Of a stretch of 64,000 nt of DNA, positions 1-64,000 are shown in pieces (within the stretch, counting starts at the first letter, position 1; every line of letters begins with the position of its first letter). A program made the translations under genes and the position numbers. Source of the stretch: Isoetes taiwanensis. Its lineage: Eukaryota > Streptophyta > Lycopodiopsida > Isoetales > Isoetaceae. The notes under the pieces were generated by a model, which worked only from the letters and a program-made list of their open reading frames with translations, had not been told where the DNA came from and made no database searches. The stretch covers positions 4,276,571-4,340,570 of the forward strand of contig JAJEKV010000059.1 in assembly GCA_021234155.1 (NCBI GenBank), in the 5' to 3' direction.

Positions 1-1043
1 ACAATGAAACTAGAGGCACTTATACAATCAAAAATCGCATCGATCCGAGACATCGGATCGCCATTCTAGAATGGGACGAGCATGCATGTCGTGCATGCAT
101 GCGGGCTGCGCATGCCCGTTTTGGTTGGGAGTTCGCTATTTCAGCGTGTTTACAAGATCCACATCTCATGGGCGCTTCCTCTTCTCTCAGCAGTACCTTA
201 TTCTCTTTGAATTGTTTCCGGTGCGGGGAGGGGCTTCTTCTGCCTGGTTTAACCAATTTGGCGTTTCTTTCTTGCTATCCTTTTAGGCCTTTGGCCTCGT
301 CCCGTGACCTTCGGCCCCTCGATCCTAGTTTGTAAGGAAGTTCTCTGGTAGTCGGGCGGTTTGTTGGTTTCTTGCGAGTCCCATTCTAGAATCGCATCGA
401 TCCGAGACATCGGATCGCCATTCTAGAATGGGACGAGCATGCATGTCGTGCATGCATGCGGGCGGCGCATGCCCGTTTTGGTTGGGAGTTCGCTATTTCA
501 GGCGCGTTTCTGCATCCACATCTCATCGGCGCTTCCTCTTCTCTCAGCAGTACCTTATTCTCTTTGAACCCACCCTCCCCCCCTTCTTTGTTTATTGTAT
601 TTTGCACAAGTTTCTGTTTATCATGTTTTTCTTCCACCCCCTGGGTGATGCTTTTTTTCCACCCCCTGGGTGATGCTATTCTCTGGTATGTTTATGTTGT
701 CTCGTTTGTTGTGTTGGTGATGTGCAGGTACAGGTTGGCGAGCGGCATCTGTTTCGACTTCTCCATGCGGGGGTTTTTGGGAGCGATTCTATGCCTTTAC
801 GTTTGTCTAAGCCCTTGCGAAGGCTTATCACTAGGGTTTTTCCTCGAAAACCCGAAAGGGCGGGGTTTTTTAATCCCGGTGATAAGCTTTCGGCAGGTAC
901 ATCAGCCACTCATCTATTAGCATTGTATTTTTTTTGGGGTCCAAATGATATAATTGGATTTTCCCTTTATTTTTCGTGGGCAGTTCGCATGTGTGCGGCT
1001 ACCCACTGTCCACCATTGGTTTCTTGCGAGTCCCATTCTAGAA
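1..1043 (+). repeat. Composite 1-kb dispersed repeat, copy 1
   Basis: Two partial tandem units (from about 35 and from about 392) begin alike, with TCGATCCGAGACATCGGATC followed by TTCTAGAATGGGAC, and then diverge after about 175 bp. Both units end with GTCCCATTCTAGAA (378-391 and 1030-1043), the reverse complement of the 14-mer near each start (64-77, 421-434). A second copy with the same two-unit order lies at about 55785-56795, so the whole composite is the repeating entity. It contains a strong stem-loop at 815-900. The short open frames inside it have no recognisable product. The class is unknown; a SINE-like or other non-autonomous element is possible. Confidence 0.75.
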
Positions 1044-1059
1044 ATGATAATAAGATATT

Positions 1060-1240
1060 TCAATCTGTCACGGGAGGTGGCTCTTCCCAGTCCACAGGAC
1101 TCTCATCCCCCTTAGGCTCTGTCTCTTGCGAGGCCACAACACCAGAGACGCCTGCTTCTGATTCCAATGCTAATGGTACAGGCGGTTTCTCGGGCACAGG
1201 CAACACAGGCTCCAGGTCCACAAACTCCACCTCCTCATCT
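1060..1240 (-). CDS. Displaced C-terminal tail of the methyltransferase
   Basis: Removing 1241-4225 and one CATCT copy makes the frame from 4226 continue without a break into 1240 and on to TGA at 1060-1062. The tail is acidic and Pro-rich (begins DEEVEFVDLEPVLPVPEKP, ends DWEEPPPVTD). The clean frame across the insertion shows that the LTR element landed in an exon that was still open. Confidence 0.8.
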
Positions 1241-1595
1241 TGTTAGTTTGAGTTCTTGGCGTGCACCTTGCAGCAGCAGTCTATGACCGCCGGATGCTAC
1301 AAGGCTGCCATGCTCATGATCACAAAACAAGAACAAGACAAACAAATATGAACAAAGAATGAGGGAAACGTGGCCAAGTGAGGCTCTCCAAATTTGAGAT
1401 AAACCTGCGTACAAATGAAGAGGCTCCGGTCTAATATAGTGTAGACCGCAAATCTGAGCCGTACATCTAACTAAATCTAATCCCTACACTTATGTTAACC
1501 TAATCATGCCAAGTGTCAGTCTGCCACCACTGACACCTAACATGTGCATGCACCTAACATGTGCATGCACAATGTTAACCACTAGGTGGTTAACA
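1241..1595 (-). repeat. 3' LTR
   Basis: 355 bp, apparently identical to 3871-4225. Its minus-strand start carries GTTAACCACCTAGTGGTTAAC, a near-perfect terminal palindrome. Direct copies of CATGTGCATGCAC occur inside. Confidence 0.93.
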
Positions 1596-3870
1596 CTGCC
1601 TCCCCCTAAAAGTTTTTAGCACGAAAACATGTACAGACTTTTATAAGACAAGTCTGACAATTACAACATGGTGCCAAAAATGAAGGGTGAAAATAATGGT
1701 AATGGTTGGGTTGTGTCGCCGAAAAATATCTTCGTGAATGCGTCGATGACGAATAAGATCCGAATGAATGTCGATGGAGAACATGGATCATAGGAACTTT
1801 GGGCCAAAAAAACATGAAGACCATCCCCTTATATAATGGGTAAGTCTATTTTAACAAATATGGCCCAAAATGTCACTTAAAAACAATTAGGGGTCTTCAA
1901 AAATGTAAACACCAAGAAAGCTTTCCCCGTGATCAGCCATAGAAGAGCGTGGCTATGCGTGATGATAGCTTGTGCAGAGCGTGGATCTTGGGCTAAAAGC
2001 ATGGCCATAAGCATGGGCGTGAGCGTGGGAGCATAAAAGCGTGGCTGGAGCGTGGACTTGGCATGGGCGTGCGTGAGATTGAGGAAGGTGACAAGAGCGT
2101 GGCTTTTGCGTGACAAAGCGTGGGTTGGCGTGGGTTTATTGTTACTAAGCATGGCCCGTGAAAGCAAAAAGGCATGAAGCGCTGGATCGTGGATCGTGGG
2201 GCGTGGACCGTGGGAAGAAAACTGGAGCGTAAGCGTGGGCGTGGAGCGTGGGCGTGGGGCCCCTTAGCGTGACGCCTTAAATCCCGTGAGTTGAACGTGA
2301 GCAGGGTTGACCCACGGCGTCACCCGTGATCGGCCTGCATAATGAGGGCTGAGACCCTAAAAAGTTCGAACCCTAAAATGGTTTTGCGGCGGCTAGGCAT
2401 GGCGGTGAAGCTCTCCGGGCTGCCGAGATATACTGCTGTTGCTATTTCCAGAAAATAGGGTGTCGAATGAAGCTTAATATTTGCCTTGAAATGTGCATGC
2501 TAAAGAGAGATCTGCAGAAGGGGGATTCTGATATGGTGCCGAAATTGAATCTGAAAGGGATTTGATCTGGAATAGCAGAGAATAGTTACTATATTTGCAT
2601 GTTTCTGCAGGATAGACGGCCGGATGTTGACAATGGGAAGGATGATTTGATGTTTTTCCTGCAGAGCGAACCTGGTGCTTGCTTGCTGATTTGAATAGAT
2701 AGGCATTTGTTGCATAGTAGGAATAAACAGATGATAATGAAAAATGTGCTGCAGGGTTTCATGCAAGTCTCAAATAGAGCGGCAGGGCAGAAATCTGAAT
2801 GCTTTGCTTGTAAGGCGTGACTTGATCTGCTCCAAAGATTCTCGATAAATTCTGCTAACCCAGTGTATCGGATGCAGGTACAGATATGGATTCGTTGCTG
2901 GTGAAGAAGAGATGGGGGCGAGCCGCAGAGCTGGCCCTTGTAAAGAATTCAAGAAGGCATACGAAGTTGAGGCCGAAATATAACTCCCCAAGATGATGAT
3001 GCTTTATTGAAAAAATCATCGTTTGCTTCTCTCGTGATGTGCAGACTGAAGGTATGCCAGAGGCGAATTCCTGAGATGCGGGAATGATATCTGGAAGTCC
3101 TGAAATGCTTGATGCAGGTACTAATAGATGCTGGAGAAGACATGCTGCATACAACGTGAAGAACAACTCTGATGCTACGAGGTAAAGAACAACTCTGATG
3201 CTTGCTGGTTTGAATATGCAGGGACGAGTTTTTTTTTGCAGATGAACGACACAAAGAACCAAATAACTCTCCCTTGAGAGATCTGTTCTGATAATGGAGT
3301 GTGAACCATAAGGGAGGGCTAGCCAAAGTGCTGGCCCTCTGCCAAATAATTTAAAAAAGAAAGCTTCGTGAAAAGCACTAGATTACTGATATGCCCATCA
3401 TGGGATGTGGTACAGAATGATTTTTTTTTTGTTTTTTTGGTTGTGCAAAGTGCACAAACTGGCAGATAAACAGAGATAGCAGAAAAAGAACAAGAAGGAT
3501 AATCATTTTTTTGATAGTTTTGCAGCAGATAGAAGATAACACGTGATTTTCCTGATATGTTTGGCAGAAAAGGAGTGCTGTCACCACTCCAAAGACCCTT
3601 GACTGTAATACTGAGCTTGCTGCACCATAAAAAAACAGAGTTTTGAAAACTTCATAACTAGACTAATTGCAAAGGAAAGGATTTGACAAAGGGGCCTCCA
3701 GCCGGACCATTTCAACAATTGGTTGGGCCAAATAAGGGAGTGGAAAGGGTTGAGAGTAATATACAAGGAGTATTCAAGAACTGATGATGATGATGAGAGC
3801 AGCAAGAACAACAGCAAGACAGCAAGGCTGAAGAAAGTGATCACGAGCGAACCCGGCATAACGGCGCCAG
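1596..3870 (-). other. Non-coding interior of the LTR element
   Basis: There is no long open frame on either strand. Part 1930-2300 is dense in GCGTGG/AGCGTGG-type motifs. Part 2480-3200 has repeated short phrases ending TGCAGGTA or TGCAG. I recognise no captured gene. Confidence 0.7.
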
Positions 3871-4225
3871 TGTTAGTTTGAGTTCTTGGCGTGCACCTTG
3901 CAGCAGCAGTCTATGACCGCCGGATGCTACAAGGCTGCCATGCTCATGATCACAAAACAAGAACAAGACAAACAAATATGAACAAAGAATGAGGGAAACG
4001 TGGCCAAGTGAGGCTCTCCAAATTTGAGATAAACCTGCGTACAAATGAAGAGGCTCCGGTCTAATATAGTGTAGACCGCAAATCTGAGCCGTACATCTAA
4101 CTAAATCTAATCCCTACACTTATGTTAACCTAATCATGCCAAGTGTCAGTCTGCCACCACTGACACCTAACATGTGCATGCACCTAACATGTGCATGCAC
4201 AATGTTAACCACTAGGTGGTTAACA
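3871..4225 (-). repeat. 5' LTR
   Basis: 355 bp, apparently identical to 1241-1595 and adjacent to the primer-binding site at 3870-3848. It truncates the methyltransferase frame at 4225. Confidence 0.93.
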
Positions 4226-4734
4226 CATCTTTTCTCCCCGTAATTGGAGGCTGGATTTCTGTATAAGTGCCTTTAACATCGCCAGCACCATTCTTTGCTC
4301 CCAGTTCCTCATTTTCATCAGGAAAGGATTCACAGGAGCTTATCCTGGTCCTGATGAAACTTATTTTATCTGGGTCTATATCGACAGAGACAACATTGCG
4401 CCCCTGCTTAAGGGCGCAAATTGCTGTGGTGCCTGTTCCAGAAAAGGCATCCAAAATCCAGTCTCCCGGGCGAGAAAACCACTGTATTAAATTATTAATT
4501 AGCCGTTGTGGCTTCTGATAATGGGACACCACAGCGCCTTGTCTCTGTGGGTCTCTTAACTTTTGCAAAACAGCCGGGAAATGAAAAGCATTGCAGGGAG
4601 GAGTCTTCTTATTCTGCGTATTGAAATGAGCCATGGTTTTTTTGGTGTCCGCGCTGTAAAAATCTATATGGAAATGCTCAAAACAGCTTACTAAGCGCGG
4701 ACCACCACCATGTCCCTTGACGTTCATCTTTAGC
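4226..4734 (-). CDS. Methyltransferase C-terminal exon (motifs X and I)
   Basis: The acceptor TTTGGCAG precedes 4734. Conserved parts are SHYQKPQRLINNLIQWFSRP (motif X and the helix before motif I), GDWILDAFSGTGTT (SAM-binding motif I) and VVSVDIDPDKISFIRTRI (motif II). Spacing matches beta-class enzymes, in which motif I follows motif IV. The frame runs into the LTR at 4225 and stops within it. The junction with the upstream exon is off by one nucleotide in this copy. The catalytic residues look intact, but the gene as assembled is not. Confidence 0.85.
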
Positions 4735-4804
4735 CTGCCAAACAATGCAACAATTAAAAATTAGTAGATAGAAAACAATGAAAATAAGTTAGCCCAGTGG
4801 TGTG

Positions 4805-5024
4805 GCGGTATAAGTTTATACCATGGTTGCCTTGCTGTATAAATTTATACCACGGTACCATGCCGTATAAATTTATACGAAGGTTGCCTTGCTATATAAA
4901 TTTATACCACGGTACCATGCCGTATAAATTTATACGAAGGTTGCCTTGCTGTATAAAGTTATACCACCGTTGCTCCAGCTGTATAAATTTAAACCTTAAG
5001 GCAACTGTGGTATAACTTTATACC
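4805..5024. repeat. Palindrome cluster 1 (GGTATAAATTTATACC), in an intron
   Basis: About eight exact or near copies of TATAAATTTATA with GG/CC or CG ends lie between methyltransferase exons 5068-5497 and 4226-4734. Part of the cluster is a tandem duplication of about 58 bp pairing two palindromes with spacers ACGGTACCATGC and GAAGGTTGCCTTGCT. Variants include TATAAGTTTATA and TATAACTTTATA. Confidence 0.9.
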
Positions 5025-5067
5025 ATGGAGTTACAGTAAAAAGAAAAGCAACGAATTTAAAGCTTAC

Positions 5068-5497
5068 CAAACTCAGTTTTTGAAGCCGGCGTTACAGACC
5101 GCTCCCATGTAAGCACCGACATCGTCTACAGGTCGGAATGAAAAATGATAACCCTCCAGTTTGTAGATATCGTGACTTCCTTTAAACCGTCCAAAAAAGC
5201 ACGGACTTGCACGTGCGTGAAAGCCTCGTCGTCGAAGGCGCTATCTTTAATTTTAAAGCCATAAGGAATATCTGCAATGCACAATGTAAAATTTTGCTTG
5301 TCCAAAAGAGTCCCCAGCCTGGTGCAATCACCCTGAACGACCCTGTACAAGCAGTCCTGACCAAAAGTTGTAAATCTCTCATAGCTAGTGTCAAAACTGC
5401 TAGTGCCGACTTCTTTTCCCTGTTCAATGGCCTTCAGTCTCTGCCTCTCCTCTTTGGCCCTACGAACCAGGTTTAAAAATAGCCCTTTCTTCTTGTT
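5068..5497 (-). CDS. Methyltransferase N-terminal exon (motif IV)
   Basis: The acceptor TTCTTACAG precedes 5497. The frame opens NKKKGLFLNLVRRAKEERQR, then GDCTRL, FTLCIADIPYGFKIKD and WRVIIFHSDL. GDCxxL before xDxPYG is the usual layout of N6-adenine or N4-cytosine methyltransferases, with DIPY as the catalytic DPPY-like tetrad. An in-frame TAG at 5126-5128 is followed by about 19 more open codons (MSVLTWERSV...) to the donor at 5062-5067. The stop is therefore probably a mutation or a consensus error, not the natural end. Confidence 0.8.
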
Positions 5498-5557
5498 CTG
5501 TAAGAAAACAATGAGACAAAGGCACGAAGACATAACATATTTTTACGCAAAACTTAC

Positions 5558-5697
5558 CCAAAAACCGGGTTAATTAAGCTGTTCTCTCGATTATACTATC
5601 TGTGGTACAAGTTGGGTAAAGAAGCTTGCACTCCTCCCAGTCTTCTAGGTTTAGTTGCTTCATTAACTCGGCCTGGCTGGTGACAATGTCTTTCTGA
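5558..5697 (-). CDS. Linker exon with premature stop
   Basis: The acceptor CTGTGCAG precedes 5697, and the exon joins in phase to the one ending at 5767. It reads QKDIVTSQAELMKQLNLEDW, then a Cys-containing segment, and meets TAA at 5574-5576, sixteen bases before the donor GTAAGTTTTG. A stop so close to a good donor, followed by the methyltransferase exon, suggests a former continuous frame. Alternatively this is the true end of a separate ParB protein. Confidence 0.5.
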
Positions 5698-5766
5698 CTG
5701 CACAGGTAAAAATGTTGTAAGACAAAGTAAGGGAAAGAAGAACACGGCATAGCAAATGAGGCTTAC

Positions 5767-6002
5767 GTCTTAGCTTCCTTAGCCATTTCGTCTAGAGTGA
5801 ATTCCTTGGCCACAACTTTCTCTAAGAGTCGCACAAAAATTTCTTTGCTTTTTAGACCCTGTAGCTGCGTCCAGTGTACAATGCTCATATTTTTTTGTTT
5901 TGCTTCACCACTTTTTTTTGGTTTTTTTCCTGCGGAGCTAGCTTGTTCTTTAAGCTCGCCATCCTCAAACATACAAAAAATTCTTTCTTGAAGATCCCAC
6001 AC
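5767..6002 (-). CDS. Linker exon between ParB-like and methyltransferase domains
   Basis: The acceptor TTAACAG precedes 6002 and joins in phase 0 to the exon ending at 6385. The exon reads VWDLQERIFCMFEDGELKEQ, then a Lys-rich run, then IVHWTQLQGLKSKEIF and LLEKVVAKEFTLDEMAKEAK, and ends at donor GTAAGC (5761-5766). It is charged and helix-rich, with no domain I recognise. A helix of the LDEMAKEAK type resembles the short HTH-like segment that often follows ParB N domains, but this is weak. Confidence 0.6.
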
Positions 6003-6069
6003 CTGTTAATGGTCAATGTCAAGTAGTTTAGTGTTGATTACAGTCTAATTGCGCACCGTGACTAGGCAC

Positions 6070-6312
6070 GGTATAAATTTATACCAAAACAGGGCTCGGT
6101 ATAAATTTATACCGTATACCGCACCTGGTCGCGGTATAGACCAGGCGCGGTATAAATTTATACCGGGACCTGGGCGCGGTATAAATTTATACCACGACCA
6201 GGCACGGTATAAATTTATACCGTGCCTAGGCGCGATATAAATTTATACCGTGACCTGAACCTGTGTCAATTTTAACATGGTGCGGGCTTCCATTGTTCGT
6301 ATAAATTTATAA
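6070..6312. repeat. Palindrome cluster 2, in an intron
   Basis: About eight copies of GTATAAATTTATAC lie between the exons ending at 6385 and starting at 6002. Spacers are GC-rich and themselves partly palindromic (GACCTGGGCGCG, CGTGCCTAGGCGCG). Most copies keep both flanking GG/CC pairs. Confidence 0.9.
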
Positions 6313-6384
6313 AACTCGAGGCTAATAAACACTTCAAACCACGCTAAACAAACTAAGAAAGACTAAATTAAAATTTTTACTTAC

Positions 6385-7537
6385 TCGTCCATCTCGGAAA
6401 GCAAGCTGGAAGTAATTGTCGTACTGTTTTACAGCCATTATAGGCTTCTTATCTGAATCATAACTGAGGCAGCATTCTGTCACACAGGCTTCTCGAAGCT
6501 CTTGGAGTTTGTTCTTTTGTTTTTTAAAGTCTTCTCCATGCGTTTGTTTGAACTCCACGTACTCTCGGTGCATAAAGCGGATCTTGTCTATCAGGCTCAT
6601 TTTTAATCTGAAGTCATTGTCTAGATTGTGACTTACGGCAATGACTTTTGCTTCTTCGTCTGTTAGCCCCACGTAGATATGTGCTTCCATGCTCTTCCAG
6701 ACTTCATTACGGGTTTCTTCTTTTGATAGTTCCTTTCTTGCTTTATAACTATGTGTGCCTCCAAGAACATAATAAGTGTAATCTTCGAAGTCGGCCTTTC
6801 TGTAATCTTTAAGTTGGGTGACCTGACTTCTGTCTACCATCACAACTAGTGGCGACACATGCGCATGAGGATTTCTTCTCATTCTTTGCTTAAGAATAGC
6901 CACATGTGCCGCGTACAACTTCCTTACCTGAAGCAGTCTGACCCCATCTTCATTTTTTGGTGGTCTCTTAATCGTGCTCAGCGTCAAAGAAATGGTTTGT
7001 TTAAGGAGTTTGGTCTCATTAACCCTCTTTAAAATTGCACTTGACTTATCTGAGGGCCGCACAACAATATCTGCTCCAGGAGCCTTTTGAAGCGCTTCTG
7101 CTGACTCCTCTATAGTCAAGGCCTTTGTGGTTCTTGACTTTTTTTTGGTAGGAGGCTGTGTATCTACTACCAATGCTTGCCTCTTACCCTTCCCCCTTAT
7201 CACCACCTCTTCCTCCTCTTCTTCTTCTTTTTCAACCTCTTCATCTTCCTTCTCCACATCTTCCTTAGCACGGGGGTACCAAAAACCTTTTGTCAAAACC
7301 TTTTCGTCACATAGTGTCACTGAGGACAAAATGCCAACTATGTCCTGTAATGTAGGATAAATTAGGAAGCTGACGGTATAAATTTATACGGTAAAGCAAC
7401 GAAGACCAACTTACATAGCCATGCTTGTAATTGTCTGCAATGTAATCGTGGACGTCTTTAGGTTTGCACATGCTTATGCGCAGCATTGTACTGTTTAAAA
7501 TGTAAACAACGTCCCCGTCGTCATTTAGACAGTTCAT
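6385..7537 (-). CDS. ParB/sulfiredoxin-like domain exons
   Basis: An ATG at 7537 opens a frame that runs to the donor at 7415 (GGCTAT then GTAAGT) and continues in frame after the acceptor at 7344 down to the donor at 6385 (GACGA then GTAAGTAAA). The product begins MNCLNDDGDVVYILN, then has a Glu/Asp-Lys-rich stretch and a basic segment (RGKGKRQ, TKKKSRTT) that could be a nuclear localisation signal. A globular region follows with LLQVRKLYAAHVAILKQRM, VSPLVVMVDRS, YYVLGGTHSYKARKEL and IAVSHNLDNDFRLKMS. GGTHSYKA matches the GxHRxxA-type box of ParB N-terminal domains, and the preceding strand pattern fits. In ParB proteins this fold binds or hydrolyses nucleotide or nicks DNA; here the activity is unknown. 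Confidence 0.75.
7375..7391. repeat. Single intronic palindrome copy
   Basis: One copy of GGTATAAATTTATACGG lies in the short intron between exons 7415-7778 and 6385-7344. Confidence 0.85.
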
Positions 7538-7538
7538 T

Positions 7539-7778
7539 ATATCTCATCTTCATTTTCTGTAGCAGTGAGGCTTGTCATTTCGCCAGCGAGGTAATAATCA
7601 TCAACCTTGAACTTTCCCCTCCCTGACTGATAACACAAATACAGGTATGCCTCAGTGGGATAGCGCTCTCTCGCTCCCCTGTGTACGTACCATGTTTGAC
7701 CTTTCAGTTCATAGGTATTTATCTTTGGTGTTGGTGGCTGTAATGGTTGGCCTTTGTGTTTGATAATAATCTTCTTGA
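7539..7778 (-). CDS. Exon 2 reading frame of the ParB/methyltransferase gene
   Basis: The acceptor TTTCAG lies at 7779-7784. About 79 codons stay open from there, with a basic start (KKIIIKHKG), WYVHRG, YLYLCYQ and FKVDDYYLAGE, ending DEI-TAA. The stop overlaps the ATG of the next frame as TAATG. I recognise no domain. The frame does not follow from ATGGCCAC at 8400 without a shift, so an exon may be missing or a base lost. It may once have been continuous with the next frame. Confidence 0.45.
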
Positions 7779-8015
7779 CTGAAACGGCAAAAAAAACACA
7801 TTTTCACATCAGAAAAATAGTTTTTTTAGACTATCTTAAACACTTTAACTGTAATAAAAGTGGCCTAAAGAACCTCAAATTCGTGCTGTTTTAACCCTTT
7901 TTCCATGTAAAATGGCCTTAAAACACAACACTATTATTCAACTAGTATGGTTTTGGATTTTGCTTTAGCCACACCACACCCTTTAGAAAATATAAACCTT
8001 GTCGGTTGTCCGCTC

Positions 8016-8334
8016 GTATAAATTTATACCAAAAGTGTTTACGAACTGTTTGTTTTAACGACTATGGTCTCCCTCTGTTTAAATTTATCTGAGAGAGGGT
8101 TCTCAAGAACAAGTATAAATTTATACCGCTGGTGCTCGGAAGCAGATAAATTTATACCGGATTAGAATATTCTTGATATAAATTTATACGCTCCGAGCAT
8201 GAGCGGTATAAATTTATACCGTTGCATATACCGCAAGTGTTCTGCAACGGTATAAATTTATACCGTCTGAGCACCAGCGGTATAAATTTATACCGTTGCA
8301 GAACCCTCTCAGTTTAAATTTACACAGAGGGACC
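8016..8334. repeat. Palindrome cluster 3 inside a nested inverted repeat
   Basis: About eight copies lie upstream of the ParB exons. They are organised symmetrically: 8066-8100 pairs with 8301-8334 (CCCTCTG...GAGAGGGTTCT), 8126-8140 pairs with 8265-8280 (CCGCTGGTGCTC), and CCGTTGCA pairs with TGCAACGG further in. Confidence 0.88.
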
Positions 8335-8400
8335 TTAGGCTCAACAGACTAAAAGAGATGCGGAACTAAAAAAGTACGCATTAGAGACTTACGTGGCCAT

Positions 8401-8596
8401 GACCGTATGGATTCGCTTATAGCTGTTCGGCAGAGCAAATTAGGGGGAGTATATAAGGCGCAGGCGAGCGGCTTCGACTCCGAACAGCGTATGGAGAAAA
8501 TAGAACGACCGGCGCCGAGCTTAAGTACCTCTGCTCAGAGCCTTTTCGTATAGCGGTTCTCCATAAATTCTCCTATACGAATATCTGTAAGTTTTC
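8401..8596. promoter_or_regulatory. Shared divergent promoter region
   Basis: The region separates the minus-strand ATG (8400) from the plus-strand gene (8789). TATATAAGG at 8450-8458 is a good plus-strand TATA box; the reverse complement CCTTATATAC could serve the minus gene about 50 bp from its ATG. Palindrome clusters lie on both sides. The promoter role is inferred from position. Confidence 0.5.
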
Positions 8597-8767
8597 GTAT
8601 AAATTTATACCTTTTGCGTTCACCGTTGCCCTTCTCTGTATAAATTTATACCATCTCTTTATACCACCTCTGTAAATTTTTTTACCATATTTGTATAAAT
8701 TTATACCAACTCTGTATAAATTTATACCAAGTGTCGTTCCTGCTTCTGTGTCGTATAAATTTATACC
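8597..8767. repeat. Palindrome cluster 4, upstream of the transposase start
   Basis: Five full copies of GTATAAATTTATAC plus degenerate ones (TCTTTATACC) end 21 bp before the ATG at 8789. They lie between the presumed transcription start and the coding region. Confidence 0.88.
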
Positions 8768-9290
8768 GTCTCACGCTACTTGCTGATTATGGCTAGAGAG
8801 AAAAGAGCTGCAGAGCCTCCATCTCCTGTTCGCAGGCTTCCTCCTCCGATGGTTTTCACACCTCCTCGAATGTCCCCAGGTAGTAGCCTCGAAACTTCCG
8901 CCTCCGATATTCAAAGCCCCGGTTGGGGGTTTACTCGCCACCCCCACCACCACCACCACATCGGCTTCCACCACGATTCGGTTCACTCCACCACAGCCTG
9001 CTCCTGAACGTCGTTTGCCCCCACCAATGCATTTTACTCCACCACAGCCTTCAGAGCTCAGACTCCCTCTTCCAGTTCATTTTATTTCGTCTCCCATAGT
9101 CCAGCGTAGACCGCTTCCCCGAAGGCAAATCACACCAACTCCATCCATTTCGCTAGTTGATACTACAATAAGTAGAAGCAGTCAGTGCCAAGCAACTCCT
9201 GTATTCTACGACACTTCAGGAGCTGGTTAACTACGTCACCAACCTTGACTACTTTTTCCTAGAGAGAGGGCTAGCAGCTCCCCCCAAGAC

Positions 9291-10118
9291 TTGCCCACAC
9301 CAAACCTCTCAGCATCTACTAGTACACCATCTGTTGCTCCCGTGTCAGACGAAGAAACACCTCATGTTGATCTCTTAGACGAGGACCTACCAAAGCAACA
9401 AGACTCTATGTTCGAATTCAAAGCTCCTGCAAGTAAAAACCTTAAGCGAAACTTACACAAGAAAGCATGTACATCCCAAAGAAGAAAGAAACTTATGGAC
9501 GAGGCTCACTTGAGGGCAACACATACAAAGCACTGTTGTTCTCAGCGTTATTTGCTTAAGATTGGACTAAAGGAATTGAGGTTGATTCGTGATAGTTACA
9601 GTTCAATGACTCTGCTAGACCAAAGGGGCTACTTGGCCTTCAATATTACGCCAGATTATGGTGAAAGGTTTACTTATACAGCTGGTGGCCACACCGTCTG
9701 TCAAGCAGCCTTTCAATTGATTCATGCTTTAGGCAGCAGACGACTTGACCGCCTGAAGAAAAGGCTTGACAAGAATCCAGGCATTAATGACTACTGCCAT
9801 TCAGGAAGTATATCCAAAATTCATGCCCTTCAATGTGTTTCCTGGATGGAAGGTTTCTTTAAGGAGTCTTGCGAGAAACTCCCTAACAGCCCGATGTACC
9901 ACTTGAGTGACAACTTCACGAAACGTGAAGTCTACAACAATTATAAGGACATGTGTGTTGAGGCTGGAGAACACCATGTATGCTACTCTTACTTCACTGT
10001 GCTCTGGAAAAAAGAGTTTTCTCGCATGTCCATTCCTAGAAAGCACCGGATGTCTGTTTGTGCTACATGCTCTGAATTAAAAGCTCAGAGACAAAATGCA
10101 AAGACACTTCACACTAAA
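9291..10118 (+). CDS. Transposase N-terminal and DNA-binding exon
   Basis: The frame is open upstream of 9291 (SSSPQD...). It carries an acidic patch (DEETPHVDLLDEDLP), a basic stretch (KNLKRNLHKKACTSQRRKK), and a central domain with SQRYLLKIGLKELRLIRDSY. A Cys pair (SVCATCSEL), probably zinc-binding, precedes the donor. The normal frame beyond 10118 is intron. Confidence 0.7.
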
Positions 10119-10324
10119 AGTAAGCTTCCACAACGTGTTCTTGCTTAGTTCTACTTGATAGTAGGTTCTTTTTTGAAGATACTTTCATTTCAGATGCATT
10201 GAAAGAGAAACTGAACAAGCACAGAGAACAACAATCTTTGGAAAGGAGAAAATTGACAAAACATAGGAAGAAAGCACTGGAACAACCACTCAACTACATA
10301 CTAGAAGAAGACCACCCTACCACA

Positions 10325-10775
10325 TTTTGTCAATGTGCCTAAGGATGCTCCTGAAGAAGATTTCATACACCTACATGTTGTTGGTGCTATGGTATTTAAT
10401 GGGAAACTATCTTGCAAGGCATTTTTGAACTATCCAAACATTCATGCTGATCCAAATCTCACTATCACAATATTGAATAAGCTTCTTTCCAATCTAGAAC
10501 ATATACCACCGGTTCTATATCTTCAGCTAGACAACACGACAAGAGAAAATAAGAATCAGGCATTGTTTGCTTACTGTGCTATGCTAGTTGAGAAACAAAT
10601 CTTCAAGAAGGTGAAGATTGGTCTCCTGCTTGTTGGTCATACACACGATCAAATTGATCAGATGTTCAGTAGGTTCTCTAAACATCTTGCTCAAAAAAAA
10701 GCTCTCAGCTTACCAGCAATGATTGAGGTTATCCAAGATTCCTACAATCCTCGAGTTATTAGAAGAAACTTATGA
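10325..10775 (+). CDS. Transposase catalytic segment
   Basis: Ordered motifs HLHVVGAMVFNGK, YLQLDNTTRENKNQALFAYC and GLLLVGHTHDQIDQMFSRFS give the Asp, His and Asp residues expected of this family's catalytic core. The frame starts off-register from the exon 10194-10340 by one base and ends at TGA near 10773. After that the homologous reading continues in another frame (EETYDFKEWIFRRDQLGHC). Confidence 0.75.
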
Positions 10776-10861
10776 TTTCAAGGAATGGATTTTTCGGAGA
10801 GATCAATTAGGCCACTGTGCTATTGAGCCCTTGAGAAACATTACATTTCAGCATTAGATCA

Positions 10862-11885
10862 AATTCTCACTTGTAGATGGCAAGGCTATCTTACAAGGAA
10901 AGAAATATGCCACATCCTTGCCGTGGCAGCCAGCAACTGGTATTCAATTAATTCGCACCATCCCCAATACTAGTTCTATGCTCTCTGCAGAGCAAATGCC
11001 TCTAAAAAGCTTGAAAGAAATCACAATGAGTAAAAAGGAGGGAAGAGCATTTGACTCAAACAAATCATTGGATTATATTGAGACAAGTATTCAGTCATGC
11101 TCTAACCACTTTGGGGAGGCAGATGCTTTATGGTGGCCTCAGCTCGGCAACGTGACATGTTACAAGCTTCATTACAAGGTCGAAGACCAGTTATATTCAA
11201 CTGGCCATCTAGGCAAACTCTCCCTATGCAAATTGAGAATCAAGAAGAACATGTAGAGCTAATGGCTAGCTCAGATGAAGATGATAGAGTCATGTACACC
11301 GCCCCGGACCATACGGCACAACAAGTTGCTTTCGGGTATCCTGGTTCGATCCTCTGAGATTCGAAAAGGAATGCTCATAGCTGTCGGTGATAATGATGAA
11401 TCTGGGAAGCCATTACGGCTAGCTAGAGTCTTGGAGGTAACAAGAGAGGATGGAATTCCCACTCAATTAAAAAGTGCACTTGGATGAGAACAAATGTTGC
11501 CAATGCTTTCAGTGGGAGTTATACTTTGGAGATGGTAAAAACAGGAGTGGGAAAGAGAGCAAAGTCCAAAGCAAACACTGATGTCATAGATATAGCTGAA
11601 GTAAAGGTTCTTGCATATGACTTTGTTCTGACTGTTGCTAATAAGTTACGTATGGTCACTCAAACTTTAATAAGGTCGGCATGTGGATTAGACAAACAAC
11701 CTAGAAAGGTGACCAAAAAAGATGATGATGAAGACTCACTTGTAGACAGTGAGGAAGAAGATCGTTCGAGTACACCCAGTTCTGAGAGTGAAGGTGAGGA
11801 TGAAGGCTCAAGTGATCAAGGATTGAATGAGTCTGAGGATGCCATGCATCCTAATATTGCTGCAAAATGTAAGTTTGTCCGATGA
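10862..11885 (+). CDS. Transposase C-terminal region, broken into three frames
   Basis: Open pieces are 10862-11256 (GKKYATSLPWQPATGIQLIR..., ALWWPQLGNVTCYKLHYK), 11180-11357 (FNWPSRQTLPMQIENQEEH), 11330-11487 (RKGMLIAVGDNDESGKPLRL) and 11484-11885 (GSYTLEMVKTGVGKR, VLAYDFVLTVANKLRMVTQT). An Asp/Glu/Ser-rich tail of about 50 residues follows. Together they look like one C-terminal domain interrupted by indels. Confidence 0.6.
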
Positions 11886-12452
11886 CACGAACATGTACAG
11901 AACAGAAACTGCAGGTGATGAGGTTTTGTCAAAATGTCCTATATTTTTGACAATTTTGTTCATAATTTTGTAAAATTTTCACAAGCTTTGAATATATCAC
12001 TTGTTTGTCACTCTAGTACCCTTGCTATTCTTTCTTATTGCCCATTTTTTGCTACACTTTATATAAGTACCTATTTTTTGTTCTAAACTAGGAGGATGAA
12101 AATAGCTATTTAAAATTTTTGCATAGAAGTTATGTTCAATCAACCCCTCAAAAAGGGTACCTAAATTAGCTAAATTGTCACACCTGTCATGAAAAAACCT
12201 TAAAAATGGACTTTTTAAGGGAATTTTAGGGGATCTTTCAAAGATTCCTTTTGAAGTGCGTTTGGAGCAAATAAGTGTGTTTCAATTTAAACTTTGTTCT
12301 TAGCCACATTCTGCAATAGTCATACTTTGCCTTTAATCGGAACTATGGAATAGAGTGATGCTACAGGACCAGACATCTGCAATATGTAGAACTGGTCATT
12401 TGCGTTGACAAAAAAAACTAACTTCTTGGAATGAAAATATCCAGAAGATTCA
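11886..12452. other. AT-rich spacer after the transposase
   Basis: No coding signal. The right end of the large transposon should lie somewhere here, before the kinase fragment, but I could not find terminal inverted repeats or a target duplication. Confidence 0.4.
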
Positions 12453-12459
12453 CACATAC

Positions 12460-12712
12460 CTTACCGTCATACTCCTCTTTAGATAACACTTCTGGTGCTA
12501 TGCATGCTGGTGTCCCAACTGTTGATTTTAAACATCGCCCATCAAAGAATATACATGCAAAGTAGGAAGCTGCTTACCTTTGAATAACCAAAGTCACAAA
12601 TTTTTAACTGGTGAGCAATGCTTCCATCTAGCAATACGTCTTTCAGCTTAAAATCCCGATGACAAATCTTTTGCAGGATCAGAGCTTAAATATAAGCATT
12701 CTCCATTGAGAC
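12460..12712 (-). pseudogene. SnRK2-type Ser/Thr kinase fragment (two exons)
   Basis: Minus strand: 12712-12578 reads [20 protein letters not shown], then [11 protein letters not shown], followed by donor GTAAGC. The next exon, about 12535-12460, reads LKSTVGTPACIAPEVLSKEE and YDGK, then GTATGT. These match subdomains VIb-VIII of plant SnRK2 kinases (catalytic loop HRD with L changed to F, DFG as DFG, APE as APE; the usual KLEN is KLKD). An upstream in-frame stop and the absence of other exons mark it as a fragment. The kinase family acts in osmotic and abscisic-acid signalling. Confidence 0.8.
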
Positions 12713-13195
12713 CACGTTGAATCAAGAATGTCATGCCACAACAGGATGATACAGATGGTTATTACTTCATCACATTTATGGCTTTGCCACTGCTGCAATT
12801 TCTACATCAGATGCCAGTTCTCGATAACTCAAAAGTGCATCAATTTGTTGGGGTTTTTCTCACGCTAACAAAGATGCAACAAATCGTGATGGCTTATCTT
12901 TGCTTTCTATTCACCAAAATGATCTACAGGCCCGACTTTTAAGGCCTCACTGGATTCAGCAAGAGATGTTGTAGCAACAGTCAACTATGTTCCTGTTACA
13001 AAAGCTAAAGCTTTCGCCATAGCCATGTCCAAGCCATAAGCAGCAGTTGATCCACCTCCACGGCTACAGTAGGCATCAGAACGGGCGGCCCACGCTGCTC
13101 TTGGAAAAAAAACTTAAAGCAAGTTAAAACCTAACATCTACGCTGTCCGATTTGATTGAACGATTTTAGCCGTCCGATTTAGGCGTGGTCCATTA
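12713..13195. other. Unassigned stretch beside the kinase fragment
   Basis: A 69-codon open frame (12733-12942, +) has no recognisable domain. The minus strand at 13075-12950 reads partly like coding sequence but contains stops. No firm feature. Confidence 0.3.
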
Positions 13196-13199
13196 CTTG

Positions 13200-13430
13200 C
13201 ACTAAAACATTATAATATAGGATTATTACAAAAGCATATGATGTCCATTCTTGCCAATGTCAACATGCACTGTTGTTAAAGTTGTACATAGATGTTAAAT
13301 GCCGAGTAGAAATACATGCCATGACATTAGCCCGGCATTGCTGGGCACATGTTTACTAGTCTATTTACTTAAAAAGTTTTTGGGCGGTGGGCTCACGGAG
13401 TGACGCCGGAAAAAGCGTGAGTTTCTGGCT
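13200..13430 (+). repeat. Dispersed repeat A, copy 1
   Basis: Resembles 43360-43600 in the same orientation. Shared phrases are ATTACAAAAGCA, GACATTAGCCCG, ATGTTTACTAGTCTA and CGTGAGTTT. Similarity is roughly three quarters by eye. No terminal structure was found. Confidence 0.7.
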
Positions 13431-13439
13431 AAAGCATGA

Positions 13440-14250
13440 GTTTTGGGAAATAAAAAATTTTCCGGCAGACATTTCGTGCATTTGCCTGTTCGTCCGTTTC
13501 TTTTTGCATCCTCCGCTCTTCTCTTCGAAACGGCAAGGGCGGCTCTGTGTGATGATTGAACTTGCACTAATATGTGCCAATTTCATTACAACTAGATTTA
13601 AGTTTTCTAAGTTTATAGGAAAGGAAAGCCAGCAAGGAAGCAACCGTATTTTTAAATTTTAGGATTTTGTTGCGGATTTTGCAGTGAGGAGGAGTTGGTG
13701 AAGCAGGCAGGTTTGAAACATATCAGAGACATGAGTGCTTGAGACATAGAGTGCTTGAAACATATATTTCCTTAACTCTTGCATTTTGCAGGTTTGGGAT
13801 CATTCATTTGAAGTAAAAGGAGTCGCGGAAGCATTTATCTGTGCAGCCCTCAAACCCATGCACCTAAAATCCTGTGCATTTATCTGTTTATACAGAGGTG
13901 TGTTTTACTGTGGCAAATCTTAGTGTTTTGCTGTGGCAAATCTGCCAGTTTCTGCACATGCTAAATGTCTCTCTGTATTTAACTCTTCGGCAATATCAAT
14001 AAATCCTTTCAAGAAATACTTCTTCTCGTGTCTTAATTGGCTATGGCAACTCTTAGTTCTATTTGCAGTTGTTGAAGCAGGAGTCGCTGAAGAATAGGAA
14101 TCGGTGAAGCGAAGGATTAAGTTACAATCTTGGGCATGGGCTTGATCAAAAGACAATATTACAAGCTGGAAAGACTATGTCGACAGCTATTCAATTGCAG
14201 AATGAGCCAGAGGCGGGCAAAAAGTGAGACAAAGGAGGCAGACGTTGATT
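13440..14250. other. Unassigned non-coding stretch
   Basis: Only short open frames without family resemblance. Confidence 0.4.
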
Positions 14251-14251
14251 T

Positions 14252-14400
14252 GAATAACGCCCTGGCCCGAGGGCGTTATCGAAAAAAAAATTTGAGGGCC
14301 ATGGCCAAAATGGCGAGGGTGTGCGCAGCACACCCGAGCCATTTTGGCCATGGCCCAATTTTTTTTTTGAGGTAACGCTGAGGGGCGGCGTTATCGCTAT
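14252..14400. mobile_element. Foldback (MITE-like) element
   Basis: A nearly complete inverted repeat. GGGCCATGGCCAAAATGG on the left pairs with CCATTTTGGCCATGGCCC on the right around GGTGTGCGC/AGCACACC near 14325. The A-run and T-run arms pair, and outer AATAACGCC pairs with GGCGTTAT. No target duplication was resolved. Confidence 0.7.
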
Positions 14401-16068
14401 TAATTAACTGGTTCGAGGGTTTTCAACGCCTGCTCGCAAAGCTCACCCTACGCCCTATTCTAGTCCTCTTTCGTTGTAGATGTTAATCTGGTAACGCAAA
14501 TCCATTTCTCTTATGTTTTTTTTTCTTCAGATCCGGCATTCCGGCAATATGCTTCGGCAGGCCCCATTCCGGTGAGTATGACTGTCAAAAAAGTGATGCA
14601 TGAATCTGCCACAAGGTTTTTCTGCAGAGATCTAGAAATTCCAGGTATTCGGATTCATAGAGCTTCTGCAGAGGTTCAGAGATTCACAGGTTTTCGCTCC
14701 AGAGATTCCGAGCTATAAAGCTCCAGAATTGCTTCAGAGCTTGCAAATATTGCGAGCTATGGTGGAGCTTTGTTAAAGCAGCTTCACCGGGAAAGGGTTT
14801 TCCCTGTAATGTATCTTCCCCTGCAAGGAGCTTTTTCTGCCTTTCCTCTCTTTTTCTGGGTTTATGCCTTACAGAGCCATCGACCTTCTCTAGAGCTTTG
14901 CTGGAACAGAGCAAAAAGAAAGCCCTAGGATGTTATGCCATTTTGAACCGATTATCCAAGGGTGTTACAAGAAATCTGCCTAAATTTTGAGACACGGACT
15001 CGTTATTAGGTAACAAATTGGTAACACCCCTAATGAAGCCAACGGTCCAGATTAAATCTGACCGTGTAAACCCGAGAACCGGGGCGTTAAGGTCGGCTTT
15101 TGATGGCACATTTGAAAATATAAAAAAGCCTAATGTTAGAATGCTGGTGTTTTATAGCAACTGAGTTTCAATATTTGGCAACTAAATTGTTGCACAAACC
15201 GGGCAGCTTTTATCGTCTGTACTGGATCCTAGCATTACGAGAGCGCAGAGCAGAAGAGCGCTTTTTTCTTTCAAGAGGTCGTTTTAGGACGATAGAAGGT
15301 CTGGATGGTGGGTAACGCATCCCCACCTCCTCCTTACATCGTTGTTTTAGGCTAAGAAATAGCAAACCGTAGGAGCAAATTGGCTGACGAAGCTGCTCAT
15401 CCATCGCCACAACAGTTTAGAAGAATCAACAAATTCAAAGCAGCAAAGATTATGTTTCTTATAGCAATGGGCTGGAGCTTCAGGTAAATTTTTTGTAGCC
15501 CACATTTTCATCTCTTATCTTCTGGATATGAACTTGACCGATTGCAGCTTTTTGGTACCTGAAAGTGATATTTTCGCTGGGTTTTCCTTTTCAAACAGTA
15601 TTTTTTTCCGGTGGGCGAGCAACAAGGCCATCGTTACACTGGGTATGGCAGTGGATTCTGCAGAGATGGGTTGGACTTTGATCGAGATACTTCATGGTTT
15701 ATGATTCATGGAGGTATAAGCATTTGGCCTGAACGCAAAGGTGTATTTCTAAGCTATTTATGGACTTCTTACATGCCCTTAAGATATTTTGTGAACTTTA
15801 TACAAGAGGTTGAACTTAAGTGGCATTTTCATACAGCTATGCTTGAACTTGAAGATGAACATTTGTGTTTTGTTTTGAAGCAGCTTTGTTTGTACAGGTT
15901 ACTCTCTTCTATAACATACTTGTGGAGCAACAGAGATTCGTGGAAGGTTCTTATTAAGATGCTTAACCCAACAAACTGAAGATGGATTTCTACGTGTGTT
16001 GCAAATTAGAAACCGCCCGATCTTTGGCCTTGGTATATTGCTTTCATCCATGGCTGAACATGTACACA
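14401..16068. other. Host sequence left of the MULE
   Basis: No recognisable gene. The longest frame, 15611-15979 (+, 122 codons, WFMIHGGISIWPERKG), matches no family I know and ends 90 bp before the MULE target duplication. Confidence 0.4.
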
Positions 16069-16077
16069 TAGAAACTA
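16069..16077. repeat. MULE target-site duplication, left
   Basis: TAGAAACTA, identical to 24621-24629. Confidence 0.93.
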
Positions 16078-16380
16078 GGACCCCCGTATTTGGAGTCCGG
16101 GATCCGGTCTTTCTGGACAGATTTGACTCGGTCTTTCCGGACTCCGTGATCAACCCACGACATGCCCATCGTAACGCGATGGGAGCCATCACCCGGCCAT
16201 GCCATTCCCGATGCATCCGATGCCATTCGGGCATGCATCTGAACTCGCGCGGTTCAACCGGCGCGAAGAGCAAAACCAGGTCCGCTGCCACGGTACTTCA
16301 TTCGCACAAGTGTGGCGGTCCGTGGTACTGCGGGCGTGCATTCAAGAGGGAACGACTTTTGAAGCGGACGTGAGGTGGTA
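16078..16380 (+). repeat. MULE left terminal inverted repeat
   Basis: Inverted match to 24318-24620 through GCATGCATCTGAACT, CACAAGTGTGG and GGACGTGAGGTGG. It differs by small indels, mostly next to C/G-rich triplets. Confidence 0.9.
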
Positions 16381-16934
16381 TTTCGGCCAAGCGGCAACGG
16401 AATTGGCAATGGTTGGATTAAGTGGCCAATTTCCTCGAATTTTTGACGCTCCTTTCATTCCGACCCATTGAAGCGCCAATTGATTTGAGCAGCAGCGGCA
16501 ATATGGAGGCAGAGGAGGACGACCCGAAGTTGGACCAGGTAAGTTATTGTGATAGAGCAGCAAGATTGATAGAGCGGGCACTTATTCGTGGGAGCATTTT
16601 TTGAGTCTTTAGGTATGTTTTGCATTTGTGATTTTAAGCTTTTGATGCTCCCAGTTCAAGATCCCGCCCACAGTGCTTTTCTAGTTTGCAATTGCAGTGG
16701 GAGATCGAGCATCATTCCTGTGTAGCGAAATCCACCACTCCACACCAATCTGTTCCTGTTCATGTCAAACAGGGTTGAGGATTTCGTGGAAGGGGAGCAA
16801 AATTTGCCAGGATGCAATACCACATTCCGGAAGCGTGGATCTCGGGGGAGAGAAGAGGGATCAGCCAAGAAAAAAGTTGACCAGCATGCACACTTGAAAT
16901 TAACCAAGTAAGCCATTTCTTGTCCGATTGTCTG

Positions 16935-17195
16935 CTTTGGTTTGATTGTTTGAGATACACAAGTTAAGTTAGTTAGTAAGGAAGTCAGTTTCAGGTAGTT
17001 TGGCCCTACTTTTCCTTGCTTATGTTAATAATTAAAGTGGTCTTCTTCTTCTTTGTAGCTTCTTGTCTTCTTTGGTTTGATTATTTGAGATACACAAGTT
17101 AAGTTTGCTAGTGAAGAAATCAGTTTCAGTTAGTTTGGCCCTACTTTTCCTTGCTTATTGTTAATAATTAAAGTAGTGTTCTTCTTCTTTGTAGC
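16935..17195 (+). repeat. Tandem duplication spanning an intron 3' end
   Basis: Two copies of about 125 bp (start GAGATACACAAGTTAAGTT, end TCTTCTTCTTTGTAG) lie in tandem within the transposase intron. Each copy carries its own polypyrimidine tract and TAG acceptor. Confidence 0.85.
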
Positions 17196-18045
17196 TCTTG
17201 GTGCAGCTATGGCCCCGAGGATTATCGTGGCGCTTTTCGTGATATCAAAGATAAAACATCCCGAGCTGCAATTGCTGAAGCTAAGAGGAAGGATCCTTCC
17301 TACTCAAAGAGGTGTAGAGGACCGAGTATTAGACGAGGTTGCAGGTGCCATTTTCAGGTCAAACAGTTGTATTTGAAGCCCGAGATATGTAAGATTACAT
17401 TCTATGAGATGAGACATATTGACAGTAAAGGCATGGTCTCCGCCATGGAATGGAGGATCCGCAATGCTTTAGAACAAGGCATGATGTAGCTCCATGGTTA
17501 TCAAAGGGTAAGAAGACTTGGGCATACCAACGGTTGATCCATAACCACACTCCCCCGGGAAGTCTATCGTCAACACCAGGAGCAATGGTCCTTAAAGCAT
17601 AAGATGCATCCCAATGCTCCCAAGAATAGAGATGAATTCCTGGCTATGGATGATCTGTATAACTTGTCCCGCAAGGTCGCTGCTGACACATGGATGCTAC
17701 ACAAGGATGTGGCCACAAGTGTGAGGATGTGGGTTGACTTACACCGGGAGGATGTGTTCTTGTATCGGGGAGGGTGTTCCTTTTATTTTGGGCATCATCA
17801 CCCCCCTTTCAAATGAAGATATTGTTGGAACATGGAAGGGGAATCTTGTAGCCATGGACTCAACCTTCAAGACCAATGATCATTGTTACGACTTGTATAC
17901 CACCGCTAGTATATGACACACATGGAAATGGTGTCCCCTGTTGTTTGGGTTCTAACCTCTAGTGCCACCTGGGAAGACATCCACCCTTGGCTGATGGCAA
18001 TGAAGAACCAGTATACATAGAGAGGACCCATCATGGGAATCTTCA

Positions 18046-19365
18046 TGTTTCATTGTGGATGATGCACAGGCTGAGATAAATGCCTTGAAGGACGTGTGGC
18101 CTACAACCAATATTCAGTTGTGTATCTGGCATGTGAGAAGAAGCTGGATGAAGATGCTCTTGAAGCGTGTCAAGAATAAGAAGGTGAGAGGGGAAAAGTT
18201 TAGGGACCTCGGGCATATTATGTATGGCACTAGTGTGGAATGTGATCCAAGAAGGACGGCTGATTATGTGGAGGCTTGTCGTAAGGAGGCATTGAGAAAA
18301 CTGGATGAATTCAAGGAAAAGTACAAGGTGTGGAAAAGGGTTTGGACCAATAACATCACACATTGGATAATTGCGACAAGGATGTATCCTCACGCCAACC
18401 AGGAGACAAATGCTGGCATAGAGTCTTACCATGGCAACATGAAGAGAAGATTAGGGGTCTCTAAGTATGCTTTGAGAGGAAGGCGAATTGATTGGCTGAT
18501 TTACATGTTGACAAACATATTACAAACCCACATGTCATATAACAGGTTCATGAAGGACGAGGGTTTTAAAACCAACAAGAGACAGGAACACATAGTTGAG
18601 GCAGCCATTATAGGTGCAAGAGACATTCCTGATGAAGCTGTTAGGTGGCTGAATTTCAAGGAAGGCAGGGCCGAGGTGTGGAGTCAGAACATGGATACTT
18701 GGGATGATAACAGGGAGGCATTGCCTTATTTAGTGGATGTGGCACATGAGCATTGGTCCACTTGTGATTGTCCATGGGGTATGGAAGGGAATATGTGCAA
18801 GCACCAAGTTAAGGTAATCCGAATGATGGCCAAGTACAACGAGGAAGATATTTTAAGGTTTTGTGGAACACTACATGGATCTCAGGCTGGCGGGTTGTCG
18901 AACTTAAGGCGCTTTGCCGAAGCATATGATGATATCTTGCCTTCTTCAGAAGAAGGGCCATGCAATGGTCTTGCACTTGACGAAGAAATTATGGACCCAA
19001 GCATTGCTGGTTGTTTGAGTCAAAACCCAAAGGTTAAGGTACTAGCGAGCATAGATGACACAATGCATGCTATAAAGGAGACCATAGCTATGAGGCCCCA
19101 ACTATTGACAGAAGCTAGGTTCCTTTTGGCTGAACTTAGCAACAAGTTGGCAAGGCTAAGTGATAGCAAAACTAACAACACCAAGGCCCCTGATCTAGCC
19201 ATGGTTGAAGACTTTAGTGGGAATACCATTGTTAGGCCAATCCCTTTTGTGGAGAGCCGTAAGAAGAGGAAGAAGGCTAGTGCACTTAGTGTTTTCGCGA
19301 AGGAATGCGAAAACCACATTACAAAATGTGAAGGTATTGCATTTATTCCCATAGATACTTTTTGA
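18046..19365 (+). CDS. MULE transposase, open C-terminal exon
   Basis: About 440 open codons from the second catalytic Asp to the stop. The Asp, Glu and SWIM Cys/His residues are all present. After the SWIM finger comes a charged tail with KKRKKA, possibly nuclear targeting, ending IPIDTF. Confidence 0.88.
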   Translation, partial: CFIVDDAQAEINALKDVWPTTNIQLCIWHVRRSWMKMLLKRVKNKKVRGEKFRDLGHIMYGTSVECDPRRTADYVEACRKEALRKLDEFKEKYKVWKRVWTNNITHWIIATRMYPHANQETNAGIESYHGNMKRRLGVSKYALRGRRIDWLIYMLTNILQTHMSYNRFMKDEGFKTNKRQEHIVEAAIIGARDIPDEAVRWLNFKEGRAEVWSQNMDTWDDNREALPYLVDVAHEHWSTCDCPWGMEGNMCKHQVKVIRMMAKYNEEDILRFCGTLHGSQAGGLSNLRRFAEAYDDILPSSEEGPCNGLALDEEIMDPSIAGCLSQNPKVKVLASIDDTMHAIKETIAMRPQLLTEARFLLAELSNKLARLSDSKTNNTKAPDLAMVEDFSGNTIVRPIPFVESRKKRKKASALSVFAKECENHITKCEGIAFIPIDTF

Positions 19366-19689
19366 AACGATTCATATTCTTATCTCTCAAATTCATGTCA
19401 TGCCATTCTAGGTACAAATGGATGCACTGCAGAAGCGCCACATTAATGTCATCAATGTTTGGACTATTAGGTGATGATGCCATGTTGCTTTTAGGTGAAA
19501 GGGTGACACAGATCTGCTATCAATATATTTCTGAATGTTATGGTATCCTGTTTTGCATACATACTCTAATCCATGGTCGTTTATAGGCCTCATAATCCTT
19601 TATTTGCCTTATAATACTTGGTGACTTCATATTTCCGGCTTTATTTTGGCCCATGTTCATGTGTTATTTTTTTGGCTTCAGAGCAATAT

Positions 19690-20535
19690 CGTAATCTAAT
19701 ATGGTATTTCTGATCTTGTTCCTTTGTATTTCGGACAAAATTTTGGTATTTCCGGGTCATATTCATGGTATTTCGCCCAACACCTTGGTCTTTCCGCCAA
19801 CACAATGGTATTTCCGCCAACACCATGGTCTTTCCGCCAACACCATGGTATTTCGCCAACATTCGGTATTCCGCCAACACCATGGTATTTCGGCGGATGC
19901 CTTGGTATTTCCGCCAACACCATGGTATTTCGGCCAATACCCGTATTTTCGGCCGGATACTTTGGTATTTTTCGGCCGGATACCATGGTATTTTCGGCCA
20001 ATACCTTGGTATTTACGGCCGGATACCATGGTATTTCCGCCAACACCTTGGTATTTCGGCTAGATACTTTGGTATTTCCGCCCAAACCCCGCTACTATTT
20101 CTAGCCAATACCTTGGTTTTATGAAATACCACGGTATACGGCCCGGATACCATGGTATTTCCGCCAATGCCTTGGTATTTCGGCTAGTACCTTGGTATTT
20201 CCGCCAATACCTTGGTATTTCGGCAGTTTGGTATTTCGGCCAAATACCTTGGTATTTACGGCCAATACCTTGGTATTTCTTGCCAAAACACGCTACTATT
20301 TCCGGCCAATACCTTGGTTTTTATGAAATACCACGGTATTTTCGGCCGATACCATGGTATTTCGGCCAATACCTTGGTATTTCGGCCAATACCTTGGTAT
20401 TTCGCGGCGGTTGGTATTTCGGCCAATACCTTGGTATTTCGGCCGATTTGGTATTTCGGCCAAATACCTTGGTATTTACGGCGAAATGTTTATTACTCGG
20501 AACAATTGCAATTAAAGCCATGGTATTTCGGTAGC
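19690..20535 (+). repeat. Minisatellite array 1 in the MULE
   Basis: About 40 diverged units of roughly 20 bp, type CCAATACCTTGGTATTTCGG or CCAACACCATGGTATTTCCG. The array lies just beyond the 3' end of the Ulp1-like gene, whose last codons read into it. Each unit has a small palindrome around CCATGG or CCWTGG. Confidence 0.92.
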
Positions 20536-23343
20536 ACATCCATACATAAGCATGGTTCTTTTGTTCGGAACCTGCAATGTGAAATAGAAGGCCATCTTCT
20601 GACGCGCAAAATCTCTATTTTTGCCAATCGCCACAACAAATGTGAAAAAATCGCCGCCACAATCTTTTGCCAAAATCTGCGCTTCAAGAAACAATTCTTT
20701 GAAAAAGAGTTCAAATAGATGTTCAAAAACTAAACAAGCAGCGAGATCTCTTTCACATTTCAGAATCAAAGTTGAAAATTTCAAATGGTCTTTGGTGGTT
20801 TTGCACGTATCCACGACCTCATGTAGCTTGCCCAGCATCATACTGAAAGTGCACCTGCAGTTTGCAACATCCACCTTTCCAAACCAATCAGGGGTCACCT
20901 GCATAGTGAAGCGTACTTAGCATAAACAATGAATAGAGTGAACTCTATAAAATCATACAATACATGGTTTTTACCTGAACAGGCCGAATTTGCAGATCAT
21001 TTAGAATAAAGTCCCTAATGAAACACCGTGTATATACAAGAGTATACACTCTACAATCTGAACCATTTTCTTGCTCAGGACAACGCATTTCCACAGGTTG
21101 GATGTCAACCCATTCTGGGGCAGGGGTGTCCCAAATTTGATGGACCTCTTTCATCAACCTGGAGACATGTCGAACTATCTAATTTCAGAATTATATAACT
21201 ACAGAATTGGGTACATAGTGATAGAAATAGCAACGGGATTCATACTCGCATATTTCACGTGATATCTCAGCAGAATGCCAATTCCTGAGGGAGTCAAAAT
21301 GCAGCAAAGTGGGATGTGGAGCTCCAAGAGTCCGGCAGACTTCCCAATCGGCACAATAAACATATAGGCTCCAATGATGGCTGCAATTAATCAATCAGAA
21401 TTTACTACTTATAAACATATCATAAATTATGAATAGCCAAAGTCTTTGGAAAGGATAACCTTCTACAAACAGGCAGCCAATAGAAGAGGGGTGGCTCTCG
21501 GGGTTTGGCAGGAATCAGCTTCCTCCAGATGGACTTAACCTTCTTCATGTACAGGTCCACAATGGCCGGGTGGAAGAAGACATGAGATCTTCTCCTCGAG
21601 ACCGGTATCGTATGAGAGACAACCCTGTAAGATTTATGAATTCAGTGCAAGAATGAAATAAATGAGAAAGAGTGACACTTACATGAGATACGCTCCCACG
21701 CATTGCTCATTCAGCCAAGATTGTCCCATCTTCTCAGGAATATCCGTACCAGGATGCTCGAATGAGAAGGCCTCACCTTGATCTATCACAAATTCACCTT
21801 TTGGATCCGAGACCGTAGGCCAAAGTGCGCTCCTCAAATGGACAGGCCATTGTGCATTGTAGGCGAGAATTGGAGCAGATTTGGTGCTCTTCCTCTTCTT
21901 TTTTTGGTTAGCCCATTCCAAAGTGATGAGGTCATCCAAGTGCATAAAAAAATCAAAAGAAAGAAGGAAGTCATCTGTCATGGTCACCACTGTTCTCCTG
22001 ATTACCTCGGGATCACCAATACCTCTGTCATCTTCCAATACCAAGTATGTGGATATCTGGTGCACGGGTGATGAAGCAGCACCCACTTCTTCAGATGAGA
22101 GAAATTCAGAACCGATCCTCAACTTTGTTTTTTGAGGTGCTTTGAAAGTCATACCAGCAGCTATAGATTTGCTTAGCTGAGTAACCGGTGTGGAAGGGGA
22201 TCCATGCCCGCTGCTGCTCCACTCAAATCTGCCACAGTGAAGTAACTTCGTCTGCAATCCCTCCTTGCATACCTCTAAATTACCCAAAGCTTCTCGGTCC
22301 ACCCAATCTTTTCTATCCACCTCATCCAGGCCATAATTCTGTGCAATGTATCTCTCATACTGTGCAATTTTTTGTTCTTTCATTCTCTCCCACTCCAGCT
22401 TCCTCCGAGCAACATAATCCTCGGCATATTGCACCAAAGTTTTCTCCTTCTCCTCACCATCTGGAATGTTCTCCAGCATAGCCCGACCACAACCCAAAGC
22501 TAGTTCCCGACATCTCTTCAAAAATCTGTACAGATTCACCTTGTACTTGTATTCCGGATCCAAGGCATTCCTCAAGAAGTATTGCTGCATGTCCCGACCT
22601 TCCCTTCTCTTTTGCTTCACTACAGGAAGCCTTTTTCTACCCTTTGGAGCGCCTTCTACAATAACGTCCCATTCATGCACCTTAAGAAGGTGCTCCTGCA
22701 GCCTCTGCTTTTTTACAGATGACCATACACAACCATGAAACAAACAAATATGCTTTGCCTTCTTCCTACTGTAGTAATACCTGCGTTCCCAAGCTGCCTC
22801 GTCGATCTCCGAGTCCTCATCTGAGTAGGCTGCTACCACTTCAGAAGGCATGGGTTTCCCCCGAACTGGGCTGACCCTCTCTGCCCGCTTCACTTTCTTG
22901 ATCACTCTCAATGAGCTCGGATGCAAAGGAGTTATCTGTTTTTCCTCCTTTGCCTTTGCCTTGGCTTTCAGAGCCCGAGCCCGGGCTGCTTCCATCATCT
23001 CCTGCTCCTCTGGGAACAAATGCTCTTCATTGCCCTCATTCTCTTCTACAACATAATCCGGATCACTATCCTCCGGATCTGCCTCTTCTTCCTCACTTTC
23101 CACTTCCATTCCTTTTGACCAATCTGCTTCATCCCCTTCCTCTGCGGAGATTTCCCCTGACGAATAGAAGTAGGATGAGCTCCCACTATCATCCTCACTC
23201 CCATTTTCTGGCCCTTGGGCACCTGCTGCACCTGCTGTACCTGCTGTGCCGGAACCGCCATAGCGCACCTGCTGTGCCTGCTGTGCCGGAACTGCCATGG
23301 CGCCTGCTCTACCGGAACCCGAAGCCGCCATAGCGCACACCAA
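20512..23343 (-). CDS. Ulp1-like C48 cysteine protease carried by the MULE
   Basis: Five exons on minus: 23343-21683, 21624-21460, 21380-21259, 21174-20975 and 20898-20512. With these GT-AG borders the frame stays open for about 844 residues. The N-terminus is Ala/Gly-rich (start at 23343 or 23331), then acidic, then a C2H2 finger CLFHGC...HLLKVH near residue 200, basic and coiled segments, then the protease core. The core has HHWSLYVYC (catalytic His), LLHFDSL (Asp) and CPEQENGSDCRVYTLVY (Gln and nucleophile Cys). Ulp1 enzymes remove SUMO or related modifiers. Ulp1-like genes are known cargo of plant MULEs; their role there is unsettled. The last exon ends inside the minisatellite (TEIPWL), an unusual C-terminus. 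The usual Gly after DC is Arg, which may affect activity. Confidence 0.87.
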
Positions 23344-23589
23344 TGTCGCCGGAATCGATCCACACTAGCGCACAGCAATAGAACCCTGTTTTTTCGAAAG
23401 AGCTACAACAGCCCTGTTTTTTTGAAAGAGTGCTCTGGTACAACAGTTAGGTGTTTTTGGGCAGGACAACTATTGTCAGATCATTAGATACGCCCCAATT
23501 TAAAAATCAGATGATGATAGTTCTGACAGGCCAGATGACAGAAATTGACATATACCAGAATGTTTGAGAATATCATAAATAAAGCTTTC

Positions 23590-24085
23590 ACGGCCCTGAA
23601 ATACCATGGTATAAGGCCAGAAATACCATTGGTATATGGCCAGAGATACCATGATATATGGCCTGAAATACCATGGTGTGTTCCTAGTAATAACATATTC
23701 AATTGCATGGTCTATGTCTGGAAATACCTTGGTCTATGTCTGGAAATACCATGGTCTATGTCTAGAAATACCATGGTACCATGGCAAGAAATACCATGGT
23801 CTATGGCAAGAAATACCATGGGCTATGTATGTCTGGAAATACCATGGTACCATGGCAAGAAATACCAAGGCAAGAAATACAATGGTCTATGGCAAGAAAT
23901 ACCATGGTCTATGTCTGGAAATACCATGGTCTATGTCTGGAAATACCATGGTCTATGGCAAGAAATACCATGGTACCATGGCAAGAAATACCATGGTCTA
24001 TGGCAAGAAATACCATGGGCTATGTATGTCTGGAAATACCATGGTGCCATGGCAAGAAATACCATAGCAAGAAATACAATGGTCT
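23590..24085 (+). repeat. Minisatellite array 2 in the MULE, opposite orientation
   Basis: About 20 units of the type GAAATACCATGGTCTATGGCAA with variants (ATGTCTGG, GTACCATGGCAA). The core GAAATACCATGG is the reverse complement of the array 1 core CCATGGTATTTC. The two arrays therefore bracket the Ulp1-like gene as an imperfect inverted pair. Confidence 0.92.
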
Positions 24086-24317
24086 AGTCAAAGTTTTATA
24101 GTTCTATTGATGTAAAACATTTTATGTTGTCACAGCCTTAGGACTATGTACATTTTTAGGTGGCAATAGTTGTATTGCTCTAAAACAACTTATGTTGTGT
24201 TAACCTCAGTGGTCATCGCCAGAAATACCATGTTATTCATGGACAGAAATACCATGTCACTCGGGCAAGAAATACCATGTTACCCATGGCGGAAAAACCA
24301 TGGCCAGTTCGTTCCCG

Positions 24318-24620
24318 CCCGCCCACCTCACGTCCGTTCAAAGCGTGGCCCTCTTGAATGCGCCCGCGGTACCACGGACCCGCCACACTTGTGAGAATGA
24401 AGTACCGAGGCAGCAGACCACTGGTTTGCTCATGCGGCGGTTGAACCGCAGTTCGGATGCATGCCCGAATGGCATCGGGTGCATGCGGGAATGGCATGGC
24501 CCGGTTGATGGCTCCCATCGGCGTTCGATGGGCATGGCGTGGCTGATCACGGGGAGTCGAAATACCGAAGTCAAATCTGTCCGGGAAAGACCCGGATCCG
24601 GACTCCAAATCACGGGGTCC
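24318..24620 (-). repeat. MULE right terminal inverted repeat
   Basis: Partner of 16078-16380. Two further copies, without the rest of the MULE, lie at about 29425-29728 and 34535-34838 at the head of the tandem units. Confidence 0.9.
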
Positions 24621-24629
24621 TAGAAACTA
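24621..24629. repeat. MULE target-site duplication, right
   Basis: TAGAAACTA. The same nonamer follows the MULE arm in the two later tandem units (about 29727 and 34838), as expected if those arms were copied together with their flank. Confidence 0.93.
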
Positions 24630-27600
24630 TTGGTGAAACCACAGTAACATCTATTGTATGTCCGCTTCTTTCAATGTGAGTGACATGACCCATTTATTTC
24701 ATTTCAGTTTTTTAGGTATTTGAGCTTATTTGAGCTTGATTGAAGCATGGGGATTTGGTCTAAAAGACACTAGAAAAGCGGAATTTGATTGCTTGCTTGC
24801 GATTGGTGTAGTCGAGATAGCAAGATTAGCAAGCGGGCTAGAGCTTCAATGGCACGGACCTTCGGATAAAGCTGGTTTTTTTCTACAATATTCTCCATTT
24901 TTGCGAGGAGCAATGAGGCGAAAGGGACTGGATTCTTGCTTCTACACAACTCTGAATTTTGCCTCAAGTTTTTGCGGATTAGATCTAGGTTTACGCGGAT
25001 AGGTCTTTTAGCTATTTGGAAGATTCAAAGCCGATTCTTTAGCCGGATCATTTTACGATTTGGGGAAAACACGAGTGTTCTTTAGTTTAACAAACTAGAT
25101 TTTTTAGAGAGATACCATGGTAGAGAGAGATTTTGAGCACGGGTTTCTATATTATATCATAAAAACAAATAAACCAATTGGTTTATGCTTTGTCTCAAAG
25201 CTTAGATTCTGTGCTTATTTCTAAACGTTGTTTTGTGGACTTCTTGAACACAAGGCACGCAGCAACACAAGGCATACTTCAACCAATTCATTTCTTAGGT
25301 TAAATTTTATTTCTCTATTTTCCATTTATATTGTATGCTATTAGCCGTATCCTTATCGGCGGATGAGCATGATGTTTTGATATGCTAATTTGTTTGTTTA
25401 CACGTTGGTATATTTTCGAGCCTCTAATTGCAGATCTTTTGGCACTTTATATGTATGCCTTTTACATTGCCTACGAACATTAATATCTCATAACATATTG
25501 GCCTTTTATATTGCCTGAACATGGTATTTGCTTAGGACCTATCAAGTAGAGATTGGAAATAATCAAAGATGAACTCTATAGCTTGGGTGCTTGACACACA
25601 GGAAATTGGCATCCACAATGTAAGAACTATGTTGTATTTAGAATGGCATATGTTGCGCTTGAAATGGAATAGATTGCAGTGTTCATATGATTGGGGATAT
25701 TTTTACAATTTGATTTATGTTTGAAGCTATAGAAGTGTTAACCAATTCAAAATTTAGATGAGAACACCCCATGTCTTCTTCTTGCGAGTTCCTTGGAGTT
25801 CCTTGTAAAAGCTGTGTTTATTCTGAAGTTGAAGTGCCAAAGTATTTACTTTCATTCTGGTGTTTATGCCCATCCATTTGAGTTCCTTTGTGATTTAATA
25901 ATGCAAATATTGGTTGAGAATTATGCAAATATGGTGATCTTGTGTTTAGGAAATCTTAACATAATCCACTTGCGGAGATGTTTGATGTTTAAATATATGG
26001 CAAGTGCAAAGCACAGGATTTAACAAGATGGCATTTTTTAAATATATGGCTACATTGTTCTAGGCATGAGCACCTATAGAGATGTAACATAACATCCCTA
26101 CACAATTCTTTAGGCCTCAAAGGGGCCAAAAAAATTTAAAAATAATAGAAACTATTACATCCAACGCTTTTAAATTAAAAAACCCTCTATACAATTGTGA
26201 AAAAAAAAATCATAACATAAACCATTAGCCATCACACTTATAATTAAATTCCCCCTGAAAACCCCCTTTGGTTTGAGTGCATATTCACACGGGGGGTGAC
26301 GTAGGGCATCGTAAAAAACAAAATCCAAGCATCCAAAATGGTATTATGCCAAATGTTCCAAGCATTGTAAAAAACTAATAGTAAGTTTGAATCCAAGCAT
26401 CCAAAATGGTATTATGCCAAATGTTCCAAGCATTGTAAAAAACTAATAGTAAGTTTGAAATATTCTGTAATTATAAGAACTATGAATTAGAAACTATTGT
26501 GTAATATAATATGTAGAAGTGCAACAAATAATGTTTTTTCACAATGCATATAAGAACAACAAATTAGAAACTTTAGAACATAGGTGTTGCTTTTCTCAAA
26601 TTTTGGCATTTGGTCATAACCCTATGCTTAAGCAAGGCGATGGAGATGCAATTGTGGAAGCAAGCCATGAAGGTGCAACTGTGAAAATGGACTACATTAC
26701 ATGGATCCAACCCTCGAGCAATCTAAAATTGTCAATGTCCAAATGAGACAGAGATTAATTGTTGGGTTGATGTGATCTTAGGTAAGATTTTGAAAATGTT
26801 AGTCTATATGTGTTGTTCACCTAAGCCCCATGGTTAAAAGTTGCACAACAGACCTGGAGGTATGCCTTGTACCTTCATGAAGTTTAATCATCGTATTGTT
26901 GAGCTTAGAATGTTGTAGCAGCTGCGAAATTAGAGAGATCAGGAAAATTGGGCTTATAGTTCATCCTCGTTGTGAGAGCAATCAGCAGCTCTGAATATCA
27001 TAAAATGATCATCAGTAATAACACACAAAGATGTTATAAAAACCTACAAATTTTACTATAGACAACCAAGCATTATCAGATATGAGCAAAATGGCAAGAG
27101 GAGTAGAAGGCAGGCGCAGAAATGCTTGAGGAACCCGTTGAGTTTTTGCCTACAGTTGTGCTCCAAAACTGCTCTAAAAACCGGTGAAAAAATTCTAGAG
27201 TTTGGATGGATCGTTGAAAAACCATCCAAAGCTGTAATCCTGCACAAATTTGATTGGTTTCTTCAGGCGTTTCTCTTCTTAATCGAACATGGAGCTGCTG
27301 TGGGCTCAAAAAAGCAATATTGAATGAAAATAGAAAAGTTCTACAAAAAAAGGAATAAATCTGACTGTCCACATTAATTTTGGGCTAGTTATGACTTGCG
27401 GCTATTATAGATAACTTTATGGAATCTCCCTAAGTTAGCATCTATGGAAACATCCCCAGGCTTCAAAGGAAAGTTGGGGAGGTTTCCATAGAAGAAAATG
27501 GGGGAGGTTTCCAGTCCTTGGGAGTCTAACCCAAATCAGGCGAATATAATTTGATCGGATCGTGATGGTATAAGAGAGGCATTTTAACAAATGCAAAAAA

Positions 27601-28553
27601 TAGAGGGGCACTTTGAAAATTATAAAAAAATAAAAAGCATTTTCACATTTTGATAAACCTGCATCCAATCCAATGGCCGAGTTGTGCCGAGGTAAACGGC
27701 CTAGATTTCAATCCAGACCCTCTCATCCTATTGGTTGGGGTTAATGGGCCAGTTTGTGCTTGCTTAGGGTGAAATCACACCACGCCCGTCCAAAATTAAA
27801 TACTTAGAGCCATGTAAGAACTTCAGTGAAAAGATCGCCATTCTTTCTATGCAGTAACCTAAGAAGCTTAAGACTAGAAATCGTTAGTGGTTTGTCAACC
27901 TTACAAGTACACCTTGAGTGAAAAAGATCGCCATGGTTTCTATGCAGTAATTGAAATGCTTTAGACTAGTAACTTCAAATGCTTTAAACTAGATAACGTT
28001 ACTAGTTTATAAATGATAACAATGGGCGTAATGTGTTACAAAACCATGCGCATTTAGGAAAAACGCTGTTACATCTAAGTTTGATAAACATAACAGTGCT
28101 TAAGATAATAACCGATACTAGTTTATAAATGATAACAATAGGCGTAATGGGTTACAAAACCACGGACATTTAGGAAAAAAAGAATTACATCTAAGTTTGA
28201 TAAACATAACAGTGCTTAAGACAATAACCGAAACACTTTGACCGATTAAATACTGTTGCTTTATTATACTAAGGGAAAAAAATAAAGAAACCTTATTTTC
28301 GGACGGGCCTCATCACACTATAGCATGCCTAAATTCAAAAAGTCATCTCCACGCAATCCTCCACGCAATCAGATGTAAATTGGCGGCAACGGGCTTCTTG
28401 TGGGCTTCTTCTGAATGCTCACGAATAGAGATTTTGCTTCAGAGATGATCTCAACACAGGTAATTTCTTTCTCCTTGCAATTTATAAGTTTTAAGCCATT
28501 TTATCTTCTTGCATCATCCAAATCCAATTTACCTGATTAGACATCACTTCTAG
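24630..28553. other. Non-coding body of the tandem unit (same in copies 2 and 3)
   Basis: AT-rich and without recognised genes. A 90-codon frame at 24730-25002 is broken in the other copies. It includes a 68-bp tandem duplication (26323-26458, ATCCAAGCATCC...GTAAGTTTGA) conserved in all three units, and dispersed repeat B. Copies correspond to 29740-33660 and 34848-38745. Confidence 0.6.
26098..26312 (+). repeat. Dispersed repeat B (tandem copy 1)
   Basis: From CATCCCTACACAATTC to CACACGGGGGGTGACG. Also at 31205-31412 and 36315-36512, and as a diverged reverse complement at about 40980-41110 (GTGTGAATAAGCACCC ... CCCCTTCGGGGC). Confidence 0.7.
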
Positions 28554-29030
28554 ATGGAGCAAGGCATATGCAATCCACATTCTCCAAATGAGATACAAGT
28601 TTCGAGATTATCAGAAGACACTGGTGGAGGTAGTAGAGCTGAAGTAATTATGAAAATGGGAAGGTTTTTTTTATTGCTGCTTCAAATGAAACAATTATGT
28701 GTTAGTGACGATTCCTACCAATTGTATGTGAGGGCTATAGCTTGGTTGAGAGCAGTAATGACTCTTTTCTCATCATTTGGTTCATCCATTACTAGAGCAA
28801 ACACTCCAAGGTGGTTTTGGATGTATGACAGAGGCATTGGATTGGATCAGGTGCTACTGCAGACCTATACTGATTTAGATTTCAAAAAGAGGTTGCGAAT
28901 CTCTAAAGCAACATTCCAGTACTTATGCCACGAGTTAGGGCCGCTAATGGTAAGACAAGATACCAAGTTCAGGACAACCTTAAAAGGGGGCATGGAATGC
29001 AAACGTTTGCATTGCATCTACATAGATTAA
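28554..29030 (+). pseudogene. PIF/Harbinger transposase N-terminal fragment, copy 1
   Basis: 158 codons with WFWMYDRGIG, DLDFKKRLRISKATFQYLCH, ELGPLMVRQDTKFRTTL. In HARBI1/PIF proteins this helical block (FRMSRATFxYLCxELGP...QDTxFR) precedes the DDE core. Here the frame ends right after FRTTL, and no catalytic D-D-E region follows in the remaining 290 bp of the unit. The fragment is therefore truncated and cannot transpose by itself. Confidence 0.85.
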
Positions 29031-29318
29031 GTTACATTATCTTCTCATTATGGTCTGTATGACTTTGATTTTTGTGGACTACTATAAAAGCTTTTTTTTC
29101 TATGAATATAGGAAGATCAGCTGGATAGAACGAAGCATTTGCTTTGTCACCAATGCGCAATCTCTGTCACAAATGTTTTTATGGGAACGTGTCTTTGTAA
29201 TAACATATTCTTGGATGGAAGTTGTACTATAAGAAAAAGCCATTATAGCAAATTGATAATGTTAACCATTCCTTTATATTATTGTGATCCTTAAAGCATT
29301 TGGACAATTGCCACACGC

Positions 29319-32300
29319 CAGAAATACCATGTTATTCATGGACAGAAATACCATGTCACTCCAGGCAAGAAATACCATGTTACCCATGGCCAGAAAAACC
29401 ATGGCCAGTTCCGTTCCCGCCCGCCCACCTCACGTCCGTTCAAACGTGGCCCTCTTGAATGCACCTGCCCGCAGGTACCACGGACCTGCCACACTTGTGA
29501 GAATGAAGTACCAGGGCAGCAGACCCTGGTTTGCTCATGCGCGGTTGAACCGCGCAGTTCAGATGCATGCCCGAATGGCATCGGGTGCATGCGGGAATGG
29601 CATGGCCCAGTTGATGGCTCCCATCGCGTTCTGATGGGCATGGCGTGGCTGATCACGGGAGTCCAGAAATACCGAGTCAAATCTGTCCGGAAAGACCGGA
29701 TCCCGGACTCCAAATACGGGGGTCCTAGAAACTATTGGTGAAACCCTGTAACATCTATTGTATGTCTGCTTCTTTCAATGTGAGTGACATGACCCATTTA
29801 TTTCATTTCCAGTTTTTAGGTATTTGAGCTTATTTGAGCTTGACGAAGCATGGGGATTTGGTCTAAAAGACACTAGAAAAACGGAATTTGATTGCTTGCT
29901 TGCGATTGGTGTAGTCGAGATAGCAAGATTAGCAACGGGCTAGAGCTTCAATGGCCTGGACCTTCAGATAAACTGGTTTTTGTTACAGTATTCTCCATTT
30001 TTGCAGGAACAGCGAGGCCGAAAGGGACCTGGATTCTTGCTTCTACACAACTCTGAATTTTGCCTCAAGTTTTGCCGGATTAGATCTAGGTTTCTGCCAG
30101 ATAGGTCTTTTAGCTATTTGGAAGATTCAAGCCGATTCTTTAGCCGGATCTGTTTCTGATTTGGGGAAACACAGTGTTCTTTAGTTTAACAAACTAGATT
30201 TTTTAGAGAGATACCATGGTAGGGAGAGATTTTGAGCCTGGGTTTCTATATTATATGCGCAAAGCAAATAAACCAATTGGTTTATGCTTTGTCTCAAAGC
30301 TTAGATTCTGTACTTATTTCTAAACGTTGTTTTGTGGACTTCTTGAACACAAGGCACGCAGCAACCCCAATCATACTTCAACCAATTCATTTCTTAGGTT
30401 AAATTTTATTTCTCTATTTTCCATTTATATTGTATGCTATTAGCTTCGTATCCTTATCTGGCAGATGAGCATGATGTTTTTGATATGCTAATTTGTTTGT
30501 TTACACGTTGGTATATTTTCGAGCCTCTAATTGTGCAGATCTTTTGGCACTTTATATGTATGCCTTTTACATTGCCTACGAACATTAATATCTCATAACA
30601 TATTGGCCTTTTATATTGCCTGAACATGGTATTTGCTTAGGACCTATCAAGTAGAGATTGGAAATAATCAAAGATGAACTCTATAGCTTGGGTGCTTGAC
30701 ACACAGGAAATTGGCATCCACAATGTAAGAACTATGTTGTATTTAGAATGGCATATGTTAGCTTTGAAATGGAATAGATTGCAGTGTTCATATGATTGGG
30801 GATATTTTTACAATTTGATTTATGTTTGAAGCTATAGAAGTGTTAACCAATTCAAAATTTAGATGAGAACACCCCATGTCTTCTTCTTGCGAGTTCCTTG
30901 GAGTTCCTTGTAAAAGCTGTGTTTATTCTGAAGTTGAAGTGCCAAAGTATTTACTTTCATTCTGGTGTTTATGCCCATCCATTTGAGTTCCTTTGTGATT
31001 TAATAACACCTCGTGCAATGCAAATATTGGTTGAGAATTATGCAAATATGGTGATCTTGTGTTTAGGAAATCTTAACATAATCCACTTGCGGAGATGTTT
31101 GATGTTTAAATATATGGCAAGTGCAAAAGCGAGGATTTAACAAGATGGCATTTTTAAATATATGGCTACATTGTTCTAGGCATGAGCACCTATAGAGATG
31201 TAACATAACATCCCTACACAATTCTTTAGGCCTCAAAGGGGCCAAAAAAATTTAAAAATAATAGAAACTATTACATCCAACGCTTTTAAATTAAAAAACC
31301 CTCTATACAATTGTGAAAAAAAAAATCATAACATAAACCATTAGCCATCACACTTATAATTAAATTCCCCCTGAAAACCCCCTTTGGTTTGAGTGCATAT
31401 TCACACGGGGGGTGACGTAGGGCATCGTAAAAAACAAAATCCAAGCATCCAAAATGGTATTATGCCAAATGTTCCAAGCATTGTAAAAAACTAATAGTAA
31501 GTTTGAATCCAAGCATCCAAAATGGTATTATGCCAAATGTTCCAAGCATTGTAAAAAACTAATAGTAAGTTTGAAATATTCTGTAATTATAAGAACTATG
31601 AATTAGAAACTATTGTGTAATATAATATGTAGAAGTGCAACAAATAATGTTTTTTCACAATGCATATAAGAACAACAAATTAGAAACTTTAGAACATAGG
31701 TGTTGCTTTTCTCAAATTTTGGCATTTGGTCATAACCCTATGCTTAAGCAAGGCGATGGAGTTGCAATTGTGGAAGCAAGCCATGAAGGTGCAACTGTGA
31801 AAATGGACTACATTACATGGATCCAACCCTCGAGCAATCTAAAATTGTCAATGTCCAAATGAGACAGAGATTAATTGTTGGGTTGATGTGATCTTAGGTA
31901 AGATTTTGAAAATGTTAGTCTATATGTGTTGTTCACCTAAGCCCCATGGTTAAAAGTTGCACAACAGACCTGGAGGTATGCCTTGTACCTTCATGAAGTT
32001 TAATCATCGTATTGTTGAGCTTAGAATGTTGTAGCAGCTGCGAAATTAGAGAGATCAGGAAAATTGGGCTTATAGTTCATCCTCGTTGTGAGAGCAATCA
32101 GCAGCTCTGAATATCATAAAATGATCATCAGTAATAACACACAAAGATGTTATAAAAACCTACAAATTTTCCTATAGACAACCAAGCATTATCAGATATG
32201 AGCAAAATGGCAAGAGGAGTAGAAGGCAAAGTGAGAAATGCTTGAGGAACCCGTTGAGTTTTTGCCTCTGGTTGTGCTCAAAACTGCTCTAAAACCCAGG

Positions 32301-34431
32301 TGAAAAAATTCTAGAGTTTGGATGGATCGTTGAAAACCATCCAAAGCTGTAATCCTGCACAAATTTGATTGGTTTCTTCAGTTTCTCTTCTTAATCGAAC
32401 ATGGAGCTGCTTTGGGCTCAAAAAGCAATATTGAATGAAAATAGAAAAGTTCTACAAAAAAGGAATAAATCATTTGTCCACATTAATTTTGGGCTAGTTA
32501 TGACTTTATGGCTATTATAGATAACTTTATGGAATCTCCTAAGTTAGCATCTATGGAAACATCCTGGGCTTCAAAGGAAAGTTGGGGAGGTTTCCATAGA
32601 AGAAAATGGGGGAGGTTTCCAGTCCTTGGGAGTCTAACCCAAATCAGGCGAATATAATTTGATCGGATCGTGATGGTATAAGAGAGGCATTTTAACAAAT
32701 GCAAAAAATAGAGGGGCACTTTGAAAATTATAAAAAAATAAAAAGCATTTTCACATTTTGATAAACCTGCATCCAATCCAATGGCCGAGTTGTGCCGAGG
32801 TAAACGGCCTAGATTTCAATCCAGACCCTCTCATCCTATTGGTTGGGGTTAATGGGCCAGTTTGTGCTTGCTTAGGGTGAAATCACACCACGCCCGTCCA
32901 AAATTAAATACTTAGAGCCATGTAAGAACTTCAGTGCAAAGATCGCCATTCTTTCTATGCAGTAACCTAAGAAGCTTAAGACTAGAAATCGTTAGTGGTT
33001 TGTCAACCTTACAAGTACACCTTGAGTGAAAAAGATCGCCATGGTTTCTATGCAGTAATTGAAATGCTTTAGACTAGTAACTTCAAATGCTTTAAACTAG
33101 ATAACGTTACTAGTTTATAAATGATAACAATGGGCGTAATGTGTTACAAAACCATGCGCATTTAGGAAAAACACTGTTACATCTAAGTTTGATAAACATA
33201 ACAGTGCTTAAGATAATAACCGATACTAGTTTATAAATGATAACAATAGGCGTAATGGGTTACAAAACCACGGACATTTAGGAAAAAAAGAATTACATCT
33301 AAGTTTGATAAACATAACAGTGCTTAAGACAATAACCGAAACACTTTGACCGATTAAATACTGTTGCTTTATTATACTAGGAAGGGAAAAGCATAAGAAA
33401 CCTTATTTTTTGGACGGGCCTCATCACACTATAGCATGCCTAAATTCAAAAAGTCATCTCCACGCAATCCTCCACGCAATCGGATGTAAATTGGCTGCAG
33501 CGGGGCTTCTTGTGGGCTTCTTCCGAATGCTCACGAATAGAGATTTTGCTTCGAGGAGATGATCTCAACAGGTAATTTCTTTCTCCTTGCAATTTATAAG
33601 TTTTAAGCCATTTTATCTTCTTGCATCATCCAAATCCAATTTACCGATTAGACATCACTTCTAGATGGAGCAAGGCATATGCAATCCACATTCTCCAAAT
33701 GAGATACAAGTTTGAGATTATCAAGAACACCGGTGGAGGTAGTAGAGCTGAAGTAATTATGAAAATGGGAAGGTTTTTATTATTGCTTCAAATGAAACAA
33801 TTATGTGTTAGTGACGATTCCTACCAATTGTATGTGAGGGCTATAGCTTGGTTGAGTGCAAGAATGACTCTTTTCTCATCATTTGGTTCATCCATTACTA
33901 GAGCAAACACTCCAAGGTGGTTTTGGATGTATGATGCAGAGGCATTGGATTGGATCGGGTGCTCTACTTGAGACCTATATGATTTAGATTTCAAAAAAAG
34001 AGGTTGCGAATCTCTAAAGCAACATTCCGATTACTTATGCCACGAGTTAGGGCGCTAATGGTAAGACAAGATACCAAGTTAGGGACAACCTTAAAGGGGG
34101 CATGGAATGCAAAACGTTTGCATTGCATCTACATAGATTAAGTTACATTATCTTCTCATTATGGTGCGTATGACTTTGATTTTTGTGGACTACTATAAAA
34201 GCTTTTTTTTTCTATGAATATAGGAAGATCATTTGGATAGAAGCGAAGCATTTGCTTTGTCACCAATCGCATAATCTCGTCACAAATGTTTTTATGGGAA
34301 CGTGTCTTTGTAATAACATATTCTTGGATGGAAGTTGTACTATAAGAAAAAGCCATTATAGCAAATTGATAATGTTAACCATTCCTTTATATTATTGTGA
34401 TCCTTAAAGCATTTGGACAATTGCCACACGC
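29319..34431 (+). repeat. 5.1-kb tandem unit, copy 2
   Basis: 5113 bp, collinear with copies 1 and 3. The junction ACACGC/CAGAAATACC joins the end of one unit to a point inside the MULE subterminal repeat. Confidence 0.95.
33665..34140 (+). pseudogene. PIF/Harbinger fragment, copy 2
   Basis: The same region as 28554-29030, but split by indels near 33715 and 33950 (stop after WIGCST). WFWMYDAEALDW and the downstream RISKATF part sit in different frames. Confidence 0.8.
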
Positions 34432-37400
34432 CGGAAATACCATGTTATTCATGGACGAAATACCATGTCACTCGGGCAAGAAATACCATGTTACCCATGG
34501 CGGAAAAACCATGGCGGTTCCGTTCCCATAGCCCACCTCACGTCCGTTCAAACGTGGCCCTCTTGAATGCACACGCCCGCAGTACCACGGACCGCCACAC
34601 TTGTGAGAATGAAGTACCGAGGCAAAGCAGACACCGGTTTGCTCATGGCGCGGTTGAACCGCTGCTAGATTCAGATGCATGCCCGAATGGCACGGGTGCA
34701 TGCGGAATGGCATGGCCCAGTTGATGGCTCCCATCGCGTTCGATGGGCATGGCGTGGCTGATCACGGGAGTCCGAAATACTGAAGTCAAATCTGTCCTAG
34801 GAAGACCGGATCCGGACTCCAAATACGGGGGTCCTAGAAACTATTGGTGAAACCACAGTAACATCTATTGTATGTCCGCTTCTTTCAATGTGAGTGACAT
34901 GATCCATTTATTTCATTTCAGTTTTTAGGTATTTGAGCTTATTTGAGCTTTGAAGCATGGGGATTTGGTCTAAAAGACACTAGAAAAACGGAATTTGATT
35001 GCTTGCTTGCGATTGGTGTAGTCGAGATAGCAAGATTAGCAACGGGCTAGAGCTTCAATGGCCTGGACCTTCAGATAAACTGGTTTTTGTTACAGTATTC
35101 TCCATTTTTGCAGGAACAGCGAGGCCGAAAGGGACCTGGATTCTTGCTTCTACACAACTCTGAATTTTGCCTCAAGTTTTGCCGGATTAGATCTAGGTTT
35201 CTGCCAGATAGGTCTTTTAGCTATTTGGAAGATTCAAGCCGATTCTTTAGCCGGATCTGTTTCTGATTTGGGGAAACACAGTGTTCTTTAGTTTAACAAA
35301 CTAGATTTTTTAGAGAGATACCATGGTAGAGAGAGATTTTGAGCCTGGGTTTCTATATTATATGCGCAAAGCAAATAAACCAATTGGTTTATGCTTTGTC
35401 TCAAAGCTTAGATTCTGTACTTATTTCTAAACGTTGTTTTGTGGACTTCTTGAACACAAGGCACGCAGCAACACAAGGCATACTTCAACCAATTCATTTC
35501 TTAGGTTAAATTTTATTTCTCTATTTTCCATTTATATTGTATGCTATTAGCTTCGTATCCTTATCTGGCAGATGAGCATGATGTTTTTGATATGCTAATT
35601 TGTTTGTTTACACGTTGGTATATTTTCGAGCCTCTAATTGTGCAGATCTTTTGGCACTTTATATGTATGCCTTTTACATTGCCTACGAACATTAATATCT
35701 CATAACATATTGGCCTTTTATATTGCCTGAACATGGTATTTGACCTATCAAGTAGAGATTGGAAATAATCAAAGATGAACTCTATAGCTTGGGTGCTTGA
35801 CACACAGGAAATTGGCATCCACAATGTAAGAACTATGTTGTATTTAGAATGGCATATGTTGCGCTTGAAATGGAATAGATTGCAGTGTTCATATGATTGG
35901 GGATATTTTTACAATTTGATTTATGTTTGAAGCTATAGAAGTGTTAACCAATTCAAAATTTAGATGAGAACACCCCATGTCTTCTTCTTGCGAGTTCCTT
36001 GGAGTTCCTTGTAAAAGCTGTGTTTATTCTGAAGTTGAAGTGCCAAAGTATTTACTTTCATTCTGGTGTTTATGCCCATCCATTTGAGTTCCTTTGTGAT
36101 TTAATAACACCTCGTGCAATGCAAATATTGGTTGAGAATTATGCAAATATGGTGATCTTGTGTTTAGGAAATCTTAACATAATCCACTTGCGGAGATGTT
36201 TGATGTTTAAATATATGGCAAGTGCAAAGCACAGGATTTAACAAGATGGCATTTTTTAAATATATGGCTACATTGTTCTAGGCATGAGCACCTATAGAGA
36301 TGTAACATAACATCCCTACACAATTCTTTAGGCCTCAAAGGGGCCAAAAAAATTTAAAAATAATAGAAACTATTACATCCAACGCTTTTAAATTAAAAAA
36401 CCCTCTATACAATTGTGAAAAAAAAAATCATAACATAAACCATTAGCCATCACACTTATAATTAAATTCCCCTGAAAACCCCCTTTGGTTTGAGTGCATA
36501 TTCACACGGGGGGTGACGTAGGGCATCGTAAAAAACAAAATCCAAGCATCCAAAATGGTATTATGCCAAATGTTCCAAGCATTGTAAAAAACTAATAGTA
36601 AGTTTGAATCCAAGCATCCAAAATGGTATTATGCCAAATGTTCCAAGCATTGTAAAAAACTAATAGTAAGTTTGAAATATTCTGTAATTATAAGAACTAT
36701 GAATTAGAAACTATTGTGTAATATAATATGTAGAAGTGCAACAAATAATGTTTTTTCACAATGCATATAAGAACAACAAATTAGAAACTTTAGAACATAG
36801 GTGTTGCTTTTCTCAAATTTTGGCATTTGGTCATAACCCTATGCTTAAGCAAGGCGATGGAGTTGCAATTGTGGAAGTGCAACTGTGAAAATGGACTACA
36901 TTACATGGATCCAACCCTCGAGCAATCTAAAATTGTCAATGTCCAAATGAGACAGAGATTAATTGTTGGGTTGATGTGATCTTAGGTAAGATTTTGAAAA
37001 TGTTAGTCTATATGTGTTGTTCACCTAAGCCCCATGGTTAAAAGTTGCACAACAGACCTGGAGGTATGCCTTGTACCTTCATGAAGTTTAATCATCGCAT
37101 TGTTGAGCTTAGAATGTTGTAGCAGCTGCGAAATTAGAGAGATCAGGAAAATTGGGCTTATAGTTCATCCTCGTTGTAGAGAGCAATCGTGACTCGAATA
37201 TCATAAAATGATCATCAGTAATAACACACAAAGATGTTATAAAAACCTACAAATTTTCCTATAGACAACCAAGCATTATCAGATATGAGCAAAATGGCAA
37301 GAGGAGTAGAAGGCAGGCGCAGAAATGCTTGAGGAACCCGTTGAGTTTTTGCCTACAGTTGTGCTCCAAAACTGCTCTAAAAACCGGTGAAAAAATTCTA

Positions 37401-39516
37401 GAGTTTGGATGGATCGTTGAAAAACCATCCAAAGCTGTAATCCTGCACAAATTTGATTGGTTTCTTCAGGCGTTTCTCTTCTTAATCGAACATGGAGCTG
37501 TGGGCTCAAAAAGCAATATTGAATGAAAATAGAAAAGTTCTACAAAAAGGAATAAATCATTTGTCCACATTAATTTTGGGCTAGTTATGACTTGCGGCTA
37601 TTATAGATAACTTTATGGAATCTCCCTAAGTTAGCATCTATGGAAACATCCCGGGCTTCAAAGGAAAGTTGGGGAGGTTTCCATAGAAAAAAATGGGGAG
37701 GTTTCAGGTCCTTGGGAGTCTAACCCAAATGGTAGAATATAATTTGATCGGATCGTGATGGTATAAGAGAGGCATTTTAACAAATGCAAAAATAGAGGGC
37801 ACTTTGAAAATTATAAAAAATAAAAAGCATTTTCACATTTTGATAAACACGCATCCAATCCAATGGCCGAGTTGTGCGAGGTAAACGCCTAGATTTCAAT
37901 CCGGACCCTCTCATCCTATTGGTTGGGGTTAATGGGCGGTTTTGTGCTTGCTTAGGGTGAAATCACACCACGCCCGCCCAAAATTAAATACTTAGAGCCA
38001 TGTAAGAACTTCGTGAAAAAGATCGCCATTGTTTCTATGCATTAACCTAAGAAGCTTAAGACTAGAAATCGTTAGTGGTTTGTCAACCTTACAAGTACAC
38101 CTTGAGTGAAAAAGATCGCCATGGTTTCTATGCAGTAATTGAAATGCTTTAGACTAGTAACTTCAAATGCTTTAAACTAGATAACGTTACTAGTTTATAA
38201 ATGATAACAATGGGCGTAATGTGTTACAAAACCATGCATTTAGGAAAAACTCTTGTTACATCTAAGTTTGATAAACATAATGATTGCTTAAGATAATAAC
38301 CGATACTAGTTTATAAATGATAACAATAGGAAGTAATGGGTTACAAAACCACGGACATTTAGGAAAAAAAGAATTACATCTAAGTTTGATAAACATAACA
38401 GTGCTTAAGACAATAACCGAAACACTTTGACCGATTAAATACTGTTGCTTTATTATACTAGGGCGGGGAAAAACGCAAGAAACCTTATTTTCGGACGGGC
38501 CTCATCACACTATAGCATGCCTAAATTCAAAAAGTCATCTCCACGCAATCCTCCACGCAATCAGATGTAAATTGGCGGCAACGGGCTTCTTGTGGGCTTC
38601 TTCTGAATGCTCACGAATAGAGATTTTGCTTCAGAGATGATCTCAACACAGGTAATTTCTTTCTCCTTGCAATTTATAAGTTTTAAGCCATTTTATCTTC
38701 TTGCATCATCCAAATCCAATTTACCTGATTAGACATCACTTCTAGATGGAGCAAGGCATATGCAATCCACATTCTCCAAATGAGATACAAGTTTCGAGAT
38801 TATCAGAAGACACTGGTGGAGGTAGTAGAGCTGAAGTAATTATGAAAATGGGAAGGTTTTTTTTTTTTTTGCTTCAAATGAAACAATTATGTATTAGTGA
38901 CGATTCCTACCAATTGTATGTGAGGGCTATAGCTTGGTTGAGAGCGAAGAATGACTCTTTTCTCATCATTTGGTTCATCCATTACTAGAGCAAACACTCC
39001 AAGGTGGTTTTGGATGTATATGAGAGGCATTGGATTGGATCGGGTGCTACTCTCGCCGGACCTATCTTGATTTAGATTTCAAAAAGAGGTTGCGAATCTC
39101 TAAAGCAACATTCCGAAGATTTATGCCACGAGTTAGGGCCGCTAATGGTAAGACAAGATACCAAGTTCAGGACAACCTTAAAAGGGGGCATGGAATGCAA
39201 ACGTTTGCATTGCATCTACATAGATTAAGTTACATTATCTTCTCATTATGGTCTGTATGACTTTGATTTTTGTGGACTACTATAAAAGCTTTTTTTTCTA
39301 TGAATATAGGAAGATCAGCTGGATAGAACGAAGCATTTGCTTTGTCACCAATGCGCAATCTCTGTCACAAATGTTTTTATGGGAACGTGTCTTTGTAATA
39401 ACATATTCTTGGATGGAAGTTGTACTATAAGAAAAAGCCATTATAGCAAATTGATAATGTTAACCATTCCTTTATATTATTGTGATCCTTAAAGCATTTG
39501 GACAATTGCCACACGC
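34432..39516 (+). repeat. 5.1-kb tandem unit, copy 3
   Basis: 5085 bp. After 39516 (ACACGC) the sequence becomes unique (ATGTATGCTAC), giving the ancestral right flank. It lacks an 18-bp piece near 36877 and a short piece near 35741 relative to copy 2. Confidence 0.95.
38746..39225 (+). pseudogene. PIF/Harbinger fragment, copy 3
   Basis: As copy 1, with a T-run expansion near 38860 and a shift near 38944. The second half is open at 39030-39260 (DLDFKKRLRISKATF). Truncated at the same place as the other copies. Confidence 0.8.
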
Positions 39517-39950
39517 ATGTATGCTACTTTTCTAATGTATACATATGTGCCTTTCTCTTTAAAGCTCGAATAAGTAATGTTCTAAGACATTATGTAAATG
39601 AGTGTTAGAGAGCAAATCATTGATAAGACAAGTTTATATTTGTTTGTACAATTTTTCTTCTAAGAAATGTCAAGTATCGACTTTACAACTTGATTTTTTT
39701 TTCCATGTATTATAGCGTTTAGTTCAAATTTTATTCCCTACCATTGATCTGGCGGATATTCCCGGTATTGTGCCAGATCAATGGCCATTAGAATTTTGAC
39801 CACAAATTAAAAAGCCACTTCCTATGGTGCAAATCGAACATATGGTTCGAAACTTCATTTCGATATACACATCACATAAAGCCATGGCTCAGAACTACAT
39901 AGATTTACAGCCAAAGAAGCATGGTTCATACAACTGCATCTCTGCTGTAA
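39517..39950. other. Unique flank after the triplication
   Basis: AT-rich, no gene recognised. Confidence 0.5.
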
Positions 39951-39959
39951 CCCTGTTGC

Positions 39960-40060
39960 AGTAGCGAAATGAGGGATTTGAACCCACGAATTCCCACTCC
40001 CCTAAACTACGGAATCGGTCTGCAGAACATGAAACCGGTCTGCCAACAACACTCCTGCAA
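39960..40060 (-). repeat. tRNA-like sequence, possible SINE head
   Basis: On minus, GGGTTCAAATCCC (39973-39985) is a good internal B box, and GTAGTTTAGGGGAG about 25 bases upstream is a plausible A box. The rest does not fold into a clean tRNA by eye. A tRNA-derived SINE or a decayed tRNA gene would both fit. Confidence 0.4.
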
Positions 40061-40149
40061 ATTCCGCTCTTCAAGTCACCACGGCGGTCTGCTTCAACAG
40101 ATAATCAGCCCAGACCGCCCATCCCTCAGTATGTGCTGCTGCCGCTTCA

Positions 40150-40539
40150 TTGCATGAGGAATTTGTGCCCTTTTCTGTACAAGCAGAACTTAGGCTACAA
40201 CAAATTGCATGTGTACCAGGGGAGAAATCAGTTCGTCTCCAACAGGCCGATGCTACTGCCGCTCCACTTTCTGCACACTCCGGCCTGTCTGCCTACATGC
40301 CCTGCGCCCCTCCTCCGCTGCCCTTGCCAAAAAAAGAAGGCAGCATGCCTTCTTATCCACGCCCTAAAAAAAAGGCGCCAATGTTTTTCCCTACTCCTCT
40401 TAACCTTTCCAAAGAGCCTTTGCAAAAAAAGAATTGCCAACCCAAAATAGTAATAACCATCCAAGCTCCTCTCACATGGCAAATTATACCATTTTCAATA
40501 CAATACTATACAGAAATCATAGGCCAAACCACTGCCTGA
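40150..40539 (+). CDS. Unrecognised open reading frame
   Basis: 129 codons, beginning MHEEFVPFSVQAELRLQQ, with a Pro/Lys-rich middle (PPPLPLPKKE). No domain recognised and no flanking splice or promoter evidence. It may be chance or a fragment. Confidence 0.2.
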   Translation: MHEEFVPFSVQAELRLQQIACVPGEKSVRLQQADATAAPLSAHSGLSAYMPCAPPPLPLPKKEGSMPSYPRPKKKAPMFFPTPLNLSKEPLQKKNCQPKIVITIQAPLTWQIIPFSIQYYTEIIGQTTA

Positions 40540-42600
40540 AAACCCTCCACAACCCCAAAACGAAAATAGCATACTATATGGCAAGCATGATGCAATTTTG
40601 CAGTTGTATACAATATGACTGAGGTATGCTCTATAGTGGATTTAATATTTTGCTACGTTAATTATCCCTACTTATCCCAACTTATGCTTGACAAAGTTAA
40701 ACTACTTCTATGATATATTCGTAGCATGCCCGCTTATAGACTTAAGCTTATCGTTACCTTACCTTAGATTATATCTATTTTTTCAAGCCTGCTTCTAAGG
40801 GTGACATTTTGAGCATAAGTTTTAGACCTATCAGACTTAATCTACACCGTACCTAAAGTTCCTCGTTTGTGGGGTATGGATGTACAAGAATTGCTATACT
40901 GTATAACAAGATTTGCAAGATACTATAAAATTTCAAGCAATATACTATATGATGTTGATTTTATACGTGCAAAACATAATTATAAGGGCGTGTGAATAAG
41001 CACCCAAACAAAAAGGGGTTTAAGGGGGAATTTAATTGTAAGGCGTGCAATGTAATGGTTTTTATTATAGGTTAAAAAATTTTTTTGCCCCTTCGGGGCT
41101 ACTTAATGTTAATAGTAATTATATGTTGGTAAACATTTGGGGGATGTTAGAGTGATAAAAAAACGAGAGATTAAAGTCGAAAAGTATCTTTATTTAGTGC
41201 ATTTTCAATGCAAAGTTTGAATCTTGCTTTGCAATTGAAATTGTCATTTCGGTGTGTGGCTCGTTACAAAATACAAGTAGAAAACAATGTGTTAAAGTAA
41301 AAAAAGAATGCAAGTAAACTTAATGAATATTCCTAGAGAAGAGCTATCTGCAACACAACTCAAAAAGATGAACATAAAGAAGAAAGAAAAGAAGATTGTT
41401 AAACCGCTATTTTCATGCAGCTAGACTGAAAGAAAGGTTATATTATCTTCATTGTTTAAAAATAATAATTCACTAGAGATCATGTGTAAGCCACAACTGC
41501 TGCATCAACCAGGACATGAGCTCGTTGAGGATTAAGTCCTACATTTATCGAATTGAATTGTTCTTCTCCATTTCATACCATACTGGCTTAACTGGATCAG
41601 CTCATTAAAAAAGCACATCATTTCAATACAACAGCATTTCAATGCAAGCCACAGTAGGCATCCTTAAGTCACCAAGTATAACATCATATGTGTTGCAGTA
41701 AGATGAGGTAAAATTAGTGAGCATTTGAAAGAAGGAATTCAGTGTGCTAGCAGTACCACATGTAATATCTACACCAGAATAGTAGGGATATCAAAAGTAA
41801 TATCTATACCAGAAGAAGTTTGAGTGCACTCGTAGTTTGAGAGATGTGATGGAACTGATATACTACATGTCTGCCGCCACCGCAACTACATTAAAAATCA
41901 GAATACAATAGATCAAATACTAGTAGAGTATGGCAGAAAGAAAGATTAATGCATTAACATGTACAATCCTGTGAAATATCTTATTGAAAATAATATGCGA
42001 ATGGTTCATTCAAGTATCAAAGAGCACTTTAACAGATGATTTGGCAGAATACTTGATATCTCCGGAATGTCGCTAGATGTATTCACTGCTGAAAACAAAG
42101 TGCGAAGAGCAAGGACAACGAAGAAAAACTGAGATACATTAAAACCTTTCAAGTTCCTATCCACTCACACTGTCAAGGTAAATTAGGTAAATCTAGCGTC
42201 AGGGGAGTTAAGGCTATGAAGGATGCAAAAGCAGAAAGACTAGACCAGTGGGCATTGGAAAATAAATTGGTCTAGTTACTGACTTACATTACTACTACGC
42301 CATAGTCATAGCTTTGAGGCTGCTGCTATTAAGGTGAAGAGGTGGGAGTACAAGGGATGCAGTCTGCACAAAAACAGGGGGGAGCCCACATGGCCATATG
42401 GTAAACAGGGTCTGTCCTGTCTGCTAAACTGCGCCCCTGCATCGCCCCGGCCTCTGCATCTGCCCTTGCCCCTACATAACACAGCCATTCATGCATGCAA
42501 CCCTAATTTTTGCCATAGAATAATCTGCATCTTGGGCATACCAGAAAAAAAAGCTTGACCTGAAAGATAAGGAGATTTTGCAGCCTCACATCAAGATCCG
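40540..42600. other. AT-rich non-coding DNA
   Basis: No supported gene. Contains the reversed, diverged repeat B copy at about 40980-41110. Confidence 0.5.
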
Positions 42601-42759
42601 TTTCAAATAAATGTGCAAGCGCAGTCTAAAACTTTGCAAACTCAACTGAGACCAAGCTTTGAGATGAGGACGTGGTATGTCTTAGATTGTTGCACGCGAA
42701 TAGATTCAGGTCGACTTTGTAAAAAGTCTCACAATTCCAACAAGCAAACGGGAGATCTG

Positions 42760-43078
42760 GACTTACAGGCCTTCTGGGAAATAGTCGAGGACCTGGATCT
42801 AAGCTAATAAGTGAAGCGCCAGAGCCGGAGATCCTGTGTTGTCCCCCGCTTAACAAAATGGCAGGGCCAACCGGAAGCACTTACAGCAGGCAAGAGTTTT
42901 TGCTGTCTGACTTACTGCCGTCGCGGTCCATGTGAACACTACTGATTGATCTGATCAGTCTCGCAGTCCCGGCTCTGTACTCCGTCAGCTGCCGAATACC
43001 CCACAACAGCCATCCCCCACAATCTAATCTCACAAGCTCCGGAGAAGAAGGCGAGGGCTTCCGAAGAATAAGCAGCAT
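42760..43078 (-). CDS. Possible 5' end of a plant gene (two small exons)
   Basis: ATG at 43078 opens MLLILRKPSPSSPELVRLDC, then WLLWGIRQLTEY, and ends at donor CTGCT/GTAAGTGC near 42888. A second acceptor TTAGCTTAG lies before ATCCAGGTCC near 42805, with donor GCCT/GTAAGTCC near 42772. The Arg/Ser-rich, acid-poor start could be an organelle transit peptide. I do not recognise the protein and could not follow later exons. Confidence 0.3.
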
Positions 43079-43359
43079 CTTCCTCTAAAATAACCCTAAA
43101 ATAACCCTAGAGTGAAATAAATTAGAGTTAATAAAAAAAATAGAGGGGGGTAAACCATTGATGATAGGGAATTTAGACAATAAAATATGGGGTGCACTCT
43201 AGACATACTGATTAGTATGCCTCGTGCAATACGCCCATGAAATCAATTAAAAACCATGTCAAAAAGCATATAAAATCACAAAAAAAAACCCTGTTATAAT
43301 GCTAGATATTCTTGACTGAAATCTATAAACACAAAGTTAATACTTTAATGGTACTGGCA

Positions 43360-43600
43360 TTACACAAGAATAATTACAAAAGCAAATAATGTCCATTTTT
43401 GCCAATATCAAGATACATTGTTGTCGATGTTGCACATATAGACATTAAAGGCCAGTAAAAACATATGCCAAGACATTAGCCCGACAACGCCGGGCATATG
43501 TTTACTAGTCTACTTACTTAAAATGTTTTTACCATCATTGCTCACGCCGGTGTCCGCATTTTTTCGGCGTGAGTTTTAGCACAAAATCGTGAGTTTTGGA
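43360..43600 (+). repeat. Dispersed repeat A, copy 2
   Basis: Counterpart of 13200-13430 (see that entry). Confidence 0.7.
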
Positions 43601-46265
43601 CTACTTTTTTTTGTTTCCTAACAGATAGAACCAAACTCCTAACAGGTAGAACCAAACTCCTCCTTCCTTCTCTTTGCATTTTTCAGGAGATTTTCCAGTT
43701 TTGCAGACGGTTTCTGATCGGTTTCCACTGGCAGCAAAACTTCTTTGTTTCTTTGCTTGTACAAAATCCAGGATATTTGTGTTGGATTTGGCTCGATTTT
43801 ATGCACAATCGATTCACTTTTCGTGTGTCCTTTTTTTAACAGAGATGGAAGTTGTCTGTAGCAATTAATGACATGATTTCTGGCTCTGAACTGTCTCTAT
43901 ATCTTCTCCATTTCGATGGAGGGCAAAATGGGCTTATCAGAGGAGTAAAATTTGCTTTTCCAGGGCAGCAAATCAGGTTCTGGCCCTTTAGGAACCTTCC
44001 TTTTTTGTAAGTTCGTTGTCATTCATATTTTGTTATTTGGTGTTCTTAGACCTTTTTCATCTCTGATTTTGTCATTCTACAGAAAGCTGTGGATAAAAGA
44101 TATTTGATGTACTGTTAAAAAATCTGTGCACTAAATCATGTATTTTAAAACAAGCATGTTCTTTGGTTATGCTTTGCATGGTGGATAAATGCTGTTTGTC
44201 GTTTATTTCTTTGGGAATGAATGATTATTTTATAAATGGAATGGCCATTCTTATGGATTGTTGTGGTCATCCAACAATCTGAAAGTTACTTGGAGCATGC
44301 ATGAAATTCTTATCGTGCATCCATGAAAGCCCCTTTCTTGCATTTCATTAGGAACAAAGCAAATCACTTGGCAGTTTGTACTTTGTCCCAAAGTTCAGCT
44401 TATATGCTTATGTATGGATATTTTTTGGTGCAGACTTCCTGCAGTAAAAACTTTGAACATCAAAAGGAAAAGCTTTCTGCCTGCTGATTCTATCAGGTAA
44501 CTACATTGTAAGCAAAAAATATTTTTTATGGATGAATCTGTCGTTTTGTTTATTATTGCCTTTTCTCAGTTCATCCCCAACCACGAGCTCCCGTTTGCTT
44601 AATGAACCACATAATTCATCTTGATCTTTAGTTAAGGATTTGTGCATAATTTGTCATTCATTTTCAAGGATGTGAATTCTAGAATCTATCTAGAATTCTA
44701 CATAGTGATTGTGAAGTAGGATAAGCCAGCTAATCCAGTAGCTCAATTATGTATAATCAGAATCGCTTTTAGTTTGCTTTCTCATAACATTTTTTTTTTG
44801 CAATCGCCTAACGAAGTCTTCTTATAATGCAGACAAATTTTGAGGTTCCTTTAGAGGATATTAGTGCCTGCTCTGCAATGTAGCTTGGGGAGCTATAAAT
44901 TTTATATAGACATGAGTAAGGTACCTTTTTAATAATAGGCCACACTTATTTCAAATGTGTTCATCTTTCCCTCATTTAAGTAGTTACATCTTAATCAAAG
45001 GTTGTGTTGGAGTCTATCTTGCCATAGATCTTCATTTCTACTTTAAAAAGGGAGTTTATTTTGTGTACAATAGATCTCCAGCACCTCTGCAGCCTTCCTA
45101 GGCTTCTATGTCATTTTCTGAAAGATATTTCAATGGAACTACCTATATGCACCTCTGCAAGAGTATGATCCTTCAGGGCTTATTCTCTCTATGAAAGGAT
45201 TTGGTGTTGTAAATGTTAACCATGTCAAACATATCCAGGGAAGTGCATATGGGCACAATTTAGGTCACTTCTGAAAAGCATGGCCATCCTCTTCAATCCA
45301 TACTCTGCTCGAGCTCTCGATGTTAGATGTTGTGATGGCAAATGCCTTGCACTTTGTAAAACTACTCTCATTCTTAACTTCTAGAATAACATTGTTGGCA
45401 TAAAGTAACAGTGTTAATATCTTTAGTGGTTCTAGGGGCGTGCCATATTTATAGCTTTGATATAACAATCTCTAGTTGCTACCTACTCTACATAATCTAC
45501 ACAATTGGTATTAGAACATTGTTATTAATTTATCAGGGGCCATCTATATCCTCATTTTGAGGTCCCATTAGAGCACATAGATTTGTCAGTATCCTTTTTG
45601 GCACTAGATCATAAGAGATGATTTATTGAAATGTACATGATCTGGATAGATTGAGAATCTGTTGCGGAATTGTGATGTTTGCAGACTAGCATATATTATG
45701 GGGTCATACCATGTGGGAGAAAAAATGAAATTTTAATTCTAAGAAGTAAATTATTAATGTATGGCATGCTTTGGCTAGAAGGTCCACTAATTTTGGTATG
45801 AGTTTATGACATGGGTACAAGGTCCTTATTTAAGGCTTTTATATGCTGCCAATGAAGTTTGCATCTAAAAGAATCAATAACATATGTGCAGGGCCAACAA
45901 GGGATAAAGGTCGTGGTGCTGATTATGCAAGGAATCCTTAATACAATCTTTTAACAGAGGTAACAAAGCAAGATTTATCGATTACTAAAACAAGAGAATA
46001 ATGCATGAATATATCATTGTGCTTGCCCTTTGTATTAGCAATGCTACCGCATGTTCTAGATTGACTGTTTGGCTTGACGGAAGAGGATGATTGTGCCACA
46101 GTTTGCATGCAGTTGAGATTTTAAAATAGTCTTTGGCATCTTTGCAATACACTGCATTTGCAGCTATGATATTGGAATATAGTCAATGTTTCATGCAAAT
46201 TGTCAAAGTTCTTGCTGGATGAGTTTGATTATCTGTCTCTCATTTTAAGGATCAATTTGATCCTG
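43601..46265. other. Non-coding DNA
   Basis: Many short frames, none with family resemblance. Composition is uniform and intron-like or intergenic. Confidence 0.5.
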
Positions 46266-46268
46266 TTA

Positions 46269-47103
46269 GGGTCATTTCCCACTCGCCATTAAGTTAAGTT
46301 AGCTTAACTACTTGGTTATCTCTTAACCTAACTAGAAAAAATTTCTAGTTTTCCATTGAGGTGGTTAAATTAGAACTAACTTAATGAAGTATGAAAATTT
46401 GCATTCCCATCATGCCCAATAAGTTATAATTAAAAACTAAAATAAAGCTTGAGTTGATGATTCACACTAGCAGTTAAAGTGCTAAGTTAGGTTAGCATTA
46501 ATTATGCTTGTTTCACAATGCCACTTAAGAATTTATGTTAAGTTAAAGAGAGTTTTGTTGGCAAAAACAAAATGCCAACTACCAACGATGCACACTAGAA
46601 ACACACCTAAGGCTAACACAAATGTAGTGCTAGACTTTCCAACTAATTTGTTAGAAACAAGGGGTCCATTCATAGTGAAAACCCAGACCAATTACTGAAA
46701 GAGATATAAAACAGATATAACTGTACACAGAATATTATGAAAATGCATATTCCTAGATGTTGAAAGAGGCAAATAGAAAAATGCATTTTCATATAAAACA
46801 TACATAACCTAACTATATTGTTACAACCTTCTCACTTAAATGTTAGGTTAAGTTAGAACTTAACTTAGTTAAGTGTACCTCTCCTAGGTCACTTAACTTC
46901 TAGTTTAAAATAAGGGGTCCAGTTAAAGTTTTAATTAAACTTAACTTAACTATTGTCAATATGAAAGTGACCTTGTTAAGTTAACCATGGTTAAAATTTA
47001 ACCAAATCCTAACTTAACTGGTAGAAAAGCAAGTGCTAGTTGAAAGCAAGTTTCTTTTGTTTGCCACATTTAACCTAACTTAACTGCCAGTGGGAATTGA
47101 CCC
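46269..47103. mobile_element. Tourist-like MITE (PIF/Harbinger-type)
   Basis: Ends GGGTCATTTCCCACT and AGTGGGAATTGACCC, forming inverted repeats that extend about 33 bp with few mismatches into TTAAGTTAAGTTAG and TAACCTAACTTAA. It is flanked by TTA on both sides (46266-46268, 47104-47106), the 3-bp duplication of PIF/Harbinger elements. The 835-bp interior is non-coding and full of short TAAGTTAGG/CCTAACTTA motifs on both strands. Confidence 0.85.
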
Positions 47104-47930
47104 TTAATGCCAATATGTACAGAGGTTGCTAGACTCTTAACAAGAGGTGAATTATAAATCGGCATTTGATATTACCTGATGTGTCATTCTGAAGGGCAAG
47201 TATGCGGACCTGGAAATCCAGGTCCTGAAACTGATGCCAACATGCTCTGAGGTGTTCAAATCTATTCATGGCATTTTGAGAATAAACAATCCACGATGTC
47301 TTTAACGTTGTTTCTATAAACCAAAAGCTCTGCAATATATTCTGTAAACCAAAAGCTCTGCAATATACTTTCTATCCGGACAGCTGAAAATCCTTTCTTC
47401 TGGAAGATTGAGATATGATGGTTATGTGCATTGTATAATGAGAATCAACATTTTTTTGTATGCTGGAAACATGTGAGTTATATACAAATTATTATTTCTG
47501 AAAAATCACTCCTATGCATGCATGTTCCTGTTGTATTACAGAGAGCAATTCATTGGAAACATGTGAGTTATATATAAATTAGTACATCTGAAGAATCAAT
47601 GATATGCATGCATATTTTCTGTTGTATTATAGAGAAAATATCTTCATGCATTTTAAAACACGTATATGATCAATATGATTTTTAACCAAGCATTGTGGAG
47701 ATACATGGAGATAATCTGGCTGAAGCCTGAGCTGTTGTTCAGGTTGTAAATACCTACAATCAATGATCAAACAGTGTTATGGTCAATGCTTTTGAAACCT
47801 TTGCTACAATGTTTTACATGGTTGTAAATGCTAGAAATGAAATAAAAGAAGTGACATAACCATTGCATTAATTCACTAGTGAAATAAATTCTCTAGTCTG
47901 CATATTCGACTACACATATTATACTGAGTA

Positions 47931-47932
<2 letters not shown>
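47104..47932. other. Non-coding DNA with local duplications
   Basis: Contains AAACCAAAAGCTCTGCAATATA twice around 47320-47365, and two diverged copies of about 85 bp starting GGAAACATGTGAGTTATAT (47464 and 47553). Confidence 0.7.

Positions 47933-47976
<44 letters not shown>
47933..47976. repeat. Poly-T tract
   Basis: 44 consecutive T. Length is uncertain in any assembly. It may mark the tail of a retroposed sequence on the minus strand. Confidence 0.9.
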
Positions 47977-47980
<4 letters not shown>

Positions 47981-48254
47981 ATGACTATGCCTATTCTATG
48001 TGATAGAAAATTTCTAGTTATCATTTTGAGTTCTGAACTTCCCTCATAGTTCAAAATCACATGCTGTAATGGCATTTATGGTATGAGCCACTATCCCAAC
48101 GTATGCATTTATTTTTAAGAAAGAGAGATCCACTTTTTCCTTATTAAAGTTGCATGATACATGCATGTTTGCCACTTGTTGACCATTTCTTTTGGATGCA
48201 TTTCTAAGTTCATGGAATTCCAATGGGGTTAATTCCACACAATTGCATATGGAA

Positions 48255-48300
48255 GAATAGAATAGAATAGAATAGAATAGAATAGAATAGAATAGAATAG
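48255..48300 (-). repeat. AATAG microsatellite at the LINE 3' end
   Basis: About nine units of AATAG (CTATT on the LINE strand). It adjoins the LINE 3' end and probably represents its tail or slippage at the insertion point. Confidence 0.85.
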
Positions 48301-48553
48301 ATTTTTAGCGTCCACGGAGACCAACTGGCCTATGGGACCCAAACAAAAAAGAGAGCAGCACGCGTATTACTGACAGAATTAAAAAACCCCCGCCCCGAAG
48401 GGTTTTCGAGGAAAAACCTTAGCGATAATAGGTTTCTTTGGCATCTTCATACAATTGTGTAGGACGAGTTCAATACCGTCGGGAGGACACAACTAAGCCT
48501 GCATCCATAACCTCACGGAGGTATGACCCCAACAAACCCATCGACGCCAGTAT

Positions 48554-51500
48554 TCAATAACTCATGCAGCGGTTGGCCGGCACGAGTAATCGAACATATC
48601 GCTCTCGATAGGGGCAAATCTTTGGGCGAATCTGGAGGGCATGACATTCATCCTCAATGAAATACGGTGGCGACCGGGCAAAGCCTTTGCTCTCATGCTT
48701 CCCGAGCCCAATGCCCTGTCTCAATACGGAGGCGATGTGCACCCGTGCGAATGAAAGCTATAAGCCTGCACTTCTTCATGGGCAACTGGGTGTACAAGTA
48801 CTGGTGTGGGCCTCTCGTGAGCCTGGGATTGACTTGCTGCTGATAGTATGCCAGCTTGACATGCATCAGAGCATCTGCATCCCAGAGCTTGCGAAGGAAG
48901 GTAGCATCTAGGTACAACTTAAGTGCCTTGTGGTCTTTCTTTGTCCTGACATGTACGCATCTGTTTGCCTGTACACCCCAGCGTGAGAACCACTGAGCTT
49001 GCTTGTCCTTCCAGTAGGCTTTGAGGCGTTGAGGACCCATTGCCATGGCCAAAGCAAGATTGGGCAAACGTGTATCACTCATAACGACCACCTTCTGGAA
49101 GTAAATGATATGGCATTCCAATGCAGCTGTAGAAAACCTGTCTCCTGGAGTAGAAAACCTGTCTCCTGGAGTAGGATCTGGTATGGAACTGTGGACTTCA
49201 CCCCAAGGGCTCGTGTCAAGAAGGCTTTCTGCACCTGCTTGAGGTCATTCCAGGTGTTGAGGGATATCACCGGACCCCACACTTCTGCCCCATATAAAAG
49301 GACCGACTCGACCAATGCCCGAAACAAGTGTGATTGGTGGCCTCAGGCATATAACTCTGCCTTGTGGCTGTTGTTCTGCATGGCATATAGTGCTTTCCAT
49401 CCTGCCGTGACCCGCAACCTGATGGCAGCATCCCAATTGGTGGTAGTGGAGAACTCAATCCCCAAGTACTTGTAGGTCGGTGCCACCTCTACATCCTGTC
49501 CCTGGTAAGTGAATGAGGGAAGCCTTGGCTGACGGGATGATGAAACTAACGGCACCCTAGTTTTGGCCAAGTTAAACGCATGCTTGGATGAATCGGCAAA
49601 AAGTGTCAAGAGCATCCGGTGGCGTTGCATGTCCTCACGGAGTATAGGCGAGGAGGTTGACATCGTCGGCATATATGAGTTGCCGGATTGTGTGATGCAT
49701 GAGATGGGCGCCCGCACCTCCATGCTCGAGAGCCAATCTTCCGGTGGTCAATGTACATGCCAAAGAGTGTGGGGAGAGGGGGCAACCTTGACGCACTCAA
49801 TACTCACGATTACCGGCTGTCGGCGATGTGATACGGTCGAGCATGCCTCGTATAGCCTATACAGCGCGCATTACGCAAGTCAAGGGGAGTCCCCGGTACC
49901 GATGATGTCCCATAACTTGTCCCCGGGCGCTGCGTCAAAAGCTTTTGCGAAATCCCGCGAAACAACAAAGACAGGTTTTGTCGGTGATTTCTGCTATCCT
50001 CAATCAATGTGTGCAGAGTGAAGATATGATCAATGGTGGAATGCCCGGGCGAAAACACGCCGTGGTGAGAGCTTGCACATCCGCCTCCTCGCCCATATTG
50101 TCGACCTACGCTCAAGGATGCCGATAGCGGTTTTGCAAAGAGAGAGCTGAACATAATAGTACGATAGTTGGCCGGACATTGAGGGTCCCCTGCCTTGTAT
50201 ATGGGCACAACTCTACTAGTGGTCCACTGTGGAGGGAAGCCTTCTTGCAATGCTTTGTTGAATAAGCGCCCGTCTTGACGAGCACCGATGGAGGCCCGAC
50301 CCATTTGAAGTTCCACCGCATGCCATCTAAATCTGTTGCCTTCCCATTAGCTAGACGTTGTAGGCCCATGATGACATCCCCCTCTGTGATGACCAGAGCC
50401 ATGCCTATCTGTGGAGGGACTGGTGTCCGGCCCCCGAGCGGGTCGTAAAGCTGTTGCAAGTATTGTACCCATTGCTCGGAGGTGATGTTCCCTGTGGGTT
50501 GTGCAGTTTTGCTCAAGACCCTTCTCCAGGATGCCTTGGGGTGCCGATCCAAGAGACCAAACATCTGTTGCTGATGCTCTGCGACGTATGTGGCTTTCTT
50601 GTTCTTGAGGAAGGAGCGGTATTGACTGATGGCCTGTGGGCGGGAGGTGGGATCAGTGACTTGCCGGAGTGTGCACTTGAGCTCCCGATACTCATCATCG
50701 AACCACCTGTTGCGGGGGAATGCGTGGTCTGCCGTGAGTGGCCTCTCCCAAAGCATCTCTCCACCGTCGGCAGACGAGTCGATTCAGCTGCATTTTGTTG
50801 AAGTGTGGGGAGTTGCAGCGGTCCTGCCAGGTCACGCTCAAGCAGCTGGGCATAGGTCGTTGCACGGCGGTAGACCAGGCGCAGCTCGGGCACCTATGGT
50901 GTTGAGACAATAGATGCACGGGAAGCTTGCCAATGAAGATGCACAAACAGTGGCTGGTGGTCTGAGTCCACTTCCTCGTCCCGAGTGTCTGTTCCAATGG
51001 AAAAATGAGTAACCAGGTGCAGATCCTATTCCTCAACCAGCAGATAATCCACCACACTGGACCCGCCCCCTTGGTTCTCCTGTCTACAAGTGCAGCAGCT
51101 AGAAGATGGCCATTGTGCCAACCCATTATAAATAACCAGGACAAAGATACTATCCAGTGAGCAACAACCGCCGCCATAGCCGAGAAATCTGGTTGTCGTC
51201 TGACACCCTTGACCAAGCCACCTCTGCGGGGTTCAACTGCAAGACGTCCTCTGCCAGGGGTTCAAATTTTGGGACCTGCTCGGCTCCTGTGCGTGCATTG
51301 AAGTCGCCAAGCAACATAACCTTACCCAACTGTTTGTGCTGCTGGATATCATCATATAGATCAACATAAGGCTCCAATCTATCCACATTCGAATGAGTGT
51401 TATAAAAGTTGGTCTCGGCATGTGGAAAGTAGCATGCTGCTATGAAGAGAATGCTTCCACTTGTCATCTTTGCCCCGCACCCACAAGTATCGATTGTTAC

Positions 51501-51900
51501 ATGCGATTTTTGTGCGCCGAGATGAATGCTCAAAAGGTTGCACGATAGTAGCAGGCAACCCCGCCATGCCCTCGCTTGCCTGTGCACTCATTGAACACCG
51601 AAAAATGCAGATAGCCCGGGAGGTTCGGCTGTATGTGCCCTGCATGTTCCCATGTTTCCATGAGGAAAATGAGATCCATATCTGGTGCAATAGAGTTGAG
51701 ACTCTCCCCTTTACGCCAAGGGAAGCCCGAAGCAGTTCAAGATACCATCCGGAGGCACAGTTCCTATTTGTTGGCATTCGATGTAGGCGTTCGATGCTCT
51801 GTTTCGGGTGCGGGGGAGTAGTGTGTGGCGTCCGGGCGGCGATTTGCGAGGTGTGAGCAGCTTGAAGCCCGGGGGCGAGGAGGTGCAATAGGAATGCGGT
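48554..51900 (-). pseudogene. LINE ORF2: endonuclease and reverse transcriptase
   Basis: The endonuclease part (about 51700-51150) has IFLMETWEHAG, HGGVACYYRAT and LLGDFNARTGAEQ (catalytic Asp, Asn). The reverse-transcriptase part (50756-49340) has FDDEYRELKCTLRQ, NGKATDLDGM (usual GxDG), GFPPQWTTSRVVPIYKAGDP, PANYRTI, LIYADDVNLLAYTP (YADD active site, about 49680-49640) and YKYLGIEF. The C-terminus has SVLLYGAEVWGPV, KKCRLIAFIRTGAHRLRIET and EDECHALQICP-like CCHC residues, ending near 48554. At least six frame changes or stops interrupt it, so it is inactive as assembled. ORF2 normally nicks the target and copies RNA into DNA. Confidence 0.9.
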
Positions 51901-52099
51901 GGCGTAGCAAAGAGTGGCGGCGGCGGCGCATTGCGTCGGTGACCTCGGCGGTAGCCCGGCCTAAAAATCGCGAAGCTTGCCACCGGACCCGAGCTGCGGC
52001 ACCCCCTCGGCGACGGGCGTCCACGACTTGAGCGGTAGCTTTGCGGCGGGACTCTGTTGCATCGAGGTAAGATCGATTGACATACGGTAGTCCCCTTCA

Positions 52100-53183
52100 A
52101 TTGCCTACTCGACGGCCTTAAAATTGCCTCCACGACTTTTCGCATATGCGCCGCCCGCGTGAAGGCGACAATGCGCGGGCGTCCCCATCTGTGCGTTGAG
52201 CCCCAAGGCGGCTTGCTCGAACAATGTGCACTACAATGTCATTCTGAAATGCCATGCGAGATAGGATCTGATCCTGGATGCGCTTGGTGAGATCCTCTCC
52301 TGCCTCCTCCGAGAGTCCACGTACCACCACATTGTGATGCCGCGTGACCCGCTCCTCTTTGCTCGAGTTGCGGGGCAACATTAGTCGCCCCGGCCAGGTC
52401 GTGTGGGCTATTCCGCGGCAAAAGGCGGTGTGGTGTGCGAGATGGAGCAGGTGGTGTCTGTCTGCCCGTTTGGCGGCTGGTGGGCTGTGGAACATGTGTG
52501 CTTGTCTTCTGGCCCCAGGTTGCGGCCTCTGCTGCCTGGAGTCAGGAGTCTATCTCCTGTTGAAATCTCTGCTGCTTGGCCAACTCACTCGTGCACTGCC
52601 TTAATTGTTCATGGACCTCGGCATGGAGGCCCCTGCCTTGCTGGATAATGGTTGCTCGGAGCTCCTGTATCTCATGTGCCTGTGTCTCGGCTCTACCCTG
52701 TAGGGTTCTTAGCTCTGCCTGGCTGGCTTCAAAGGCGACCCGGACGTTGCGTATTATAGTGGCAGACCCTTCAGCTTCTGACTTGAGGCGGGAGATAGTT
52801 GCCGCTGCATCCTGCTCAACATCCCGCTTGTCCCTTGCCATAGTCTCTGTGGTGGTGATGAGGGAATCCACGCGAGCTCGCAAGTCAGCAAGGCCTTGCT
52901 TATCCTGTTGCCTCTCAAAGTATGCCAAGCGAAGCCCGTCTTCTAACTGCTGCACGCGGGTCCCCATCTCTGCAATCCGTTGCCTTTCCGCTGCCAACTG
53001 TCTTTTGAGTACGTGGGACGTCGAGGATTGTATCTCTGCTGCCAGTTCTGCAATCCGGGTTTTGTTGCTCTCAATCTGTTCCTCCATTTGTTTCATGGCC
53101 ACTCGTCTGCGCCGGTGTCGTGTCACAGGTGATAATATCTCACATATATACCTAAATGTAACCCTAATATTTAGGGTTCCCAA
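52100..53183 (-). pseudogene. LINE ORF1
   Basis: A 213-codon frame (53183-52542) begins MGTLNIRVTF and consists mainly of heptad-rich coiled coil (MEEQIESNKTRIAELAAEIQ ... QRIAEMGTRVQQLEDGLRL), a trimerisation-type region. After a frame change, 52390-52118 reads VVVRGLSEEAGEDLTKRIQD and QNDIVVHIVRASRLG, resembling the RNA-binding and C-terminal domains of L1 ORF1 proteins. ORF1 binds the element's RNA. Confidence 0.72.
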
Positions 53184-53199
53184 ATTTCTTCAAAGCGGC

Positions 53200-55780
53200 T
53201 TCCTAATACAGTGCCGCCATATTCTGTTATCTTCTATTCCCCACAGAAGCATTCGGCTGTGGCCCGCTCCAAGCAGCATTGAGATCCTTATCTGTTAGAA
53301 GACTGAGCTCTTAATCTGTCCTCTTCTTATTTTTGCAAGCATAAGCACTACATGCATATCTCTCGTTTATGCAAACCGAACTCTGGCAAAATGAACACCT
53401 TATGCTTCTAGCAATAGGAATATTTTCAAGTGTGTACAAGCTGGTAGCACCTGTGTGGAACGAAGCCATGGAAGCATCCCGAACACATTCCGAACACATT
53501 CATGTAATATAGACACTGAATATGTATTCATATCTTAGATAGCAAGAAGTGCAATATTTGGTTGAACAACAAGTTTTTTCCACACATATACATCTGCTTC
53601 TCAAAAATAGGCGATAAGTAAGCAACCTGAGGTTTGCTTTATTCTTTCTTCCTAATTTATTCTCGATTGTTTGTTTTTCAATACTTATGTACAACAGATT
53701 GAACTCATATTTAGAGTTCTTGGATTGGTTATTTGTATCTTCATTCCATATCAATAATCTGGTCTCTTATTAAATGGAAGAGATAAGTTGATGCTTGCAT
53801 TTGATCTGTTCTCAACTGTTAGTGATAAATTGATCCTTGAATCTCAATAATCTGAAAGAGATAAGCTGATGCTTGCACTTTAACAAAAGGTTTGAATGCA
53901 TGACTAGTTCATTAGAACTAGCATTTGTATTTCCTTCCATATTTCAGGTTTTCTAACTAACAGGGCAAAAGGTTACAAAGGCTGATCGGCTATAAACTGA
54001 GAGGCTACCTTTTGGCCCTTCAATCATTACCATTTTATATGCTAATTTTTTTATGATTGGCTACAGGTACCGGACCTCTCCTGCTTTTGTTGCTGTTTTG
54101 TGTTTGTTAGTTGGAGTACTGAAAATGGAAGTGGAGATAAGCTTTTACAACATACGGTCTGCTAATTTTCTACTGTGTGAAGAACCGTCTCCATAAATCA
54201 TGACATTAAGTTACTCTTCAAAACTTGTAAAGGTTTAAACAGGTTGGGTATGCTCTACTCTAGTGAAGACATTTTCATATGGTCTCTGTACATTCAAGCC
54301 ATAGTTTAATCTTGCTGGAAAGGCTTTCTTCATTGCCATTTCTTAGTTTGCAGCATTACTTGTAGCTGCTCTTAAATATTTTCCTCTCAAACATTATGTA
54401 AATTTTGTCCATACATTACTGGATTTATGAGAATGCCTTCTATTATATAATCGGTGTAATAAATCATATGGCAATGACATACTGATTGGTTGCTGCTAAA
54501 ATAAGTTACAAATTATTTTTCTTCTTGCAATGATTATTCCCTTGCATGTGCAATAGGGCAGAGTTAATAGGGCAGAGTTCTGAAGCAGATTATGCTATAT
54601 GTCTACTTGCAGTTTTTTGCACAATAGTGTTAAAAACAAGATGCCATATATGGCAAGAAATATAGAGGAACATAGATTTTTCTTTGAATAGTGCTCTATC
54701 AAGTGGTTTCTTTTGTCATGGATGGCATGGTATATGGTCAGGTTTACTTCTACACATTACTATCAAGGTTTATCTGTTGTATGCTGCACCAGAAATCATA
54801 ACGGACTGTGAAAACAATGTTGCAGCATAGATGCCTATAATTTCTGAGCTTTATGGTACAAAGTCCAATTTGAATATGAATATTGCATAGATGTTGTCTC
54901 TGAAGTAATAAATAGGCTTGCATAATATTTCATGCATATTTCTGCCAAATTGTCATCTACCTGCCTGCAAGACCACTTGTCCCTCCTTGTCTTGCATTCT
55001 TTGGCATTAGCCCTGCCTCACTTCTGGTTGATAAATGCATAATAAATCTGGTTTTTCAATTAAGGCAGGGTTTGACATCTGTTTTTTCCTTGCCTTGCCT
55101 AGTCTGATAGGTGTATATGCCTTTTTTAAAAAAAAAAAAACTGATAAGCATTATGAAGGACCACATTTGTGGCTTTACAATTTTGAATAGAATCATTGAA
55201 AGAAAGTAAGGATCACAAAACATACTTGACTCTAAAGATCTAGGCCTTAGAGCTGGTAAGACGTGTTTCGGTTGTGAAAAGGTCGTACAAGTTGGCATAG
55301 GTTTGCAATTGTTCTAAATAAAATAGGCTTTAAGACTATTGTGACTATTGTTTCTTTTATGAAAAACATGTACAAAGATAAATAAGGCCTGAGGATGCCG
55401 GTGTTTGCAATTGACCATGAAAAAACTTGGGTTTGAGACTAAAGGATCACAAGTACCAGATTATAACTTGGGTTGTAGTTTGGATTGATATTACTGCCAA
55501 GGGATTGACCGAGGCAGATGTCTAGTCTAGCGAATGCTAGTTCAGGCTGGGTTTTTTTTTAACACTTCAATTCCTTGGTATAACCAGGGTTGCTTGTGTC
55601 CTTTAGTCTCTTCCTGTTCAATATAAGTCATAACATATGAATGTAGGTTGCTCACTACTGCTTGTTGTATTCCAGGATGAGCACAAATGTATAGAAGAGA
55701 TGGATTGTGAGGCCATCCATCCCACATGGAACAGATAAAAAACATATTGGGGTAGAAACCATATTGAGCGGCATCAAAAA
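53200..55780. other. AT-rich non-coding DNA
   Basis: No gene recognised. A phrase GAAAGAGATAAGCTGATGCTTGCA-like occurs twice (about 53776 and 53850). Confidence 0.5.
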
Positions 55781-55784
55781 TCCC

Positions 55785-56795
55785 ATCGATCCGAGACATC
55801 GGATCGCCATTCTAGAATGGGACGAGCATGCATGTTCTGCATGCATGCGGGCGGCGCATGCCCGTTCTGGTTGGGAGTTCGTTATTTTAGGCGGCGTTTA
55901 CGCCCGACTTCTCATCGGTAGCTTCCTCTTCTCTCTCAGCATTACCTTATTCTCTTTGAATTGTTTCGAGGCGGGGGAGGGGCTTCTTCTGCTGGTTTAG
56001 CCAATTTGCGTTTCTTTCATCTTTGTCCTTTCGGCCTTTAGCCTTCATCCCTGTGACCTTCGGGCCCTCGATCCTAGTTTGTCAAGGAATTCCTTTGGTA
56101 TTGGGCGGTTTGTTGGTTTCATGCAGTCCCATTCTAGAATCCCATCGATCCGAGACATCGGATCGCCATTCTAGAATGGGGACGAGCATGCATGTTTTGC
56201 ATGCATGCGGCGGCGCATGCCCGTTTCGGGTTGGGAGTTCGTTATTTTAGGCGCGTTTACGCCCGACTTCTCATCGGTGGCTTCCTCTTCTCTCTCGTGA
56301 TACCTTATTCTCTTTGAACCCACCCCCTTCTTTGTTATTGTATTTTTATCGCGTGGCACGCGGCGTAATCACCCCTCCACTCTGGGAGGTTTGTTTTGTC
56401 TTGTTGTTTTGTTGGTGATGTGCGTGTACAACGGGTTAGCGGCGGCATCTGTTTTCGACTTTTCCATTCGTGGGTTTGGGGGCGATTTTTATGCCTTACG
56501 TTTGTCAAAGCCCCCTTGCGAAGGCTTATCACTAGGTTTTTCCTCGAAAACCCGAAAGGGCGGGGTTTTTTAATCCCGGTGATAAGCTTTCGGCAGGTAC
56601 ACTAGCCCAGTCTCTATTAGCATTGTATTTTGTTGGGGTCCAAATGATATAATTGGATTTTTCCTTTATTTTGTTATGGGTAGTTCGCATGTGTGCGGCT
56701 ACCCACTATCCACCATTGTAGAAAATCTGCTGAGATGAATGAGAAGCAAGTCTAAGTCGGGCGGTTTGTTGGTTTCATGCGAGTCCCATTCAAAA
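55785..56795 (+). repeat. Composite 1-kb dispersed repeat, copy 2
   Basis: Same two-unit layout as 1-1043: unit starts at about 55785 and 56143, the 14-mer TTCTAGAATGGG(G)AC after each, the stem-loop at 56513-56600, and the terminal phrase GCGAGTCCCATTC at 56778-56791. Differences from copy 1 are mostly small indels at CTG/CGG-like triplets. Confidence 0.8.
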
Positions 56796-56799
56796 ATCT

Positions 56800-57440
56800 T
56801 GATATACATGAAGATATACATGAAAGGGGTGCTCTTAGACTTGGTGAGTGTTCTATTGTTGCAAAATTTAGTGACATTGATGATTCACAAACATATCTGC
56901 CACTCGGCTTTAAACCATATCTGCCATTTGGCTTATAAACAAAAATGCCATATTTATGGCTTTTAGACCAGAGCCAATCATTCCATTAGCTTTGATGGTT
57001 TATACATTACACTTGGAGCATTATTATTGAAGAAAGGTATTCAGTACACTTAAAGCAATGGGTTTCGAGGAGCAAGTCCTCAAACAACAGAGCAGCAGTT
57101 ACAACTAAAAGGTATGTGCATACACATGCGTTTTTATCTTCAAGTTGGGCCTGTAAAAATAGGGTAGGGTCTGACCTCTGCTGTAATGATAGGGGTCAGC
57201 CCGCCCTTAGCTTACAGCTTCTAATTCTAAATGGTCAGCCCCATCCTATGGTTGGAGGAAGGATTTTTTTGGGTTGCCCCTAGGGGGGCAAACCCTTGTT
57301 TATGTGGGCTTTTGGCATATCCTAGGTATATGCTAGAATATCCCTAGGATATGCTGGTGACTGCTAAAAACTTATGATTGGCTGTAAATGCTAGGTCACT
57401 TCTGTTGATGGGCAGCCGCTCTCGAAACCTGGTAACTGGA
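56800..57440. other. Non-coding DNA left of the PES-like fragment
   Basis: No supported feature. A duplicated TCCTAGGTATATG-like phrase lies near 57320-57350. Confidence 0.4.
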
Positions 57441-57448
57441 GAGGTCTC

Positions 57449-58356
57449 TTGGGCAGATGGCAAGTATCCGAATGCAGATCGAGAGATAGGGTGATAGAAA
57501 TCAGGGCTTATTTATTCCGATGTGTTTATATTCCAGATAGTGATAGATCATCATGGCAAGAGCTTGTAGAAGTCCTGAGTCCATTATTGACTAGCGAAGT
57601 TAGAAGGGTTAATGCATCAAATCGTCAGCTGACTCTTGTTGGTGAATCATTTGGTGCTTGTTTGGCGTTACGCTTAGTACAAGCGATTCCACCAGATATT
57701 GTTTCTCGGCTTGTCTTGGTACAAACATATCAGGAACTCGAGTGATTCCTTTTTATATACAATACTAGTATTTTGGCATACCTTGATTGGTTATGCCATT
57801 TTCTCTTTTCACAACTGTATCCTTAGAAACGTTTTACAACAGATCAACTCAGCTACCAACTTCCTCAAAAGCAATTTTATAGCAAGCTTTGGTGGTCTAA
57901 CAGGGCTCTTGGGGGTATTTCCACTGCCATTGTATGATATTGCAAAGGTGATGGCCAATTTGCTCCAAATTTGAGGGGACTTACTTAAGTTTTGCTCATT
58001 AGGTTTATGGAAAGTGATGAATTTTGTTTGACACAGAAGATATTGCTGCCAATCATGGTGAAACAAGATCGTGTTTCCAATTCTGCAAATGAGGCTTTCC
58101 TGTCTTGTCTCACCGACATTTTTCGCAGAGTGTCTTTGCATGGCGCCACACTACTCAATGACAATTCTAATATCACGGATAAGGACCTCCGGAAATTCAT
58201 GTGCCAACATTGATTGTATGTTTTCTAGTCCTTGTTTGCATTTATTTCCAAAGTTATATTGAATATGTACTCGCAACATGCAGATAGCTTCAGCTAAGGA
58301 TAGATTGTTGTTGTCAATTGAGGAAGGTGCCAGATTGCAAGGTCTACTTCCCAACA
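57449..58356 (+). pseudogene. Phytyl-ester-synthase-like (esterase/lipase/acyltransferase) fragment
   Basis: 57500-57722 reads YIPDSDRSSWQELVEVLSPL, then LTLVGESFGACLALRLVQA and SRLVLV: the segment around the nucleophile-Ser elbow (GESFG) of plant PES1/PES2-type alpha/beta hydrolases. Further pieces are GLLGVFPLPLYDIAKVMANL (about 57898-57975) and, after CATGCAG, IASAKDRLLLSIEEGARLQG (58285-58345), matching the later 'SGKDxLLPSxEEGxRL' block. The pieces are in order, but stops separate them and the acyltransferase half is missing. Family members make fatty-acid phytyl esters and triacylglycerol in plastids. Confidence 0.72.
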
Positions 58357-58359
58357 AAC

Positions 58360-60160
58360 AAACGCATTATTACGCCAAGCGGGTTCCCATTTATAGCAAC
58401 ATAAATTAAACATAGTGAGGCTCATTACAACATGCGGCTTATCTGGTGTTGGTTGTTGTTTTAGTGGGCACACTCCTCTTATGGAGGAATCAAGTGGATC
58501 TTGGGAGCATAATGAAGACCTATGGTTTTTTGATTCCAATGATGCTCCTTCATGGCCAACTCATATTGTTGCGGCATAATGTCATGGATGAGATTGGGTG
58601 ATTTACGGACCATGGCGGTAGGTAAGGAGATGGTGACCTATAGATTATGTTTTAAACCTATAGATAACACAATTATAAAATTATTTCAATCCCGGATCTT
58701 AACGTCACCTTTTTCGTCGGTGGGGTTGATAATCTACCTAATCCGCGATGAAGGTTTACTTCTCTTTTTTTATTCGCATCTCTATTGCTAAACATGCCCC
58801 GCGCATGTGGTAAGCTTTTTGTGGTCGATCTATTTCCTTATAGAAAGCTTTCTCTTGCCCGGGGTAGAAGACCAATCTCGTTTGTTGGCAATCCGCGGTA
58901 CATTTGGTATATACGATACATTTGTGATATTCTATGAGGTTGCCCCTTATTATCCCTATATAGATCAACAATTTTCATGGCAATGCAATCGACTCTCTTA
59001 TAGTTGTTTCTTCGTGGCTTCCCTTGCAGGAGCCCTTGCTCATCCACGGTCATTGGATCACACCAGGTTGGCTCTATTTTTGAAAGGTAAATCGGGATGA
59101 ATTTGAAACGAACACGAAAAAGTTTACCACTTCCATTTCCGATGATAGTTTTGTGTGATACTCTTCTTGGTGTTGGGGTTGCTCCTGTTGCCGAGGTTGC
59201 TCTCTCCTGCTGGAGTGGAGCGATTCGTCCAGAAGAGCTTGAGTGGCCAAGTTAAATTCGTCGGCCTAGGTCGGGGGCCTCACGAATTTGCTTTGTCGCC
59301 ACCATCGTGAGTGCTTCAGCGTTAAGGTGCAATTTGGAGCCTCCAACCTTCCTAGCTACTTGTTTGGTCCTCCTAACAACTTAGCTTCCCTGATGGTGGC
59401 CTCTTCGAGCGATCTTGCCTCTATCTTCGCGGCTCCTTTGGGTCGATCTCGTCGGCTGTTCGTTCGGTGGACACTCTTATGGCAGCTTCGGAGATTAGCT
59501 TATAATTCGCTTTACAAGGGTAAGGGAGAGGTTCAAGCTACCATTTGGAAACTTCTAGGGAGTAGAGGCGCTTTTATAGGTTTAATAGCTACTTTTTCTT
59601 AAGAGTAAATTTTATTATAACTATAAGTTATTATTAATTAAGGTACTTTCCCTAATCACTTAACTATTTCTCAAAATTTCCTAATTCCTTTTTTGGGCCA
59701 AGTAGTGGTCATTTCACGCCATTTTCTTTCAACCTTTCTTTTGAGCGATTTCTCGCTCAATTTTTCGCTTGAAAGGTGCAGTTCATGAACAACTTGAGCT
59801 CAAATTTACTAGAGGGTTCCTTTGACTATCTTAATTCTACCACTTAGACTATACTTAATCTAATTGAGGAAGCCCTACTAATGGGAAAAAATTTCTCCAC
59901 ATTTTGGCGGGGTTCAGGAGTTATAGGCCATTCACATAGCAGAGCTAGTCACCTGTGGGGATATGGTGGAGTGCTGTCTTGGTGGCCAGGCATTTGCTCT
60001 AATGCCATTTGTGGCGGCTCCCTGCTAAACACTATCACGGCTTCGGCCAGGTACACTTTCGGCGAGGAAATGCCCCACATCCGGCTCAAGCGGTATACGG
60101 GCCCTAGATGCCTCACAGGGCTGATGACCCTAGGGTGGGAGGGACCACCAGTGTCTTAGT
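58360..60160. other. Unassigned DNA
   Basis: Open frames at 58807-59100 and 59288-59602 (+) are above background length, but I recognise no domain. 58400-59600 could be remnants of a retroelement; support is weak. Confidence 0.3.
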
Positions 60161-60903
60161 AGCGCCCTTCCCCTATGGGCTCCTATAACAGCGGAAGCGA
60201 TAAACATGTCAGAACTAGCATCAACAATACAAATACTACCTCGAAGGGTAGTCCATCACATATCCACAAGTGCAAGGATGATAATCATAAACAGTAAAAC
60301 ATGAGAGCTCCTACACGTGGCTCCGACACATAAGGAGGATGACTGACTGGATAGGCCTCAAGATAGAAGCAGACCGAGTCATAACAATGGTGGGGCTGGC
60401 ATAAGACAATGGCTAGGATTGACCACTCCATCCGCCCCTCCCGTGCATACTTTGCGGTGGGCTAGATCAGGCTCGGCATGACTCTAACCTTGGGATCACG
60501 TAATCCCATGGTATCACCCATCGGGACTACTCCAGGTTGCATCTCCACGGTCCGGCCGAGGTAGGAAGGGTTGCATCTCCCCTTCCGGGGTCTAGAGGCT
60601 CCATGGGCGGCTAGAGAATCGTGGCGACACACGATTCGTGAACCGATGAACCCCCAAAACAAGAGCCAAGCCGACACTTGCAGCTCTTGAGAGGCGGGGG
60701 CAACACCTTCGCCCGGGGAGGTGTGGGACCCATGCCCGCCCCCCGAAGTGACCGACCATAAGCCTAGCCCACTATGGGATCCCCGTAGCCCCCGCTCGGC
60801 GGGGATCCTCCCTCCATCTTGCCTCTAGCCCCGTTGTGTAGTGCTGAGTCACATCATAGCCTCCATAGTCCGGTGGGTTCCTATGCACAGGCCGCAACTA
60901 ATA

Positions 60904-61127
60904 GGAACAAACATGATCAACCAACATCACATAGCATCATAACATGATAATCATCATAAGAACATCTTAACCTAATCATACATATCTAACTTTACGAGTT
61001 AGGGTTCCCAACACAAGAGGAACAAACATGATCAACCAACATCACATAGCATCATAACATGATAATCATCATAAGAACATCTTAACCTAATCATACATAT
61101 CTAACTTACAGTTAGGGTTCCTTGATT
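60904..61127 (+). repeat. 115-bp tandem duplication
   Basis: GGAACAAACATGATCAACCA to AGTTAGGGTTCC occurs at 60904-61018 and again at 61019-61123, nearly identical except for TTTACGAGTTAG versus TTACAGTTAG. Confidence 0.9.
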
Positions 61128-61638
61128 AGGGTTCAAGATGTTGAATGAGTTCTAGGATGGCTATACTCTAGATACGAAATACTAACCCATCCGAGTGCTA
61201 ACTTCCAGATGGACTACTAAGAGCACTACTCCACATACCTGCTCTAGAGCACTCCCTCCCAATCCTGGCGTCTCCATGATCTTCAAGGTGTTCGAGGTAG
61301 CTCCCACTCCTGCTGATGCGCTCACGCCAGGGGGCACGCCACGCTATCTTTGTGCCTGTGAGACGGTTCTAAAGCGGAGTTTCGAGCGCCAAGAAGGTTC
61401 CAATTTGTTGGAGCGAGAAAAGAGGCCTAGGGTTAGGGTTTAGGCCTTTATAGGTTAGGGTTCACATGTTATGCCACGTGGCTCCAATAGGGTAAGTCCG
61501 TGTGGCGGGTGCCCAATAGGTTAAGGCCACGTGGAAAATGGTCTTAACCTAAGGTTGGCTAAGTTATATGAATAACTTAGTCATGCCCCCTAGGGCCATA
61601 ATCTATGGTATACAAGGCTATGAAGATAGACTTGTATA

Positions 61639-61692
61639 GTGACGGGTCCAGGAATATACGTATTCATAGCGTATATTCCCCTGGAACGTCAC
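61639..61692. other. Strong inverted repeat (hairpin)
   Basis: GTGACG..CCAGGAATATACG pairs with CGTATATTCCCCTGG..CGTCAC around TATTCATAG. Function unknown. Confidence 0.7.
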
Positions 61693-62340
61693 AAAATCCC
61701 AGATAATCGTTTAACTCGCCCTCAAGTGTAAGACCAAGGGAACTTTCAAAGCAAGAAAAATCAGATCAGAAAACTAATTGTCAGCAGAATGTAAGAGTGA
61801 AAACATCAGAAGATCTAACTGATAATCACAAACACTGCTAACTTGTACATGAGCATAATTTTAGAATAGAAAGGTAAATGTACTGCTCATAACAGTTCAG
61901 AATTTATGGATAACAAAAGGAAAGGAGATGCTCATAAAAGTTCAGAATTTATGGATAACAAAATAGAAGGAGATGAGATGTGATGTAATTGTTTGGACTG
62001 TCACCAAAATGCCATAATAACAGTAACAATTCACAAGTGAATCAACCAACAAGCGAAATCAAAGTTCAGATTTTTCACAAAATACCAGGGATGTGTCATA
62101 GCCATCATAGAAGTCTTCAATCTTCAAGCAATTGCAGCACACAGGCATCTTCACCACATAAATGTAGCTTCCTCCAAGGTTTCGGTAGAGCAATATCCTC
62201 CAAAATATGGCCTTGTGAAGGAAACCCTCTGTGCAAAGACTACCTGGATCCAAAACAGCCGCATCACTTCTTCTGTAGCCGATCAGATGGGGAAAATGCA
62301 TGCCTCTTGTCTCTTCACTACAAGAGGATGAGGGTTTGGC
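61693..62340. other. Non-coding DNA
   Basis: A duplicated phrase TCATAAnAGTTCAGAATTTATGGATAACAAAA-like occurs at 61888 and 61933. No gene recognised. Confidence 0.5.
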
Positions 62341-62341
62341 G

Positions 62342-62600
62342 TCAAAAAAATCGTCAGACAAATTAGATGGCTATGTCCTAACGAATATTCTGACGACTAT
62401 CCTGACGATTAAATTCCTGACGATTCCTGAAATTAAACGTCACCACTATCATCAGAGAAATCGTCAGAGCAATCGTCAGACATATGCGTCAGGTTTAGCA
62501 TCAAACTTTTCGTCAGAAAAAATGTCAGAGCCTGCATCAGACAAAACGTCAGACAAAACATCAGAAAAAACGTCAGAACAAATGTCAGATTTTTTTTTAT
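62342..62600. repeat. Irregular array of CGTCAG/CATCAG-type motifs
   Basis: About fifteen copies of CGTCAGA, CATCAGA or TGTCAGA at irregular spacing, several joined as ACAAAACGTCAGAC. A mixed T-rich tract follows (62590-62628). Confidence 0.75.
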
Positions 62601-62949
62601 TATTTTTTTTTTTATTTTTTTTTTTTAAATCATAACAATTGATCCAAAAGTCTGTTTTGAATGAAATTCGTTGCATTGGAAAGCCCTCTTATAGATCTCT
62701 TCCATGGTGTATGATTGAATCGAGTTTGATTAAGTTATCTGGTTGAAAAGCATAACCTTCTGGCTGGCTTTAATTATAGTTTGCTTGGTGTTGTCTCTAT
62801 TGGAAAACGTCTCTGGATTAGTTATCTAGTAATTAATGTTTTGGTTTTATGAACCATATGGATGGTCCCCTTAACCTTTGAATCGATAGATGAGTTGACT
62901 ACTCATTCTAAACCTTCCTCCCATTTAATTGCTTTGTACAAGCTTTGTT

Positions 62950-63475
62950 TGGAAGTCACTATGTTGAAGTTTGAAAGACCCCTTGTCATGGTATCTCAAG
63001 TTTTAGTATCACTTTGCTCCTTCTATTTCCATTCCCTATTCATTCTTGAACTTGCCCCTTGCTACATATGCCAATCTACTAGTGTGCCCCGTGTTTGAAT
63101 GCATCTGTATACCCCTTATTTGCTTTTGAGGTATACTTGGCTATGCCTCTACTAATTTGTAGGACCTTTTGAATCTCAAAGGCTTACAAGGCACAAAGGA
63201 TTCCCATCTTTAGAGAGACACCCTTTACTTACAAGGCACAAAGGATTCCCATCTTTAAAGAGACACCCTTTAGATCATGAAAATTCCTGCTTATATAGAG
63301 GCAAGAAAGCACTTACCTTGATATTTCTACGACCTATATATGGTCAACTAATTCGAAGTTTGGAAGTCACTATGTTGAAGTTTATAAGGCCCCTTGTCAT
63401 GATATCTCAAATTTTAGCATCACTTTGCTTCTTTTATTTTCATTCCCTATTCATTCTTGAACTTGCCTCTTGCTC
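62950..63475 (+). repeat. Spaced and tandem duplications near the right edge
   Basis: About 115 bp starting GGAAGTCACTATGTTGAAGT occurs at 62951 and 63361. Between them, a 45-bp unit (CTTACAAGGCACAAAGGATT...) is duplicated in tandem at 63183-63272. Confidence 0.88.
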
Positions 63476-64000
63476 ATACCATAATCCCATAGCCATTATT
63501 TTCATCCCTACACCATTAAATATGACCACGCAACATTAAATATGAACTAGCATATTAAATTGGACATCTTTGGCTAGGGATGCAACTGGAATTTGTTTTT
63601 AGAACACTAGAAGATTGCTTTAGGGATTTTTTCTAGAATTAACATTAGGTCTACGATGATTGATTGAAAGCACAAGCTAAGGGCCGCTGCAATAAGAGCA
63701 GCAGAATAAACGAGTATGAAAAACAAAGGCTCAGTGGCACATATAGACATGCCCCATGAACAGTGAGTAAAATATGAGGATGGCATTTCAATTTTAACAT
63801 GCTAGACCATGTAATCTCAACGCGGCTTTGTCCGGACCTTGTAAACATGACTATGCATCTAAAGTGGGATCTAATGTGGCATAATCTAAAGTGGGCGCTA
63901 ACAATAATAAGCAGAATCGATAGGACTGTGATACATGGACTCACCCTCCAATAAAAGCATAGTTTTTGAATTTTTGAATTTTTGTAATAACAAAGGGACC
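63476..64000. other. Non-coding right edge
   Basis: Nothing recognised beyond short open frames. Confidence 0.5.

Follow-up and report, generated by a model that had tools for sequence, protein, structure and literature searches.

The window, that is, the whole 64-kb stretch of Isoetes taiwanensis DNA analysed here, begins inside a copy of a transposon family. The family is of the cut-and-paste type (class II), about 8.6 kb long, and carries two divergently transcribed genes. The minus-strand gene joins a ParB-like region to a DNA methyltransferase domain, and the plus-strand gene encodes a DUF7869 protein, which we infer to be the transposase that cuts at the inverted repeats. The splice sites were taken from the sequence and not from RNA, so the exons and introns listed below are predictions.

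1..12298, no strand: window part of the transposon copy, two nested insertions included, flanked by the target duplication CTTA
14..1069, no strand: nested repeat within the transposon's left end, boundaries approximate
1063..1240, minus strand: last coding exon, 3' part, acidic tail
1241..4225, minus strand: nested short LTR retrotransposon in the last methyltransferase exon
4226..4737, minus strand: last exon, 5' part, with motif I DAFSGTGTT
4808..5023, no strand: intron array of 8 palindromes, spacing about 28-30 bp
5066..5497, minus strand: methyltransferase exon with motif IV ADIPYG
5577..5698, minus strand: small exon SQKDIVTSQAELMKQLNL..., splice donor on the low-coordinate side tentative
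5767..6002, minus strand: linker exon VWDLQERIF...KEAKT
6071..6312, no strand: intron array of 7 palindromes
6385..7344, minus strand: exon with the ParB-like region YYVLGGTHSYKARKEL ... LTDEEAKVIAVSHNLDND
7376..7389, no strand: single palindrome in a short intron
7415..7779, minus strand: N-terminal exon
8016..8325, no strand: array in the putative first methyltransferase intron, 6 sites when up to 1 mismatch is allowed, 9 when up to 3 are
8393..8400, minus strand: putative first exon, an ATG followed by a splice donor, as read from the sequence
8450..8457, plus strand: putative TATA-like box before the transposase gene, as read from the sequence
8597..8766, no strand: 5 palindromes in the transposase 5' leader
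8789..11885, plus strand: transposase gene, DUF7869 domain, LQLDN (second Asp) and VGHTHDQID (third Asp)
12269..12298, minus strand: right terminal inverted repeat
12299..12302, no strand: target duplication CTTA, right copy

The alignment of several copies, which the earlier note had proposed, revealed terminal inverted repeats of about 30 bp (AACAARGTTTAAAWTGAAACGCACTTATTT), with end bases identical in 27-29 of 30, and a 4-bp target duplication in all eight copies with both ends visible (GTGT in copy A). Inverted repeats together with a duplication of fixed length are the marks of class II cut-and-paste elements. The limits first given for the element (1060..11885) are too short: the right end is at 12298, and the left end, including the left inverted repeat, lies 423 bases before the window, at contig position 4276148. 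Full elements measure 8.7 kb (copy B) and 8.6 kb (copy D). In the 1.66-Gb genome, with its roughly 1,000 recognisable ends of the family, the right-end sequence has 1110 matches, against 0 for its reversed control. First-look candidates for the ParB exon number 4151 across the genome, and among the best-scored places 40 transposase/ParB-exon pairs lie head to head (0.3 by chance), 34 of them spaced 1.7-2.5 kb apart. The two genes had been suggested to form one mobile unit, a proposal that would have fallen if they never occurred together; they do co-occur, and the gene order, the inverted repeats and the 4-bp duplications are the same in other copies. Target duplications of 4 bp characterise the Sola superfamily, and the length found here agrees with it, this length being common to several other superfamilies as well. 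Sola is listed in a published transposon classification (PMC4455052).

The window copy is dead. Its methyltransferase gene contains an in-frame stop and a frameshift, and its transposase gene has frameshifts and has lost the segment with the first conserved Asp. The stop lies in the exon at 5066..5497, after IFHSDL, where the 10 other copies with a readable end continue QTMSVLKPM..AVCNAGFENCVW (one copy having A for G). The frameshifted exon is the N-terminal one, which is in frame in 4/4 other copies with a measurable junction; besides, the reading frame of the putative first exon is incompatible with the next exon in the window copy. Two insertions are nested in this copy. The repeat in the left end (27-1018) is 82% identical to positions 55773-56718 of the window, and the LTR retrotransposon, which is probably non-autonomous, has identical LTRs (1241-1595 and 3871-4225) and a 5-bp duplication, CATCT.

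The motifs on which the earlier note based the minus-strand gene (GGTHSYKA, ADIPYG and DAFSGTGTT) are indeed found in its open reading frames. The methyltransferase domain matches the Pfam family N6_N4_Mtase (PF01555) with E 5.6e-15 and 56.3 bits (gathering cut-off 26.7). In place of DPPY its catalytic motif reads DIPY, a variant form, and what we take to be motif IV (ADIPYG) precedes what we take to be motif I (DAFSGTGTT). Of 12 copies, 10 have ADIPYG unchanged (of the other two, one has Cys for Tyr and one an unread residue), and DAFSG(T/S)GTT is present in 9/9 copies read. The domain is prokaryotic in type, and the methyltransferase half aligned by hhalign with 52 phage/prophage ParB-methylases (52 of 83 used) at probability 96 and E 1.5e-9. 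Methyltransferases of the N6_N4 group are reported to switch between 6mA and 4mC (PMC8885841).

The ParB label is weak. It comes from the register and order of the motifs only; the arginine of the Box II GxxR is absent and there is no Pfam ParB match (PF02195) in the region. That arginine is replaced (GTHSYKA) in 11/11 copies read there, copy D being unread; in the ParB/Srx superfamily it is described as serving nucleotide binding (PMC12704722). Comparisons by hhalign with phage ParB were weak, both for a 110-residue slice (probability 15, E 0.0018, in register) and for the whole exon (probability 3, E 0.017). With a deeper profile the values were probability 1 and E 0.049, a doubly reversed control reaching 0.093 and the other five targets giving E 0.38-0.64 with the same query. 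Searches of PDB and NCBIfam with the ParB half gave nothing convincing, Pfam identified no helix-turn-helix, tblastn against phages produced a single match (E 0.3), and a single-sequence AF2 model of the exon alone was uninformative (pLDDT 37).

In the plus-strand gene, LQLDN and VGHTHDQID were likewise confirmed in the open reading frame. Among Pfam models DUF7869 (PF25273) alone matched (E 6.5e-50, 169.8 bits, gathering cut-off 26), the MULE model giving no match. Three Asp motifs follow in order, VVIDGMDQ (in copies A and D, missing from the window copy), LQLDN and VGHTHDQID, and we read the element as a transposon of the DDD type. A single-sequence AF2 model of the DUF7869 core has the order b-b-a-b-a-b-a at a low pLDDT of 55.6, and Foldseek with this model found no match at E <= 0.001. 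When viral contigs were scanned, the transposase had no relative and the methyltransferase protein had one, L001.

The palindrome GTATAAATTTATAC occurs in the 64-kb window at 19 exact sites and 27 with at most one mismatch, all between 4808 and 8753; the mean in 50 Markov simulations was 0.02. It had been said to fill the introns and the shared promoter. The sites are distributed over four predicted introns, with 8, 7, 1 and 6 sites (the last 6, in the outermost intron, being intronic only if the putative first exon is accepted), and the leader of the transposase, with 5; none of the 27 lies in a coding exon of the window copy. No palindrome is present in two short introns, at about 5499-5563 and about 5700-5766, and the roughly 270 bp around the shared promoter, between the last two groups of sites, are likewise free of them, though arrays stand on both sides. 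The 18-mer palindrome was found at 4415 places in the genome, against 0 for the control, and the motif is confined to the element in 27/27 window sites and 10/10 sampled clusters elsewhere. A scan of viral contigs yielded 34 stretches, probably due to chance because each has one site. The arrays are also present in gene-less derivatives of 2.2 kb: the five analysed (L037, L172, L174, L175 and L179) keep the ends and a palindrome array, and no coding exon was matched in them apart from small pieces of the N-terminal exon, which L037 and L179 have.

With the palindromes masked, the median CpG observed/expected ratio is 1.07 in the arrays versus 0.45 in the transposase exon, a difference seen in 25/25 loci, the window copy included; the GpC control gives 1.13 versus 0.95. 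In 5/5 derivatives the ratio of the array exceeds that of both flanks. It is as if the arrays escaped cytosine methylation, CpG being kept there and depleted in the transposase half. Transition rates support this preservation only partly. The CpG/non-CpG transition ratio is 1.0-1.1 in arrays and promoter versus 2.0-2.2 in exons among the window copy (W) and copies A and D, but this clock is noisy here, since the derivatives give 1.35 versus 1.67, and a pair of repeats in the window that served as control gives 1.2. Array turnover, promoter use or composition could also preserve CpG.

Purifying selection acts on both genes, and it is strong on the methyltransferase gene, with a median dN/dS of 0.10. 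This median is over 63 pairs drawn from 12 copies, 3 of the 66 pairs having too few codons to be used. Where both genes were compared in one set of five copies, dN/dS is 0.06-0.19 for this gene versus 0.18-0.47 for the transposase. These values are from a second pass, restricted to locally matching windows and to HSPs with an identity of 70% or more; the filter brings dN down for both genes and left some copies in part unread (copy B 472 and copy D 380 of 831 positions). The first pass had given 0.10-0.14 in four methyltransferase-gene exons, 0.14 and 0.24 in N-terminal pieces, 0.24-0.52 in transposase pieces, and 0.38 in the last exon, where the value and several stops are attributed to wrong-frame tails. 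Comparison between copies places the first intron, the N-terminal exon and the promoter among the parts that diverge fastest.

As a separate observation, synonymous divergence in the ParB/methyltransferase half is 2.6-8.0 times that of the transposase half in 10/10 pairs among those five copies. Non-coding parts show a similar tendency. Diversification under silencing would fit this, and so would halves being shuffled between lineages.

On these data the element has the structure of a transposon with a second gene and arrays of one palindrome, and we consider it an even call that this second part is an anti-silencing module, similar to VANC, built on a phage-type N6/N4 methyltransferase. Among the roles that the earlier note had offered, self-protection, understood as escape from silencing, appears the best supported. 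The ParB-like/methyltransferase protein would bind, probably as a dimer, to the arrays of palindromes and would methylate adenine (or cytosine) there or nearby. Occupation, the mark or both would shield the arrays and the promoter from silent chromatin and from cytosine methylation by the host, and in this proposal both genes and the derivatives carrying arrays would stay mobile. Such a sequence-specific module would work like VANC of the Arabidopsis VANDAL elements. A more specific version, somewhat less likely than not, is that a phage-type amino-methyltransferase has been domesticated by a eukaryotic DNA transposon, whose own arrays it marks with 6mA or 4mC, thereby excluding host 5mC silencing and labelling the copies and derivatives that may move. 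The mark would then be a plant counterpart of the 'self' signature of restriction-modification.

The methyltransferase might instead control transposition, by marking its own DNA, or nicking it through the ParB-like part, so that the transposase acts only in a given methylation or replication state and the arrays serve as enhancer or transpososome sites. Dam methylation controls the transposition of Tn10 and IS50 in this way. The derivatives keep arrays along with ends, as expected of a cis-requirement for mobility, the enzyme is under strong purifying selection, and a bacterial ParB-methylase has been reported with non-specific nicking activity (PMC5512222). However, the arrays of full copies are internal, in introns and leader, and not subterminal, and the preservation of CpG in them is not predicted by such control alone; we consider this reading rather unlikely. 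We regard plain autoregulation as unlikely too, and as the weaker candidate: the second protein would be a DNA-binding regulator of the two divergent promoters, acting through palindromes that flank the shared promoter and sit in introns, methylation being incidental or lost, yet most copies retain the catalytic motifs, the gene as a whole has a dN/dS of about 0.10, and arrays persist in elements without a gene to regulate. Partition, another role suggested earlier, in which the palindromes act as loading sites for the protein, in the manner of parS, and it helps to segregate an extrachromosomal form, would agree with the density of palindromic sites and the ParB-like motif order. It was rejected as very improbable, given the missing Box II arginine, the weak hhalign values and the absence of Pfam ParB matches in the region and of ParA-like ones among six window proteins scanned; we know of no circular form of the transposon. 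Finally, chance adjacency of an unrelated bacterial-type gene, or recent contamination, is refuted in spite of the prokaryotic type of the domain, because the gene is present in high copy number (the 4151 candidates and 40 head-to-head pairs), has exons split alike in several copies, shares common inverted repeats and has just 20-54% identity to the 80 prokaryotic loci listed.

Several known systems can be compared with the element. VANDALs have a MULE-type transposase; judged by its own transposase, which matches DUF7869 only, the element falls outside that family. To our knowledge VANC has no methyltransferase domain. VANDAL/VANC resembles the present element in being a DNA transposon with an extra gene and a local CG effect at motifs; VANC targets are described as short motifs in non-coding regions (introns, intergenic), often tandem repeats, which vary between related elements (PMC5735166; PMC10398659). 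Motif arrays in the non-coding parts of the protein-encoding element are present here too, whereas the DUF7869 protein, the 4-bp duplication, the palindromic motif and the N6_N4 methyltransferase set it apart, and the loss of 5mC is read here from CpG content only. Phage and prophage ParB-methylases share the methyltransferase family and the order from ParB-like region to methyltransferase (PMC12704722; PMC5512222; L001, L087, L089 and 80 IMG/VR loci), but the element's gene has predicted introns, lacks the Box II arginine, resides in a eukaryotic transposon and has a gap of about 250 residues between the two parts, versus roughly 75 in the phage protein L089. Retrotransposons of dinoflagellates and charophytes are likewise selfish elements encoding their own DNA methyltransferase; theirs are host-derived C5 DNMTs, unlike the phage/bacterial-type amino-methyltransferase with its own site arrays in a DNA transposon (PMC5890265). 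The bdelloid rotifer N4CMT is also a bacterial-type N6_N4 methyltransferase in a eukaryote, but there the gene belongs to the host, not to a transposon, and its product is described as placing 4mC at transposons and at some tandem repeats (PMC8885841).

KDZ transposons of fungi carry TET/JBP genes and are thus DNA transposons with a DNA-modifying enzyme, which is a 5mC/T oxygenase beside a different transposase. It was already known that Arabidopsis transposons counter silencing through their own site-specific protein and that retrotransposons may encode C5-methyltransferases; the element proposed here would be a DNA transposon joining both ideas, with a phage-type amino-methyltransferase and arrays of one palindrome. 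DUF7869, a domain of unknown function, gains a mobile-element context with ends and a duplication length. If the proposed mechanism is true, the element would offer a natural, sequence-guided means of writing 6mA or 4mC into a plant genome, and the disputed functional 6mA of plants would become directly testable at thousands of defined sites.

The window copy (W) of the element was compared with four other copies (A-D), which were selected on the transposase exon and fetched from an assembly of 1,658,258,908 bp in 1110 contigs, in which the window spans positions 4276571-4340570 of contig C1066. Homology between copies ends sharply at identical points, formed by 30-bp inverted repeats, and a 4-bp target duplication was found in all eight copies for which both ends could be seen: CTTA in W, the left end of which lies 423 bases before the window, ATAA in B, CTTG in D, GTGT in A, and AAAT, ATAG, GATT and GGAA in the further genomic loci L037, L172, L175 and L179, respectively. 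The ends are identical at 27-29 of 30 bases in seven copies (W, B, D, L037, L172, L175 and L179); copy A carries an indel in the left repeat, so it was missed by the end pattern and its duplication was read separately from its sequence. All queried exons of the methyltransferase gene were matched in A, B and D, head to head with the transposase; none of them was found within the fetched stretch of copy C.

Genome-wide, the best-scored 137 matches to the transposase exon (among 4930 first-look candidates) and the best-scored 128 to the ParB exon (among 4151) were merged into 131 and 125 places. At least 43 transposase/ParB-exon pairs lie no more than 15 kb apart, 40 of them head to head (W included), where 0.3 pairs would be expected; these counts, taken from the best-scored places, are a lower bound from which the share of all copies with both genes is not derivable. 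In 34 of the 40 head-to-head pairs the distance is 1.7-2.5 kb. The right end of the element has 1110 matches in the genome at up to 2 mismatches (control, 0). The common ends, the duplications and the pairing thus bear out the proposal of the earlier note that the two genes form one mobile unit. The two genes are placed as follows in the window copy.

7779-7415, 7344-6385, 6002-5767, 5698-5577, 5497-5066, 4737-4226 and, past an insertion, 1240-1063 (all limits approximate), minus strand: predicted exons of the ParB-like/methyltransferase gene
8789-11885, plus strand: DUF7869 transposase gene (Pfam, E 6.5e-50)

This copy is dead and both genes are broken. A short LTR retrotransposon, whose LTRs are identical and which has produced a CATCT duplication, interrupts the last methyltransferase exon. 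In all ten other copies in which the end of the motif IV exon (5497-5066) is readable, this exon runs on via IFHSDLQTMSVLKPM..AVCNAGFENCVW to the splice site, one of them having MAAV instead of MGAV at that end. Among W, A and D, the copies compared for this feature, the transposase of W lacks the segment VVIDGMDQ, containing the first conserved Asp, which is present in A and D. Several repeats and ORFs were observed in the window.

1241-4225: the short LTR retrotransposon, a recent insertion in the methyltransferase gene
27-1018 and 55773-56718: repeat family, 82% identical, one copy of which breaks the left end of the transposon
18004-19365: MULE-type transposase fragment (PF10551, E 5e-7), in which a SWIM zinc finger was matched below threshold
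19640-20530 and 23540-24090: extended tandem-like stretches of one short unit, translated in several frames as ...ISANTMVFRPIPWYF... or similar
28554-29030 and 33600-33971: two ORFs related to each other, which we take to resemble plant Harbinger/IS4-like nucleases
48690-52550: ORFs of a candidate non-LTR retrotransposon, judged by eye

The methyltransferase has been preserved over successive rounds of transposition. Its gene shows a median dN of 0.052, dS of 0.54 and ratio of 0.10 (12 copies, 63 of 66 pairs), and in the five copies in which both genes were compared its dN/dS ranges from 0.06 to 0.19, that of the transposase from 0.18 to 0.47. Motif IV is ADIPYG in 10 of 12 copies (Cys replaces Tyr in one, and one residue is unread in another), and motif I is DAFSG(T/S)GTT in the nine copies read there. 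Divergence from copy to copy is greater in the methyltransferase half, with the promoter and the first intron, than in the transposase half: it amounts to 23-38% in the first intron and to 2-12% in the transposase-side 3' untranslated part. It was also observed that synonymous divergence of the methyltransferase half is 2.6-8.0 times that of the transposase half in all ten pairs among five copies (window 4226-12298, A, B, D and C1018).

Regarding the nature of this second protein, the earlier note had described a ParB-like plus DNA methyltransferase gene. The methyltransferase part stands (N6_N4 methyltransferase, PF01555, E 5.6e-15); when aligned with 52 phage ParB-methylases it gave an hhalign probability of 96 (E 1.5e-9), and it is related to these proteins. 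The cellular proteins found are distant relatives only, with 20-54% identity among 80 of 229 loci and many short matches. The ParB part is less firm: two motifs occur in the expected order, YYVLGGTHSYKARKEL then LTDEEAKVIAVSHNLDND, but profile support is weak, and all 11 copies read at this position have another residue in place of the Box II arginine (GxxR). According to a survey of the fold (PMC12704722), substitution of this arginine abolishes nucleotide binding. Because of the weak profile and the replaced arginine, the label "ParB-like" is used and no nucleotide switch is claimed. The predicted modification may be either 6mA or 4mC.

The palindrome GTATAAATTTATAC occurs at 27 sites in the window (up to 1 mismatch; 0.02 expected), all within the element and often spaced 28-30 bp apart, in arrays that occupy the transposase leader and, within the second gene, its long introns. 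An array was found within the fetched flank at 25 of 30 transposase loci, one being W, and no palindrome site in that of the other five; with the head-to-head order in three of the four fetched copies, this agrees, within this genome, with the co-occurrence that the earlier note proposed as a check. The 18-mer CGGTATAAATTTATACCG has 4415 places in the genome (control, 0). Ten palindrome clusters were inspected (C2, C4, C5, C7, C13, two on C16, two on C17, and C23), and all were assigned to the element family through coding exons or ends: three have full-type coding exons (L040, L173, L176), two are partial copies (L177, L178) and five are derivatives of about 2.2 kb without genes (L037, L172, L174, L175 and L179; the left end of L174 lies beyond the fetched stretch). 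N-terminal exon scraps persist in L037 and L179. The derivatives constitute a family with the element ends and one palindrome array, L172, L174, L175 and L179 being 85-91% alike to L037. Since these gene-less derivatives still carry the array, it is kept where the genes are lost.

CpG was counted with the palindromes and 4 bp per side masked, in arrays of at least 5 sites, which excluded 5 of 30 loci. In all 25 qualifying loci CpG observed/expected is higher in the array (median 1.07, 0.56-1.33) than in the transposase exon (0.45, 0.38-0.57), the GpC control giving 1.13 against 0.95; in five of five derivatives the array has 1.02-1.39 and the flanks 0.40-0.66. Array turnover could be an alternative source of fresh CpG. 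In W, A and D the ratio of CpG to other C/G transitions is 1.1 and 1.0 in arrays and promoter against 2.0 and 2.2 in exons, and 8.5 in the 3' part, from just 32 sites. This contrast is small in the derivatives (1.35 against 1.67), and a ratio as low as 1.2 for two control repeats from the window cautions against over-reading it. From the CpG content, we infer a footprint of absent cytosine methylation in the arrays.

In the literature searched, which comprised sources other than subscription journals, preprints and Repbase, no paper contained DUF7869, and none of the papers listed described, by title and abstract start, an element combining ParB, an adenine methyltransferase and a transposase or DNA transposon. 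KDZ transposons that carry TET genes are selfish elements encoding a DNA-modifying enzyme of their own. Selfish elements of this kind are already known in general (PMC5890265).

We consider the most likely role of the second protein to be sequence-specific anti-silencing, whereby it would occupy its palindromes and methylate DNA there, and would in this way keep host 5mC away. VANC, the anti-silencing protein of Arabidopsis VANDAL transposons, binds motifs that lie in non-coding parts of the transposons of its family and reduces methylation at those places (PMC5735166). The element of Isoetes taiwanensis likewise has its putative target motifs in introns and a leader of its own sequence. Anti-silencing would account for the positions of the arrays and their retention in derivatives, for the selection on the enzyme, and for the rapid non-coding divergence together with the CpG pattern.
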